Below are positions 1 to 64,000 of a DNA stretch of 64,000 nt, piece by piece (within the stretch, counting starts at the first letter, position 1; each line of letters starts with the position of its first letter). The position numbers and the translations under genes are program-made. The stretch covers positions 25,717,564 through 25,781,563 of the forward strand of contig CAIIXF020000007.1 of NCBI GenBank assembly GCA_903813345.2, read 5' to 3'. Under the pieces are notes generated by a model that was not told the DNA's origin, did no database searches, and saw nothing but the letters and a program-made list of their open reading frames with translations. The DNA is from Owenia fusiformis. Taxonomy: Eukaryota > Annelida > Polychaeta > Sabellida > Oweniidae.

Positions 1-112
1 GAAATGCATTGAGATGAAGCTCCCAATTTCCCTTTCTTTGTCTTGGGTGAAGTATAGCAAGATTTGGACCATGTCCATGTATCACCACCAGAATGAAGTT
101 AGCCTTGTCTTC
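1..112 (-). pseudogene. Frameshifted fragment of a transposon-associated gene
   Basis: Read on the minus strand, one frame gives YMDMVQILLYFTQDKER (about 81 down to 31), preceded by a TGA stop, and a second frame continues directly with GNWELHLNAF (31 down to 2). A MVQILL...GNW.LHL block is familiar from an uncharacterised, multicopy, mobile-element-associated protein in invertebrate genomes; that is recalled family knowledge, not a search result. The frame switch and the stop indicate a decayed copy. It continues beyond the left edge of the window. Confidence 0.4.
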
Positions 113-239
113 CTTGTTCAGCTCTATGAAGGATTTTAATCCTGATTCAGATCTAATGTTGAGGTTAATGTCATTCTGAATCTTTTTTGAATTTCTAATA
201 GAGGGTTCTATTTAATACTTCAATTTTAGACCTAGTATA

Positions 240-1460
240 TGAAGTACATTCAATGATTAGACCTGTTAAGTGGCTCAAATCTACAGAGAAACTAGTCAGA
301 ATATATCATATATCAAACCTCCGAGCTATGAAACAGTAGTAGGTACCAATATACCATAAGCCTGGAAATAATAAGTGTATTGTAATAGTGCACCTTAATA
401 CTGTCTGTTTAGACCTTTATTTGTAATGATTTTCAATGATTAAGCCTCTTAGATGGTTAAAATAAACAGAAAGTCGGCTCGGAATATGTCATACATCAAA
501 CAACTTATCTATGAAATCATAGCTAGTTCAAGTATACTCATACAGGGTGTCCGAAAAACAGGACCTAAGAAAAGTTGATTATTTTGGTCAATCTTGCATA
601 TTTTGCCTTAAAATTTCAGAATTATTTACTTCATTTAATGTGGATTTTGTTGTGAACGTTTAATGATAATCTGCTTATTAAGTAAAAAACTGCAGCACTT
701 TATAACACATGCCCCATGTGGCCACCACTCCGGCCTACGAAGCTGTTGATGACTCTCCTACTCATAGCAACATGGATTGCAAAGCTTCTGATGAAGCTAT
801 CCACTTAAAATTTTAGGCATGTAAAGAAGAACATCTGAGAATTTGTCTGACACTAGTTTTACTTCTCTAGATAGATTTTAGTCATGCCATGGAAAACTGA
901 ACAACTTCCTTCGCCAGATTTGATTGTGCATGTCGAGGAGAAGTGGCCACATTGGACACATGTTGTAAAGTGCTGTAGTTTTTGACTCCATAGACAAATT
1001 ATCATTAAACTTTCACAACAAAATTCACATTGAATGAATTAAATAATTCTGAAGTTTCAAGGCAGAATATGCAGGATTGACCAAGTTAAATAACTTTTCT
1101 TTGGTCCTTTTTTGGACACCCTGTACCAGTAGAATGATACTAATGGTATACTTGAATTTGATCGATTGCAGACCTTTGATTTAAGAATGAATTTTCAATG
1201 ATAACACCTAAGATTGTTCAAACCACCAGAAAGCCAAGCCAGGAGATATTATACATTATTTGTCCATGCTAGAAAACTAATATTGGTACAAATGTGTTCA
1301 TAAATAAGAAAAAATTATACGGGTCTTCCAAGGGTATACCTATAACTTATCAATTTTAGACATCATATTTCATGAATTTTTAATATTTAAACATGCTAGA
1401 AATCTTAAATCTTCCTTAAACTTAGCTAAAATAAGTTTTATATTTTAGATTTATTCTAAA
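240..1460. repeat. Diverged ~180-bp tandem repeat, split by a MITE
   Basis: A block centred on TTCAATGATTA, followed by CCT, TTA-rich text and an ACAGAAAG-like segment, recurs near 251, 434 and 1196, with a weaker fourth copy near 1376. Spacing is 183 bp for the first pair. The second interval becomes about 176 bp once the inserted element at 543-1123 is removed, so the array predates the insertion. Confidence 0.5.
543..1123. mobile_element. Mariner-type MITE (TA-flanked)
   Basis: A 581-bp non-autonomous element starts CAGGGTGTCCGAAAAACAGG and ends with the inverted GGACACCCTG. TA lies on both sides (541-542 and 1124-1125). The terminal inverted repeats are long: about 190 bp of each end are recognisable as reverse complements, including CATTTAATGTGGATTTTGTT against its partner near 1020. 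There is no transposase ORF. The TA target and CAGGGTG termini suggest the Tc1/mariner superfamily. Confidence 0.75.
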
Positions 1461-1470
1461 ATGCCAAATA

Positions 1471-2555
1471 TATGAACACAGAGGGATAAATGTTAAAGCA
1501 ATAGGGGTCAGTTATAGTCACATATAAAATCAGTCCCAGCTAAAATGTCATTTTTTCTTAAATTCAGTAATTTTTTCAGGGCAATTATCAGAGGAATTAC
1601 TTTGATTCTTGCAGGATTGGTATACCAGGTATTAAGCCTTTTACATGGATTTTTTTACCATCCATCATTGTCTAATAAAAGAGTTATGACACGAAAAGTA
1701 AAAAATAGGTCATCAATTTGCCCCCTGGAGTACACACTTTTTGCTTTTATTCAAATTTCTTAAGTGTAATCCATAGCATTCATACTTCAAATGTTTATTT
1801 AATACAATGTCCATGTATTTCACTTACAAAAAACATAGAACCAAAGTTATTTTAGGTTGAAGAATTTTTTCCCCCTGGCAGGGGTGAATTTTGGGGGAGG
1901 GGGGACTAACATGGTATATTAAGGGTTAAGTAATCATATTTCAGCTTGCCAACATGGTTTTTTGGATTCAGCATAAAAAGTTACATAAGAAACACTTGTC
2001 ATAACACTTTTAACACTAAATGCCTACCACATTTCCTCTAGATGAAAACGCACCTTGTCTATTATATGAGAGGCCATAAGTTTGATTCCGACAAGGTACT
2101 GATTTCAACGACTTGAGCAAATCTTCAAGGGATACCAAAGGGAGGACTGGAACACATCTTTATGGACTAAGTTTGTCAACAACGCATGTGCATCCAGGCT
2201 AATGGTAACATTATTAAATCAAATGATCCTCTCAGCAATGATGAATACTTCTGAATAAATGACTTCAAGAGTACTGTTCTGCCTCGAGTACAAGTAGTTT
2301 GAAGCAAGCATAAATATGTTTTGGCAGGATATTTTCAGATTAACATCAGTCAAAATTTGCTGACCCGCGGACCAATTTTACTTTTTTTGTAATTACAATA
2401 AAATAAATTGTAGATGTGATATGTATATTTTACATTGCTTGTCAATTCAGGATTATACAATGTACACCTGCTGAAAATTTCAACTCAAATGGTTGAGAAA
2501 TCTTGAAATGGCAGACCAATTCCCAGGACTTAATGATCGCCCTGTAATCTTCGAT
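1471..2555. other. No recognisable gene
   Basis: AT-rich sequence with a CCCCTGGCAGGGG mini-palindrome and a G-rich run near 1870-1903. The 72-aa ORF at 1545-1763 has no recognisable domain and ordinary repeat-like composition. I see nothing else supportable. Confidence 0.3.
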
Positions 2556-3310
2556 CGATGCAATATAATGCAGCGCGAGCAATTTTCAATATCAAAAGCA
2601 CTCCGGCATATATTGGCGCTATTAACGAGCTAGGATGGACTCCCATACATTTTATCGTGCTGAAACGACAAGTCGAATACTTTTTTCATCTTTTAGGCAG
2701 AAGTGAGAATTCTCTTATAAGCAACCTCATCGTAGCTTTGTCGCATAGACTTAAAAATAATAAAACTAATAGCTGGAAATACATTGAACAAATGGATGAC
2801 ATTCTGTCCTCCATCGGTTTCGATTGCATAAGTCATGATTCTGATGAAATGATTAATGAATACGATAACAGGATAAGGGAAGAATGTAAATCTTAAACTA
2901 AGAATGAAATCGATCAAAAATCATCCTTATCCTTTTATAGTACACTCTCCACCAGAAAAGGACTTCAAAACTACCTTAGAAATGACTATGACTTCCAGGG
3001 TGTAAGAATAAATTTCCTTGCGAGATTAGGAAAGTTCCAATTAAAAAGTGAAACATGTAGATGGAAAAATAAACTCTCGGACCCCAATTGCAATTTTTGA
3101 ACAAATATGATTGAAACGGTAGAACATACTAGACTTTTACACTGTCCCCACTATAATGACCAGCGCAATGTGTTCTTCAAAACAATTGAAAGCAAAATTC
3201 CATCTGCCCTGAGTGAAACATTCTTCGCGTCTTCACCTGAATATAAACTTCAATGGATTCTAGGTGATGAGGCAACATTTGACACAGTAGAGAGATTTCG
3301 CACATAAGTG
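2556..3310 (+). pseudogene. LINE ORF2 C-terminal remnant
   Basis: The frame beginning with MQYNAARAIFNIKSTPAY is homologous to the C-terminal part of the ORF2 at 15559-19128, which has MQYNAGRAIFDIKGTPAY. Homology continues through LGWTP, VLKRQVEY, NDYDFQ, FLARLGKF and finally ILGDEA. All of it lies in one frame, interrupted by TAA at 2894-2896 and TGA just before 3107, so it is dead. The cysteine pair of the C-terminal zinc-binding motif is lost, while the later H...C part (EHTRLLHCPHY) remains. It is a 5'-truncated relative of the large LINE, on the opposite strand. Confidence 0.85.
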
Positions 3311-3697
3311 AAAGTACAACTTATACGTATACGTATAGTTTAAAGGGTCATGTCGAACTATTATATTTACTAAAATCAATTTTAAATTGTACTTAATGAG
3401 ACATATCTATTCCCGATACAGAAAAGCTCCATCAACCAGAGACTGTGAATGCACTGTCATCTGCACGTGTAGATTATGCACATCATAATTAAATGCTTGC
3501 TTCAGTGTCCTAGTAGTTATGTAGTGTATTCTAAACACGATCCTTTAAAGTGAGTCATGATCCTTTCAAGTGAGTCATTACATAAACAAGTTGATTATTT
3601 CAAAGTTTTCATGATCAGTATAAGTTCAATGAACTTACAAAATTGTATATACACGTAGATGATAAACGTATACAGTTGGATCTACGTATAAAGCTTT

Positions 3698-3930
3698 TTA
3701 TGTTCATGTAGAGTATAGATATGGCCGTGAGAGTCGTACATGTAAAATTATTAATATAAAATTAATATAAATAAATATTGAGCCAATTAACACAAAACAC
3801 AATACCTTGGAAAATAATGGCTAATTTAAGTTAATTAGCTACAAGAGTTTACACTTTGACATAACTGTTAATTAGCTCAATTGGATATATTATAATACCA
3901 TCTCCAACTCATCTTCTTGGGCGAAAATAA
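3698..3930 (-). repeat. Split direct repeat B2 (outer end)
   Basis: This 233-bp block, beginning near TTATGTTCATGTAGAGTATA on the plus strand, recurs at 4240-4472 with an offset of 542 bp and no difference I can see. It forms the 3' outer boundary of the retrotransposon as read on the minus strand. Confidence 0.85.
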
Positions 3931-3970
3931 ATCTCCAACTGGTGGTGTAAGCTGGGGAAGGAGGTGAGGG

Positions 3971-4239
3971 AAAAGAATCGAAATGTATAACTTACATTGA
4001 TGTTAATGGATTTTGTACGCACCTAGGGAGAAAACCCTCCAACTACAATCCTATCGATATCTCGTCTGAAGTCTCATCTCGTACTCTCGAGATCTGAAGC
4101 TTGATGTTTCGTTCAGTGTAACTTACCAGAAACATTTACCTGGGATAACCGGGGAATGGTCTTCTTAGGGCTTGTTCATACCTAAACCTTAACCGACTCT
4201 CACATTGCCATAAATGAAATTATTGTCAATAATTTGAAT
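3971..4239 (-). repeat. Split direct repeat A2
   Basis: This 269-bp block, starting AAAAGAATCGAAATGTATAA on the plus strand, recurs at 10338-10606 with a constant offset of 6367 bp. It abuts B1 exactly at 4239/4240, as expected for a copy of the circle junction. Confidence 0.85.
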
Positions 4240-4472
4240 TTATGTTCATGTAGAGTATAGATATGGCCGTGAGAGTCGTACATGTAAAATTATTAATATA
4301 AAATTAATATAAATAAATATTGAGCCAATTAACACAAAACACAATACCTTGGAAAATAATGGCTAATTTAAGTTAATTAGCTACAAGAGTTTACACTTTG
4401 ACATAACTGTTAATTAGCTCAATTGGATATATTATAATACCATCTCCAACTCATCTTCTTGGGCGAAAATAA
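4240..4472 (-). repeat. Split direct repeat B1
   Basis: Second copy of the 233-bp B block. It lies between the internal region and A2, and ends at GCGAAAATAA, the same ten bases that end B2 at 3930. Confidence 0.85.
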
Positions 4473-4558
4473 GGCCATGCGCGATCTCTCGCGAGAGCCC
4501 AAAAGAAAAGAAGATTAATTAGAAAGTAGTTAAATCATTCATTGATACACACAAATCG

Positions 4559-4661
4559 ATACATGAATACCAAAATATAAGAACATCATAGAAATGAACT
4601 AAAGTAAATCCGCAAATTCTGAAATAAGGATGGACAAATTAATGTAATGTAATGTAATATG
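4559..4661. repeat. ~100-bp direct repeat, copy 1
   Basis: A block running from ATACATGAATACCAAAATAT to AATGTAATGTAATATG reappears at 7278-7371 with a few substitutions and small indels. It brackets the recombinase and RT remnants. It may be a secondary duplication within the element or the scar of a nested insertion. Confidence 0.7.
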
Positions 4662-4785
4662 CTGTCAATCTCAGGTAAGATAAAGGAATTAGAATTGAAT
4701 GAAAATTTTTGAATTCAGAAAGTGCGGGTTTATCTCAATTAAATTTCTAGTACATCATGAAGAAAAAACAGTAGCTACTTGAAAT

Positions 4786-4902
4786 TTGCATGCTCGACAC
4801 CTGTACGAGCCGACTTTGGGGTTTACATGAAAAATGAATACTCGACACCTGTCTGAGCAGCTTTGGGGCTTTAATGAAAAATGCATACTAGACACCAGTA
4901 TG
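4786..4902. repeat. Short tandem repeat, ~55-60 bp unit
   Basis: Two full units and one partial unit share a core ACTCGACACCTGT...GAG...CTTTGGGG...AATGAAAAATG. They lie between the B1 repeat and the recombinase remnant. Confidence 0.55.
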
Positions 4903-4915
4903 AGTTTATAAATGT

Positions 4916-5790
4916 CTACCTAATATATTTTTTAATGTATGTATGTATGTCATCTCCCAATCTTTTGATAGTATAGTCATCAAGTCCAAGATTTGTGGCC
5001 CATGTAGCTCCGCCTATCCGCAAACTGTGGCATTTATAGAAGGTAGGATCTACCTGACATTGAACAAAGAGTTTGTGAAGAAAATTGTTAAATACAGAGG
5101 TCTTCACTGGAGCATCTCTATAAATGAAAAGAGGACCTGATTTAAAGGACCATATGTTCAGGTACAACTTCATATGTAATACTGGACAACAAGATGGTAA
5201 TTGAGAATTAATTGATATCGTAGCAGGAGATGAGCTATGTTTAAAATGTGAAAAAGTAATAATGAAAAAGGCTTCATCGGGAGAGAATTTAATACTTTCT
5301 AACTGTAAGTTGTGTCCTGCGGAAGTACTTGTCAACTCACTACTTCTTAGTAAGCCAAAAAGGCTGTAGATAACATAGCTCTGTACAAGACTTGAGCAAA
5401 AGGGTCAAAATCTACTTCAGAAGTTTTAGAAACCATTTGTTTTAACAAGGCTGTGTTGATTGGCAATCTAGTGTCTATGCTAGGATTTTGTTTACAAAAA
5501 CCGGAAACTATTTGAGAGACTACATAAGAAGTAGTGGGATCCTTGAAATTGTTAATTGTGAAAATATGATAAATATGATATACCAGACAGAACTGACTTG
5601 AATGAATTAGGGGCATGATTCTTTAAACGAAGATGTGCTGCAAAAAGGCTAGCAGAGGCTGGGGTTAGAGGAAATTCACCTATACCTGTCTGGGAGTTGA
5701 ACTGTACTAATAAATCATATGACTTTCTGGTAGATGGGGCTTGGGCAGCTTGAAGTGCTTCTAAAAGATAAAAAATAACATAAATTGTTT
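4916..5790 (-). pseudogene. Tyrosine recombinase of the retrotransposon (broken)
   Basis: An N-terminal core-binding segment (STRKSYDLLVQF...GEFPLTPASASLFAAHL) is followed by FGLLRSSEL, which carries the first catalytic Arg, and then by HSLRIGGATWATNLG and TYIKKYIR, which supply the His-x-x-Arg and the nucleophilic Tyr. These are the hallmarks of the site-specific recombinase used by DIRS-order elements. The protein is split over frames: a frameshift lies near 5350, just before FGLLRSSEL, and another within the upstream part. The usual GRWKS-type segment before the Tyr has become GDDIH. Confidence 0.8.
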
Positions 5791-5879
5791 CTAGATAAAG
5801 CGTCAGCAGCAGAATTATGAATACCAGCAATGTGTTCACTTTGAACATGATATTGTTTAAGAGACATTTTAATATATAG

Positions 5880-7031
5880 GAAGTAAGAGTTGCATGGACG
5901 TTTGATTGCTGGTAGAAAATTTATTTCGGTATGTTCACTACTGCTTCATTGTCAGAATGCAGGATAACTGTGTGTCCAGACATAAGTTTTACCTATGTAA
6001 GTATAGCAGTAACAATAGGATATAATTCGAGAATATTGATGTCCAATTCTTTCCATTCTGATGGACATTCCCCTTTAAACCAAATATTATTGCAAACGGC
6101 TCCATAGCCTATCGTAGTAGAAGCATCGGTAAAAGATGCAATTGTTCTCTTGTCTCTTGTTCTTCTGTAAGGAAAATAGATTTCCCATTAAAGGGAATTA
6201 GAAACTATTTCCACATTAATAAATCCTGCATAGATGGAGTGTTGATTAAGATTTTATAATGTAGCTCTTTCATTTTTTAGATAGATGAATAGATATTGAA
6301 ATAAATGATCTACCGAAAGGAATCACACAACAACAGTAGCTAAGGAATCCTATAGCAGATAAAAGTTCTCTTTTTGAGACTTTCTTTGGTTTTGGCTTAA
6401 TGGTAAAGGGGATGATGTTACATAAAGTGTCAATGATTGTTTTGCCATTTCCATGAGCAAACAAGCTTCTAATAGTCTTACACAAGAAGCAACCTTTTCC
6501 TAAATGTTTTATAATATCTATGGCTTGTTGTACGGTTGCATATTTAACTGTAGAAGTTTCGTCTGGGATAGTATCATTATGGATTGGCCTCTGGGATGTG
6601 ATAAGTTGTGAATAACACAGAATTCACCTGGAGATTTTTAGGAACGAGAAATAAGGGTGAAATAATATCAAACATATGTCAAATGGTGGCTGGTCAAAAG
6701 GTCCAAGTATTCTACCAGCTTTAAGCTCTTTGTTTAAATTTTTTGAGAGCTTCTGGGTTCTTAGAAATGATGACAAATTATCATGAGTAATGTTGTAATG
6801 TTCTGGCAAATCAGAGTGAGGAAATTTAAATCCGTACTAGAAACCATGAACTGTTTCTTCTTGATGTTCATAGCCTTCAAGCCAATATCTGAGTCTTTCA
6901 GGTTTAACTGGAGTAACAACTTGTGTTGACATAAGTTCACTCGAAGGGTTTTTTGGAGTCTCCAGTACCTGAGCGCTTTTTGTTGGGGAATTGGGCTTGC
7001 CTGCCGTTGTTGCGGGAGTAACATTTTGCAA
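5880..7031 (-). pseudogene. RT/RNase H remnant of the retrotransposon
   Basis: Recognisable blocks in order are PERLRYWLEGYEHQEE (near 6880), KELKAGRILGPFDQPPF, GEFCVIHNLSHPRGQS, VQQAIDIIKHLGKGCFLCK, KRELLSAIGFLSYCC, then an RNase H with IASFTDASTTIGYGA, LELYPIV and LHSDNEAVVNI. These match the DIRS-order RT-RNase H arrangement. Only about 40 codons separate GCFLCK from KRELLSAIGF, so the central RT palm with its catalytic aspartates is deleted. Stops also interrupt the RNase H near 5998 and 5920. It is inactive. Confidence 0.8.
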
Positions 7032-7774
7032 GTTGGGCAGGTGTGGTTAAAGGGACAAGGGGATATATATTTCAAGAGGTGAGGGGTTTGATCATGAAAT
7101 CTTTGGGTATAGACAGCAATAAATATACTGAATGCTCGGACCCATTCTGGAAATGAAAGGATTTTCCCTTCTTTGAAGGGTTTAAATTCAAATGTCTTGA
7201 TTCAAAGGAATTGTCAGATTACATCTCACAGAGGACATAATCATTGTTTATGTCTTCTTCAATACAATCATGAATCAATACATGAATACCAAAATATAAG
7301 AACATCATAGAAATGAATTAAAGTAAATCCGCAAAATCTGAAATATGGACAAATTAATGTAATGTAATATGTTGAAAACTGGGAATTGGATTCATTGAAG
7401 CTACTGACACCTGTCCTTGTAGCATGGCATTTGTGTTGGGAATTAATCCATAAGCTGTAGAGACGGGTTGGGAATTATGAAAAGATGAAAGGTTAGTAGA
7501 GACTGGAGGGATGAAAGGGTAGGGTTGGATATTAGCGCTTGATGCAAAAGATGGAATAGGGCGAGTAATAGATGCTGTGGGTCTAATTAGAGAGAATGAA
7601 ATGTTGGGTTGGAATGGAAGATGTAGTGGAATAAGAAGGGAAAGGGGATAAGGGAAAAATTGTTGTAAAGTTGCCTATTATTAAAGTGGGCATAGACTTG
7701 GCTGCAGTCAGGGTATTAGAAGTGTGATACTCTTCTATAGTAATACTTGGGTTAGGTCCTTCAGTTTCAGACAT
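7030..7774 (-). pseudogene. gag-like remnant of the retrotransposon
   Basis: Just upstream of the RT remnant, the frame reading ILSFPEWVRAFSIFIAVYTQ, then LLKYISPCP and FNHTCPTCK, resembles the gag core and Cys/His tail of DIRS-order elements. Farther upstream a short Pro/Ser/Thr-rich ORF starts at 7774 with MSETEGPNPSIT and may be the gag N terminus. The pieces are separated by the second copy of the ~100-bp repeat, so the middle has been lost or replaced. The assignment of the N-terminal part is weak. Confidence 0.5.
7278..7371. repeat. ~100-bp direct repeat, copy 2
   Basis: Partner of 4559-4661. It lies inside the gag-like region and interrupts it. Confidence 0.7.
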
Positions 7775-7876
7775 TTGCAGTGAAATAATTAGTAGTTATA
7801 TAGAGGGTAAGCAACTTCAAGACATAAAAACATTTAGATAAATATAAATAGAAGCACATGCTCCATGTTAGATGTA

Positions 7877-8480
7877 TATAAATATGATGCCCATAAGGCT
7901 AATCATAATAAATATGATTTAGAATACACTGCATAAATAAATGCATATGATATATAAAGATTATGAATTATCATAATATAAATATGATGCCCATAAGGCT
8001 AATCATAATAAATATGATTTAGAATACACTGCATAAATAAATGCATATGATATATAAAGATTATGAATTATCATAATATAAATATGATGCCCATAAGGCT
8101 AATCATAATAAATGCCCATAAGGCTAATCATAATAAATATGATTTAGAATACACTGCATAAATAAATGCATATGATATATAAAAATAAATTATCATAATA
8201 TAAATATGATAACCTTTAAGAATAAAGGTAAAGTATACAATGCATGAATAAATGAATATGATATATAAAATAATATGAATTATCATAATATAAATATGAT
8301 AACCTTTAAGAATAAAGGTAAAGTATACAATGCATGAAAAAATGCATATGAAATATAAAATAATATGAATTTTATCATAATATAAATATGATAACATATC
8401 ATGTCTAAAGGTATAGTATACACTGCATGAATAAATGCAGATGATATACAAAATAATATATATTTATCATAATATAAATA
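7877..8480. repeat. AT-rich tandem array, ~100-bp unit
   Basis: AATATGATGCCCATAAGGCT recurs at 7881, 7981 and 8081, exactly 100 bp apart. Shorter, diverged units follow, in which the GCCCATAAGGC segment is replaced by AACCTTTAAGAATAAAGGT. Each unit holds the palindromic TTATCATAATATAAATATGATAA, so the array is both periodic and hairpin-prone. It lies within the retrotransposon interior. Confidence 0.8.
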
Positions 8481-10337
8481 TGATAAAATATAAGTAAATA
8501 GGAAACTAAATTTCCTAATATAAGTATAGTACTTATGAAGGAAAACTAAGTGAATAAACTAATGTGAATGGTTAACGACTCTCTGGCTTATGTTTGGTTA
8601 GAGAAGAGTAGCCGTCTCTTCTAATGTTAAGTCTAATTATTATTACCTAATAAATGTAATCAAGAAATCTCAGGACTGCGCCTTTCCAGGACTTGACGAA
8701 ACGCTTTTCCCTTTTTCATTGAGATGTATGGGATCGTAGGAGTCATCTATCAAAATTGACCATTGATTCTATATTGGGTGGTATGTGGGTGATGTAGGAA
8801 CAAAAGTCTATTGCCCTTATGATGATGAATATCATATAACAATTTGAAATTGGTAGATAAAATATTGAATTATATTGAATGCATTCTGAAGCAGTATTGA
8901 TCGAGGATTTGAAAGGATGCCATGAGCGTTGAAATAGTTATCCAATGTAAAAGGCTTTTAATGAAGGATGTATATCTAAATATTGTTCAGCCAAAGTGAT
9001 GAGATTTTTGGAACAAAGGTAGATGATCTATGAACCAGATCATTTTTTCCTAGCTGTAATATAGCCATATCTGGATAGGGATTTTTATATTTTACATCAT
9101 CTTGAAATTGTTTAATTGTATATACAATGGTGGTATTATAGTTAACTATGTCTTCCTTTAATTAAAGTCAAATTGGTTAGATTCTTCTATTTTTCGAACA
9201 AAACTTGGGCCTATAATGCTGACCCTAATAACATTAGGCATCTCTAATTGTCTTGTATAATGGGAGAAGAAAGGTAAGGATATTATTGACTCCTGTCTTA
9301 TCCTCAGAGTAAAGTTTATTATGTGCAATAAGGTGTCAGAAATATAGAAGAAAAGGAATAATTATAGCTCTCTCAAGAGATAAATATATATCAAGTAATA
9401 AAATGATATCTGTACCTAATGGTACTATGAATAATCCCAATAACAACCAGAAATCTCTGGAATGGGATAATAAATAGAATAGATATATTTAATTAATAGC
9501 CTACAAGGTTACTTACACTTGTAAATAAATGAAATATCTATTATTAGATTGGATGGAGTCTATTGAACGTAACTTGAGGACATGTATGTGACTTACTCAG
9601 GTCCAAACCTTCTCTATATTCCGGCTTTGAGTAGAAAGATTAGCTGCCTTGGTGTTGTAAATATTGTAAATCAATGTGTCACACACACAGGAAATACAGC
9701 ATAATAATATGAAATATACCTTTATGTATAGATTTGAGAAACATCAGCACACATCTCCGTCTGAATCTATTGTAATATTTGATTTCTTAAGCGAGAATAA
9801 TTTCAAAGTTTCCTACATTATTGACGTCTGGAACCGGAAGCCACTTTTAGCTACAGCGAGAAAATTTAACCATGTGTCAAACTTCGAAAAGAAATTTTGA
9901 AATATCTAAATCCAGACAGGCAACGCTTCATCCTAAATATAATTAATATTCTTAAATATTTATAAAATTTATCAAAAATAATTTCTAGGTGCGTGTAGCA
10001 ATTTTTACATACGAAATACGAGTACATACGAAATAAATGAAGTTACATCTAGCTGAAAGGTAGAGACTCGAGTAATATGTGACGTGTCCATATTCATCAA
10101 TAAATTAATTCTTTTGTATAAATTCAAGTTTTAAACCATATGTACGAGATATCAATTGAATACTTCAAACATAATACTACAAAGTCATAAAGACAAAAGA
10201 TAAAACGTGTTTGTAATTTTTTTTTTTTTTTTTTGAACATTTTTAAACTGGCGTTTTTTGTGTGAAATATTACGATAAAACTTTCACAAAACGATTCAGC
10301 GATAGATAAATGTATATACAAGAGATAAATGTCGATA
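8481..10337. other. Retrotransposon interior or leader, no clear gene
   Basis: The stretch lies between the tandem array and repeat A1. I found no ORF with recognisable domains. The 74-aa plus-strand ORF at 9676-9900 is unassigned, and a T17 run sits at about 10217-10233. It may be the element's 5' leader with decayed gag sequence or a later insertion. Confidence 0.3.
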
Positions 10338-10606
10338 AAAAGAATCGAAATGTATAACTTACATTGATGTTAATGGATTTTGTACGCACCTAGGGAGAAA
10401 ACCCTCCAACTACAATCCTATCGATATCTCGTCTGAAGTCTCATCTCGTACTCTCGAGATCTGAAGCTTGATGTTTCGTTCAGTGTAACTTACCAGAAAC
10501 ATTTACCTGGGATAACCGGGGAATGGTCTTCTTAGGGCTTGTTCATACCTAAACCTTAACCGACTCTCACATTGCCATAAATGAAATTATTGTCAATAAT
10601 TTGAAT
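10338..10606 (-). repeat. Split direct repeat A1 (outer end)
   Basis: First copy of the 269-bp A block and the 5' boundary of the retrotransposon on the minus strand. It ends at ...CAATAATTTGAAT, identical to the end of A2 at 4239. Confidence 0.85.
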
Positions 10607-10774
10607 ACCTACATGTGTGTGGAACAATTGACCGCAAGCATTTTCTAAATTAATCGGCTGAGTAGAAACAGTATCCAATCAAATACTTTAACCATCGATT
10701 TGAAACACCAATCAAACCAGTAGGTTCTAGCAATTCCTGGAAACGACCCATTCAGTAGCTCAACAAATGACATA

Positions 10775-11483
10775 CAGGGTGTTTCATAACGAGTATCTCC
10801 AAAAAGTCAATTTGAGAAGAGATGGGTCTATATGTATGTACTATATATGAGCCTATTTTATTCTAGACAAACACATTTGGATCAACTAAACATGCTACAA
10901 TTCAAGTACAAATGGCATCCCTTTGACCTTTATTTATTACAGTCTGAGAAGATCTTTCCTGACGAAATACCCACACTGGAGAGGTTAAGCTACCGTATAA
11001 AATCCAAAACGCAACTTAACCGTATCAATCGGTCCTATACAAATACATGTAGAGTTCACACATAAATAGCCGTTTAGCTCTAGTGTTTGTTTAGACTACA
11101 CCATAGCTTGTAATGATTACATAGTATCCCATTGATGAAGTTCAATAGCTGGTTCTCTAATACATATTTTAAACGAGCTCGTTTCGTAAGATTATTGGAG
11201 TTAAATCATGCGTAACATACATCATCTTCTTCAGAAAGAATTATACTCTGCATCGAAAACAAAATTGCAAGGATAGTATTCAACAGACATGAGTATAATG
11301 ATTCCCGTTGATAGCAACGTGAAATTTCTAAATCTCCCGTTCTAAACACGCAACTTTGAAGTTGAACGGGTATCTGAAGTAGACTAAAGCGATACAATCC
11401 TATGTTGATTCAATGTACTTTGCGTTTACGTATACGTTTTGAAAAACCGTATTTGCTTAACCTCTCCATTATGAAACACCTTG
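10775..11483. mobile_element. Mariner-type non-autonomous element
   Basis: The termini are CAGGGTGTTTCATAACGAG and its imperfect inverse CTCCATTATGAAACACCTTG. TA lies at both edges (10773-10774 and 11484-11485). The inverted repeats are only about 20 bp. The 77-aa ORF inside resembles no transposase. Confidence 0.6.
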
Positions 11484-11486
11484 TAC

Positions 11487-11580
11487 GTCTTCTTATAAGT
11501 ATAAGTATACGTTATAAGTTGTATTTTACGTATGTGCGAAATCTCTCTAGTATCTAAAATGTTTTTACTTATAGTTTGTA
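11487..11580 (-). repeat. LINE 3'-end fragment
   Basis: The reverse complement contains AGAGAGATTTCGCACATACG and ACAACTTATAACGTATAC. It aligns with the 3' end of the LINE remnant at about 3270-3345 (GAGAGATTTCGCACATAAGTG...ACAACTTATACGTATACG). One edge lies against the mariner-type element ending at 11483, which may have cut this copy. Confidence 0.5.
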
Positions 11581-12780
11581 ATTGTACATATATTGTATAT
11601 ATACTGTATATTTATTGTCAATCAAACGTACGTTTTTGCATATTATAATTATGTACTCTCGATTATACTATGAATGTAATAAAGATACATAAACATACAA
11701 ACATATAAACTATTAATGTCAACCGGGTACAATGCATGGAAATCAATTTCAAATTTATTTAGTGTGACCCAGTTTACGTAAATACATTTTCAAAATAAGT
11801 TTTCTCAAAAGGCCTTTAATGATAAATTATCACTCAAAACACCTATTGTACAAAAATAATACTGTTATTATGCACCTGATGAACGGATTGACGGAGGGAG
11901 GGCTCCACTGATATCTCTACCGAACTGCACCCCTCTGTAAATGTTTACTAAGAATAACCCCTCCTTGGGTAAGTTTTAGATAGCTATAGGTGTATTAGCA
12001 ACCACTATTCAAACAATACTTGGATAAAAAAAAGTTCTCATCACCTTATTTCACCTTTGTCATACACAAGTTATTGTGCTATTCTTTTTACGACGTATTC
12101 ATAAAAATTGGCACGTGTATAGACCACTCGATTTGTAGTTAAAGTTTAAATCGAATGAACAATAATACCATGTAGTTATTTTGGGTATAGACACACTACC
12201 CTACCACGTGTGACCACGTTTAAAAGGAAAACAGGGTACGGTTCAGTCGCAAATGGAGGACGTGGGTTTAATTCCATATTTCTGAACATAAAATATATTT
12301 TACATTTATTTCTAGTGTTCTACCAGACATAACATGATTGCTAACTTGGTGTATTATTAGAATTTGAAGCTACATGTATGAAGTGAAAATTTGATAAGGA
12401 ATATTTTTGTATATTTTAGACAATAAAGGGTGATACTATAAATATCTGAGTTGTACATAGATCAATTGTGTTCATGTAATGATGTCATGAAATTCTTCCT
12501 TACCCCCTTATTTAGTTGTTCAGTACTCAAAGATGTACAAATAGAGTCGTGGATTACACAGACTCATTGGTAAACATATTTGTTTGGAAGACCGTATCCC
12601 AATATATAAGTAGGAAGGTGTGTTTCAAATTGCACTTCAGTTTTAAGGTTGTGTGCTTGGCGTTTCTGATATATATTTTCAAAGCCATTTTCTTAAGGTC
12701 GCGTGTCTATTCCATTAGTTTACTGTTACACCCATATCGTGCACATCTCAGTATTTTCAGGTCATATGCCTGGTAGTATT
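11581..12780. other. No recognisable gene
   Basis: AT-rich intergenic sequence. The segment near 12235-12280 (CGGTTCAGTCGCAAATGG and GTGGGTTTAATTCC) faintly recalls tRNA-like A and B boxes but is too weak to call. No supported ORF. Confidence 0.25.
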
Positions 12781-12783
12781 CTG

Positions 12784-13035
12784 ACATTAAGGTGGACATT
12801 TGGATTCCCATCCTCAAATCTTGTCTGCCAAGGCTTCGGTATAGGTTTCCAGTCAAACCATTTCATTGACTGGTCTGAAAGTTTTAAAGGATGCTTCTCT
12901 GTAATATGAAAGTGTAGAACTGATTAGTTTTTGTCTTTCTCGGTAAATTGGAGAAAAAAATGTCAAGGTGGCCATTTTGGATTTCCCATTCTAAAATCTT
13001 GTCCATCGAGCCTTGTCTACAGGTTTCCAGCCAAA
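12784..13035. repeat. Diverged direct duplication, ~177 bp apart
   Basis: A block of about 75 bp (AAGGTGGACATTTGGATTCC ... AGGTTTCCAGTCAAAC) at 12784-12858 recurs at 12961-13035 as AAGGTGGCCATTTTGGATTT ... AGGTTTCCAGCCAAAC. It is an old dispersed or tandem repeat. The short ORFs across it are not shared between the copies. Confidence 0.5.
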
Positions 13036-13270
13036 CGGAAAGACGGAAAGTTCAAGATAGATGCCTTAACATTTACTCAGAATATCCAAAGCTCAATATC
13101 ACATTTCCACACAAAGAAACATCCCTGAACATTTGGAATCAATGTGTCAAGCGGTTTACCTTAAAATGTGCAGATAAGGCATTACAGACACGATCGAGGG
13201 ACGGAAAGCTGACTTATCTAATAAAAGAGGAGGGAATTAGCGCAACAGATTTCGGACAGTCATATGTTGG

Positions 13271-13756
13271 ATGTTAGGCCAATGCATTACTTACAGGAAA
13301 AGCACTCATAGAGATAATAAATAATTTTGGCTTCGAGACAGCGAAGATGCAAACAACCCAACCATGTGTTTTTCTGAAATGTTGTTCTGATTTTCAACCC
13401 CTTCCACCCCTGTTTTTTGCTGCATCAATATGTTGTCTTTTGACTCACAGTTAACCCCTTTCAAGGAATGGGTGATTCCTTTGTTTTTTTAAATATATCC
13501 ACTATGGGTGACCAAAATTAGCAGAAAGCAATGGATCGCATGAGTTTTCCCTATGGGAAAATAACATGGGAAATATTGTTTTTCACTTTATCGATGCAAC
13601 AAAAATTGAAAAAGCAGGGGTGGGAGGGGTTGAAAATCAGGATAACGTTTCAGAAAACATGTGGGTGGGTTGTTTGCATCTCCCCTGTCCACAAGTCGAA
13701 ATTATTTTATCATCTCTATGATTGCTTTTCCTGGAGATAAAGTATTGTCCTAACAT
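13271..13756. mobile_element. Foldback/MITE element
   Basis: The two halves are imperfect reverse complements for most of their length. The left half reads ATGTTAGGCCAATGCATTAC, GGAAAAGCACTCATAGAGAT, GATGCAAACAACCCAACCATG and GGGTGATTCC. The right half carries their inverses, ending AGTATTGTCCTAACAT. The centre near 13500-13510 contains CCACTATGGGTGACC. No coding capacity. Confidence 0.7.
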
Positions 13757-14699
13757 TTGCACCTGTTGAAATCCAATTCCAATCCAAATCCAATCCAATT
13801 TACCCAGAATGCCCAGAAACCAATATTTTTTTTAGATTTCTATACAATGGCCCTGAACATTTGAAATCAATTCGTCGAATAGTACGCATGAAAATATGTA
13901 TACAAAAGTGAGTATTTTTGAAAATGTTTTTGAAAACCATTTATATTGCCAATACGTATTCTTGAAATTGATAGGTATAAAACTCTCCTGGTATCTCTTA
14001 ACTTTTTCCAGGTAAAGATTGATATAGTGTTATGCACTTTTAAAATATTAAAGTATATCCCCTGGGAAAATTTCCTCGAAACAAAGTAATTATACATAAA
14101 GATTAAAAATATAAAAATAGACCCTTGTTTACACCCTCAATAGTTTTCATGTACTCAAACATATTGCCCTGATTATAGCCAATATACATCAATAAATGAC
14201 CATATTATAGTTTCCTAGTGGTAAAACGTGTTGGTACTTAAATTGAGATTATATATCAGCGAAGTTATAAATAGGATTTTTTAGTAGGAGTTTGCTAAAA
14301 AGAACCCCTGTTTAACTCCGCTGTAACTTGAATAAACTCCAAGGGATTTGGCTTAGATTGTATTAATATACTCCTGCTAAAACGTATTTAAAACAGGGGT
14401 TCTGCAACAGGGCATGAAACCTTAACGGAGCCTCCTAGGATTTTTTTGGTTGACACCAATAAAAATATTGACTCACACCGAGCATGCACAAAACGTATTG
14501 TATTGTATTAACCTTTTGACTAAGCAGTCGATATACTCAAAAGCGACCTGATTGAAAGCCAAAAATTTCGCGTTTGATAGAATGACTTGCAGTTGACACG
14601 AAACCATTAACTTTAAGCAGGATTTATAATCCTTTTTATCGCTTCAAATAATTGAACATCCGCACTGCACTTGTTGTAGGCTTAGACCTATAATTTATC
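13757..14699. other. Upstream region of the TPR gene
   Basis: No ORF of note. An inexact inverted pair around AACCCCTGTTTAACTCC (14302) and TAAAACAGGGGTTCTGC (14389) suggests a small hairpin repeat. The TPR gene's promoter should lie here or just upstream of 14700, but no TATA box or initiator can be assigned with confidence. Confidence 0.3.
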
Positions 14700-17600
14700 A
14701 TGATGTCGACCATTGTTAGCTCTACTTTTGGTCTGATTTTGCTTATATCTATATCAGGAGTTCGGAGTGACCATCATACTTTACCAGGAGGATTAGAACC
14801 ATGGGAGTTAGCAATCTCGGAGAAACTCGGTGAAATCGAGTTTAACGTTACGACAAGTAAGTCGAGTTTTAAATAATTTATCAATTTTGACCAGATGAAT
14901 TAACGATCAAATCCACCTTGTCGAACATGTAGTCCCCGATAGTATGCTTTGGCTCATCAGAAAAGCAGTAATCTATATCAATGGCTGTAATAAGCTATTA
15001 AAGTTTTATTTTTTCATATTTTTCTCTTCAGTCTTGTTACCACTCAAAATGTCATTTTGGGACAATTTTACAGAAATAGGTCTACGTCTGGTTTACATTC
15101 TCAGATACCAATCATGGAATCTGTTCATAATTCGCATAAACATAGCCTATCTTAAGAGTACATTTTTATATATATTTATGTCAAGTGCATATTTTGGAAC
15201 TACTTTGCATAGAAATGTCATTTTGCTTCATTAAAAACGATCTGATCATGGCTGGTAAAATAATTTTCTATTTTTCAAATTGTAAACAAAGCTAAAATGA
15301 AGGCATTTGACAAGTAAAGAAGATGAAAAGATTTATTTAGAACCCAAAATAAGTTTTTGTTGCATGCTTTAATGCGACTTTGTAGTCACTATTTTTTTTT
15401 TTTTTTTTATTTATTTATTTAGACACTACACTATTTGTAACAGTGGCACTCTCAATGGGTGCGTCTATACTCAAAAGTTAAAACATTGTATACATGGCTT
15501 AAAGAAACTTAACTAAAATCACTTTAAAAACATTCATTATGCATTAAAAAATATAAAATCAGAAGATGTTCTTCAGTAATATTTTATTTAATCTATCTAC
15601 CGTGACGCTAATATCATGTCCACCTAAAATCCTGGCCTCATCGCCTATTATCCATTTTAATTTATCGCTTGTTTCTGACTCAAGGTATACTTCTAAAACT
15701 GGACTAGGGACTTGATTTTTCATTTCCAAATAAAACTTGTTTCTCGCAGTTTCATAAGAGGGGCATTCAAAAAGTCTGTGCTCCAGGGTTTCGATTTTGT
15801 CTGGGCACTCTTCACAGTAGGGTGAAATGGGTGGGTTAAGATTTTTCCATTTGGATTTCTCTGAGTTTAGATTAAACTTACCAGCGCGTGCTAAAAATTT
15901 TATGCGTGACGACTGGAAGTCATAATCATTATAAAGGTATGTTGCTCTTCCCTTTTTTGGGATCAGATTAAGTTGATGGTATTTGTCGAGACTACTTTTT
16001 TCCAAAATACCATCATTTATGTACTTTTTTGAGAGATCTAGTATCTGTTTATGGTAACTGTACGAAATATTTTCGGCAGTTTCAGAGATACCGCTTAATT
16101 GCATCAGTTTGAGGGTAGCATCAATATGTTTAACATAGTTCCAGTGGTTCCCTTTGCCCATTTCAAACCTTTTCTCCATGCTAGCTAATAGTCTTGCATT
16201 AAGTGAAGTTGGTTTTTTAGATTTGATATAAATATAGTACTCAACTTGTCTTTTTAAAACCGTATATTTCATGGGGGTCCAACCCAAATCAGACACAATG
16301 GCTTCGTATGCTGGTGTGCCTTTAATATCAAATATAGCGCGGCCTGCATTATATTGCATTGACTTAAGGCGCGTTTCATAAGATTTATTGTCCGAAGCCC
16401 ATATAGCACATGAGTGAAGGACACTGGATAAGAGTTTACTTTTATAAAGTTGGTTTCCAAAGTCAATTCGTTTAACATTCATATGTCTATTTAATGTGTA
16501 TTTGATATAGCCATTAAGCTTTTTTGCTTTTAGGGCTGTTTCATTCATGTGGTCATTGTCTCTAAGGTTTTTGTGGAAAATATAACCTAAATATTTGTAG
16601 GAATGCACTTCACTCAGTTTCAAGTCTCCAAATGACCATTCTTTTGTCTTGTCTGTTTTCTTCCCAATAACCAAAACTTTCGATTTTTTCTGACTAAAGT
16701 TAAAACCCCATTTGACTGCGAATTCATTAACAATTTTGAGCATGGCATTCAGTTCATTTTCAGTGTTGGCAAAGAGGACAATGTCATCTGCAAACATGAG
16801 TGTTGGAATAAGTTGTTCTTCAAATTTTATACCCACTTTTGCATTTATCAGCTGGTCATATAGATCAGTCATTATGATGGAGAACAGAGTTGTAGATAAG
16901 ACACAGCCCTGTTTAACTCCATATGGTTGAGTGAACCAATCTGTTTCATTTCCGTTTCCGAAGGCAACTTTAGTCTTATTATCATGATACATTTGCCGTA
17001 ATAGTCTCCACAACTTACCTCTAACTCCTTTTTTCCAAAGTGCCAAAAACATCCGGTCGCGATCAATTACATCATACGCTTTTGAAATGTCTAAAAATGC
17101 CAGGTATGTACTTTTTCGTTCACTTTTTCTAAGACTGCATAAAGCTTTCATCGTAAATATGTTATTTTCTAATCTTAGACCTTTTCGAAACGCCCCTTGA
17201 AATTCTCCAAAAATATTTTCTTCTTCGCAGAAAGAGGTAAGTTGGACATTTACGATTGAACAAAATAGCTTGTATACATTTGAGGTCACTGTAATACCTC
17301 TGTAATTATCTTGGATATTTTGATCTCCACTTTTATGAAGTGGTTTAAGAACACCCTCCTTCCACTGTACTGGGAATTTTTCAAAGTCTTTGCACTGGGT
17401 AAAAATATCGAAAAGTGTTTCACAAATTGCCTGGCCGCCATATTTTAAAAATTCGTTTGGAATTAAATCTGTACCCATGGCTTTGCCATTGGTCAACTTC
17501 TTAATGTGAGTTGCAAGGCATTCCCTGTCAAAATATACTTGATCAATTATGCTTTTCGTAGGGTCCGCTGTGTCTGTAAGATTCATTTCCATATGTTTAA

Positions 17601-20600
17601 GGTCTTTGGAAAAATCATTGACAGAGGAATGTTTATTGCGATTTTTATTACCGGCCTTTGCCCAATATTCCCTAATAATAGCAGAGACTTGTTTGGGGTC
17701 ATCGATAATGATATCTGGGTACTTTGGGTGAGCAATTCTAATAGGGGCATTACTTTTTTGATTAAACATATTTAAGGTGTTCCAGTATGATTTGGAGCTT
17801 GAAGATTTATTGCTTGCATTCTTAGTAATAACCTTAATGTGATTTTCAATCATTTTCCTTTTAATGTATAATGTAACTTTTTCTTTTCTTTCTAAATAAA
17901 TGTTCCAAATGTCTTGAAAAGCCTCGAGATCTGTGATTCCCGATGCTCTCCAAAACCTGCAAAATTTGTTAGCTTCTTTGCGATTTTTGATTAGTTGCTT
18001 CAGTTCATTGTCCCAAAATGATCGCAGTTTATGGGAAATAGTCTTGTGACCTATTACCTCATTTGCTACATCTAATATTATTTCACGCCAATTAAGCCAC
18101 ATTTCATCCAGGGATTTAAAACTTGATGATTTCCAATTGCTTAATCTAAAAGATAGTTTTTCCTCAAATAACTTCCAGTCAGAATCATTATCTATTTTCC
18201 AGATTTTGGGACTTTCTCGGTTCTCTGGGAAAGGTCCAGATATATTATCTGCTTTTGCAGCCTGAATATTAAAGTATGATATAAGCATACAGTGGTCACT
18301 ACCGATTGAAAAGTTCCCGGCTTCGTCAATTATCATATTATCAAAACAATGATTGAATTTATCATTAATGAGTATATAGTCAATGGTAGAAACAAGGTTA
18401 TTCCTAAACCAAGTATACTTCCCCTTACATCTAGGGGATAAATTCAAAACATTAAGGTTAGAAACTTCAATTAGTAACTCTACCAGATTCCCATTTGGAC
18501 TAGGCCTCTTTTCATTTCTAAATTCTCTAAGTCTACCATTAAAATCACCCATTACACAAATTAGGTCACCCATGGACTCCAAAGTTGCTACATTTGATAT
18601 TAATTCTTCTGTTAACTGATCTGCCCTATCATTACTGGTTCCATCGTTGGGGTAGTATGCTACGCAAAGTGCAAGGTTTTTATCACCTACCTTAGTGCGA
18701 ATCCAATACCGTTCAAAATCATCGGTTTTTGAATTAAGGAGATTGTCATTGGTCACCTTAATGTCAGTATTAGAGGTTAAAATACCGATACCTCCCCCTT
18801 GGCGTCCTAACCTTGGTTTACTATGTAACATGTGGTTAGAAAACATTGCTGATAGAGAGGAGTTAGGCGTTAGGAAGGTTTCGCTCATACCCATAATGTG
18901 AACTTTATTGTTATCAAGGAACCTTTTAAGTTCTTGCTGTTTGGCAAGACCGAGGTGTTGTACATTATTAAATACTAGGGTAAGGTTATTGACATGCACA
19001 TTATTTTTGTGTTTCCGTGATCTTCTGTGTCTACCACGATTTGGGCGCATGTTTGGGCTTGGTCTCTTCGACTTACATGTATCATTACTGTTATAAGAAT
19101 TGGAGACTGGTACAGGTGGTGAGGCCATGGATTTTACATTGGATATGGCACACTCATTGCCGTGATTTTAGCTTAGCACTGAAAACCTGTTAAAAGATTC
19201 ATAGCTTGGTCCATTAAAAGGGTAAGAGTTTTTATGTTGTAGTAAACTTTGTGGTTTAACCCTGGGATAATTGTCTGTTTTGCTACCATTCATGTTAGAG
19301 TCTGATTGTTGTAGGGATCTTGGACACAGGGATTGCTTGTGCCCCAGTTCTTTACATAGGTGGCACCGGACAGTTGCAGGATGCCAACATGTTGTAACTA
19401 GATGTCCTGGTTCACCACATTTTTTGCACTTAATTTTATTGTTCATTGCATTGTTATTGTGGGTAGTAGGTTTGTAGGCGTTATGTTGCTTTGCTTTGCT
19501 AGTGTTTATGTAACCATTTGATGTAGGTCTACGATTGTTCCAGGGGCGGGTTGTATGCTGTGGTGGATGCTGGGGGGTGTTGTTGGCGTCAGATTCATAT
19601 GGGCTGGGTGGTGTCTTTTGTGTGGATTGCTGTGGTCTTTGGGTTGTGCGCTTGGGTGGGGCTCGCTTGTTTTTAGGTAATGTTATGTCAGATGCCTTTG
19701 TTGAAATGTTCAGGTTCTTCAGAAGTCGGTTAGTTCCAGAATCAGATAGGTGTAGGTGGTCAGCAGCCAGAAAGCCATCATTGATGGACCCATCCTGAAG
19801 TTTGAAGATTTTGTCATTGTCGATGAATGTGACTTTCTCATCGGAGCAATGGCAGAGTAAGAATCCATTTAGTTGTTCAATTTTGCTTTGGGCGTCTGAG
19901 TCGTCCATTCTAGGTGTGACACTTGAAACGATGATGTCTTTTGAGCGCTGCTTTGCACCTGCCAAGAGTAATTTGTAGTCCTCGCATATAAGGTTGACAT
20001 CATTACCTCGGGCGCAATCATTGCTTCCGACTTGCAGGTAAATTGTGTTGTAGTTAGTGTCACCAGATGAAAGTGTTTTATGAACATCTGAAATAGTTCC
20101 ACCACGCAAGCATTTTACTTCAGTGTTAACAAGCTTGGTTGAGTCGACATCACGCACTATGGAAGAGCCAATAAGGAGAGAGGGGAGGGTATTGTTTGGC
20201 ATTGTACTAGCATTGCTCAGTTGATTTCTAAGTGCAGCATTTTCTCGATGTAATTCCTCCTTATCTGCTGTTATCCTAGCGAGTTGTTTAACTAAATCTT
20301 CATTAGTTTTTTGCATGTTATTAAGGTTCTTGACACTTTCATTCAGGTCCCTCACCATATTCATAACTGTCAGTAAGTCAATAGGATGTGAGGATGTGGG
20401 ATCTTGGGGTTTGTTAGCCCCTTGCGACGCTTGAGCAGTCTTACGTGGGCGGCCTCTGCGTGGTTTAGATATCACAGTGCTAGGACGTGCAGGTTGAGAT
20501 CTAGCCAGTCTGCGTTTGCTGCGCCGCCGTGTGGGTACACCACTAGCTTGGGGTGGTTCGTTTGGTGAATTAGTAGGTGTATGTGTAGGTGGTGATACAC

Positions 20601-23600
20601 CTGATTGTCCAGTGTTAGATTGTGCTGGTACTTGAAGGTTTACAGTCTGTGAATTAGCAGGGCTTGCATCACCTGTTTGTGATTGCGTTTCTGGTATACT
20701 AGTAGTAGGGCTACTTTGGCTGCTCATAATTGTAGAAAAGCTTCCATCTAATGAGTCATTAGTAATTAAGTCTTGTGTGAATCCAGGTGGTGTTGAAAGT
20801 AGCTGACTTACTGTGGAAAAGTTGGGACTAGCCATAGTGCTAATTACAAGTCCCTATACTGTGTAGGAAATTAGCTAGCTCACCAAGGCAGTGCCAAGTA
20901 TGGAGGCTCCAATGTTAGAAAATGAGATTTCCAACTGCAAATGTTCAGAAAATGTACCTTGAATTGTTCAGTAATATAATCACAATAGTACTTCCTGAGT
21001 TCTTCTCCTGATGCACTGTATGTTTATACTAACTCCTATACAGTCCAAAACCACAACTGGTTTCTATATCCATGTATTTTTGATAAATTATGTGGAGCCA
21101 AATTTACTTGTTATTGCTATCTAGCAACCTTGACCTTGTTTCATTTAGGATTAATAATATATTGACAAAATATGAATAAAAACTAGAAATACACATGTAT
21201 AACAAATTTCCCCGTTTATCATTTTTTGTGAAGTGGCGAAATTCGATACTTGTGTAATATGGCCATTTTTATATTTTTATATTTCTCACTTTTCATATTG
21301 ATCAATCTCCATATATTTCACTTATTCTCAATATAACAGGTCCCTAAGCTACTATTGTATCAGTGCCAAACGTTTTATAATAACTTTGTTTGCCATGCCT
21401 TACCCCCCTATCACACCAAACTAGTTCTTACCCGTTCTTGTCAGTCCTACGAAAACGTCGTCAAACGGGCTCAATCTGGCTGTGGTCGGGAAATATGTCT
21501 GAAATAATCAGCTTCTTCGTTCTTAAACAGTCTTCAATACGTCCATCTCGTTCGCAGTTCGTTCAGGTCGCACCACGTCGGAGTGCAACGTCGTAGAACG
21601 CGTCCCTTAGTCTAGAAGGTCAACATGACCTGATTACAGAACGGTATGGTCGTCATCGAATTTTGAATCGATTCAAAATTCTAAAATTACATTCCCGTCT
21701 GAGAACGTTCATAAAGTTCGTAAATAGACCTTAGAAAGTTGCAGCTACGTTCATTCCGTTCGCACACAGTTTAAAACCAGTTTTGAAGAACGCAGTGGCA
21801 ACTTGTTTGGTGTGATAGCTATATTTTTGCTAACTCGTTCATAAGCAGTGTTAAATACGTTCTTAATCAGTTTAAACCCGTTTGCAATTAGTTCTACCTC
21901 GTTCTCAACACGTCCGCAGACAGTTCAACTCGTTGTTAAAACGTCCCTAGTAGGATTGAAGTACGACGGTTCCGTTTGTTATACGTCCAGCTCATCGTTA
22001 GTACGTTGTCACTCGTTCTAATTGTAGAACGTGACGACCACGAGAACATTTTGAGCATTGTCTAAGTTCTAGAGGACCTACCCGTTCGAGTACGTTCGAT
22101 GAAGTTTGTAAATAGATCCCAAACGGTTCTTAGTAGGTCGAGTCCGTTCGTATACAGTTGAATCCCGTTTTCGAGAACGCAGTGAGAACTAGTTTGGTGT
22201 GATAGTAGGGTTACCTTTTCACTATATTTTGTTTCAAACCAGTTTTTAGCTTTTCATGTTGTATGTTCAATGTTGTTTTGTATTGTGTGACTCCAATACA
22301 TGGAAAACATGCACTCACTTGAGTTTTGGGTGTTGGCCCAGCCTCAGTAGTTGCTTACCCTACTATCACACTAAACTAGTTTTCACTACGTCACGAAAAC
22401 GGGCCTCAACTGTGTGCGAACGGACTGGACATACTTAGAAACATTTGGGGTCTATTTGCAAACTTCATCGAACTTACGCGAACGGGTAGGTCCTCTAGAA
22501 CTTAGAACATGCTCAAAATGTTCTCGTGGTCGATATGTTCTACAATTAGAACGAGTGACAACGTATCAACGACGAGCTGGACGTACTACGAACGGAACCG
22601 TCGTACTTCAATCCTTCTAGGGACGTTTTAACAACGAGTTGAACTGTCTGAGGACGTATTGAGAACGAAGTAGAACTAATTGAAACGGGTTTTAACTGAT
22701 TAAGAACGTATTTAAGACTGCTTATGAACGAGTTAGCAAGAATATAGCTATCACACCAAATAAGTTGCCACTGCGTTCTTCAAAACTGTTTTTAAACTGT
22801 GTGCGAACGGAATGAACGTAGCTACAACGTTCTACGGTCTGTTTACGAACTTCATGGACTTTCCCGGACGGGGAATGTGATTTAAAATTTTGAATCGATT
22901 CAAAATTCGATGGCGACCATACCGTTCTGTAATCAGGTCATGATGACCTTCTAGACTAAGGGACGCGTTATACGACGTTGCACACCGACGTGGTGCGACC
23001 TGAACGAACTGCGAATGAGATGGACGTATTGAAGACTGTTTATGAACGAAGTAGCTGATTACTTTAGGCATATTTCCCGACCACAGCCAGATTGAGCCAG
23101 TTTTACGACGTTTTCGTAGGACTGGCAAGAACGGGTACAGTTCGGGACATAAATAAATGACATATTCTGGCAGAAAGTTCAAAGCTAATCGTTTTCTTCG
23201 GATTACAATGTTTTTTTAACTTTTCAGCATGAATATAGGGTTGGGACCTCAAAACCACGGAATGCCGGAGTGGCACCCTTGGGCAACTCTCTACAAACCA
23301 TTTCTTATACCCCCCTAAGAAAATCTACTGGGGGTACTATAAGACACCTTTATATATCAGACACTAATAAAGATATAGACTTGAAATTTTCAGGAATTAG
23401 TTTAAGTATGATGCTTAATCTGTATGGTGAAAATCAAGAAAAAATCTTAATCCGTTGCTATAGCAACAGTAATAGATCACTATTAGTTACCTTAGAAATG
23501 TATTATTTTTTGTGGGTTTTCAGCATTTTCTTCATATTCTTGATTCTTTAACTATCTTAAACTATCTGAAGCACATAGCATGATTAGAGGTGAAGATAAA

Positions 23601-26600
23601 ATAATTCATCATATCATTTATGTAATATGTCTAACAATTCAGTTGCTATGGCAACATCACTTGATAATCAGGTTCTTACATTTCACTTTCTTTAATGAGT
23701 ATAAAGGTGGTCCAAAATAACACTTTTTCTAAAGGTATGTTCTCTAGGTAAAGAAGCTCTTTTAGAAGTAAATAGTCACTTGAATTTGTTAAAAATGTAT
23801 ATTTTTGAGTTGTAGAACCCCTCCCACAGCCCCAAAAATGTGATGATTGGTGAAAACTGGCAAAAAACTTCATTTTCCTAGGTTCAAATTAAAATGCATT
23901 GGGATGCAACACTTATTAGTATTCAAGGAACATCTACTGACTTTGTCTGATATAACAATATGAAGGTTTTAATTATTAGATTATGGGAAGTATTTTATTT
24001 GAAACATTTTAGAATCCTATCCCATAAAAATGTTGAAAAGAGGGTGTGGTCAATTTTACCATTTCGCAGCATTTAAAGTTAGAAATATATACAGACCAAG
24101 GCATTGAAACATCTTCAAATGTTAGGTATATAGGACACTATATTTTATATGTTAATCTTGTATTTAGTACAAGTCTGAAATCCAATGCAATCATACAGTG
24201 GAGACTAGCAAGGTTTGCATACAATCCAGACATTGGAATCCTTTACAACCCATTCAGCAGAATCATTTACAATTTAGAGCCAGGGTTTTGAAAACTAGCT
24301 AAAATGTTTATTATTGAAAACAACTAAAGATGGCTTCCCATTGGTCAACCAAACAGCAATATGCATTAAGTCTGACCAGATTTGCCATTGCTCACAGCTG
24401 CAAGTGTGACGTGTGAACAGTTGCTGCCAACATTTGGTTCTCAACATTCGTGGTTAGATCGTCAACTTGCCACTAACTCCAGAAACCACTTACTCAACAT
24501 ACAATATACCAAAGATGCCACCTCACACAAGGACACTCACTCACCCAAAGATGCCTCCTCACACGAGCACACTCACTCACCCAAAGATGCCACCTTACAT
24601 AAGCACGCTCACTCATTCAAAGATGCCACCTTACATAAGCACGCTCACTCATTCAAAGATGCCACCTTACACGAGCACTCATTCACCAAAAGATGCCACC
24701 TTACACAAGTACACTCACTCACTCACCCAAAGATGCCACCTCATACAAGCACACTCACTCACCCAAAGATGCCACCTTACACGAGCATACTCACTCATCC
24801 AAAGATGCCACCTCATACGAGCACACTCACTCGCCCAAAGATGCCACCTTACACAAGCACACTCACTCACCCAAAGATGCCACCTCACATGAGCACACTC
24901 ACTCATCCAAAGATGCCACCTTACACGAGCACATTTACTCACCCAAAGATGCCACCTTATATGAGCACACTCACTCATTCAAAGATGCCACCTTACACGA
25001 GCACACTCACTCACACTAGCTAGCTACTTTCCAACACCTGGCTCTGATGCTTCATGGTTTTATGATTCTACGTATATAGTCACATGATGAGAACTAAGAG
25101 CTTTTTGCTTGTTGTGAATGACCCAGCTGATCAGCCTGGCTGTAACTGCCTGTAAGGAGTCTTGAAAATTTGAAGACATCATCTTTAGTGATTGACATTA
25201 ATCTTTTTAGCTAGTTTTCAAACACCTGGCTCTGATGCCTCACAACTTAACAAGGACTCTACTATTTGTTCAGATGATGAGAACTACCTGTAAGTGTTTT
25301 ATATAACAGAAACTTTTGCCATGATTTGCACATTGACGGCCTAAATGACTGACCCAACACATCAGGATACAATTGTGCATGATGACCACCAACACCTGAC
25401 TAATGAGATGATATGCTTATATGTGTTGACTTTATACCAATGTCCAGATTAAGCCAACCTCTCTATTATATGGTTACACTTCATTAGATGTCATAATGAC
25501 ACATGTACTAAATATTAAACTCACATATAGAATTGTACTTGTGCAAGATAACAACCAGTCTGATTGCTCGGATGAGGAAAATTAATGCTTATAATATTTA
25601 TACATTATGCCAATGTCTAGACTATGCCAACCTCTATTGTAAGATTACATTAGATTTCATTATGATACATGTACTATATCTATATAAAATATACATACAG
25701 AATTGTACTCATTCATGATAACCATCAAAGTCTGATTGCTCAGATGAGAAAAACCAAAGGTTGTAATAATTAGGCATTATGCCAATCACTAAACTATGCC
25801 AACCTCTTTACTGTATGATAACATTAAATGTCATTATGATACATATACTAGATATAAAACTTACATATTATATAGAGCTATACTCATTCATGATAACCAT
25901 CATAGTCTCATTGCTCAGATGAGAAACTAATGGTTGTAATAATTAGACATTATGCCAATGTCTAGACTATGCAAACCTCTCTACGGTATGATAACATTAG
26001 ACTTCATTATGATACATGTACTACTAGATATATATCTTTTATTGACTCTTTAGATGTCATATCATGACATATTAGTCACTAAGGTAGAGCAGTTCTTCCC
26101 ATTGTCGAATTGAAGAACTGGTATCTTTATCCTGGCTAGAACCATAGACAATTCTAGCCAGCGCCAGCCTTTTATCGAGTTAGCAGCACTCTAGTAATCG
26201 CCGGTATAGGTCAGCAGTCATAGGTCAAAGACAAATCACAAGAGGTTGATATAAAACTTAAATATAAAAGAAGTTCATTCTCCTATATACTAGATTATGG
26301 TAATGAATGAATTACAATGAATATGTTTGAAATGCATTCATCTTTTGTCGAATGAATGCTGCTAAATTATAAAATTGACCACAACCATATTTTAACATTT
26401 TATGAGCTAGTGTTCTAAATTATAAATACTTTCGAGTGTCAAATAATTAAAATCTTCATATTGTAATATCAAGCAAAGTCAGTAGATGTTTTTTGGATAC
26501 TAATTGATGTTGAATCCCAATGCATTACTAATTTGAACCTAGGAATTGAATGTTTTTTGCCTGTTTTCCCAAAATTGTCAAACTTTGGGGGCTTTGGTAA

Positions 26601-28782
26601 GGGAGTAAGATAAAGTTGTAGAATTTTATTTGACTATTTACTTCAGAAGAAACATGGTTTCATCTTTAAGGTACATAATGTTCCAAAAGTGTTATTTTGG
26701 ACCACTTTTATCCTCATTAAAGAAAGTGAAATGTAAGAACCTGATTATCAAGTGATGTTGCCATAGCAACTTAAATGTTAGACATATTACACAAATGATA
26801 TGATGAATTATTTTATCTTCACTTTTAATCATATTATGTGCTTCAGATAGTTTAAGAATCAAGAATATGAAGACAATAATATGAAACCACACAAAATAAT
26901 GCATTTTTAAGGTAAGAAATAGTGTTCCATTACTGTTGCTATAGCAACGGATATATATTTTTTCTTACTTTTTGTCATACGAATCAAACATCATACCAAG
27001 AATACTTCCTGAAAATTTCAAGTCAATATCATTATTAGTGTCTGAGATATAAAGGCGTCTTATAGTACCCCCTGTAGATTTTATTAGGGGGGTATGAGAA
27101 ATGCTCTGTAGAGAGTTGCCCAAGGGTGCCGCTCCGGCATTCCGTGGTTTTGAGGTCCCAACCCTATATTCATGCTGAAAAGTTAAAAAAACATTGTAAT
27201 CCGAAGAAAACGATTGATCCTCAAAATACCCCATATTTCTTCCAGACTAACAGGTGGATTTGCTGAAGTGAGAATTTCCCATGTTAAAAATAAGAGAATT
27301 TTGAAGAGGCCATACATCAGTGGATGAGATTATACAAAATGTGAAATATACAAATTTTAAGGGATATGTATCTAGACTATATTGGAAATTATGGGCTTTC
27401 AGACGACCATAATTAGGAAATGGTGATCGAAAATCGACCTGTCATTTATTTTTGTCCCCAACTGTAAGAACTTAGTTTGGTGTGATAGGGGGGTTAGAGT
27501 TAGATGATAATGTATATTGTACAGATAACACTGCGTTTGAAGTTTATTTGAAATAGACTAATTTTTATATTTTAACTTTGGTTTTCTGTCATCCTATATA
27601 TCGCCACCCACAGCCTTAGCCCCAGACATTACACAATCATGTTTTGATCAAATATCAACCTCGTTTAAATCCATTATCACATTTCCCTATCCAAACAATG
27701 TGTTCCAGTTCATGTACAACGTTATAACGTATATGAACATAATAGCAATGTACCAATACATATAGTGTCATGCAAATAAGTTTGTCAGTCCACTTGCAGG
27801 GGCGGATCTGGGAACCAACAAGTGGGGGGGGGCCAAACTTGTGGTCTGAGAAAAAAAATTTTGGGCCCCAAAAACCCAAAAGTGGGCCCAAATTTTGAAA
27901 TTTTGAGGCCCATTTTCTTCAAAATTTGGCCTAAAATTTAAAAACAAGGCCTTAGAAGGCCAATTTAAGACCTAAAAGGCCTACTTTTTGGGGCCTTAGA
28001 GCCTTTTTTGGCTCAAAATTTTTTTTGGGCACAATTTTTTTTTCTGGGCCCACCCAAGGGGGGGGGGGGGGGCCCGGGCCCCTGGGCCCCCCCCCCCAGA
28101 TCCGCCAGTGACTTGTTTGCAAAACCGTTAGCAACCGAGACACTGCTAAACTCATTCGACAAGATTCTGGCCTAATTTCTTTCACAAACCGGTGTGAAAG
28201 AAATTATTGTTGTGATTTTGTTGAAAATCATTGTGATTAGGGCACCAGATAAATCAATAGAGAGAAGGACCAAAATTTGATAGGACCACCTACTCTTTTA
28301 CACCTGCATAAAATGTGGACGTCGTGTATGGATTTTTTTTAGATTTCACTTTAAAAGAGCACTGCAATTGGCAAGTTTGTGTATTAGTATCAGCCAAGAT
28401 ATTCCAAAGACCTTCAGTTAAGGTTTGATGTCCTGTTGCAGAACCATTATTTTCAATACTTAAAAACAATGCAATACAGGCATTCCTGGCTTTATTTTTA
28501 CAAAAGCCAAATTCCTTAGAGGGTTAGGCTAAATTACGTTAAAACGGAGTTAAATAGAGGTCCTTAAGTGAGCAAAAAATCCAATTTATGTTTTTTTTAG
28601 CTCACATGAGTGAGCTATTGTCATCACCCACTTGTCTGTCCGTCCGTCCGTCCGTCCTATGCGCAGTCTCAAGTCTGTGGACCCTGAAGAAAGATAAGTA
28701 ACATCGCAATCAAATCAAGACAATGAAAGAAGAAAATGAATGAAGAAACCAATGCAGCAACAACAAATGACGTCCGGACGTC

Positions 28783-28814
<32 letters not shown>

Positions 28815-31800
28815 AATACATCGGTAGCTAATTCGAAATCCCCCACGACAATTGGAACGATTTCACTTTCAAAATATACCCGATCAGTTTCAGAGCTGTG
28901 TTTAGAACGGTAGATTGCAATTTCACGTTGGTGGCAACGGGAATCAATATACTTATGTCTTTTGAATACTGTGCTGGCAATTTTGATTTCGGTGCATAGT
29001 ATAATGCTTTCTGAAGAAAGTGATGTATGTCATACATGTTTTAGCTTCAAAGATCTTACGGAACGAGCATGTTTAGAATATGTATCATAGAAAACCAGCT
29101 GTATAACTATCAATGGCATAGTACACGATGATGTGTAGTTTAGGTAACGGATTAAGTGAACATTGTGCGACGATTGTTTTATGCCTGGGTCACATTTGCT
29201 CCGATCCATCGGCTGGCGCCCGGCCGATTGAGTGTTTTGTTCAATATTTTTAGTTTTGAACAAAATACTCAATCGGACGGGAATATAGTTCATTATCTAA
29301 TCGATTGACTGCATCTGACAATTAAGCTAATAATCTCCAGGCACCAAAAGATGGATACTGGCACGTTAATTTTTATTTATATCCAAAGAACATGTGTACG
29401 TTTTATAGATTTTATTACATAAAATATAAGATATTACAATTTAACCTTTTTGGCATGGGGAGACGGCTATCTATCGATCAGAGCTTGCGTAATTGTATAC
29501 CAAAGAAACGATTACGTAATCATGAGATAATGTTACGTAATGACAGCGCAAAATCATGATTATGCAACCTTATATAATCATTAATCTTTGGGATAAGAGA
29601 GAGACCACAGAGGACCGAGTGCTGAGATAGATAGCCGCCTCCGAAATCCGGGCCACCCGATACCCCCTATTAAGGGGGCGAAGGGGTGGGGGCGGGTAAG
29701 CGTCCGACTTCCTCAAGATGCAAAGCTAAAACTGTGTAAACCAAACTACTACAGAACAGTTGGTATAGCATTAAGATAAGTTATTGTCCCGGCCTAATTG
29801 GATCTGTCAACAGACTTTTAATTGGGCTGGTAGGACAGACACCGTTCTCTGTGATATAAACCAGATTTAACAAATACTTGTTAAATCACAAATTGATTGT
29901 TTTATCTAAAATCTGACTTCTACTTCCTGAATTACTTGTTTCAAATGGCATCGTCTAATGTGCTCGTAGTCTCATATAATGAAGATAGTATTACCTAAGT
30001 TTCCCGATAACTGTTATATGAACAAGCTTGTCTGATCACACGTTTTGAGCTCTAAAACCCCAAAATTGGCCCGAATTTTGAAAATGTTAGGCCCATTTTC
30101 TTCATAATTTAGCCTAAAATAGTAAATATAAGGCCTTAAAAGGCCCATTCATGGTCAAATAGGCCCACATATTGGAGCCCTAAGACATTTTTCTCGGCCC
30201 ACCCAAAGTGGGAGGGGGCAGAATAAAGCCCCTAGGCCCCGCAGATCCGGCAGTGATGCAGATACAATTTGACAATATTGAAAACATTTATCTTAATTGC
30301 TTTGTTTTTTGCAGGAAATGATTCGGCAAGAGAACATTTCATGTTGGGGCTAAAACTCCTCTCTTGTTTCTGGTATGATTTTGCGGAGAAGGAATTCCTG
30401 ATAGCGCAGAAAATTGACCCTGAGATGTGCTTAGCGTATGTCGGAGAGGCATTGACGAAACGCATGTTCTTGTGGAACTCCGACGATATCGACGCTGCAA
30501 ATGTCATACTTGCGAATATGACGTCAGCATGTTCTGTCGAAAGTTTATCTCAGAGAGAGCAAGATTACGTTACGGCTGTACAATCATTGTTTAACATCAC
30601 CAAGAAAAACGATGGTATGGCTAGGACAACGTCGTTCGGTGATCAAATGCAGGAAATACACGAGGAATACAGGGACGCACAAGCAGGGTCTTTAAGAGTT
30701 CTTGCTTGGATAGAAACAGCTGGATCTAATGAAACTAAATTGCAGAAAAGCAGGGAGTACATCGATGAGATTTTTGAGGCCAACCCGAACCATCCTTCAG
30801 TGATCCACTATGCATTACACGCATACGATTTCTCTACACCCGGAGTAGCCATCCGCGGATTACCTTATGCAGAGAAGTATGGCGACGTCGTTTCGTATGC
30901 ATCTCACGGGAATCACATGCCAGCTCACATCTATATACGTCTTGGTATGTGGAAGGAATCCGTCTTCACAGAAAAGATAGCATTGGACGCAGGTGATGAT
31001 TTCACGGATAAGTATGAAAACTCAAGTCTGTTATACGACAAGTGGAATCGTTACCATTCTTTGGAATATCTACAATATTACCTCTTACAGGTAAGAATGG
31101 CTTGTTTTGTTCAATGTCACTGTTACGTATTTCTCTAGATTATTTGTGGATGGTCTGTGTTTTACAATGTCACTGTTACGTATTTCTCTCGATAACTAGT
31201 TATTTGGGGATGGTCTGTCTTGTACAATGTCACTGTTACGTATTTCTCTCGATTAATTGAGGATGGTTTGTCTTGTTCATGCCACGGTTACGTATTTTCC
31301 TCGATTATTTGGGAATGGTCTATCTTGTTCAATGTCACTGCTACGTATTTCTCTCGATTGTTTGGGGATGGTCTGTCTTGTTCATGCTAATGTTACGTAT
31401 TTTCCTCGATTATTTGGGAATAGTCTATCTTGTTCAATGTCACTGCTACGTATTTCACTCGATTATTTGAGGATGGTCTGTCTTGTTCATACCACTGTTA
31501 CGTATTGTCCTCGATTATTTGAGTATGGTCTATCTTGTTCAATGTCCCTGCTACGCATTTCACTCAATTATTTGAGGATGGTCTGTCTTGTTCATGGCAC
31601 TGTTACGTATTTTCCTCGATTATTTGAGTATGGTCTATCTTGTTCAATGTCCCTGCTACGCATTTCACTCAATTATTTGAGGATGGTCTGTCTTGTTCAT
31701 GCCACTGTTACGTATTTTCCTCGATTATTTGAGTATGGTCCGTCTTGTTCAATGTCACTGCTACGTATTTCACTCGATTATTTGAGGATGGTCTGTCTCG

Positions 31801-34800
31801 TTCATGCTACTGTTACGTATTTTCCTCGATTATTTGAGTATGGTCCGTCTTGTTCAATGTCACTGCTACGTATTTCACTCGATTATTTGAGGATGGTCTG
31901 TCTTGTTCATGCCACTGTTACGTATTTTCCTCGATTATTTGAGTATGGTCCGTCTTGTTCAATTTCACTGCTACGTATTTCTCTCGATTATGGTGTGTGA
32001 TTGAAATGCTTGGTTGTGTTTGATTATTTGAAATACTTTGCTATGAACTATGAATACGTTAGAAACGTTCACGTTTGATTAGCAATTGATTGATAGAGGC
32101 AGGGAGTGGATCTTGGTTTTAAATCTGATCTCAAGTTACTATTTCAAAGTATATCAATGAGATCGAGAAATAATGGCTCAACATTTTTCTTGTTTCAAAA
32201 ATGAAAGTTCGTAAAATTGACTTATTCATTTGATTCCTTCGTGATTCACACGTAGCAATACTTACGCATGCGCATTCGTCGTTTTCTGGACAAGGGCAGC
32301 CGTGCTTTGTCGGAAAACTAAGCATGACTGATAATGAAAATATTACTTTTTGTAAATATTATCATGATTGTGATTTACTTGATAAGTGCTTATGCCAACA
32401 TATATCTACAAAAGTTAAGAATAATACGGATTTTACGTACATGTTCAACATTAGACATTTTAGTTGATATTGATAGCAGCTGTCTCTGTTATCACAATGC
32501 TTTTTGATGACTACGTGCCTGTCATTTTCTTTCAGCAAGGTCGGTTCAACGAAGCGAAGGTTTTAATGGAACGCATGCGCAGAGTCATAAGCCAGGCTGA
32601 GGTCCAGGGGGATGCACTCTTTTGGCAACATTGGTACCGAATGGCTGCTCGACAGTATTTAGAAACAAGGAATTTCAATGTAGGAAAGCTATCTTATCGA
32701 TTGGTTATTGTTTTGATTTTTCGATAAGTCTCTCGTATGCGTTCAGTATTGAAAAACCGAGCAACTACATGTAGGTACAAAGAACTCTACTCCAGAATAC
32801 GCGTATTGTTAACTTTAATTTAATTTATTTGACTCATAAAAAACTACACTTAAAGAGTGATCAAAGGTTACACTTAAAGAAGAATTAATTTATGCCGGCG
32901 TAAAAGGGTAGGAGGTCCTATCAAATTATGGTCCTACTCCCCATTGATCTATATTGTGACCTAAATACAGTTCTTTCCCTCATTATCTTATACGCAACCA
33001 GGGCCAGTAAGGGCCGTTAAGAAAGGGGACCATAATCCCCAGGGGACCATCATTTCTTTGACACTGGTGTAAAAAAAATATGGTCCCCTGGGGATTATGG
33101 TCCCCTTTCCTTACGGCCCTTATTGGCCCTGACTGTGTATAAAGAGTAAGGAAAATAATTGTAATTAGGCCACCATATAAATCAATAGAGAGTAGGACCA
33201 AAATTTGATAGGACCACCTACCCTTTTACACCGACATCGAGTGTGCAAATTTGTTATAGATTATTCTTAAAATTCCCAATAGATGTATCGTTTCAGTTAC
33301 CAAATACGCACGCAATTGACCTGGAAACTCCGAACTGGAAACCCCTTGATGCAACTGAATTTTGGTCACCCCATTCTGAAGTCGGCTTCCATCTTGCAAG
33401 AGGCCTCCAAGCCATCCAAACCAAGTCCTCCGACAGTGGAACCATGATAGAAGGAATATTTGATCGCATCCGTCAAATCAAATTTGAAATGGCTCCGCAA
33501 GATTGGCCATATTTGAAAAAGACTGTCGTGTTTTTGACAATGCAGTTGAATTCAACGTATGAAGCAAGGTAAGGCTACGATGTATATTACATGTATTACT
33601 GCACGCGATTTACTTGTTGGACAATGGATCGAACATGGGTAAACATAATTTTTTTTTTTTTTTTTTTATATTTATTTATTTATTCATTTATATAATATAA
33701 CAGTACAATATAGTCCTGCGGCTGGGCTTAAAGCATTATTAGCCACATCTAGAATACTTATATAAAGGGGTAAAAAATAAAAATTGTAAGCCTAAATGGT
33801 AAAAGGCTTAAACTGCCTGGGGTCTTTCGAAACACTGTCTGATAAACAGAGCACTGGATGCAAGTATTTCATGGTTCTTACTAAGAGAAAGAGATGGGTG
33901 ACCAAAGAGAAATAAGTCAAGTTTATCTTGTCTATTTTTGCATAAATGCCTGTAGTTCGGAAGTAAATCAAAAAGCTTCTGTTCAAAGCTTATGTAGAAT
34001 GGTTGTCGAATAGGACAAGAAAATATTACATGTTTTGTTGTTTCACTTTTGTCACCACATATACATTCAGGTGAGTTTACATTGACAAAGTTATGGGCAT
34101 GAAGGTGAGCATTAAATATGAGGTCAACTCTTATTCTATTCAAATATATCTCGTCAGCCCTATTAATGCCCAACTCTGATGCCAATATAATATCATTATT
34201 TAAGAACAATTGACTAATATTATTCTTAAAAGTCTTGATTGTATCACAGTTTCTAATCTTGGAGCTCAAACCGTTGAACTCAGTCATACACAAGAAGGTG
34301 GGAGATCTAGAGCGTATTCTTGAGCGACGTAGTGGAACTTGAAAAGGTATTACATTACGAATATCTCTGATATTTGGTTTTTTGTATTTGTCAAAAATTG
34401 TTGAAACATAATGAGGTACATTTCCACATTTCACTTTGAACATAAATGTAAGTCTATGTATCTTTCTACGAATCTCCAAGGTTGGCCAATTCAATACATG
34501 GAACAGTTTAGTAGACGAGGTTCCAGCAATTGTACCTGCACATATTGTTGCAGCTTTATAATAAAGCCTATCTAGACTCTTCAGAGTTGTTAGGTTTGCA
34601 CATCCGTACAAAATATCATATAAATCAAAATGAGGCAGAATATAAGAGTTGAACATAAGCTTCAGATGTTTACCACCCAATTTTCTTGATATACTTTTCA
34701 AGTGGTTTAGCAACTTATCAATTTTATTAGCTGATTCGATAATATGTGGTTCAAAGGTAAGCTGGCTATCAAAAACTAAACCAAGATGCTTGTGGTTATT

Positions 34801-37329
34801 TACCTTTGGAATAATGTCACCACCCAAAGACAAAGAAGGAGTAAGCAATTCTGCTTTCCTAGGGTCAAAGAAATTTAACTCAGCACTTTTACTCGCTTTG
34901 AACTTTAATTTCCATTTGTCAGACCAATTGTAAATTGCATCTAGATCATTTTGTAATTCAGTCATCTTTATATCTATATCACCAGCTTGAAATGGCTGGT
35001 AGATGGACGTATCGTCCGCATAGAGATAACATCTAGAGTCAATATGGTCAGTTATGTCATTGATATAGATAAGAAAAAGAAGAGGGCCTAATATTGATCC
35101 TTGGGGAACTCCAGAGTTGATGTAACTTTCTTTTGACCATTCAGAACTTTGGCCATCGATGACAACTTTGACCCTGCGATTAGTTAAGTATGATCTCAAC
35201 AAAGAGCATACATCAGGACCGAAACCATAACTAGGAAGTTTATTCAAAAGAAGGTTATGAGGAATTGTGTCAAACGCCGAGATGTCCAAAAATGCCGCTT
35301 TTACATTAAATCCTGCATCTAAATGCTCAGTCAAGTAATCAATTATTGTCAGTAACTGAAATTGAGTACTGTGGCCAGGTAAAAACCCACTTTGTAGATT
35401 ATATAAAAACCTTATTAAATATGATTCTCTCAGTAACTTTTGAAAGACAGCTTAAAAGTGTAATTGGCCTATAATTTGATGGAGTATTTTTGTCACTTTT
35501 CTTATGAATGGGAACAATGTTACCAAGTTTCCAGCATTGAGGGAAACAGTTTGTTGCAAAAATCTTGTTGATAAGTTTAGATAATGGTTGAGAGAGAGCG
35601 GGGGCTGCCAGTTTTAGCATTTTATTACTAATTTGGTCTGGTCCAGAGGCCTTATTTACATTTAAATTCACCAACGTTTCGAAAACTTCATTGTAATTTG
35701 TTGACAGCATGTTAATTGACTCATTTGTACGAAGATGTAAAAAAGCATTATCAACAGGCCCTTATAAACATAATCAATAGAGAGGTTTCACCCAACGGGT
35801 AATAGAAGCTAGAATTTATCCTCACCCGCGTTTCGCTATCTACGTTTGACTCCTGGGCATTAATCTGGTTAATTCGTTACGGATTTCAGATACGTAGATG
35901 AGCTTAAAACGTTGTGCAAAACCTCTCTATTATTAGCCTTAGCTTTTTACAATCTATTTTGTCAAACATGGACATCGCCATATATCTACAACCTTAATTT
36001 TACCTTTGGAAAATAAACCAAAAGATGAGCATGTTCAATATTTTTCAATCAAATCTACCTTTAGCCAAGGGAGAATTGAAGAGGCGGTTGAGATCATGAA
36101 AGAGGCCGTGGTCGTCCAGGAGTCGATGGTCTTTTCAGGAAGTGATCCCACTCTACTTTATGTTTCTACATGGGAATTCCTGGGAGATATGATCCTCAAA
36201 TACAAGCTAGAGGATCACTATGACACAGCAATAGAGATGTACAAGAAAGCTCTGTTAGCGAGACCCAGAAGAGCAGGTATTGGACGCTTTAGGATAATAA
36301 AAAATAATCATTGAAACATGTTACTCACACACACGCTCAAATATGAAACAAAGTTTGATTTGCTTTAATATTGGACCAAGAAAAAAACTCGCAGAGAAAA
36401 AAGCATTTGAAGTACAGAGATCATTAGTAGTGCATGCCTATGCTAACACCCCCAGTCACATTTCCCATGGCGACCGTGCGGTCTATCATTTATAACTCCG
36501 AGTTATAATTTCTACGACTACCCTGCGGCCTGTAAAAAACTGGATACACCGTACGGAGACCGCAAGGCGACCATAGTTTTCCTACGCTCGCCGCAGAAAT
36601 TCACTGATTTAATTGTTCTGCGGTCGACTTACGGCCGCCGTACGACAAATGTGACTGGGGTGTAAACAAAGTGCATGTTTTAAACTACTCTTGATTTAAA
36701 AGATCGCGACACTTCTATAAAAATGAATGTATCATGTAATACAAACAACTTCGCCATCTTTCAATGACATTGACAAAAATTTGATATATTTTTTTTTGAT
36801 AATTTATCGTAAGCTCTAATGTGGTATGTTTGAGCTGTTGTTGGTGTCAAATGAAAGATAAGGTTCTTATCAATTGCAATACATTGGACATACTATGAAA
36901 TTAAAATAACATATATATTTCCAATCGCTCTTGAAAGTGTATTGTAGAAAAATGGACATTTGTACGCAAAGATATTGATGCCTTCTAATATAATCTGATG
37001 AGAAAAGGGAGGTTTCACTTCTAGGGAACGATAGAGGGTGTTTTACTTGAAACATACCCTGGTTAAATTGTGAGTGTTAAACAACAATATATTTTCCAGC
37101 ATCTGTCTATGGTTTGTACAAACTCTACAAAAGGAAAAGACTCGACAGTGAAATGAACTCTCAACTGGAGGAGATTCGAAAAATCTGGTCCGATCCAGAT
37201 ACCGATTTTGAAGCTCGGGAAGAGATAGAGAAGTCGGATGATGGCACAAGCGGACAATACTCGATTCATAGTTCTCTGAACATCTTCATTGTTCTTCTTT
37301 GTGCTTTGAAGCTGATTTCATTATTCTGA
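14700..37329 (+). CDS. Secreted/GPI-anchored TPR protein, six exons
   Basis: The exons are 14700-14856, 30315-31090, 32536-32679, 33297-33568, 36065-36276 and 37100-37329. All junctions are GT...AG, the phases (1,0,0,2,1) match at every join, and the total is 1791 nt, giving 596 aa plus TGA. Residues 1-23 form a signal peptide. The mature part (LGEIEFNVTT, then HFMLGLKLLSCFWYDFAEKEF, HMPAHIYIRLGMW, QGRFNEA and DTAIEMYKKAL) resembles the family of TPR proteins common in bacteria and in some invertebrates, where helical repeats act as a protein scaffold. No enzyme motif is visible. The C terminus ends in a hydrophobic tail (NIFIVLLCALKLISLF) after a Gly/Ser-rich stretch, as in GPI-anchor signals. 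Function is unknown. Intron 1 is 15.5 kb of transposons, and intron 4 carries a LINE. Confidence 0.85.
15559..19128 (-). CDS. LINE ORF2: endonuclease-reverse transcriptase
   Basis: The protein is 1189 aa. An N-terminal basic stretch precedes an AP-type endonuclease at about residues 45-285 (LTLVFNNVQHLG, MGMSETFLT, VMGDFNGR, IGSDHCMLISYF). The reverse transcriptase spans about 530-830, with ISKAYDVIDRDR, GVKQGCVLSTTLFS and the catalytic FADD near residue 777. A C-terminal zinc-binding motif, CEECPDKIETLEHRLFEC, lies near residue 1105. The protein makes target-primed cDNA copies of the element's RNA. No stop or frameshift is seen. The clade within the LINEs was not resolved by eye. The C terminus matches the remnant at 2556-3310. 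Confidence 0.9.
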   Translation of the reverse strand: MASPPVPVSNSYNSNDTCKSKRPSPNMRPNRGRHRRSRKHKNNVHVNNLTLVFNNVQHLGLAKQQELKRFLDNNKVHIMGMSETFLTPNSSLSAMFSNHMLHSKPRLGRQGGGIGILTSNTDIKVTNDNLLNSKTDDFERYWIRTKVGDKNLALCVAYYPNDGTSNDRADQLTEELISNVATLESMGDLICVMGDFNGRLREFRNEKRPSPNGNLVELLIEVSNLNVLNLSPRCKGKYTWFRNNLVSTIDYILINDKFNHCFDNMIIDEAGNFSIGSDHCMLISYFNIQAAKADNISGPFPENRESPKIWKIDNDSDWKLFEEKLSFRLSNWKSSSFKSLDEMWLNWREIILDVANEVIGHKTISHKLRSFWDNELKQLIKNRKEANKFCRFWRASGITDLEAFQDIWNIYLERKEKVTLYIKRKMIENHIKVITKNASNKSSSSKSYWNTLNMFNQKSNAPIRIAHPKYPDIIIDDPKQVSAIIREYWAKAGNKNRNKHSSVNDFSKDLKHMEMNLTDTADPTKSIIDQVYFDRECLATHIKKLTNGKAMGTDLIPNEFLKYGGQAICETLFDIFTQCKDFEKFPVQWKEGVLKPLHKSGDQNIQDNYRGITVTSNVYKLFCSIVNVQLTSFCEEENIFGEFQGAFRKGLRLENNIFTMKALCSLRKSERKSTYLAFLDISKAYDVIDRDRMFLALWKKGVRGKLWRLLRQMYHDNKTKVAFGNGNETDWFTQPYGVKQGCVLSTTLFSIIMTDLYDQLINAKVGIKFEEQLIPTLMFADDIVLFANTENELNAMLKIVNEFAVKWGFNFSQKKSKVLVIGKKTDKTKEWSFGDLKLSEVHSYKYLGYIFHKNLRDNDHMNETALKAKKLNGYIKYTLNRHMNVKRIDFGNQLYKSKLLSSVLHSCAIWASDNKSYETRLKSMQYNAGRAIFDIKGTPAYEAIVSDLGWTPMKYTVLKRQVEYYIYIKSKKPTSLNARLLASMEKRFEMGKGNHWNYVKHIDATLKLMQLSGISETAENISYSYHKQILDLSKKYINDGILEKSSLDKYHQLNLIPKKGRATYLYNDYDFQSSRIKFLARAGKFNLNSEKSKWKNLNPPISPYCEECPDKIETLEHRLFECPSYETARNKFYLEMKNQVPSPVLEVYLESETSDKLKWIIGDEARILGGHDISVTVDRLNKILLKNIF
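19168..20835 (-). CDS. LINE ORF1: esterase-like, CCHC zinc-knuckle RNA-binding protein
   Basis: The protein is 555 aa. It has a Ser/Thr/Pro-rich N terminus (1-95), a basic segment with RRRSKRRLARS and a GRPRK AT-hook-like motif (about 100-130), and a coiled coil (about 155-205). An SGNH-hydrolase-like domain follows (about 218-375), with LIGSSIVRDV, YLQVGSNDCARG and AADHLHLSDSG supplying the Ser, Asn and Asp/His blocks. Near 470-510 are two zinc knuckles, CKKCGEPGHLVTTC and CHLCKELGHKQSLC. Esterase-type ORF1 proteins are known from several LINE clades and are thought to help form the RNP. The start was chosen because the ORF is open from this Met. Confidence 0.9.
   Translation of the reverse strand: MASPNFSTVSQLLSTPPGFTQDLITNDSLDGSFSTIMSSQSSPTTSIPETQSQTGDASPANSQTVNLQVPAQSNTGQSGVSPPTHTPTNSPNEPPQASGVPTRRRSKRRLARSQPARPSTVISKPRRGRPRKTAQASQGANKPQDPTSSHPIDLLTVMNMVRDLNESVKNLNNMQKTNEDLVKQLARITADKEELHRENAALRNQLSNASTMPNNTLPSLLIGSSIVRDVDSTKLVNTEVKCLRGGTISDVHKTLSSGDTNYNTIYLQVGSNDCARGNDVNLICEDYKLLLAGAKQRSKDIIVSSVTPRMDDSDAQSKIEQLNGFLLCHCSDEKVTFIDNDKIFKLQDGSINDGFLAADHLHLSDSGTNRLLKNLNISTKASDITLPKNKRAPPKRTTQRPQQSTQKTPPSPYESDANNTPQHPPQHTTRPWNNRRPTSNGYINTSKAKQHNAYKPTTHNNNAMNNKIKCKKCGEPGHLVTTCWHPATVRCHLCKELGHKQSLCPRSLQQSDSNMNGSKTDNYPRVKPQSLLQHKNSYPFNGPSYESFNRFSVLS
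21403..22210. mobile_element. 808-bp TTA-flanked element, copy 1
   Basis: The left end is CCCCCCTATCACACCAAACT and the right end is the inverse of CCCTACTATCACACCAAACT. TTA flanks both sides (21400-21402 and 22211-22213), the 3-bp TWA-type duplication typical of PIF/Harbinger elements. An internal GTTTGGTGTGATAG near 21815 repeats the terminus. The interior carries degenerate CGTTC/CAGTTC/CGTCC motifs every 10-13 bp. The ORF at 21390-21596 is not conserved enough to be a gene. Confidence 0.75.
24508..25017. repeat. 36-bp minisatellite (~14 copies)
   Basis: The unit is built from AAAGATGCCACCTTACACGA and GCACACTCACTCACCC. Because 36 is a multiple of three, several frames stay open for 87-213 codons, giving 12-residue repeats such as KMPPYTSTLTHP. 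This is a by-product of the period. There is no independent evidence of a gene, and the array lies in the centre of a non-coding transposon. Confidence 0.9.
25365..26035. repeat. Tandem repeat, ~170-175 bp unit, four copies
   Basis: Blocks around TACTCATTCATGATAACCATCA, TGATTGCTCAGATGAG, ATTATGCCAATGTCTAGACT, ATGCCAACCTCT and TTCATTATGATACATGTACTA recur in the same order at about 25370, 25530, 25698 and 25877. It directly follows the 36-bp array in the centre of the foldback element. Confidence 0.7.
27797..28110. mobile_element. TIR element ending CAGGGGCGGATCTGG
   Basis: The left end CAGGGGCGGATCTGGG pairs with the right end CCCAGATCCGCCAGTG. ACTTG flanks both sides (27792-27796 and 28111-28115). 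The interior alternates GGCCC and AAATTTT tracts and has G and C homopolymer runs around 28059-28097. Termini of this type are familiar from hAT-like non-autonomous elements, but the visible duplication is 5 bp rather than the usual 8. A partial second copy is at 30045-30255. Confidence 0.7.
28228..28308. repeat. Single arm of the palindromic MITE family of 32893-33236
   Basis: It matches the right arm of the complete copy: ATAAATCAATAGAGAG, AGGACCAAAATTTGATAGGA, CCACCTACTCTTTTACAC. Only one arm is present here. Confidence 0.7.
28600..28816. repeat. GTCC/GTCTGTC microsatellite-bearing repeat
   Basis: The palindromic CTCACATGAGTGAGCTATTG is followed by a (GTCC)n run near 28637-28655 and a second (GTCC/GTCT)n run near 28775-28813. 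Repeats pairing AGCTCAC.TGAGTGAGCTATTG with GTCCGTCC runs are common in marine invertebrate genomes. Confidence 0.6.
29223..29275. repeat. Short hairpin
   Basis: CCGATTGAGTGTTTTGTTCAA is inverted, with one extra base, as TTGAACAAAATACTCAATCGG after a short AT-rich loop, giving a stem of about 21 bp in intron 1 of the TPR gene. Confidence 0.6.
29458..29643. repeat. Short TIR-bounded repeat
   Basis: AGACGGCTATCTATC at the left is inverted at the right as GATAGATAGCCGCCT. The interior has two ACGTAAT-type half-palindromes. It is about 186 bp, probably a small MITE. Confidence 0.5.
30045..30255. mobile_element. Truncated copy of the CAGGGGCGGATCTGG element
   Basis: It shares with 27797-28110 the order AAACCCCAAAA.TGG, TTGAAAATGTTAGGCCCATT, AAGGCCTTAAAAGGCC, CGGCCCACCCAAAGTGGG and a terminus CAGATCCGGCAGTG. 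The left terminus is missing. It ends only 59 bp before exon 2 of the TPR gene. Confidence 0.65.
31096..31992. repeat. 52/53-bp minisatellite with 105-bp higher-order unit
   Basis: About 17 monomers alternate between two types, TTCATGCCACTGTTACGTAT (52 bp) and TTCAATGTCACTGCTACGTA (53 bp), giving a 105-bp dimer. As 105 is 35 codons, an artefactual 247-aa frame of 35-residue repeats runs through it. The array starts about six bases after the exon-2 splice donor of the TPR gene and fills the 5' half of intron 2. It is intronic, not coding. Confidence 0.9.
32893..33236. mobile_element. Complete palindromic MITE
   Basis: The two ~150-bp arms are near-perfect reverse complements, from TGCCGGCGTAAAAGGGTAGG to its inverse CCTACCCTTTTACACCGACA. 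The centre has GGGGACCATAATCCCCAGGGG and its inverse around TTTGACACTGGTGT. There is no ORF. It lies in TPR intron 3, ending 60 bp before exon 4. One-armed relatives are at 28228-28308 and 57908-58078. Confidence 0.8.
33650..35764 (-). mobile_element. 5'-truncated LINE with 10-bp target-site duplication
   Basis: TAAACATAAT lies immediately outside both ends (33640-33649 and 35765-35774). The element's 3' end, at left, is a poly(A) seen as a T run at 33650-33667, followed by ATTTATTTATTT. The 5' end is truncated within the RT domain. This is a clean record of target-primed integration into TPR intron 4, in antisense orientation. Its sequence differs from the larger LINE at 15392-20940, so it is a second family. 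Confidence 0.9.
33808..35710 (-). pseudogene. LINE reverse transcriptase, 5'-truncated and frameshifted
   Basis: The frame 35710-35399 carries SGPDQISNKMLKLAAP, PIHKKSDKNTPSNYRPITLL and LSKVTERIIFNKVF. The frame below 35405 continues with LYNLQSGFLPGHSTQFQLLT, then GVPQGSILGPLLFLIYIND and the catalytic YADD. A single-base slip in a T run near 35405 joins them. One codon is missing from the RT block that normally reads DISKAFDT (here DISAFDT). The C terminus has a zinc-binding block, CICGDKSETTKHVIFSC, like that of the large LINE. The style is that of jockey/CR1-type elements. It is truncated and not functional. Confidence 0.85.
36447..36662. mobile_element. 216-bp TAA-flanked MITE
   Basis: The left end CACCCCCAGTCACATTT is inverted at the right as AAATGTGACTGGGGTG, with TAA on both sides (36444-36446 and 36663-36665). 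The interior is GC-richer than its surroundings and rich in CGG/CCG half-sites. The 3-bp TWA target suggests a PIF/Harbinger-type mobiliser. It lies in intron 5 of the TPR gene. Confidence 0.7.
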
Positions 37330-39450
37330 TGAATACGTCATTAATACACAGCTGCTTAAATTTCCTTGTATATAAGTAATAGTGCTCCCAAAAATGAATA
37401 GTGTTCCCCAAAATATATTTTTAAGTTTGTCCTGAAAAAATGAAATAATGCAAACACTTTTGTAATTAACAACACTTTTTCATTACTTGGGGATTTATTC
37501 GTCAGAATCCACTTATGTTTTAGGATATCATGGTAAAACAGTGTATTCTTGTTACCTATAAAAGCCTCCGAGAATGACTTCCTTCATCATTTTGTGGAGT
37601 CATAAAATAAACACTAATGCACGATAATTCTTATAGTTTTTGTCGAGTGCCCGATATTCCAAATATATGCATGAAAACGATGTGTTCTTTATTTGCTACT
37701 ATGACGAAACACTCAAAATGACAGACAGCAATAAGTTGTGAAACGCACTAAATACCAGTATTCAGATGATTTAACTTGCAACTTATAAAGCTGACACCAG
37801 ATAACTTCGAATTCATCGTCAAAACAAGTATTGTAATATATATTTATACAGTATAATATTCCCACTTTTTATGTATTGTGCACTTTTGGATATCAAAGAT
37901 CCATCATGCTGATTCTACCTATTGCTCCTCGATCTCGTGAAACGTAACGTCATCTATAAGTTTTACCACATGGCCTTCATGGCAACTTTGGGGATTTCCT
38001 TCCTCTGACGTCACGTCAAGTTCTCGAGAGTTCAAATCTGACCTTAGATTTGAGATTTAACCTTTAGTTTACCTTTTAGTGACCTTTGAAAGGTCAAAAA
38101 AAGATTTTTAGATTGATTTTTTCATTCAAATTTAGCTCAGCTTAATTACAAAGACCTACATATACTGACGTTTGAAAAGTGAAATGTTCAAGGTCAATGT
38201 CATCAAATTAGGTCACAAACGATTTTGTGTTAGTTTCTCAAAGTTCCAGAAAAATCGCTAACCTGTTCAACTTTACAGATGCAAGTGCAACTTATTGCGA
38301 AGACCTGATTATGTTTGGGGAATGCTTACTGAATCACACATGGTGACCGTTTTGATCTTCAAATGTGCGATATTTCTCACTATGTGTTTTGTTAATATGA
38401 GGATTAGATCATCTTACCATTCATTACCATCAACTGAGATTAGCTTGTACCTCTTTGATATGAGTGCTGAGATCAGTATGCCTCTCTTTAAAATGTAATC
38501 GTGTCTTTTTAATGAATGGTGAAGAAGCTTTAATCAGCATGCATCTCTTTAAGGTGTTTTAGATCAAAGGTTAGTAGTGTTACATGAAAGTGAGTGGTGC
38601 CACATTAAAGAAGGTGGTATTAAATTGGTGGCGGTGCGAAAGCGATCAACCCAGAGAATGTATATTACATGTATTTTTACTTTATTGAAATTGCGTGAAG
38701 AATTTAAGACGGCCTAGTAGCGCCTGTTTACATGTTGCGCACAATACGCCCGTGCGTACCAAATGAATTTGAAAAAATAAAAATGTCTTAAATTGCATAA
38801 ATTTGTTTGCACATTTATTGGAGTCTGTATTTGTATATTTAACCATTAAGTTTTATCAGAATAATAGAACTATCTAAAGTTGATATAAAGATTGCAGATT
38901 GCATCAAATAACGTCTTCGAAAACAAATTCCTGGGGAACCTGTACCCCCCACAAGATGCGCGGGCTTCGGCCGTGCAATCAGACATTCCCAAGTGGGCGT
39001 ACCAACTCAAAATATAGCCTTACGCCCATGCTAGCATATATCTAAAATGATTACATCTCATTGTGAACAATTCATAACAATGGGAACCTATACGTAAAAT
39101 ACTTCTTTACAAAACCCCGTTTGTATTTTTGTGAACTGACACCTTTGACTGAAATAAAGTTCTGGCGCCGCCTCAAGCTAAGCCTTGTCTTAATCATATA
39201 ACTTTTCATTAAACCTTTAACGTACATAGTATTCATTTTTACATATACTGACCAATTGTAAGTTTTTAATATATGACTCAACAGATGTATTTTCTGATTC
39301 TGACCAGCTCGTATTTCCCTTATATGAAGAGATATTCTAGCCTGTCTTTAGGTCAACAATATCAAGTATCAGGGAACTAAAAGTACATTTCTAAACAGAA
39401 GCGAAAAAGCAGTCGCTGAGAATCTTTGGTGTAAAACGATGTTTTTACGT
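37330..39450. other. TPR 3' flank and intergenic sequence
   Basis: AT-rich and without a supported ORF. An AAAATAAAC at about 37603-37611 could hold the TPR poly(A) signal. Around 38030-38110 are repeated GACCTTT/AAAGGTCA motifs, a type of low-complexity repeat often seen in marine invertebrate genomes. Confidence 0.35.
37605..37610 (+). other. Candidate poly(A) signal of the TPR gene
   Basis: An AATAAA lies about 275 nt after the TGA stop of the TPR gene, in the context CATAAAATAAACAC. Only position and motif support it. Confidence 0.4.
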
Positions 39451-39594
39451 ACAGGGTGATACAAAGTTGCACAAAACTCACATCTAGTAAAAGCCACTTG
39501 CTGAAATAGTATAGTTTCCATATAGCTTTCGAAATCTCGTTTTTCGTGAGATTTTAAGAGATTTCCATATTAAACCTCTAATGACTTACATTGC

Positions 39595-39815
39595 CTTCTT
39601 TTAAATGGCATATTTGAATTTAGTGAAAGATTTCTCCTGTAATAGCTTTGATTTACACAGTTATGAAATTTGAATACTTTTCTATATATGACAATTTAAA
39701 AAAGCTAAATCAACTAACACCCTTTGATAAATCATGAAATTAAGCCACTTTTCCAAGATTTTAGCATGTAAGTGAATGGAACTCTAGCCCAAATTAAAAG
39801 AAACCGTATCACTAA
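39595..39815 (+). repeat. Interspersed repeat, copy A
   Basis: Segments GCATATTTGAATTTAGTGAA, TAATAGCTTTGATTTACACA and TCATGAAATTAAGCCACTTT reappear, reverse-complemented and in the matching order, at 48635-48985. There is no coding capacity. A mariner-like terminus, CAGGGTGATAC, lies just upstream at 39452 after a TA. Confidence 0.6.
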
Positions 39816-39974
39816 TACTGTTCATTGAATCTGGATTGTTTTTGTTGTTTAGAAGACAATGACATAAATCGAATTTCCGAACATCTTGATGTGATAACAG
39901 ATCAAAGTTTTTTCCTAAAAACTGAAAGCAACATTCAATTTGCTCCATTTTAGATTGCATCATTATGGGAGAAA

Positions 39975-40115
39975 GTAGAGGTTTGTAAAGTAGAAGGTTG
40001 CAAAGTAAAGGGTTGCAGATGCAAAGTACAGGGTTGCAAAGTATTTATATGGTAGGTGGTTGTTGCAAAGTAGAGCGTTGTAAAATAAAGGGTTGCTGCA
40101 AAGTACAAAGGGTCA
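39975..40115. repeat. Short degenerate tandem repeat
   Basis: A motif GTTGCAAAGTA.AGG recurs about eight times with spacings of roughly 13-23 bp. Confidence 0.6.
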
Positions 40116-40755
40116 CCCAGTATTAGAAATCGTGGTACCAAAAGCTGGTTGTAATCTGGTTGCAATTGAATTCTGGAATTACTCAGTGAAAATGTGACGC
40201 CTCCAAGTATTTATCCTTGCCTTGCTAGTGAATGAACTGCTAAAATACTTTGTTTAGATACTGTTTGTCTCTAACAGCATACTTTGAGTAAACAAAATCT
40301 GGTATTAATGTTTTTGGGAAGTTATTAGAATGTTTTCATTCGCTACATTGATGATGTTTAGCACTTCTTGTGCCAAATAATGACAAGACAAAACATATTT
40401 TCGGGTAATGTATGCAGCTACGTGACGACTGGTACCAATATTGACTGACCTTGAATCTACCAACAATAGAAATGCCATCATGAAAAATTAACACAGGTGA
40501 TGAGACGTGTATTGCTCCAACGTGCTTTAAGACCAAAGTTATGTGTTCCATGTAATCAAAAGGACCAATCACAGAGTCAGACACAAGCGCTCTTCTAACT
40601 CCATGGCATCCTTGCCCGGCAACATTGGAGGTTTCGCTACAACATTGGCATAAATAACGTTTTTCAAAGATCGGAAATCACATTCTAGTTAAATATCCTA
40701 TATACAAGGTTATTCCAGAGAAGAGTGTATTTAAAGGCTTATATCGACCGACAGA

Positions 40756-43700
40756 ATGTATGCTCTATTCATCGTCGCTTCATTCGGGCTATTCTCGGTG
40801 GTATTTGGCTTCCACAACGGAGCACCAACAATTTCAACGGTATGTACCAAGCTGTTACCTTACCACGGCTACCCAACACAATCAACAGCCGCACCATACA
40901 CAATTTCATACGACCCTACAAGTTACTCCCCTGGCAGTTTTGTGACCGGTAAGTATATAGGGGTTATGTACAGGGAATCCCGAGGGATATACAATATAAG
41001 ATATTTTTATATCCCAAGGAATATTTCCTGTATCAAAACCGACCGTACATAACTGTTGTATTCCATATCTGATGAGGTTTTAATTAAATTAACGTTAAGC
41101 ATGTCTCCCAAATTCTGATGTGTTAACTTGCTAACTTGAACACCAAGACGATAATTCTGAGCGACGTGTTCATTTTCTGTTTTTACTAAGAATTGATCCA
41201 CATTACTTGTTTTTTAAGTTTTAAATTTTGTTCACTATGTTCGTTTGCCATCTCTGTCGGATATATCGATTAACAACGATTCGAAGTCATTTCGTAGTCG
41301 AATACCATGTGAAAATAATAAACATTGACTAATCGTAGCCGTCGGTAATTTCCGGAATTTTTGACTGGTTGATGGCCATGAATCGAGTTGACGGCAAATA
41401 ATATCACCCCAGCTCTCACAGTGATATAGTTTCCTAGGGGCGGGGTGATTTAGTAGCCATCGGTCCAAATGATGTAAGACATCTTATCATGTCAAGTGAT
41501 CGCTGGAATATTACACCATGCGTTTTAGAAAGGCGCCTAAGGTTTTAACCCGGTTTGAAAAATAGGTGTAATCACGATTGCGGTTTTACAAACAAGCGCT
41601 TTTCCAAAACTCCTGGGACCATAGTCACTAAAAACGCCTTAAAAATCGTTGGGCGCTTTAATAGTGTAGTGTAATGCCGATCGGTTTTTGTAAAACGCCT
41701 CACCCGGTTTTCACCATTTAACTAGAGGAAATAAGACGAAAGTTTAAGGGCCATCAATAACATACATATCGTAAATAAAAGTCAAGATTTTCTAAAATTC
41801 CATTACTAGGACGTCATTATTTCAATGGTTACAACAATTGTAAATCGATATATCGAATTTATAATTTAGGTTTTCTTGCGAAAATTCTATTAATTTACTC
41901 CTGGTAGATATCATCCTCCTTAGCAGGCTTCCAGAATCGTACCTCCTTAAAGGAAGACTAGATTCTGGATTTTGAAACCCTGCGTACGGAGGATGGGTAG
42001 ATATTGGTTGGCTCATACCGTCAGAAAATGCCTATCCATTCTTCCTTGATAAAAGTATATGTACTTTTAGTGTCCATTACCGCCAATTCGGGGAGGAGAC
42101 AGCGACATAACTTCAAGGGATTCCTGTTACAAGCCAGGGATTCAAGTGATAGGCTGGTTGGAGAGTTCCTTGGGCCACCCGGTAACACTAAAACAGTTAA
42201 ATGCTCAAACCCAAAGGATTCCTTCACGCACGCTTCCAATCACGCCAGACGTTCGGTGACTATTACATGGAAGGCACCCGCAGAGGACGTTGGCCCGGTT
42301 ACGTTCAGGTACGCCAGATCTCTAAAGACAAGTCAATGATAATCTTTGTTGGCATTTTGATTTTCAAATATTTGGGTTTCCGTCATTTAAGACGCAAATA
42401 TTTTGCAGTTTTTCAGATCATCAACTGCAGCATTATATATGTAAAACATTATTTTACTCTCCATGGGACAGATGTAGTTACACATCGCACGAAACTGGGG
42501 ACAATGCGTAACATTATGGCGTCAAAATACCAAAACAAAACAATGGGCAGTATAGGGCGCAATCAGCCTTATAACGTCAGAAACGACAAGCGTTACGTTT
42601 TGTCAAGTTTAGTCAACCTAAAAATAAGATGCTTTGTTCTTATTCAATCCTGGTAAAATTCACAGTGCAACAAGATCTCGAGGACATTATTTCTAAAATG
42701 TTTTTTGATTTTTGAAAAACGGTCAGGAAATCCACTCGGGGCGTTGGTAAAAATTGATATGTATGGGATTTGTGGTAAAAAATCGATGCGTTACATTTTT
42801 TCTCTTATTATTTGAAAAATAAAGAAATCGGTTATTGTTTTGTAAATTTCGCCATGACAATATTGTGCAGTTAAATTTTTTTTTAAATCAGACCTAAATT
42901 AGAAGGTTAAATAAAGGTAAACTTATTGCTTGTCTCCTTCGCCTTCAAAACCTTACACAATTTTGAAAATCATAAAAGCGTTCATATAAAACGATTCGAA
43001 CTGTAGCCGCTAGGCAATTGTGATGTCATAAAAGCACATGTTTCAATGAATAAAATGTGAAATTTTAGTAAAATTCTGATCAGTATTTCAAAAGTTATCC
43101 CGATTTCAACGAACCGTGTAAGCGTGAAATGTTACGTCGTATAGCGTCTTACAGTCTTACAGACGATTTCGGGGTACATTCAACTTTAAAAATATGGTAG
43201 ATCCCATCAAACTTTTCAAGTAAAAATAATTTCAGTGAAATGCGAATAAAAAATACTTCAAAATGATATATGAAACGCATAGCTAGCTTTTTAAATAAGG
43301 CAGATATTAACGCTTTTAGCTGAGATTAGCCCGTATTTCCCGAATTGTCCCCAGGCCTAAAATTGTCTGCTAGTTGGCTAGAGACCAATATTCTAGCAGA
43401 ATTTGAGAACAGAATCTATTTTTTCGTTGTGCGTAGGGCAAACAATGATTTAAAACCACTTTCCACCCTTCTGTTTGTATAAGAATGGTCATGAGAGGCC
43501 CGTGGAGGGTCATAAAGGAAAGAAAGCCCTCTGAAATTCCGTTAAAATTGCAGGTTATTTCTTCATTTTTTGCTATAATTACATGATTTTGAGGGCCCAC
43601 ATCTCACTGAAATTGCTAGCGATTTTTCATTTTTACAGGCTAGATACACGTGTCAGGCTAACAGAAACAGTAAGCATGTGGGATTTTAAATCGCTACATT

Positions 43701-46700
43701 GTAGCAGTATTTATTTCAAAATACAGCTGTGGGGGAAACTGCTATTTACTTAGATTTGGGCGAAAATGGCCAAATTTCAGTCAAAATCCTCGGGACATAG
43801 GGCCTTTGTCGTAGATTTAGTCAATGATGCAACTCTTAGTAGAATGTGTGCCATATAGGGAATGAAAGCTGGTCGTCAGACGTATCATTTTCTTCAATAA
43901 ACTCAGAGAAAGTCAGGTTAGATTTATGACGTCACAGTGGCAAAGTTAGACTAAGATATTTAGACGTATTTGGGGTAGGGAAAATTAACCCTTTCTAGCC
44001 TAAATGGATAGATTTTTTACATATTCAGCCAGTTCCGACGTTTTTATGCATTTTGAACTAAAAATGATATTTTCTGTCCAAAAAAGTTGCAGAGACAAAA
44101 ATCAGTGTGATGTCATAAAACATTAAGGTATGAGGTTCCATATCCATCCGCCAAAAGGTGTAGTCCATTTAAAAACTTGTAGTTTTGTTCTAAATAACGC
44201 CATAGTTGGCTTCTAGGGTACCTAGTATGCCATTATTGGGTATCAAAATAAAGAGGAAGAGTTCAACTTTCATTTGAATTACGAAAATAGCGATGTAGGT
44301 CAAAAATAGTTCCGACCTGAGCATGTTTACTACGCGTTTGCCCGTCATCTCAGAATTGAGGAAATGGTAGCAAAGGCGAGTTGTAATAAATGGACGCTGA
44401 TATCTCAAAAAGTAACCTGACTCCCTATAATTTGATGTAGATCAATCGAACCCCTATAATGAACAGGTACATTTTGATATATAACACTATGGGGGGTAAG
44501 CGTTTTATAGTTGATCAGGAACGCCATATGGGCAAAGTATTGTTCTGAATTTTCGAATTTGGTGTTGGATTGCGGTACTCATACCTCATAAGTAAAATTC
44601 CATTGGTTAAACCATACTATTAATATTTTGCATACGTCCGATTTCATTGCATTAAAATGCGATGTCATTGAGCTAGATCCGCGATGTTTTTAAAATGCCG
44701 AAACATTCTACTGACGGAATTTAGAAAATACATTGAATTTGGCCCCTGAATCAGCATCAAGAAAAATTAAAATTCTAGAGAATGGGGATGAACATGTCAA
44801 ATATAACAAATCCCATCGCAGATTGGTCAGAATTAAATGTAGTGCAAGTGACTCAGATCCCTTCCTTTGTGGATATTTTTTCAAGATCGTGAATAAACAA
44901 TAATTTGCCGAGTATCAAGGTGACACGCGGTACTAACTCTCCGGGGCGTATCGAAACCAAAACGCCCCGCAAAACCGTTAATTTGAATTTAAACCTACCC
45001 TTTCCTTGGAAAATCAATGATTGTGAGTCTCACAGTACACCGTTTTTCTTCAAACTTTTTCCATTAAAACCTTCACAGAAATACCTTTCGAGACATTGCT
45101 TTTGTGTACAGAGTCGCTCGTTTTAGCGGCGTTTTGGTCCCATGTGAGAAGATGCAAATCTCCAGAGCTTTCAACCAAAAGCCTCGATATATCGCCAGTT
45201 CTTTTATTATTCTCCCTTATATTTTGCACAAGGACTCCCATTAATTACAACCCTCCATCTCTGCATCAACATATTTATTACATTAAACGCAGCAATTTCC
45301 AAAAGTCCTACGCATCTGTTCGAAATTGATCAAAACGCCACGCCACGGACCAAAAACGCCGCTAAAACGAGGGACTTTGTAAACAAAAGCAATGTCCCGA
45401 CTGAAAGGTATTTCTGTGAAGGTTTTAATGGAACAAGTGTAGTGTGAGACTCACAATCATTGATTTTCCAAAGACAGGGTAGATTTGAAATTCAAATTAA
45501 CGGTTTTGCGGGTCGTTTTGGCTTCGATACGCCCCGGTGAGTTAGTTCCGCGTGGGTGAGGGCAGGAAGCAAAATAAAACAAGATAGACCATGGTAATAT
45601 ATGGCGCTTTGTCACAGTGCTATCCATCGGAATAATTGTTCTGGGACAGTATGTCGTGTTCGGTTTACTGTACTTAACAAGCCCGTTCTTTTAACACTTT
45701 CCCGGTTTACCTATGGCGCTGGTCAAGGTGTGATCGATTTTCCTTTTAAAGTTTATCAACGTCCGGATGCATGAGCAGTATTTATCCTTCAAAATGTTTC
45801 ACTTTTTCTCTTGAAAATGTGTATGTTAAACTTTCAAGATAAACAATGAATGTTGTTCACATACATAGGTTGAAAAGAAATGCTTATAAAGGTCGCCCTA
45901 TTGCATACTTCTATTATAACAGGCCATTGGGAGCCGTCGTTAATAACACCTTTAATTTTTACGCTTACCTAGGTAGTGAGGTTACTTGTTTTTTCTTATG
46001 TATTTTTATGTGATACTTCAGAAAATTTTTGTCTGACGCGCCATATCCGGGGCGAAAGTTGTCAAAATTGGGTTTTTGACCCTAAAAAGGAAAATTACAG
46101 GGGGTACATTAACATCATTGAATAATTCATTCAGTTAGTCTTCAATAATCATAATCATTTTATTGAGAGTTGGTGATTTTTAGAGTGCTAAAATGTTCTG
46201 ATATCTGTTGATTTGAAAAATAATCCACATTCTATATTATGTACAGGTACAGGTTTTACCAAAATTAAGGATTTTCTCAGCAAAAATTGTGGTTTCCATG
46301 GCAACCACGAGTGACAGACCATTGAAAGTTTGCATACTACCTTAAAATGATCTCATCAACTCTCGATAAAATTATTATGATGATTGAAGACCAACTGAAT
46401 GAATTATTCAATGATGATAATGTACCCCCTGTAATTTTCCTTTTTAGGGTCAAAAACCCAATTTTGACAACTTTCGCCCCGGATACGGCGCATCAGACAA
46501 AAAATTTCTGAAGTATCACATAAAAATACATAAGAAACAAGTAATTTCAATTTGTTCAGAAGCGGGTACATTTTTCGGTGCTACCTCACTAACTAACCCT
46601 AGCTAACAGAAACATCGAATACCAACGCCGTAGTGTCAGATTGGCCGTAGGACGACTTGCGAACATATGACGGCGTCTAACTTGATATTTGTCAAAAACC

Positions 46701-46928
46701 TTGCGATGTCCACAAATCTTGTTTTATCACTCAAACTCAGTCCTTATAACATGTATTGCATATTTTAATATGTGTACACTATGTTATTTCATAAAATTGT
46801 AACACATGAAACCACTCATCGTATTATTAAATGATTCTCTTATTATTATATTTTCCAGGGCTGGAGTTGTGGCCGACTATTTCAGGTATTGGGATAACGT
46901 GAGGAGTGCGCCAATGCCGTCGTCATAA
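40756..46928 (+). CDS. Reeler-domain secreted defense-like protein, three exons
   Basis: The exons are 40756-40948, 42071-42308 and 46859-46928. The introns are GT...AG with matching phases 1 and 2. The total is 501 nt, giving 166 aa plus TAA. A signal peptide (MYALFIVASFGLFSVVFG) is followed by a single Reeler domain covering nearly all the rest: NGAPTISTVCTKLLPYHG, APYTISYDPTSYSPG, NFKGFLLQARDSSDRLVGEF, ARRSVTITWKAP and VGPVTF. The last exon completes it as RAGVVADYFRYWDNV. Stand-alone Reeler proteins of this size resemble the insect Hdd11/defense-protein family, which is induced on infection and secreted. No transmembrane or DOMON domain follows. An immune role here is inferred from the family; intron 2 is 4.5 kb with two foldback elements. 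Confidence 0.88.
41905..42000. repeat. Short foldback beside Reeler exon 2
   Basis: GATATCATCCTCCTTAGCAGG and CCAGAATC at the left are imperfectly inverted at the right as GATTCTGG and CCTGCGTACGGAGGATGGGT. It ends about 70 bp before the exon-2 acceptor. Confidence 0.55.
42309..44917 (+). other. Reeler gene intron 2, unassigned part
   Basis: AT-rich intronic sequence without domain-bearing ORFs on either strand. Several short ORFs of 60-150 codons have no recognisable motif. I see no repeat structure here that I can define. Confidence 0.3.
44918..45560. mobile_element. Foldback element in Reeler intron 2
   Basis: Arms of about 220 bp are imperfect reverse complements. The left reads GACACGCGGTACTAACTC, GGGGCGTATCGAAACCAAAA, CAATGATTGTGAGTCTCACA and GTTTTAGCGGCGTTTTGGTCC. 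The right arm carries their inverses in mirror order. The spacer is about 200 bp. Short ORFs here arise from the arms only. Confidence 0.75.
45968..46600. mobile_element. Second foldback element in Reeler intron 2
   Basis: Arms near 45980-46190 and 46350-46560 mirror each other. The left has ATGTGATACTTCAGAAAATTT, GGGGCGAAAGTTGTCAAAAT and ACAGGGGGTACATTAACATC; the right carries the inverses. The outer ends resemble GGTAGTGAGGTTA and its inverse. It ends about 260 bp before the last Reeler exon. Confidence 0.75.
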
Positions 46929-47649
46929 CTTGAATGTGACAAGAGAAGAAATCTATATGTGCATACAAACAAATTCGTGAAAAACAATTCCTAAAAACAA
47001 CTTTAGAGGAGTTCATAGGTTTTTTATCATATTACACATCCTTGATTTATGTCTACAATCTGATCATAACACGTCGGGAGATCCAGGGAACAATGGGAAC
47101 TTACAGATGGAGTGCAAATTGCATCAGGCCAGTAGCCGTGGTGGGGGCTTCGAATTCAAAATCAAAACCACCTGGCATTATGTAAAAATTGACCCCCTGG
47201 CAAAAGCTAGCTGCAGGCATGTTGTATTGAGAGGTTCTTCTTTCATGTAAAACAATTACAGTAATTGAAAAACTACATCAGTACTAACGTAAATAACTAT
47301 TATTAGTAAACTACTATTCGAAAATGAGATCACAGACGTCGTGAGATCGAAGGAACAATACCTGATCATGGCAAAGTACATTGAAAAACTATTTGTTTGA
47401 GGAAAAGTTTAGATGTAATTTCTAAAGCATTTAATTTGAATTACATATAGTTATGCTGTAACCTCTTCACGTGTGTAGCTACTCCACGATATAGCCATAT
47501 AGGGTGCATAATGATGACCGGCAATAGTATTTAATGCTTATTGAAATTAGATTAAATATATTACACAAAACGAAACTAAAAATTCAAGGAATCTTATTGA
47601 AGTAGGTATCTTAAGTGTAAGAGGCGTAGAAAATTAATCAAGTTCACAC

Positions 47650-48170
47650 AGGAATAGCCTGACAACAGTAAAGTCAGATACCGTTGTCACAAATGGTTGA
47701 CATAACCGTTGCTTCAATTAGATTTTCATGAACTGTAGGTTTAATAGAGCACCTAGAGTAGAGTAGTAGTTGGAACAACAATCAATCAAAGTGTCTTAAT
47801 ACTCTTTGTACAGTTAATAATGTTCTACCATCGAAATAAAGTCTTTAATTTAACCGATCAAAATGAGATACGGCAAAACGGACACAGTATTTACCATATG
47901 TCGTTGTCTTTCTAAATTACTCAAATTCAGATTCCGTTGTCATTGACGATATCGAAGACGCTATATTGTGGCGACTTACGACTCAGTTTGATCGACATTG
48001 GGATTTCATATGAAACATCATCACAAGAGCTTAATACATGCACAGAAGTAGCGACGATAAAATCCCATGTAATGAGGACCAAGTGATTAAACAGTCAGAC
48101 AATTGAAGCGACGGTTATGTCCGCCATTTGTGACAACGGTATCTGATTTTACCGTTGTCAGGCTATTCCG
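47650..48170. mobile_element. MITE with ~75-bp terminal inverted repeats
   Basis: The left end GGAATAGCCTGACAACAGTA, then CAGATACCGTTGTCACAAAT and CATAACCGTTGCTTCAATT, is inverted at the right end finishing CTGTTGTCAGG-like CCGTTGTCAGGCTATTCC. The interior of about 370 bp has no ORF. The target duplication is not clear. Confidence 0.7.
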
Positions 48171-48634
48171 GTTTGATGTTGTAATCGTACAGGCAAAAGA
48201 TTAAGACGTTTTTACGACTATAGTACTAGCATGGGATAAATATCTTCTGTTGATGAGGTATTCATATCTTGTAAAGTAAATTACTACATCCATTTGAGCT
48301 TATTGAGAACCATACATACTTCTTTCACACATAAGACGAATCCACACATCACTTTCCAGTGCCTTTGATTATTTAAAACGAGGTTTCCGCTCGGTCCAGT
48401 ATTTATTTTCCGGCAACTTGATTCCATACTGGAGAGAATTATTCAAATCAATAAACTGTAACTCCCGCCACAATACATTAGAGTTCCAGAACGCCCATGG
48501 GCGTTTACTTCGTGAGGACGTTTAGTCGAAAGTCTAAATTCTCCAAGAGGTTGGTATTTTAAAATGGGCAAAATACCATACAATGGTATAGTTACCATAA
48601 AGCTGAATAAGGCTTACATAATATATATCTCTTG

Positions 48635-48985
48635 TTTGTCTTTAATTTGCTTGGACCAAACTTCCATTGACTTCAATGCTAGAAACTTGCAATAGTCACT
48701 CAATCTCATGATTTACCAATAAGTGTTGGTCGAATCTGTCTGAAACTCGAGTGGCATACTATTAGATGACCCTGTCAATGTACATATTGTGATTAAACGT
48801 GAAAATGCTGGTTGTCATACGAATAAACCAAGGTTTTAAGAATTTTAGCATTGCATCAATGGAGATTTGGCCCAATTTTTTTCTTAACGGAAAATGATTC
48901 AAATGACATAAATGTGTGAATCAAAGCTATTATTGGAGAAAACCTTTCACTGAATTCAAATATGCTATTCCATATTTGTCACTTC
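48635..48985 (-). repeat. Interspersed repeat, copy B
   Basis: Reverse-complement partner of 39595-39815. It contains TCATGATTTACCAATAAGTG and, farther right, TTCACTGAATTCAAATATGC, with an extra ~130 bp between the matching segments relative to copy A. It lies upstream of the first TLR gene. Confidence 0.6.
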
Positions 48986-49286
48986 TATGACACATGTTTT
49001 AAGCATTTTATGAATTCGTTGATTCCACCCCCGCGATGACTCATATTTTTTATTGACTGTGGTATTGCAATATTTAACACCGACACTCGTCCGAGCTGTT
49101 CACTTGTATAGCAGAGCAGCCGAGGTGACATCACTCATATACGTTATCAGAACATCAAAGTACACATGAGTCTAACAAAAATCAAACAATTGACAGTGCT
49201 AGGGATGCTGACTTTCTGAATAAACTGAAGAGGTACATATTCATCACTTTGCCAATTCTTCACAATCTAACACATTCTTATATAAG

Positions 49287-51770
49287 ATGAAGTGGGAAAA
49301 GCTACATTTCTGCATTTTTGCATGCCTAGTGGTATCGATCAGTTCAAGACGAAATAAAGACAATTACGTGGACAATCAGTCGATTCTAATCGAGAATGGT
49401 AGGTGCAAAATCTCCTGTGCCAACTCTACTGATGGTTGTAGTTTTCTCTGTGAGGGGGTTAACTTAACAAAAGGATTTCCGGAAATCCCCGGATATGTGA
49501 CTGATTTAAAAATCAAATCCTGCATTATGTCAACCATGATCAACTATTCATTTGGCATACTGCCACTTCTAAGAAGTATAACAGTAATGAATTCGAAAGT
49601 GAAAACAGTTTCGAATGATGCTTTCAGCATGATGTCAAACCTAACAACAGTGATAATTACAGGCAATTTGCTAAAATCAATTCCACCAAACATATTTTGG
49701 TTGCCTTTGTTAAAGCACGTGGATTTATCCAGCAATCTTATCAGGGATATCAACTTCCCTGACAATTTAACAACAGGTGGAAACATATCTATAAATCTGT
49801 CAAATAACTCAATCGGCGGCATACTGAATGGAACATTCCGCGAATTCACAGGTTTTGATGCAGTGTCGTTATCTTTGGCTCATAATAATATTTCAAGTAT
49901 TAAAGATAATACATTTTCTGGAATCAATCGTTTTAACACTCTCGATCTGAGTAGGAATGACTTCAAGACTAAGGTCTATCTTATGGACATAGGATATAGC
50001 ATACAGACAATACCAACTAAGGAGTTGAAATTGGTCAGGTGCAACTTGAATCGTCATTTGGACTCGTCTATGTTTCGGCTGATGTCCAAAACAGACATTG
50101 AGATCCTTGACCTTAGCGAAAACAGTTGGGATATATGGCCAAACGATACATTGATACACCTCCCTAAGCTCCAACATTTCACCGCCGATCACAATCCGTG
50201 TTTTGCTTTTTTCTATGCTGCAGAAGAATTGACAAATGCCCGATACGTCTCACTGGCCTCGAATGCGTTACTGAAAACTCAGATAGTTGGAATAATTTTT
50301 AAAAATTCGCCGAAGCTAGAGTATCTTGACGTAAGCAGCAACCATTTCCAATTCAAAATCAATTTTCATCTATTGAATATTTCATCGCTGAAAACATTCA
50401 ATTTTTCTAACAATAACCAAAGAATACACAAGGCAAGGCGCAAAATGTATTTTAACTCGTTAATGCCGAATCTAGAAATCTTGCGACTTCACGACATTAA
50501 TGCGGACTGGGTTAATTATATTGACCTGGGAGATTTTGTAGTTACAAACATGTCAAAACTAACAGAGCTAGATCTCAGTCACAATAAAATTTGTATAAGT
50601 TGTTCAAGTGTAATTGACAAGTTTAAAGGCTTGGATCGGTTACATAAACTCAATATGTCATATAACAGCCTTATACGTGCAACATTCGATGATATGAATG
50701 CGTTTTTCGATCAACTCCCAACACTTGAAATCATAGATTTGTCGTTCAACAGCTTACAACATCTGCCATATAACCTTTTCAATGTAATGCCTAATCTAAC
50801 TACGGTTATTCTTGACGGTAATCGCTTGACATCTTTCTCCGATAAGTACTTGAGGAACAATCACAATTTGGAGAAGCTATATCTACAAAGAAACGCACTG
50901 ACTTGGATAGATGGAAATACGTTTGCAAATATAAAATTACAATCCTTGGACATCCGGTCAAACGCATTTTATTGCAGCTGTGAACTGATTGGTTTAAGGA
51001 AATGGCTCAATTCCAGAAGCGCGACTATTAAAGTATATGGGGAAAACCAATTCTGCAAAACTCCTGGAATATACAACGACAGAACCATCAAGACATTTGA
51101 ATTACCCTGGCTTCAATGTTACAACCATCTTCTCATAATGTTATCGGTATGGATTGGTGCTCCACTTTTGCTTGCGAGTGTGGTCGCTGTCATTGTTTCA
51201 TATTTCCGTTGGGACATTAAATACTGGTGGATCCTTCGGAGATCGCGACGTTCAAGAAATGGATACACAGAGGTATCTGGATTGGGAGATAACATATTCA
51301 AATATGATGGCTTTGTTTCTTACAATAGCGATAATGAAGATTGGGTGACCCAACAACTTTCACCAAATCTGGAACATTCTGATGATGACGTCAACGTCAA
51401 ATTGTGTATTGCGGAGCGTGACTTTACTCCAGGAGAGTTCATTGCAGACAACATCGTAAACTCAATAAATGAGAGTAGGAAACTCATGTTTGTTATAACA
51501 GAAGAGTTCATCAAAAGTCAATGGTGTGCATTCGAGCTAGAAATGGCGCATTTGAGACAGTTCGATGAAAAGAAAAACCTAATCGTGCTCATATTTTTAG
51601 ATAAAATACCGAAAAAGAAATTACCAAGGAAGATCCGTTTACTCATGCGCCATGTGACCTACGTTGAATGGGACGAAAAAAGTACTCGTGCCCAGCGGCT
51701 TGTGTGGAAGAAATTAAAGCTTAGCTTGCTCGACTTTCCGTGTGATCTGACCTACGGAGTTACCCCTTAA
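49287..51770 (+). CDS. Toll-like receptor 1 (intronless)
   Basis: The protein is 827 aa in a single exon. It has a signal peptide (1-20), then a Cys-bearing N-terminal cap (CKISCANSTDGCSFLC) and a run of leucine-rich repeats (about 60-555), for example LKHVDLSSNLIRDI, LEYLDVSSNHFQF and LEIIDLSFNSLQHLP. A single LRRCT Cys cluster begins NAFYCSC (about 557-610), followed by a transmembrane helix (about 613-637) and a cytoplasmic TIR domain (about 670-815). TIR box 1 is YDGFVSYN and box 2 is LCIAERDFTPGEF, with the conserved RD..PG. The usual FW box 3 is not evident. One cysteine cluster places it in the single-cluster class. It should sense ligands outside the cell and signal through MyD88-type adaptors, by family knowledge. 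The tandem paralogue is at 54256. Confidence 0.95.
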   Translation: MKWEKLHFCIFACLVVSISSRRNKDNYVDNQSILIENGRCKISCANSTDGCSFLCEGVNLTKGFPEIPGYVTDLKIKSCIMSTMINYSFGILPLLRSITVMNSKVKTVSNDAFSMMSNLTTVIITGNLLKSIPPNIFWLPLLKHVDLSSNLIRDINFPDNLTTGGNISINLSNNSIGGILNGTFREFTGFDAVSLSLAHNNISSIKDNTFSGINRFNTLDLSRNDFKTKVYLMDIGYSIQTIPTKELKLVRCNLNRHLDSSMFRLMSKTDIEILDLSENSWDIWPNDTLIHLPKLQHFTADHNPCFAFFYAAEELTNARYVSLASNALLKTQIVGIIFKNSPKLEYLDVSSNHFQFKINFHLLNISSLKTFNFSNNNQRIHKARRKMYFNSLMPNLEILRLHDINADWVNYIDLGDFVVTNMSKLTELDLSHNKICISCSSVIDKFKGLDRLHKLNMSYNSLIRATFDDMNAFFDQLPTLEIIDLSFNSLQHLPYNLFNVMPNLTTVILDGNRLTSFSDKYLRNNHNLEKLYLQRNALTWIDGNTFANIKLQSLDIRSNAFYCSCELIGLRKWLNSRSATIKVYGENQFCKTPGIYNDRTIKTFELPWLQCYNHLLIMLSVWIGAPLLLASVVAVIVSYFRWDIKYWWILRRSRRSRNGYTEVSGLGDNIFKYDGFVSYNSDNEDWVTQQLSPNLEHSDDDVNVKLCIAERDFTPGEFIADNIVNSINESRKLMFVITEEFIKSQWCAFELEMAHLRQFDEKKNLIVLIFLDKIPKKKLPRKIRLLMRHVTYVEWDEKSTRAQRLVWKKLKLSLLDFPCDLTYGVTP

Positions 51771-51941
51771 TCGTGAAATATATATGCATATGATTAGGTT
51801 GCAGCTTCAATGTATGCTATCTATTTGAAAATATAAACTTGCTTTGCCGAGTGTTTGGATGTGGGAATTCCCATAAGACGTAAAAATATGTGTACATCAT
51901 TTTTTGATTTGACTTGTGGAATATGTGCTTTACTATACCCT

Positions 51942-51947
51942 AATAAA
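51942..51947 (+). other. Candidate poly(A) signal of TLR 1
   Basis: AATAAA lies about 175 nt after the TLR stop codon, in the context CCTAATAAACG. Motif and distance are both plausible. Confidence 0.5.
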
Positions 51948-52237
51948 CGTGCATATGATGTATACGTGTACTGCGGTGGTTGCAGCATCACTTGTTGTAC
52001 GTTACTTATGTACCATCTGTAAATAGGAAATATTTATTCTCGGTGCTTTATCATTTATGAATATTACTTACTTCTATATGAAATGATTGTACAAATGGTG
52101 AATGCCTTTGAGGGAAATAGCGCATGTTCCCGAAGCTGCATGCCGAGGGAACAAGTCAGTAGACAGGATATTCCCGAGGGGAAATATTTATACTACTTCC
52201 TTAAAATGTGGCAGTCACTATTTGTTTATTATACATA

Positions 52238-52517
52238 CCGGGTGGGCATAAAAAATGAGCCGTACTTCGGCACCTGATATTTCCAGGAAAGATGGAGGAC
52301 CAGTTGATTAATTTCTCAAGGGTAACATAGGGAACAGGCGTTTTGACTCATATTTTTTGTATTTTGATCCCATTACCAAAACTTTTCAAGGATGAAACTG
52401 AAATTAATTGTTATATAGCGAGATAAGTGGTTTCACGTGCACATTTTTAAAAGTAGAGGTACGAGGGTCATGGAGATATCAGGTGACAAAGTACGGCTCA
52501 TTTTTATGCCCACCTGG
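52238..52517. mobile_element. 280-bp TA-flanked MITE
   Basis: The left end CCGGGTGGGCATAAAAAATG, then AGCCGTACTT, is inverted at the right as AAGTACGGCTCATTTTTATG, then CCCACCTGG. TA lies on both sides (52236-52237 and 52518-52519). The TIRs extend to about 50 bp. There is no ORF. A mariner-type mobiliser is likely. Confidence 0.75.
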
Positions 52518-52519
52518 TA

Positions 52520-54255
52520 TACGCATAGTAAACAAAAAAGAAGGTCTTTTAATTACAACATTAATGCTTGTAGGTCACTAATGGCATATTATAAATAAAA
52601 AATAGATATAACATTTAAAGAGATAGATGGTATGTATTAGATATATTTACATCAACAAAGCGCGCTCCTTTAGGTTAAAGTGTGTTTTATGTTAAAGTGT
52701 GTTTTATGTATATCAGATACATTTGCATTATCAATTAAAGTTATTTTTGTGATTTATAAAATTAATTTGCAAGAATACCGGGACGTTGCCGTAGGGCTGA
52801 ACTTATCTGAGCCCCATTGATAGTTATACAAATTAACAAATGCCCAGTAAAAGAAAATATTATCTGTCCAAGACAAGAAAAGGTATTTCACTTTTTGTGA
52901 ATCTCCCCGACCAAGAAGTCACATTTTTAAAGAAAATTGAATTTTCAAAGCTGATGAACTCTTTTCAAAACCACATTTCTGGATGGAATTTTACATGTAG
53001 ATTCGAAATATGACATCAGTTTGACTGAATTTTGAATTGTTAATGACGTTAATTAAGATAATTTCTACTCGCACCTAGTCTATTTCACCAATGGCTAAAA
53101 CAATTTCATCACTCCTTGGCAGTGATATAAAAATGGTAAGGATGAGTAGTCCGCTCTGCAGCGTATGGCTAGGCTATGTATGAGTCCACAGAAAAGAACA
53201 CAAGGAATTTCAAATAATAGTTCCTTGCTCCGTTTCTCATGATTAGATAGTAAACCGTGGCCGTGGAAATAACCCAAAGATTATTGCTCACCTCTATCGG
53301 TCGTCAAGATTACTACTATAGAACAATAACAATATAAGAAGATATATAGTCTTGTCAACGTATACATTACGTTTTCGATATTATCTTTAATATAACCCAC
53401 ACATTGGCATTTGTATCATAAAAATCGAACCAGTTAATACATTCACAAGACTTCCGATTTTAGCACTTAAGAAAAACATAAACATATGTTTTGTATGAAA
53501 ATCGTCCGTAAAATGAACATACTTTTGGATTGGGACAATTAAAATAGATAACAAGTGTTTTTGCGATTTGATTTACGGCTGGGCAAAATCTGACGTAACC
53601 TTTTGGTCAGATGCGTTGGTCCTTTAATATTTGCGTTGACGTTGCGTTGCGCTCGGTAAATGGTTCAATTCTTGTTTTGAGCTACAGTGCAATTGAAGAC
53701 GATACAGGGAAACACAGGGTATTGGAAATTCCAAACTGTTCCAGCATATCTTTTGCATGTATTTTCAGAAATTAAATACAGCCTTTACAATATTTAAGAA
53801 AGGAACATAAAATGTATTAAAATGAAGCGAAATGAAAAATGAAACAATTTTAAGGGTGGCAATAACTTATAGATTATGAAAGAAAGAGATGAATCATATA
53901 TCAAATACCCTGTGTATAACATTAAAAACGTGAACAGGGAAGTATAACTCAGACCGCATTGATGTGATCGTGTTTAAGTTTCATTTAAATAACAATATAT
54001 ACGGCTTGGTTTTTATCGAACAAAGAGGCATCTACTTCCTCGAAGTTCTTACTAAATTTCGCAAACACACGATCCACCTATAGCTATATATAGCTAGACA
54101 GGTGAGGTAATTTCATTTGGCTTCCTTCTTACGACCGATGTGAAGAACATTATTATGATTTTATAACAAACATAATTAACACTTCGTGTTCAGTTTGGAA
54201 TTGAAGTTGTCTTGATTTAAACGTGCTATCAAAAATCAGAAAGTGAAAGTGAAGG
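52520..54255. other. Intergenic region between the two TLR genes
   Basis: No supported ORF. A tandem pair of TTTTATGTTAAAGTGTG-type blocks lies near 52675-52705. The promoter of the second TLR should lie near 54000-54250, but no TATA box or other element is distinctive. Confidence 0.3.
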
Positions 54256-56763
54256 ATGATGAGGGTGGCAAAGATACAATTCGGCGCACTGTCATGCCTC
54301 GCAGTTCTATTGAATCTGTCCAGTTTAGCGCATTGTACAAGCTCTGATGTGAAAAGATTAAATGGCGATGGGATTCCAATAGCTAATGGCACGTGTGATC
54401 TAATATCTTGTGGCAACTTTACTGATGGTTGTATTTTCCTTTGTCAGCGAGTTGACTTAACAAATGGACTTCCGAAGCTTCCTGGAAATGTGACTGATGT
54501 AATAATTGACTCCTGTCATATGCCAGTCGTTGCAAAATATCCGCATGGTTTGCTACCATTGCTGAGGAGTATAGAAATAACGTATTCTAACGTGAGAACA
54601 GTTTCGAATGATGCATTCAGTATAATGTCGAACCTAGAAACAGTGATAATTACAGGCAATTTGCTAAAATCAATTCCACCAAACATATTTTGGCTGCCTT
54701 TGTTAAAGCATGTGGATTTATCCAACAATCTTATCAAGGACATAAGCTTCCCCGATAACATTACTGTAAGAGGCAGAGATATATCTATAAACTTGTCAAA
54801 TAATACAATCACAGGTATATTGAAAGGAACATTCTACGAATTCACATATTTCGACGCAGTTTCGTTATTTCTGGCTAGAAACTATATTACCAATATTAGT
54901 CGTCATACATTTGATGGCATCAGGCGTTTTAACAGTCTTGACTTGAGTGGGAATAACTTCAGGAAAGGGGTCTCACTGTGGGATGTAGGAGAAAGCATAC
55001 AGGAAATACCAACTAAAGAGTTGAAATTGGTCAACTGCAAATTGAATCGTCATTTGGATTCGTCAATGTTTCAGATGATGTCAAGATCGGACATTGAAAT
55101 GCTCGATCTTAGTAACAACAGCTGGGAACTGTGGCCAAGAGACACTTTGAAGCACCTTCCATATCTTAAAAACCTAACGATCAACCACTGCCCTTATTTC
55201 GCTTTCTTCGAAGCCGCAAAGGAATTGGAAAATGCTACATACGTGTCACTAAGCTCAAATGCGTTACTAAAAACACAGATCATAACGGAAATTTGTAAAT
55301 CATCTAAGAAGCTAGAGTATCTAGACGTAAGCAGCAATCATTTCCAGTTCGAAACCAAGTTTAGATCGAGGGTTTCTTCACTGAAAACATTTGATTTTTC
55401 TAACAACAACCAAAAATCAAACAAGGCTATGCGCAAAGTGCGTTATAATGAAATAATGCCCAACCTAGAAACTCTTAAACTCAGGAACATCAATGCAAAC
55501 TGGGTTAACTATATGGAAGTAGGCGACATAGTTCTGACAAACATGTCCAAACTTGGAGAATTAGATCTGAGTTACAATAGAATTGGTATCAACAGCTCAA
55601 GTATAGGGAGCAACTTTAAAGGCTTGAATCAGTTACACAAACTAAATATTTCATATAACAACATAGCACACGTCTCCTTAGATACTTTGAATGCATTCTT
55701 CCATGAACTACCAACACTTAGAATTGTAGATCTGTCATTCAACAATATACAACGTATTCCATATAACCTCTTCAGCCGAATGTCCAATCTAACCATACTT
55801 ATTCTTGAAGGAAATCGTCTGACATCTTTCTCTGATAAATACATGAGGAACAACCTTCATTTGACAGAGTTATGGTTGCAGAGGAATGCCTTAACTTGGA
55901 TAGACGCAAACATTTTCACCCCATTACATTTATCAATTCTGGACATAAGGCAAAATGCTTTCTATTGCAGTTGTGACCTCGTGAATTTTAAAAGATGGCT
56001 TAATACCAAAAGTGAGGCCATTACGGTACTAGGCGAAGATCAATCCTGCAAGACTCCTGACATATATGAAGACACATCCATTAACAAGTTTGAATTGCCA
56101 TGGCTCCAATGTAACAATCACCTGACCATAATGGTATCAGCATGGATCGCTGCACCGGTTTTACTTGCGAGTATCGTTGCTGTCATCATCTCGTACTTTC
56201 GTTGGGATATTAAATACTGGTGGATCCTTCGAAGATCGCGAAATTCCAGAAAGGGTTACACAGAGTTATCTGGCTTAGGAGATAACATATTCAAATATGA
56301 TGGCTTTGTTTCTTACAATAGCGATAATGAAGAATGGGTGACCGAACAACTCATTCCAAATATGGAACATTCTGATGATGACGTCAATGTCAAATTGTGT
56401 ATTGCGGAGCGTGACTTTACTCCAGGAGAATTCATTGCAGACAACATCGTAAACTCAATAAATGAGAGTAGGAAACTCATGTTTGTTATAACAGAAGAGT
56501 TCATCAAAAGTCAATGGTGTGCATTCGAGCTAGAAATGGCGCATTTGAGACAATTCGATGAAAAGAAAAACCTAATCGTGCTCATATTTTTAGATAAAAT
56601 ACCGAAAAAGAAATTACCAAGAAAGATCCGTTTACTCATGCGCCATGTGACCTACGTTGAATGGGACGAAAAAAACAAGCGTACTCAGAGTTTGGTTTGG
56701 AAGAAATTGAAACTGAGCTTATTGGACAATCCGATCGATCTGACATATGGAGTTACCCCTTAA
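54256..56763 (+). CDS. Toll-like receptor 2 (intronless tandem paralogue)
   Basis: The protein is 835 aa, one exon, with the same plan as the TLR at 49287. It has a signal peptide (1-27), an N-terminal cap CDLISCGNFTDGCIFLC and leucine-rich repeats such as LKHVDLSNNLIKDI, LEMLDLSNNSWELW and LRIVDLSFNNIQRIP. An LRRCT with NAFYCSCDLVNF precedes a TM helix around 620-645 and the TIR domain from about 678. TIR boxes 1 and 2 are identical to the neighbour's at the amino-acid level. The ectodomains differ throughout, so ligand range may differ while downstream signalling is shared. It lies 2.5 kb downstream on the same strand. The 3' flanks also share an AATATAAACTTGCT segment, so the duplication included the 3' UTR. 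Confidence 0.95.
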   Translation: MMRVAKIQFGALSCLAVLLNLSSLAHCTSSDVKRLNGDGIPIANGTCDLISCGNFTDGCIFLCQRVDLTNGLPKLPGNVTDVIIDSCHMPVVAKYPHGLLPLLRSIEITYSNVRTVSNDAFSIMSNLETVIITGNLLKSIPPNIFWLPLLKHVDLSNNLIKDISFPDNITVRGRDISINLSNNTITGILKGTFYEFTYFDAVSLFLARNYITNISRHTFDGIRRFNSLDLSGNNFRKGVSLWDVGESIQEIPTKELKLVNCKLNRHLDSSMFQMMSRSDIEMLDLSNNSWELWPRDTLKHLPYLKNLTINHCPYFAFFEAAKELENATYVSLSSNALLKTQIITEICKSSKKLEYLDVSSNHFQFETKFRSRVSSLKTFDFSNNNQKSNKAMRKVRYNEIMPNLETLKLRNINANWVNYMEVGDIVLTNMSKLGELDLSYNRIGINSSSIGSNFKGLNQLHKLNISYNNIAHVSLDTLNAFFHELPTLRIVDLSFNNIQRIPYNLFSRMSNLTILILEGNRLTSFSDKYMRNNLHLTELWLQRNALTWIDANIFTPLHLSILDIRQNAFYCSCDLVNFKRWLNTKSEAITVLGEDQSCKTPDIYEDTSINKFELPWLQCNNHLTIMVSAWIAAPVLLASIVAVIISYFRWDIKYWWILRRSRNSRKGYTELSGLGDNIFKYDGFVSYNSDNEEWVTEQLIPNMEHSDDDVNVKLCIAERDFTPGEFIADNIVNSINESRKLMFVITEEFIKSQWCAFELEMAHLRQFDEKKNLIVLIFLDKIPKKKLPRKIRLLMRHVTYVEWDEKNKRTQSLVWKKLKLSLLDNPIDLTYGVTP

Positions 56764-56881
56764 ACGTAAAATATACGTGCATCGACATAATATAGATTGC
56801 CTGGTTGATGTTTCATTAGATCTGATGCCATTCAAATATAAACTTGCTAAAAACATACGGAGTGATTTACATAGATTTATT

Positions 56882-57375
56882 CCTAACACTGTTCCACAAT
56901 TGGATGACTCTAACTGCAGTTAGCGTCATTCAAGATGGTTGCCGAAATTCTTTGTTTTCGACAAACCTCCGATTTCAGCTAAACTAAGTTGAATCTGGAT
57001 TCCAAAGGTTTCGCCATGGAAACTGATAAAGCTACGATTGGAAACAACCACAGATAGATGCTCTAACAACCGCGATATGGGTCAATTTTAAAGAAAACGG
57101 CTTCACTTAGAATAACTCTAACTGAAGTTGTCATCATCAACTTCAGTTAGAGTCATTCTAAGTGAAGCCGTTTTCTTTAAATTCCCTATTATTGCGGGTG
57201 TTTGGGCTTTCATTTGTATTTTTTTACAATCATAGTTCTACTAGTTTGCATGGCATGGCAGATTCAACTTATTTAAGTTGAAATCAGAGGTTTGTCGAAA
57301 AGGAAATAATTTCGGTAACCATCTTGAATGACGCTAACTGCAGTTAGAGTCATCCAGCTGTGGAACAGTACCTAA
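56882..57375. mobile_element. Foldback element downstream of TLR 2
   Basis: The outer arms (about 56882-57000 and 57255-57375) are near-perfect reverse complements, with ACTGTTCCACA, GGATGACTCTAACTGCAGTT and AGCGTCATTCAAGATGGTT in the left arm. An independent inner hairpin is at 57087-57181. TAACTGCAGTTA is itself a palindrome and occurs in both arms. Confidence 0.8.
57087..57181. repeat. Long inner hairpin (44-bp stem)
   Basis: Arms 57087-57130 and 57138-57181 pair at all but one position around the 7-nt loop TCATCAT. The stem includes AAGAAAACGGCTTCACTTAG and CTCTAACTGAAGTTG. It is one of the cleanest perfect-type hairpins in the window. Confidence 0.85.
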
Positions 57376-59348
57376 GACGTGAAATATAATTTCTGTATAT
57401 GAACTGTACATTTGTGTAATATATTGTAAAGTAACGGTTGAATAGATATAATAATTTTATAGTTACATGTAAGAGTAAATGCCATTATGGATTAAATTTT
57501 GACAACATATGTTGGCCATTTTCAATTCAGCATCAATCTGTAAAACTTGAATCTAACCTGTCAACTGGTGTTTGAGTTATCGCCCGGACAGTAAGGCCAC
57601 GGACGAATGACCTCTCTCTATCGCTCAAGAATTAACTACATTTGGTGAGATAATAAATTGCATACTTTATTTGGTACATCATTTTAGACGTAATACGTTT
57701 CCTCCACTAAGGCTATATGTACAGGGTAGTCCAAAAAGTGAACTCCTGGATTTGTACTTCTAATAAGTTTTTCGTTCATTTTGGTTCAGAGTAATTTTGA
57801 ATATAAACTACCAAGATGGACCAACACTTAACAATCATTTATTCAAATGCTAGAGTAAGGAAGGGAACTGTCCAAAATCATAAAAAATGCCAGAGTGGTA
57901 GACCCAAAAGTGCCGGTGTAAAAGGTCTTATCAAATTTTGGTCCTACTCTCCATTGATTTATATGGTGACCTAAATACAACTCTTTCCCTCATTATCTTA
58001 TACGCAATCAGGGCCAGTAAGGGCCGTTAAGAAAGGGGACCAAAATCCCTGGGGGACCATCATTTCTTTCACACTGAGTCACCTTAGGGGGAGGGGATAA
58101 CCACAGGATTCAAAGAAGACATATGTCTAACATGTGAATCTGTATTGAGAAGACATATCGTCCTGATTGGTCAAATATCGAAAGACAAACAATGGCGATT
58201 TCAAAATTTTCGAAACGCTTCGAATAATATTATGTTAATTTCTGGCGGTGTGGTTAATATATCATAGTCATAGCTTGCATTGTTTTTCTGGATCAAGATA
58301 AAGAAAGTTGTGATAAAAATGCTTGCATCAATTAATAAAACATCACAACGACGTGTTTTTTTCGAAATCTAACAGGTGAGAAGTTGCGCAAACGGAAGTG
58401 GTACGCAAGAGCCGTAATCATATCTGTTAACTCTATGCTCTGGGACTAACCCTCTTAGGTCACATCATCAAAACATCGATAATGTGCGGACAGCTTAACC
58501 GCGGTTAGTTCAACCTAGTCTGGGCCTTATTTCTTATCTGACATATCTTGTGCCAGATTAATAAATGAAAGCCGTGGTATTGGGTTTAACTTGTTGAACT
58601 AAACAGCGGTCACCACAAAAGGACCATGGATTCAGCACACCATCCACAAACTAGTCATCTTTGTCGATGTCGTGAACTTCTGCAAAATGTATAAGATTGT
58701 CTGATATATGTCCTTATGGTACGAGCTTGTAAGCCCATTAATGCGGGTAACTACTGAAATATAGGTTGCTACAAGCGGTCATGTTCGGGCAACCCTGTAC
58801 AAGTTTTCAATGAACCTTTTCAAACAGGCTACACGGAAGAACGTTTATGTCAGTATGACCTAATCACATCGTCATTATATATTATTGGCGTGTTTTAGAG
58901 TACATTATACAAGGAAGTATATTTCATTAAACCACACTTACGTAGCAACACAACTTTGTTTTACTTTAAGAATAGCCAGCTATAACAAAGAGGAGTGTAT
59001 TATTATTTTCTTATTAACTGCCTTCCTTAGACATGGATCACTAGATCTTGGAGCTTTCGATTGGTCTATTACCGTTAAGTAATAACATTCTCCCACTGTA
59101 TGCAAACGAACGTCTATAGCTAGAAACTCGATTTTACAAAGTGCAAACAAAAATCTCGGATATGACAAGTATGTTTAATAGAGATATAGGAGGAGGAAAT
59201 GACTTTGATATAACATTTGATATAAAGGTTGCGTTCGCTTTATTGATACACCCTAAACCAAATACAGAGTTGCAAACAATGATCTCAATTATATATTCAC
59301 AAGAACGGATGAGTAATGCCAATGAGTACACCTGAGTCACTACCGCTA
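57376..59348. other. Intergenic region between TLR 2 and the astacin gene
   Basis: No supported gene. Near 57720 a TA is followed by CAGGGTAGTCCAAAAAGTG, a lone mariner-type terminus. A palindromic TTAACCGCGGTTA is at about 58497-58509. ORFs of 62-76 codons between 58885 and 59364 overlap on both strands and have no domains. Confidence 0.35.
57908..58078. repeat. Half copy of the palindromic MITE family
   Basis: It matches the left arm and centre of 32893-33236: GCCGGTGTAAAAGG, CAAATTTTGGTCCTACTCTC, CAGGGCCAGTAAGGGCCGTT and GGGGACCATCATTTCTTT. The second arm is missing. Confidence 0.75.
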
Positions 59349-62300
59349 TCAACATATGCCGCATGATTTAGGACAGATACTCCTATAGTAGTTTCCGTCT
59401 TGTGGACGGTCACAATATCCATTGCTTTTGAACCATTGGCAGTTAGAGTACCTATCCTGGCAGTCTAAAATGAAGCAAATACAATTATAAGAGTGATAAT
59501 TTGTTGTTTGAAAATAGAGATTCATCCGCTGTCACCGAATTGTTGTATTTTCTTGTGTTAGGCCATGTTACATTACACAATTTTCAAGTTGGAATTTTTA
59601 GAATTGCTCTCTAATTTCCTTCAAATTCTGGTCGGGGAGTAGGGCGTTGTGTAACCGTCACGGCGAAAATCAAGATCATGGACACATGGGACACATTTGT
59701 AATCGGTTATTGTTGAGATGTCTTAGTTGCAACATTGTATACATTAACTTTGGAAAACTTAGTTAAATCTTAGTTAAATCACATTCTGATCCTCATTGCA
59801 TTTTTTGTTTCACCTAAAACATCATCTCAGGACTGAGAAGAAATGAGATGCCATGCATCGTTTATCATGATGTATAAATCATGTCATATAAATGAGTGCA
59901 ATGGGATTCCACTTACTTTCAGGTGTAGTTAGTCGACGGGTTGTTGGCCTAATGGTAGGCTTGGGGGTTGTCATACCACCACCTGAAGTAATAAGTCAAT
60001 TTGATAAACGTTTGTGATTACATGAATACTGCAGTATTGTAGCTTGTAGTAGCGAACAGTAAGCCTAGTGACAACGTTCGTAATACGGATGTAAGTACGA
60101 AATCTCAATATTTGCTGCACATTGTATTTTGAGTGCCTTTCGTCATTTCAGTGATCAGAAAAGACTTTTGCGAATTTGGGCGAGAAGGTCAGATAATCAA
60201 TCAAGATGAAATATCCCTTCCTATAATTTGGACCATAAATAAATGAGACATGACTTTGCTAAAGTGGGGATCCCCACATCAAAAATCAAAGAATTTTCAA
60301 GAGGCCATAAATCAGTGAATTAAAGTATAGAGACTTTACAATATACACATTTTCGGGGATATTTATCAAGACAATATTAGAAACTATGGGCTTTCAAACT
60401 ACCATGGTTTGGAAATGGTGATATAATATCGACTACTCATTTATTCATGGTCCAAACGGTATGTCTGTTCCACCACCATGCATTCCGCTATTATGTCCTC
60501 TCCACAAAACAGTTGGACGGGGTGGCGGAGTGTAATGGGTGTGGTGAAGTATAATCAAGGTTTAATTTTTAATACTATACATGGCGTCAAATGTGATGTT
60601 ATTCATGTATGTTGATTACTTTAAACTTACCACCACCGTTGCATTTGTAAAGCATGTTCACTTTCTGTATGTCCAACTGTGAGAATCCTACTCGTTGTCC
60701 TATTCGGGCACCAGAAGTCTTTGGAACGATAGTATGCTCTCCGTTTTTGGAGAACGCAGTGGCTTGATAGTGCATCACGGATCCGTAGTCATAGGTAAGG
60801 AGATCGTTCACTTGGCCCGAGGAGTACTTGTTGAAGTTGTGTTCCATTCCTTAATAGTATAATTGAAAACACGTACAATATACACTTACTATAGGTACCA
60901 AGAAATTAGAAACATTACAAATATGGTCAAGCCTTGACTGTCCGTTGGGTAATATGCATGGTATTGGTATGAAGAGAACCTCTTTTTTACAGTGATGATC
61001 ACACGGAAGAGAATTATGAAGAATGCAGCCTGACATTGATCCGGGCATGGGCCATACCTGTTTTGACGTTCTGAAGCATGATAGTCACATAGTTGTCTCT
61101 GTCGCTTCTGCTTTGTTCGTGGAAGAAGCCAACAGCGTGCATCATCTCGTGGATAATGATACCCTTGGTCCAACAGCCATGACCCAAGCTCAACGTTTGG
61201 ACGTGTCGTAGTGTACCAACAACAGAGTAGCACCTATAGAGAAGTATTTACGGAAAATATGATCAAAGGTGATATTGTTGTTTTTGGATTCTGATTAGGA
61301 TAATATATAACGGTTGTTCAACATTAGGGAGGGTGAGGATTTCGATAATGTTTATTCATGCGTTGGATCAAAAGTTGGGATGACGAGTGTTTCTCTCATA
61401 TTATTAATCGTGCTTTTTTATTCCGTTCTCTAGCTGTGTCTTCAATCATCTCTTTGGGGATCATTTTGTACATAGGAATATTTGGTCCCTTGTATCATTT
61501 ACCAGATTAGAGTATCAACTACGTTACTTAAGGGCCCTGCGTTCGAGGAATAAGAGTAAAATTGTATTACCCCGCTCCTTTGACAATGCTCACGTAGGCC
61601 ATTTGGTTTGTCCTGGGTACCCATCGGATACAGGTGTATTTATTGTAGTCAGCAATAGCTGCATTTAGAGTGGCCCTTTCACTAGCGGCTGAAAGGAGTG
61701 TGTCAGTTTTATTATTATATCTTGGTTACCGCCATAGTTGGCGAGCAATACCTCATTGGTATATACCGTATTTTACGTTGTTTACACTCGAAGATAGAGC
61801 CAGAAACCCCTCCTTGGAGGAGCCCTGTTTTCTTTTATGTGCACAGGTACACAGACATACAGGTACACACCACAGCCTTTTATACGAGTCGTGAACCACT
61901 CAGTCAAACACCCAGAATTACATAACGCACAAACAAACCTGTCTGAACCGGGAATCGAACCCGGGGCCAAGCGATATTGGTAACCTTGACTCTATCTGCC
62001 ACTGAGCCATAGCGGGTGGACTACTACCCTGCGTGCAGAGTCTAGTTAAACTACAAGACGAAGCTCTCTTTTAAGAAGTGAAGTCAAACGAATGCAAAGG
62101 GTAGTGGACTACGTTACAACTGATTGTTTCGCACTGTTGTAATGACAGTGTCTGTTTCTGATTATAAGCCAATAACTAATAAGAATGAAAAATGAAAAAC
62201 ATTAACTTGAAATTGAATCTGAAAATCAGGATGATAGCTTGTTACTAGTTTAGTTATAAAGATGAGAATTGCCAGCAGCTGTTAAAAATGTTCTTACTTG

Positions 62301-62938
62301 CTGATTTAACGGTATAAGGAATAATGCCATTGGGCCACATCTTTCGAGAGTTCCTAATAGCATTATAGTCCTGGCCATCCTCTAGAAGGATATCACCTTC
62401 AAACAGGTCACCTTCTTCTGGGTTGGTTGGCGCACCCTGAACATTAATATTGCATTATGTTATTCTGAATCTATGTACTGAATTATTTGAAGATGAAGTG
62501 GACGTACTAAACTGAATTAAATTTCAAATTCGCCATCTGACATTTTTTATTTTTTATTTTTATTTATTTTTATTTTATTTCATGATAATATAACAATGGA
62601 ATGTACAAAGCATGTGCACTCGACACCCTTAGTAATTGGGCGTATCAGTGCATATATCAAAAATTATTGCAGAGCAATCACAAAACATATAATATATAAC
62701 AGTATAACATACATTATCTAAATTGTTTAGATGCAATACGGAAACTTTGAAGTCTGGATATAAATAATTAATTTAAATGGAATGTGATAAGGAAAGAAAA
62801 TTATTGTGTTTTCGGCTAATATTTTCATTCATATGGCATCTAAATAGTCAATAAATATAGAATATTAGGCGATTGTTTGAATAAACTACCAACCTGTGCA
62901 AGAGCTAGGGCAAGCCCTAGACATAATATATATTTCAT
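59349..62938 (-). CDS. Astacin metalloprotease with C-terminal ShKT, seven exons
   Basis: In transcript order the exons are 62938-62894, 62436-62298, 61688-61571, 61233-61058, 60849-60631, 59982-59917 and 59464-59349. All introns are GT...AG, the phases are consistent, and the total is 879 nt, giving 292 aa plus TGA. The signal peptide is MKYILCLGLALALAQ. A short propeptide has the FEGD aspartate switch that blocks the zinc in proenzymes. The catalytic domain starts near KMWPNGIIPYTV and holds CIRWVPRT, the zinc site HEMMHAVGFFHEQSRSDRD and the Met-turn SVMHY. A Pro/Thr linker (TTPKPTIRPTTRR) leads to a six-cysteine ShKT module starting NCQDRYSNC. There is no EGF or CUB domain. It is a secreted zinc endopeptidase; the substrate is unknown. 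Introns hold a MITE and a SINE. Confidence 0.93.
60224..60459. mobile_element. 236-bp TA-flanked MITE in astacin intron 5
   Basis: The termini TAATTTGGACCATAAATAAA and the inverse of CCGTTTGGACCATGAATAAA lie between TA dinucleotides (60222-60223 and 60460-60461). The interior (GAGGCCATAAATCAGTGAAT, ATGGGCTTTCAAACTACCAT, GGAAATGGTGAT) is homologous to 27240-27460, the right end of the 4.3-kb nested foldback. It is a small derivative of the same family. Confidence 0.75.
61700..62022 (-). mobile_element. tRNA-derived SINE in astacin intron 2
   Basis: On the minus strand a tRNA-like head carries a pol III A box TGGCTCAGTGGCAGATAGAG (62009-61990) and a B box GGTTCGATTCC (61961-61951). The acceptor-stem ends do not pair, so it is not a tRNA gene. 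A tRNA-unrelated body and an AT-rich tail (ATATAATAATAAAA) follow. The tail stops within about 10-20 bases of the acceptor of astacin exon 3 (61688), in the same orientation as the gene. Confidence 0.65.
62540..62760 (-). repeat. Probable LINE 3'-end fragment
   Basis: A T-rich run (TTTTTATTTATTTTTATTTT) is followed by text resembling the 3' UTRs of the LINEs at 15392 and 33650, for example AATATAACAATGGAATGTAC and a GTGCACTCGACACCCTTAG segment. It reads as a short 5'-truncated minus-strand LINE in astacin intron 1. No coding part is left. Confidence 0.4.
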
Positions 62939-63820
62939 CCTTTCTTGTCCTTCAGTCAACCACGTGAAATAATAGTTATATTAGTCTACAATGCTATCAA
63001 TTATCTACAATATGCGTAACCTTGATATTGATCATGACAGTAGGGTTAACGGGGGTTAACTCGTAACTTAACTCGACCACAAATTATAGATGAAACCAAC
63101 ATTAAGTGTCCGAGTGATATCAGCGTGACATCGGGGTAGATAAAAGAGAGGTCGTTATGCGAAAAGTACACGGGCTACATGTATTTGTGATTATATGTCG
63201 ACCTTGTAAGTTTGAGTCAATCTATATCCAAGCAACAACCTCGACTTACTTTTCCCCTACATTAATCATTGCATTACATGATCTGTCATTTAAAGATACC
63301 ATTTTACAATAAAACTTGATTTCATCAAGCAGACTGTATCACGTGGTCAAAAACGCATCTTTTGGTTACCAACGTTTAAATTGAAGGGACGCCCTAACTT
63401 AAACCTGTATACATATAAGTACAAATACAATGCAAACTTTTGCCTGAACCTGAGGTCAAACAGGAAAGAATCCAACAAGTTGAATCAGATGTAGATGCTC
63501 TACCATGGGCAGACTTTTCCATGTGAACATTCCCATCAATACTTGCAATTTGTAAGTTAGTGAGCTTCTGACTTGACAAAGGAGAAAATACTTAGTATAA
63601 TTTCATATCGGTTCTTGCGTACTTTCACGGCCATCCCAATATGTTATCTATTTCTGAAACAATGCAATCATATCTTGCATAAATATATAATTTCGTCACA
63701 TTAACGTTATCTAGATGCTTACTGATATCACAGATATTTAACAGATAAGGACAGAGGTATAGTTAGAACTGACTAATGTTTCTGTCATTTTGACACACCG
63801 GCTACAACTAGAAGACATTG
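62939..63820. promoter_or_regulatory. Divergent promoter region of the astacin pair
   Basis: This 882-bp gap separates the start codons of two head-to-head astacin genes. Each promoter must lie here or a bidirectional one is shared. No TATA box or conserved paired motif is certain; the ORF at 63394-63579 is probably fortuitous. Confidence 0.4.
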
Positions 63821-63868
63821 ATGATGAAACATTTATTGTGCCTAGGGCTTGCCCTAGTGCTCGCACAG
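63821..63868 (+). CDS. First exon of a second astacin gene (truncated by window end)
   Basis: ATG-ATG then KHLLCLGLALVLAQ and a GTTGGT donor at 63869. It is homologous, codon for codon from the second Met (63824), to the signal-peptide exon of the neighbouring astacin, KYILCLGLALALAQ with the same GTTGGT donor and phase 0. The rest lies beyond 64000. Identification as an astacin rests on this exon only. Confidence 0.65.
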
Positions 63869-63928
63869 GTTGGTTATTTCCAAAAAATTCTCTTTAACAT
63901 CAAACAATTATAACCATTGACTGCTCTA

Positions 63929-64000
63929 CAGGGTGTCCCCGAAGTAATGATAATTATGCTCTAACGTTTTAAATTGATAAGGAAACAATATGAAATTCAT
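63929..64000. mobile_element. Mariner-type element start (runs off window)
   Basis: TA at 63927-63928 is followed by CAGGGTGTCCCCGAAGTAAT, which resembles the CAGGGTGTCC terminus of the MITE at 543. Only one end is visible. It would lie in intron 1 of the second astacin gene. Confidence 0.45.

What the first reader, a model, noticed from the sequence alone, without database searches (positions are those of the whole stretch)
51288..56673. TIR-domain DNA of the two TLR genes looks homogenised by gene conversion
The 393-nt blocks 51288-51680 and 56281-56673 differ at only 11 positions. Over the last ~309 nt only four differences remain, all synonymous third positions. Right after the block (GACGAAAAA), and across most of the ectodomain, the genes diverge at both the DNA and protein level. 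Protein constraint alone would not keep synonymous sites identical, so a recent conversion tract with a sharp 3' edge is the simplest reading. The result is diversified sensing with a shared signalling module.
Basis: seen in the sequence. Interest (0 to 1): 0.75.

Follow-up and report, generated by a model that had tools for sequence, protein, structure and literature searches.

The report
Converted TIR domain in Toll-like receptor twins
Two neighbouring immune-sensor genes that differ widely in their sensing parts have fairly recently had the DNA of their shared signalling part copied from one to the other, a process already known from mammals and birds and here seen in several other gene pairs of the same animal genome.

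Summary
Two single-frame Toll-like receptor genes, A (49287-51770) and B (54256-56763), differ at 11 of 393 positions in the block. dS is 0.92 over 666 upstream codons, 0.08 in the block and 1.79 in the 29-codon tail. None of 20,000 silent-site shuffles reaches the observed tract. Codon constraint is excluded as main cause: block dS to the next relative C is 1.14 and 1.24, and the unlinked paralogues D, E and F differ in the block about as much as in the ectodomain. Most of the flanks align no better than shuffled sequence, so the duplication is old. Gene conversion fits best.

Refinements: seven of the 11 differences sit in 29 nt (51341-51369), so the tract may be patchy; a second, weaker candidate tract lies in the LRR ectodomain (49638-49742).

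The pattern recurs: 6 of 10 tandem pairs with diverged ectodomains carry a tract overlapping the TIR, against 7 of 68 pairs on different chromosomes and 0 of 7 distant pairs on one chromosome. One cluster gives a directional TIR swap. Mammalian TLR1/TLR6 and avian TLR1A/B are direct precedents; the within-genome, linkage-dependent recurrence is the new part.

The parts
49287..51770 (+). gene A: single-frame Toll-like receptor, 827 aa (LRR ectodomain, hydrophobic segment, TIR)
   Evidence: ORF; Pfam LRR_8 1.2e-36 and TIR 4e-21; hydrophobic windows starting at residues 611-624
54256..56763 (+). gene B: single-frame Toll-like receptor, 835 aa, tandem paralogue of A (70% protein identity)
   Evidence: ORF; Pfam LRR_8 1.4e-34 and TIR 3.6e-21; identity
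51285..51681 (+). conversion tract in gene A (TIR coding), both edges inside the gene
   Evidence: identical runs; dS; permutation
56278..56674 (+). conversion tract in gene B, counterpart of 51285-51681
51341..51369 (+). 29-nt island inside the tract with 7 of the 11 differences and all 4 amino-acid differences, just after the YDGFVSYNS motif
   Evidence: scan test
56334..56362 (+). counterpart of the island in gene B
49638..49742 (+). candidate second, short conversion tract in the LRR ectodomain of A (dS 0.09 over 35 codons); weaker evidence
54631..54735 (+). counterpart of the candidate ectodomain tract in B

Best explanation
A and B are an old tandem duplicate of a single-frame Toll-like receptor. 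Long after duplication, one gene served as template for repair of the other by non-allelic homologous recombination without crossover (interlocus gene conversion). This overwrote about 400 nt encoding the TIR domain, possibly patchily around a 29-nt island, and perhaps also a short LRR stretch of similar silent divergence. Shown: the tract, its edges, its youth relative to the duplication, and the absence of codon constraint strong enough to explain it. Shown in other gene pairs of this genome: recurrence in tandem pairs, and one TIR swap whose simplest direction is L006 into L005. Inferred: that strong protein conservation of the TIR keeps enough DNA identity for recombination to start there, while ectodomain divergence blocks it or selection removes it, so that receptors keep a common signalling domain while their sensing domains diversify. 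The direction between A and B is not resolved.
For: Block dS 0.08 against 0.92 upstream and 1.79 downstream. Permutation 0 of 20,000. At residues conserved between A and B, identical codons are 95.9% in the block against 60.9% before it and 59.1% after it; for the unlinked pair D-F the values are 74.4, 79.8 and 83.3%. 5' flank (700 nt) and 3' flank (800 nt) align at 46% and 45%, inside the range of shuffled controls (41-49%), except that the first 110 nt after the stop keep 66% (shuffled 38-57%), still far below the block. Survey of 66 TLR frames, 208 pairs: for tandem pairs with ectodomain pS 0.15-0.65 the median TIR/ectodomain pS ratio is 0.38 (n=10); for pairs on different chromosomes it is 0.88 (n=55). 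With each gene used once, Mann-Whitney p is 0.0048, 0.0038 and 0.020 for three pS ranges. L005: ectodomain groups with L007 (100/100), TIR with L006 (98/98), AU tests rejecting the alternatives at 4e-6 and 9e-4; its 5' flank follows L007 and its first 60 nt after the stop follow L006. L030/L031 lie in opposite orientation yet share a tract.
Against: The TIR/ectodomain ratio is slightly under 1 also in different-chromosome pairs of moderate divergence (median 0.88), so a mild TIR-wide effect exists, and codon identity of A-C and B-C is also higher in the block (64% against 46%). Four of the 10 tandem pairs show no significant tract. The six young tandem pairs (ectodomain pS 0.02-0.15) show no lowering in the TIR, median ratio 1.57, range 0.46-3.71. 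The island and the weak second tract do not fit a single clean event. No individuals, reads or other species were available.
Confidence: 0.93

Rival explanations
1. Strong constraint on synonymous sites of the TIR (codon usage, an overlapping RNA or regulatory element) keeps the DNA identical without recombination.
For: The TIR/ectodomain pS ratio is slightly below 1 in different-chromosome pairs of moderate divergence (median 0.88, n=55); mean TIR GC3 (0.42-0.44) is higher than ectodomain GC3 (0.35-0.36).
Against: The same block diverges freely in A-C (dS 1.14), B-C (1.24), D-E (0.90), D-F (0.60) and E-F (1.01); strong lowering is mainly seen in tandem pairs.
Confidence: 0.02
2. Unequal crossing-over between tandem genes made chimeric genes that share the 3' half.
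For: Tandem arrangement in the same orientation; for L019/L020 the similarity runs on through the 380 nt of 3' flank examined, so that pair could be a crossover or a recent segmental duplication.
Against: In A/B both edges lie inside the gene, and tail and 3' flank are diverged, so two close crossovers would be needed. L030/L031 are in opposite orientation.
Confidence: 0.03
3. Young duplication with accelerated ectodomain evolution by diversifying selection.
For: Ectodomain pN is high (0.20).
Against: Ectodomain silent sites (dS 0.92), tail silent sites (1.79) and non-coding flanks are old too; selection on protein does not raise dS.
Confidence: 0.01
4. Assembly or polishing artefact copied the block between the genes.
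For: Reads could not be examined.
Against: 11 differences remain, four of them isolated silent ones; tracts of other divergence (TIR dS 0.04, 0.04, 0.15, 0.21, 0.24) occur in five other tandem pairs.
Confidence: 0.01

Closest known systems
Mammalian TLR1/TLR6 gene conversion (Kruithof et al. 2007, PMC2077338)
   Same: Tandem TLR paralogues, N-terminal ectodomain diverged, a C-terminal stretch including most of the TIR homogenised by conversion with an edge inside the TIR; recurrent; a few paralogue-specific residues kept inside the tract (abstract and Discussion part 1 of 2 read).
   Different: Mammalian tracts cover about 300 aa including LRR16-19, the cap and the transmembrane segment; here the main tract starts after the hydrophobic segment. 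There recurrence is across species for one gene pair; here it is across several gene pairs in one genome.
Avian TLR1A/TLR1B and TLR2A/TLR2B gene conversion (Huang et al. 2011, PMC3125219)
   Same: Converted C-terminal parts with diverged N-terminal or central part; TLR2A/B also has a separate N-terminal tract, like the candidate ectodomain tract here; identical codons at conserved residues 96-99% in the C-terminal part against 57-66% in the N-terminal part for groups 1 and 3 (abstract and section 17 read), comparable to 96% against 61% here.
   Different: Longer tracts; vertebrate genes.
Zebrafish NLR-B30.2 family (PMC4852459)
   Same: Conversion acts differently on two domains of a large immune-receptor family; in that paper conversion keeps NACHT domains homogeneous within groups (abstract passages and discussion passages seen by word search).
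   Different: Another receptor class; there conversion is also proposed to spread variation in the recognition domain.
EMR2/CD97/EMR3 and PILRA/PILRB receptor conversion, as cited in the Discussion of PMC2077338
   Same: Conversion homogenises one part of paired receptors while another diverges.
   Different: Other receptor families; not examined here.

Membership tests
Toll-like receptor | leucine-rich-repeat ectodomain | tested here: met
   Pfam LRR_8 E 1.2e-36 (A), 1.4e-34 (B)
Toll-like receptor | C-terminal TIR domain of the receptor type | tested here: met
   Pfam TIR 4e-21 and 3.6e-21; best solved matches of A's TIR are those of TLR2, TLR6, TLR1 and TLR10
Toll-like receptor | single transmembrane segment between them | tested here: met
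   apart from the N-terminus, one run of hydropathy windows of 1.6 or more, starting at residues 611-624 (A) and 622-634 (B) (Kyte-Doolittle only)
Toll-like receptor | ligand-dependent signalling | not testable with these tools
   needs experiment
TLR paralogues under domain-confined gene conversion (TLR1/TLR6 type) | low silent divergence in the C-terminal/TIR region with sharp edges | tested here: met
TLR paralogues under domain-confined gene conversion (TLR1/TLR6 type) | paralogues more alike than orthologues in the tract, the reverse outside it | not testable with these tools
   no genome of a related animal is held (one search states that G000 has no relatives here)
TLR paralogues under domain-confined gene conversion (TLR1/TLR6 type) | physical linkage of the partners | tested here: met
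   start to start 4,969 nt, same orientation
TLR paralogues under domain-confined gene conversion (TLR1/TLR6 type) | tract includes C-terminal LRRs and transmembrane segment (a trait of the mammalian tracts, not of the kind as a whole) | tested here: not met
   tract begins at 51285, after the hydrophobic segment; the three 40-codon windows at columns 600-640 have pS 0.46-0.61
GC-biased conversion signature | higher GC3 in converted than in unconverted TIR | tested here: not met
   12 genes of converted pairs against 54 others, TIR minus ectodomain GC3, p 0.58

The most novel reading that the evidence does not exclude
Across this animal's large TLR repertoire the TIR coding DNA behaves as an exchangeable cassette. 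Tandem partners, and in some cases genes on different chromosomes, repeatedly overwrite each other's TIR, so signalling domains evolve in concert in a network while ectodomains radiate independently.
Probability: 0.35. Interest if true: 0.6.

Novelty: new member of a known kind. Interest (0 to 1): 0.42.

Why it matters
It extends TIR-centred conversion of TLRs, documented for mammals and birds, to an animal genome with 123 TIR matches, where several paralogue pairs offer replicates. That allows a test of whether linkage and protein conservation alone (recombination needs identity) or selection for a common signalling partner decides where conversion tracts persist. It also warns that TIR-based trees of large TLR families can mislead: in the L005 cluster the TIR and ectodomain data reject each other's grouping.

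Tried and rejected
Codon constraint, young duplication and unequal crossing-over were tested and rejected for A/B. GC-biased conversion: no GC3 signal. Direction of transfer between A and B: not resolvable; in the block, sites where only A or only B agrees with relative C number 5 and 5. A third TLR copy or fragment in the window: none at E 1e-3 by tblastn with A and B. Recurrent retention of amino-acid differences in the stretch after the YDGFVSYNS motif: some also in L040/L041 and L009/L010 among the 14 pairs shown, in no consistent way; not claimed. Interchromosomal conversion of L023/L024 with L035: silent tracts significant, but the TIR data do not reject the ectodomain grouping (p 0.458), so it stays open. 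Species: not identified; one paper search on a guess (Owenia fusiformis, recalled from genome size and chromosome number) gave 0 papers and the guess is not used. Prior art outside vertebrates: searches (16 of 16 listed; 15 of 25; 2 of 2; 2 of 2; 4 of 4; 7 of 7; 10 of 11) listed no paper whose title or shown abstract start reports TIR conversion in an invertebrate TLR. One of them, on corals (PMC10236652, passages by word search), says gene conversion appears very rare there. The library lacks most subscription papers and the other listed papers outside Closest known systems were not opened, so this is no proof of absence. Correction: an earlier count said that the 5' flank of L005 matches L007 at 95% or more; the right range is 85-100% over the 12 windows.

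Full report
What was checked. Window genes A (49287-51770, 827 aa) and B (54256-56763, 835 aa) are single-frame Toll-like receptors: LRR_8 and TIR domains, one hydrophobic segment apart from the N-terminus, best solved relatives of A's TIR those of TLR2, TLR6, TLR1 and TLR10. They stand 4,969 nt apart, start to start, in the same orientation. The window lies in a 498-Mb assembly (G000) in which a TIR search gave 123 matches, a lower bound. I did not identify the species.

The block. The two 393-nt blocks differ at 11 positions; at the edges the identity runs from 51285 and to 51681 in A. NG86 estimates: upstream 666 codons dS 0.92 and pN 0.204; block 131 codons dS 0.08 and pN 0.016; last 103 codons of the block dS 0.07 and pN 0; tail 29 codons dS 1.79. 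In a silent-site segment test over 557 same-residue codons (176 different), the best segment is 51285-51695 with 5 differences in 124 codons and score 89; 20,000 shuffles reached at most 40. At residues conserved between A and B, the same codon is used in 95.9% of 121 block positions, 60.9% of 414 before and 59.1% of 22 after it.

Controls. Four further members of the subfamily were fetched: C (L001), D (L002), E (L003), F (L004). Block dS is 1.14 (A-C), 1.24 (B-C), 0.90 (D-E), 0.60 (D-F) and 1.01 (E-F), against ectodomain dS saturated, saturated, 1.15, 0.41 and 1.16. Silent sites of this TIR therefore change freely in these pairs. C lies on the same contig as A and B but about 6.3 Mb away; D, E and F lie on three other contigs. 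The 5' flank (700 nt) aligns at 46% and the 3' flank (800 nt) at 45%, against 41-49% and 41-47% for shuffled flanks; only the first 110 nt after the stop keep some similarity (66%, shuffled 38-57%). So the duplication is old and the block is young. GC3 gives no sign of GC-biased conversion (p 0.58).

Fine structure. Seven of 11 differences, including all four replacements, lie in 29 nt at 51341-51369. A uniform scatter gives this with P 0.0003 counting sites, but 0.058 if the four adjacent changes are one event. It may be an unconverted remnant between two tracts, or later change; I do not decide. A second segment, 49638-49742 in the ectodomain, has dS 0.09 over 35 codons, while A and B differ there from C at pS 0.73 and 0.82 and pN 0.32 and 0.36. 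Shuffling the whole gene gives P 0.155 for its 19-codon core; leaving out the main tract, segments overlapping it have P 0.043, 0.0054 and 0.0093 at three mismatch penalties, and 0.005 in the survey script. Conversion may thus have touched the sensing domain too, against a strict reading of 'TIR only'.

Survey. I fetched 60 more TLR loci, those in tandem clusters and a choice of others, not all of the 123 matches, giving 66 frames with A to F. 208 pairs passed the similarity and length filters. Among tandem pairs (same contig, under 100 kb) with ectodomain pS 0.15-0.65, the TIR/ectodomain pS ratios are 0.15 (A/B), 0.17 (L019/L020), 0.18 (L005/L006), 0.31 (L030/L031), 0.34 (L036/L037), 0.42 (L017/L018), 0.66 (L005/L008), 0.78 (L009/L010), 0.84 (L007/L008) and 0.98 (L006/L007); median 0.38. 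Different-chromosome pairs in the same range have median 0.88 (n=55, minimum 0.39); the four same-contig pairs over 100 kb apart have median 1.33. Against a general rule, the six young tandem pairs (ectodomain pS 0.02-0.15) have median 1.57 (0.46-3.71), and the saturated tandem pair L021/L022 has 1.03. With each gene used once, 7 tandem against 14 other pairs give Mann-Whitney p 0.0048 (0.0038 and 0.020 for two other pS ranges); that greedy choice dropped L005/L006 and L017/L018, two of the strongest cases. Pairs are not independent by descent, so these p values are a guide.

Tracts. In the ectodomain pS range 0.15-0.70, segments at P of 0.005 or less (1,000 shuffles a pair, not corrected for the 85 pairs) were found in 6 of 10 tandem pairs, 0 of 7 distant same-chromosome pairs and 7 of 68 different-chromosome pairs. 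Each of these 13 pairs has a tract overlapping the TIR; the L030/L031 tract (codons 611-794) starts inside the TIR and runs to the end and was labelled 'ecto/TM' by my script's majority rule, so the script's own count of tandem TIR tracts is 5. Two ectodomain tracts were found besides (A/B 118-152, L030/L031 349-430). The seven different-chromosome pairs are four gene groups. For L040/L041 the TIR tree joins the two at 98/98, whereas the ectodomain tree joins L041 with L042 at 81/85; for L023/L024 with L035 the TIR data do not reject the ectodomain grouping (p 0.458). Interchromosomal exchange is therefore only suggested.

A directional case. L005 has ectodomain dS 0.07 to L007 but TIR dS 0.31, and ectodomain dS 0.28 but TIR dS 0.04 to L006. 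Its 5' flank matches L007 at 85-100% in all 12 windows, and its first 60 nt after the stop match L006 at 59 of 60, with no clear similarity beyond. Trees give L005+L007 for the ectodomain (100/100) and L005+L006 for the TIR (98/98), AU rejecting the alternatives at 4e-6 and 9e-4. L006-L007 TIR dS (0.27) equals their ectodomain dS (0.27), so the simplest reading is that L005 is the recipient. L030 and L031 lie on opposite strands, which excludes simple unequal crossing-over there; for L019/L020 the similarity continues through the 3' flank, so that pair does not separate conversion from crossover.

Known or new. Conversion centred on the C-terminal/TIR part of tandem TLR paralogues is established for mammalian TLR1/TLR6 (PMC2077338: abstract and Discussion part 1 read) and for avian TLR1A/B and TLR2A/B (PMC3125219: abstract and one Results section read). 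The first of these already proposes the functional reading that the first-stage reader gives. A domain-wise action of conversion is also described for zebrafish NLR genes (PMC4852459, passages), while a coral study calls gene conversion very rare in its tandem genes (PMC10236652, passages). My searches listed no report in an invertebrate TLR family, but the library is partial and most listings were not opened. A/B is therefore a new member of a known kind; what adds interest is the within-genome replication and the linkage dependence.

Mechanism, with steps marked. Shown: a young tract in an old tandem pair, internal edges, no silent-site constraint that could explain it, recurrence. Inferred from established knowledge of recombination: repair of a break in one gene from the non-allelic copy. 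Inferred and untested: that conservation of TIR protein keeps DNA identity high enough for such repair, and that selection keeps or favours tracts in the TIR and removes them in the ectodomain.

Noticed in passing
window 15559-20835, - strand: Two neighbouring long ORFs that look like a non-LTR retrotransposon: one with endonuclease and reverse transcriptase (1189 aa), one with a GDSL/OSK-type hydrolase match and a zinc knuckle (555 aa).
   Followed up: no
window 33808-35334, - strand: A 508-aa ORF with part of a reverse transcriptase domain, probably a fragment of another retroelement.
   Followed up: no
L005, L006, L007 (G000 C10 about 19.01-19.04 Mb): L005 is a natural mosaic: upstream flank and ectodomain as L007, TIR and 60 nt past the stop as L006.
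   Followed up: yes
L023, L024, L055, L035: Ectodomain and TIR distances disagree (L024-L055 ectodomain pS 0.27 but TIR 0.52; L024-L035 0.57 and 0.38), suggesting TIR replacement, but the tree test is not significant.
   Followed up: partly
L018 (G000 C5 about 10.64 Mb): TLR frame short at its N-terminal end (587 aa against 852 in its neighbour L017). The stop read in its TIR match is probably just its own stop codon, which ends at 10645484, 15 nt before the match ends.
   Followed up: partly
L015 and L016 (G000 C1 about 45.12-45.14 Mb): Tandem pair with ectodomain dS 0.04 but TIR dS 0.09, and a stretch over the first about 490 codons with 3 differences at 471 silent codons: conversion or recent duplication favouring the ectodomain end, the opposite of A/B.
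   Followed up: no
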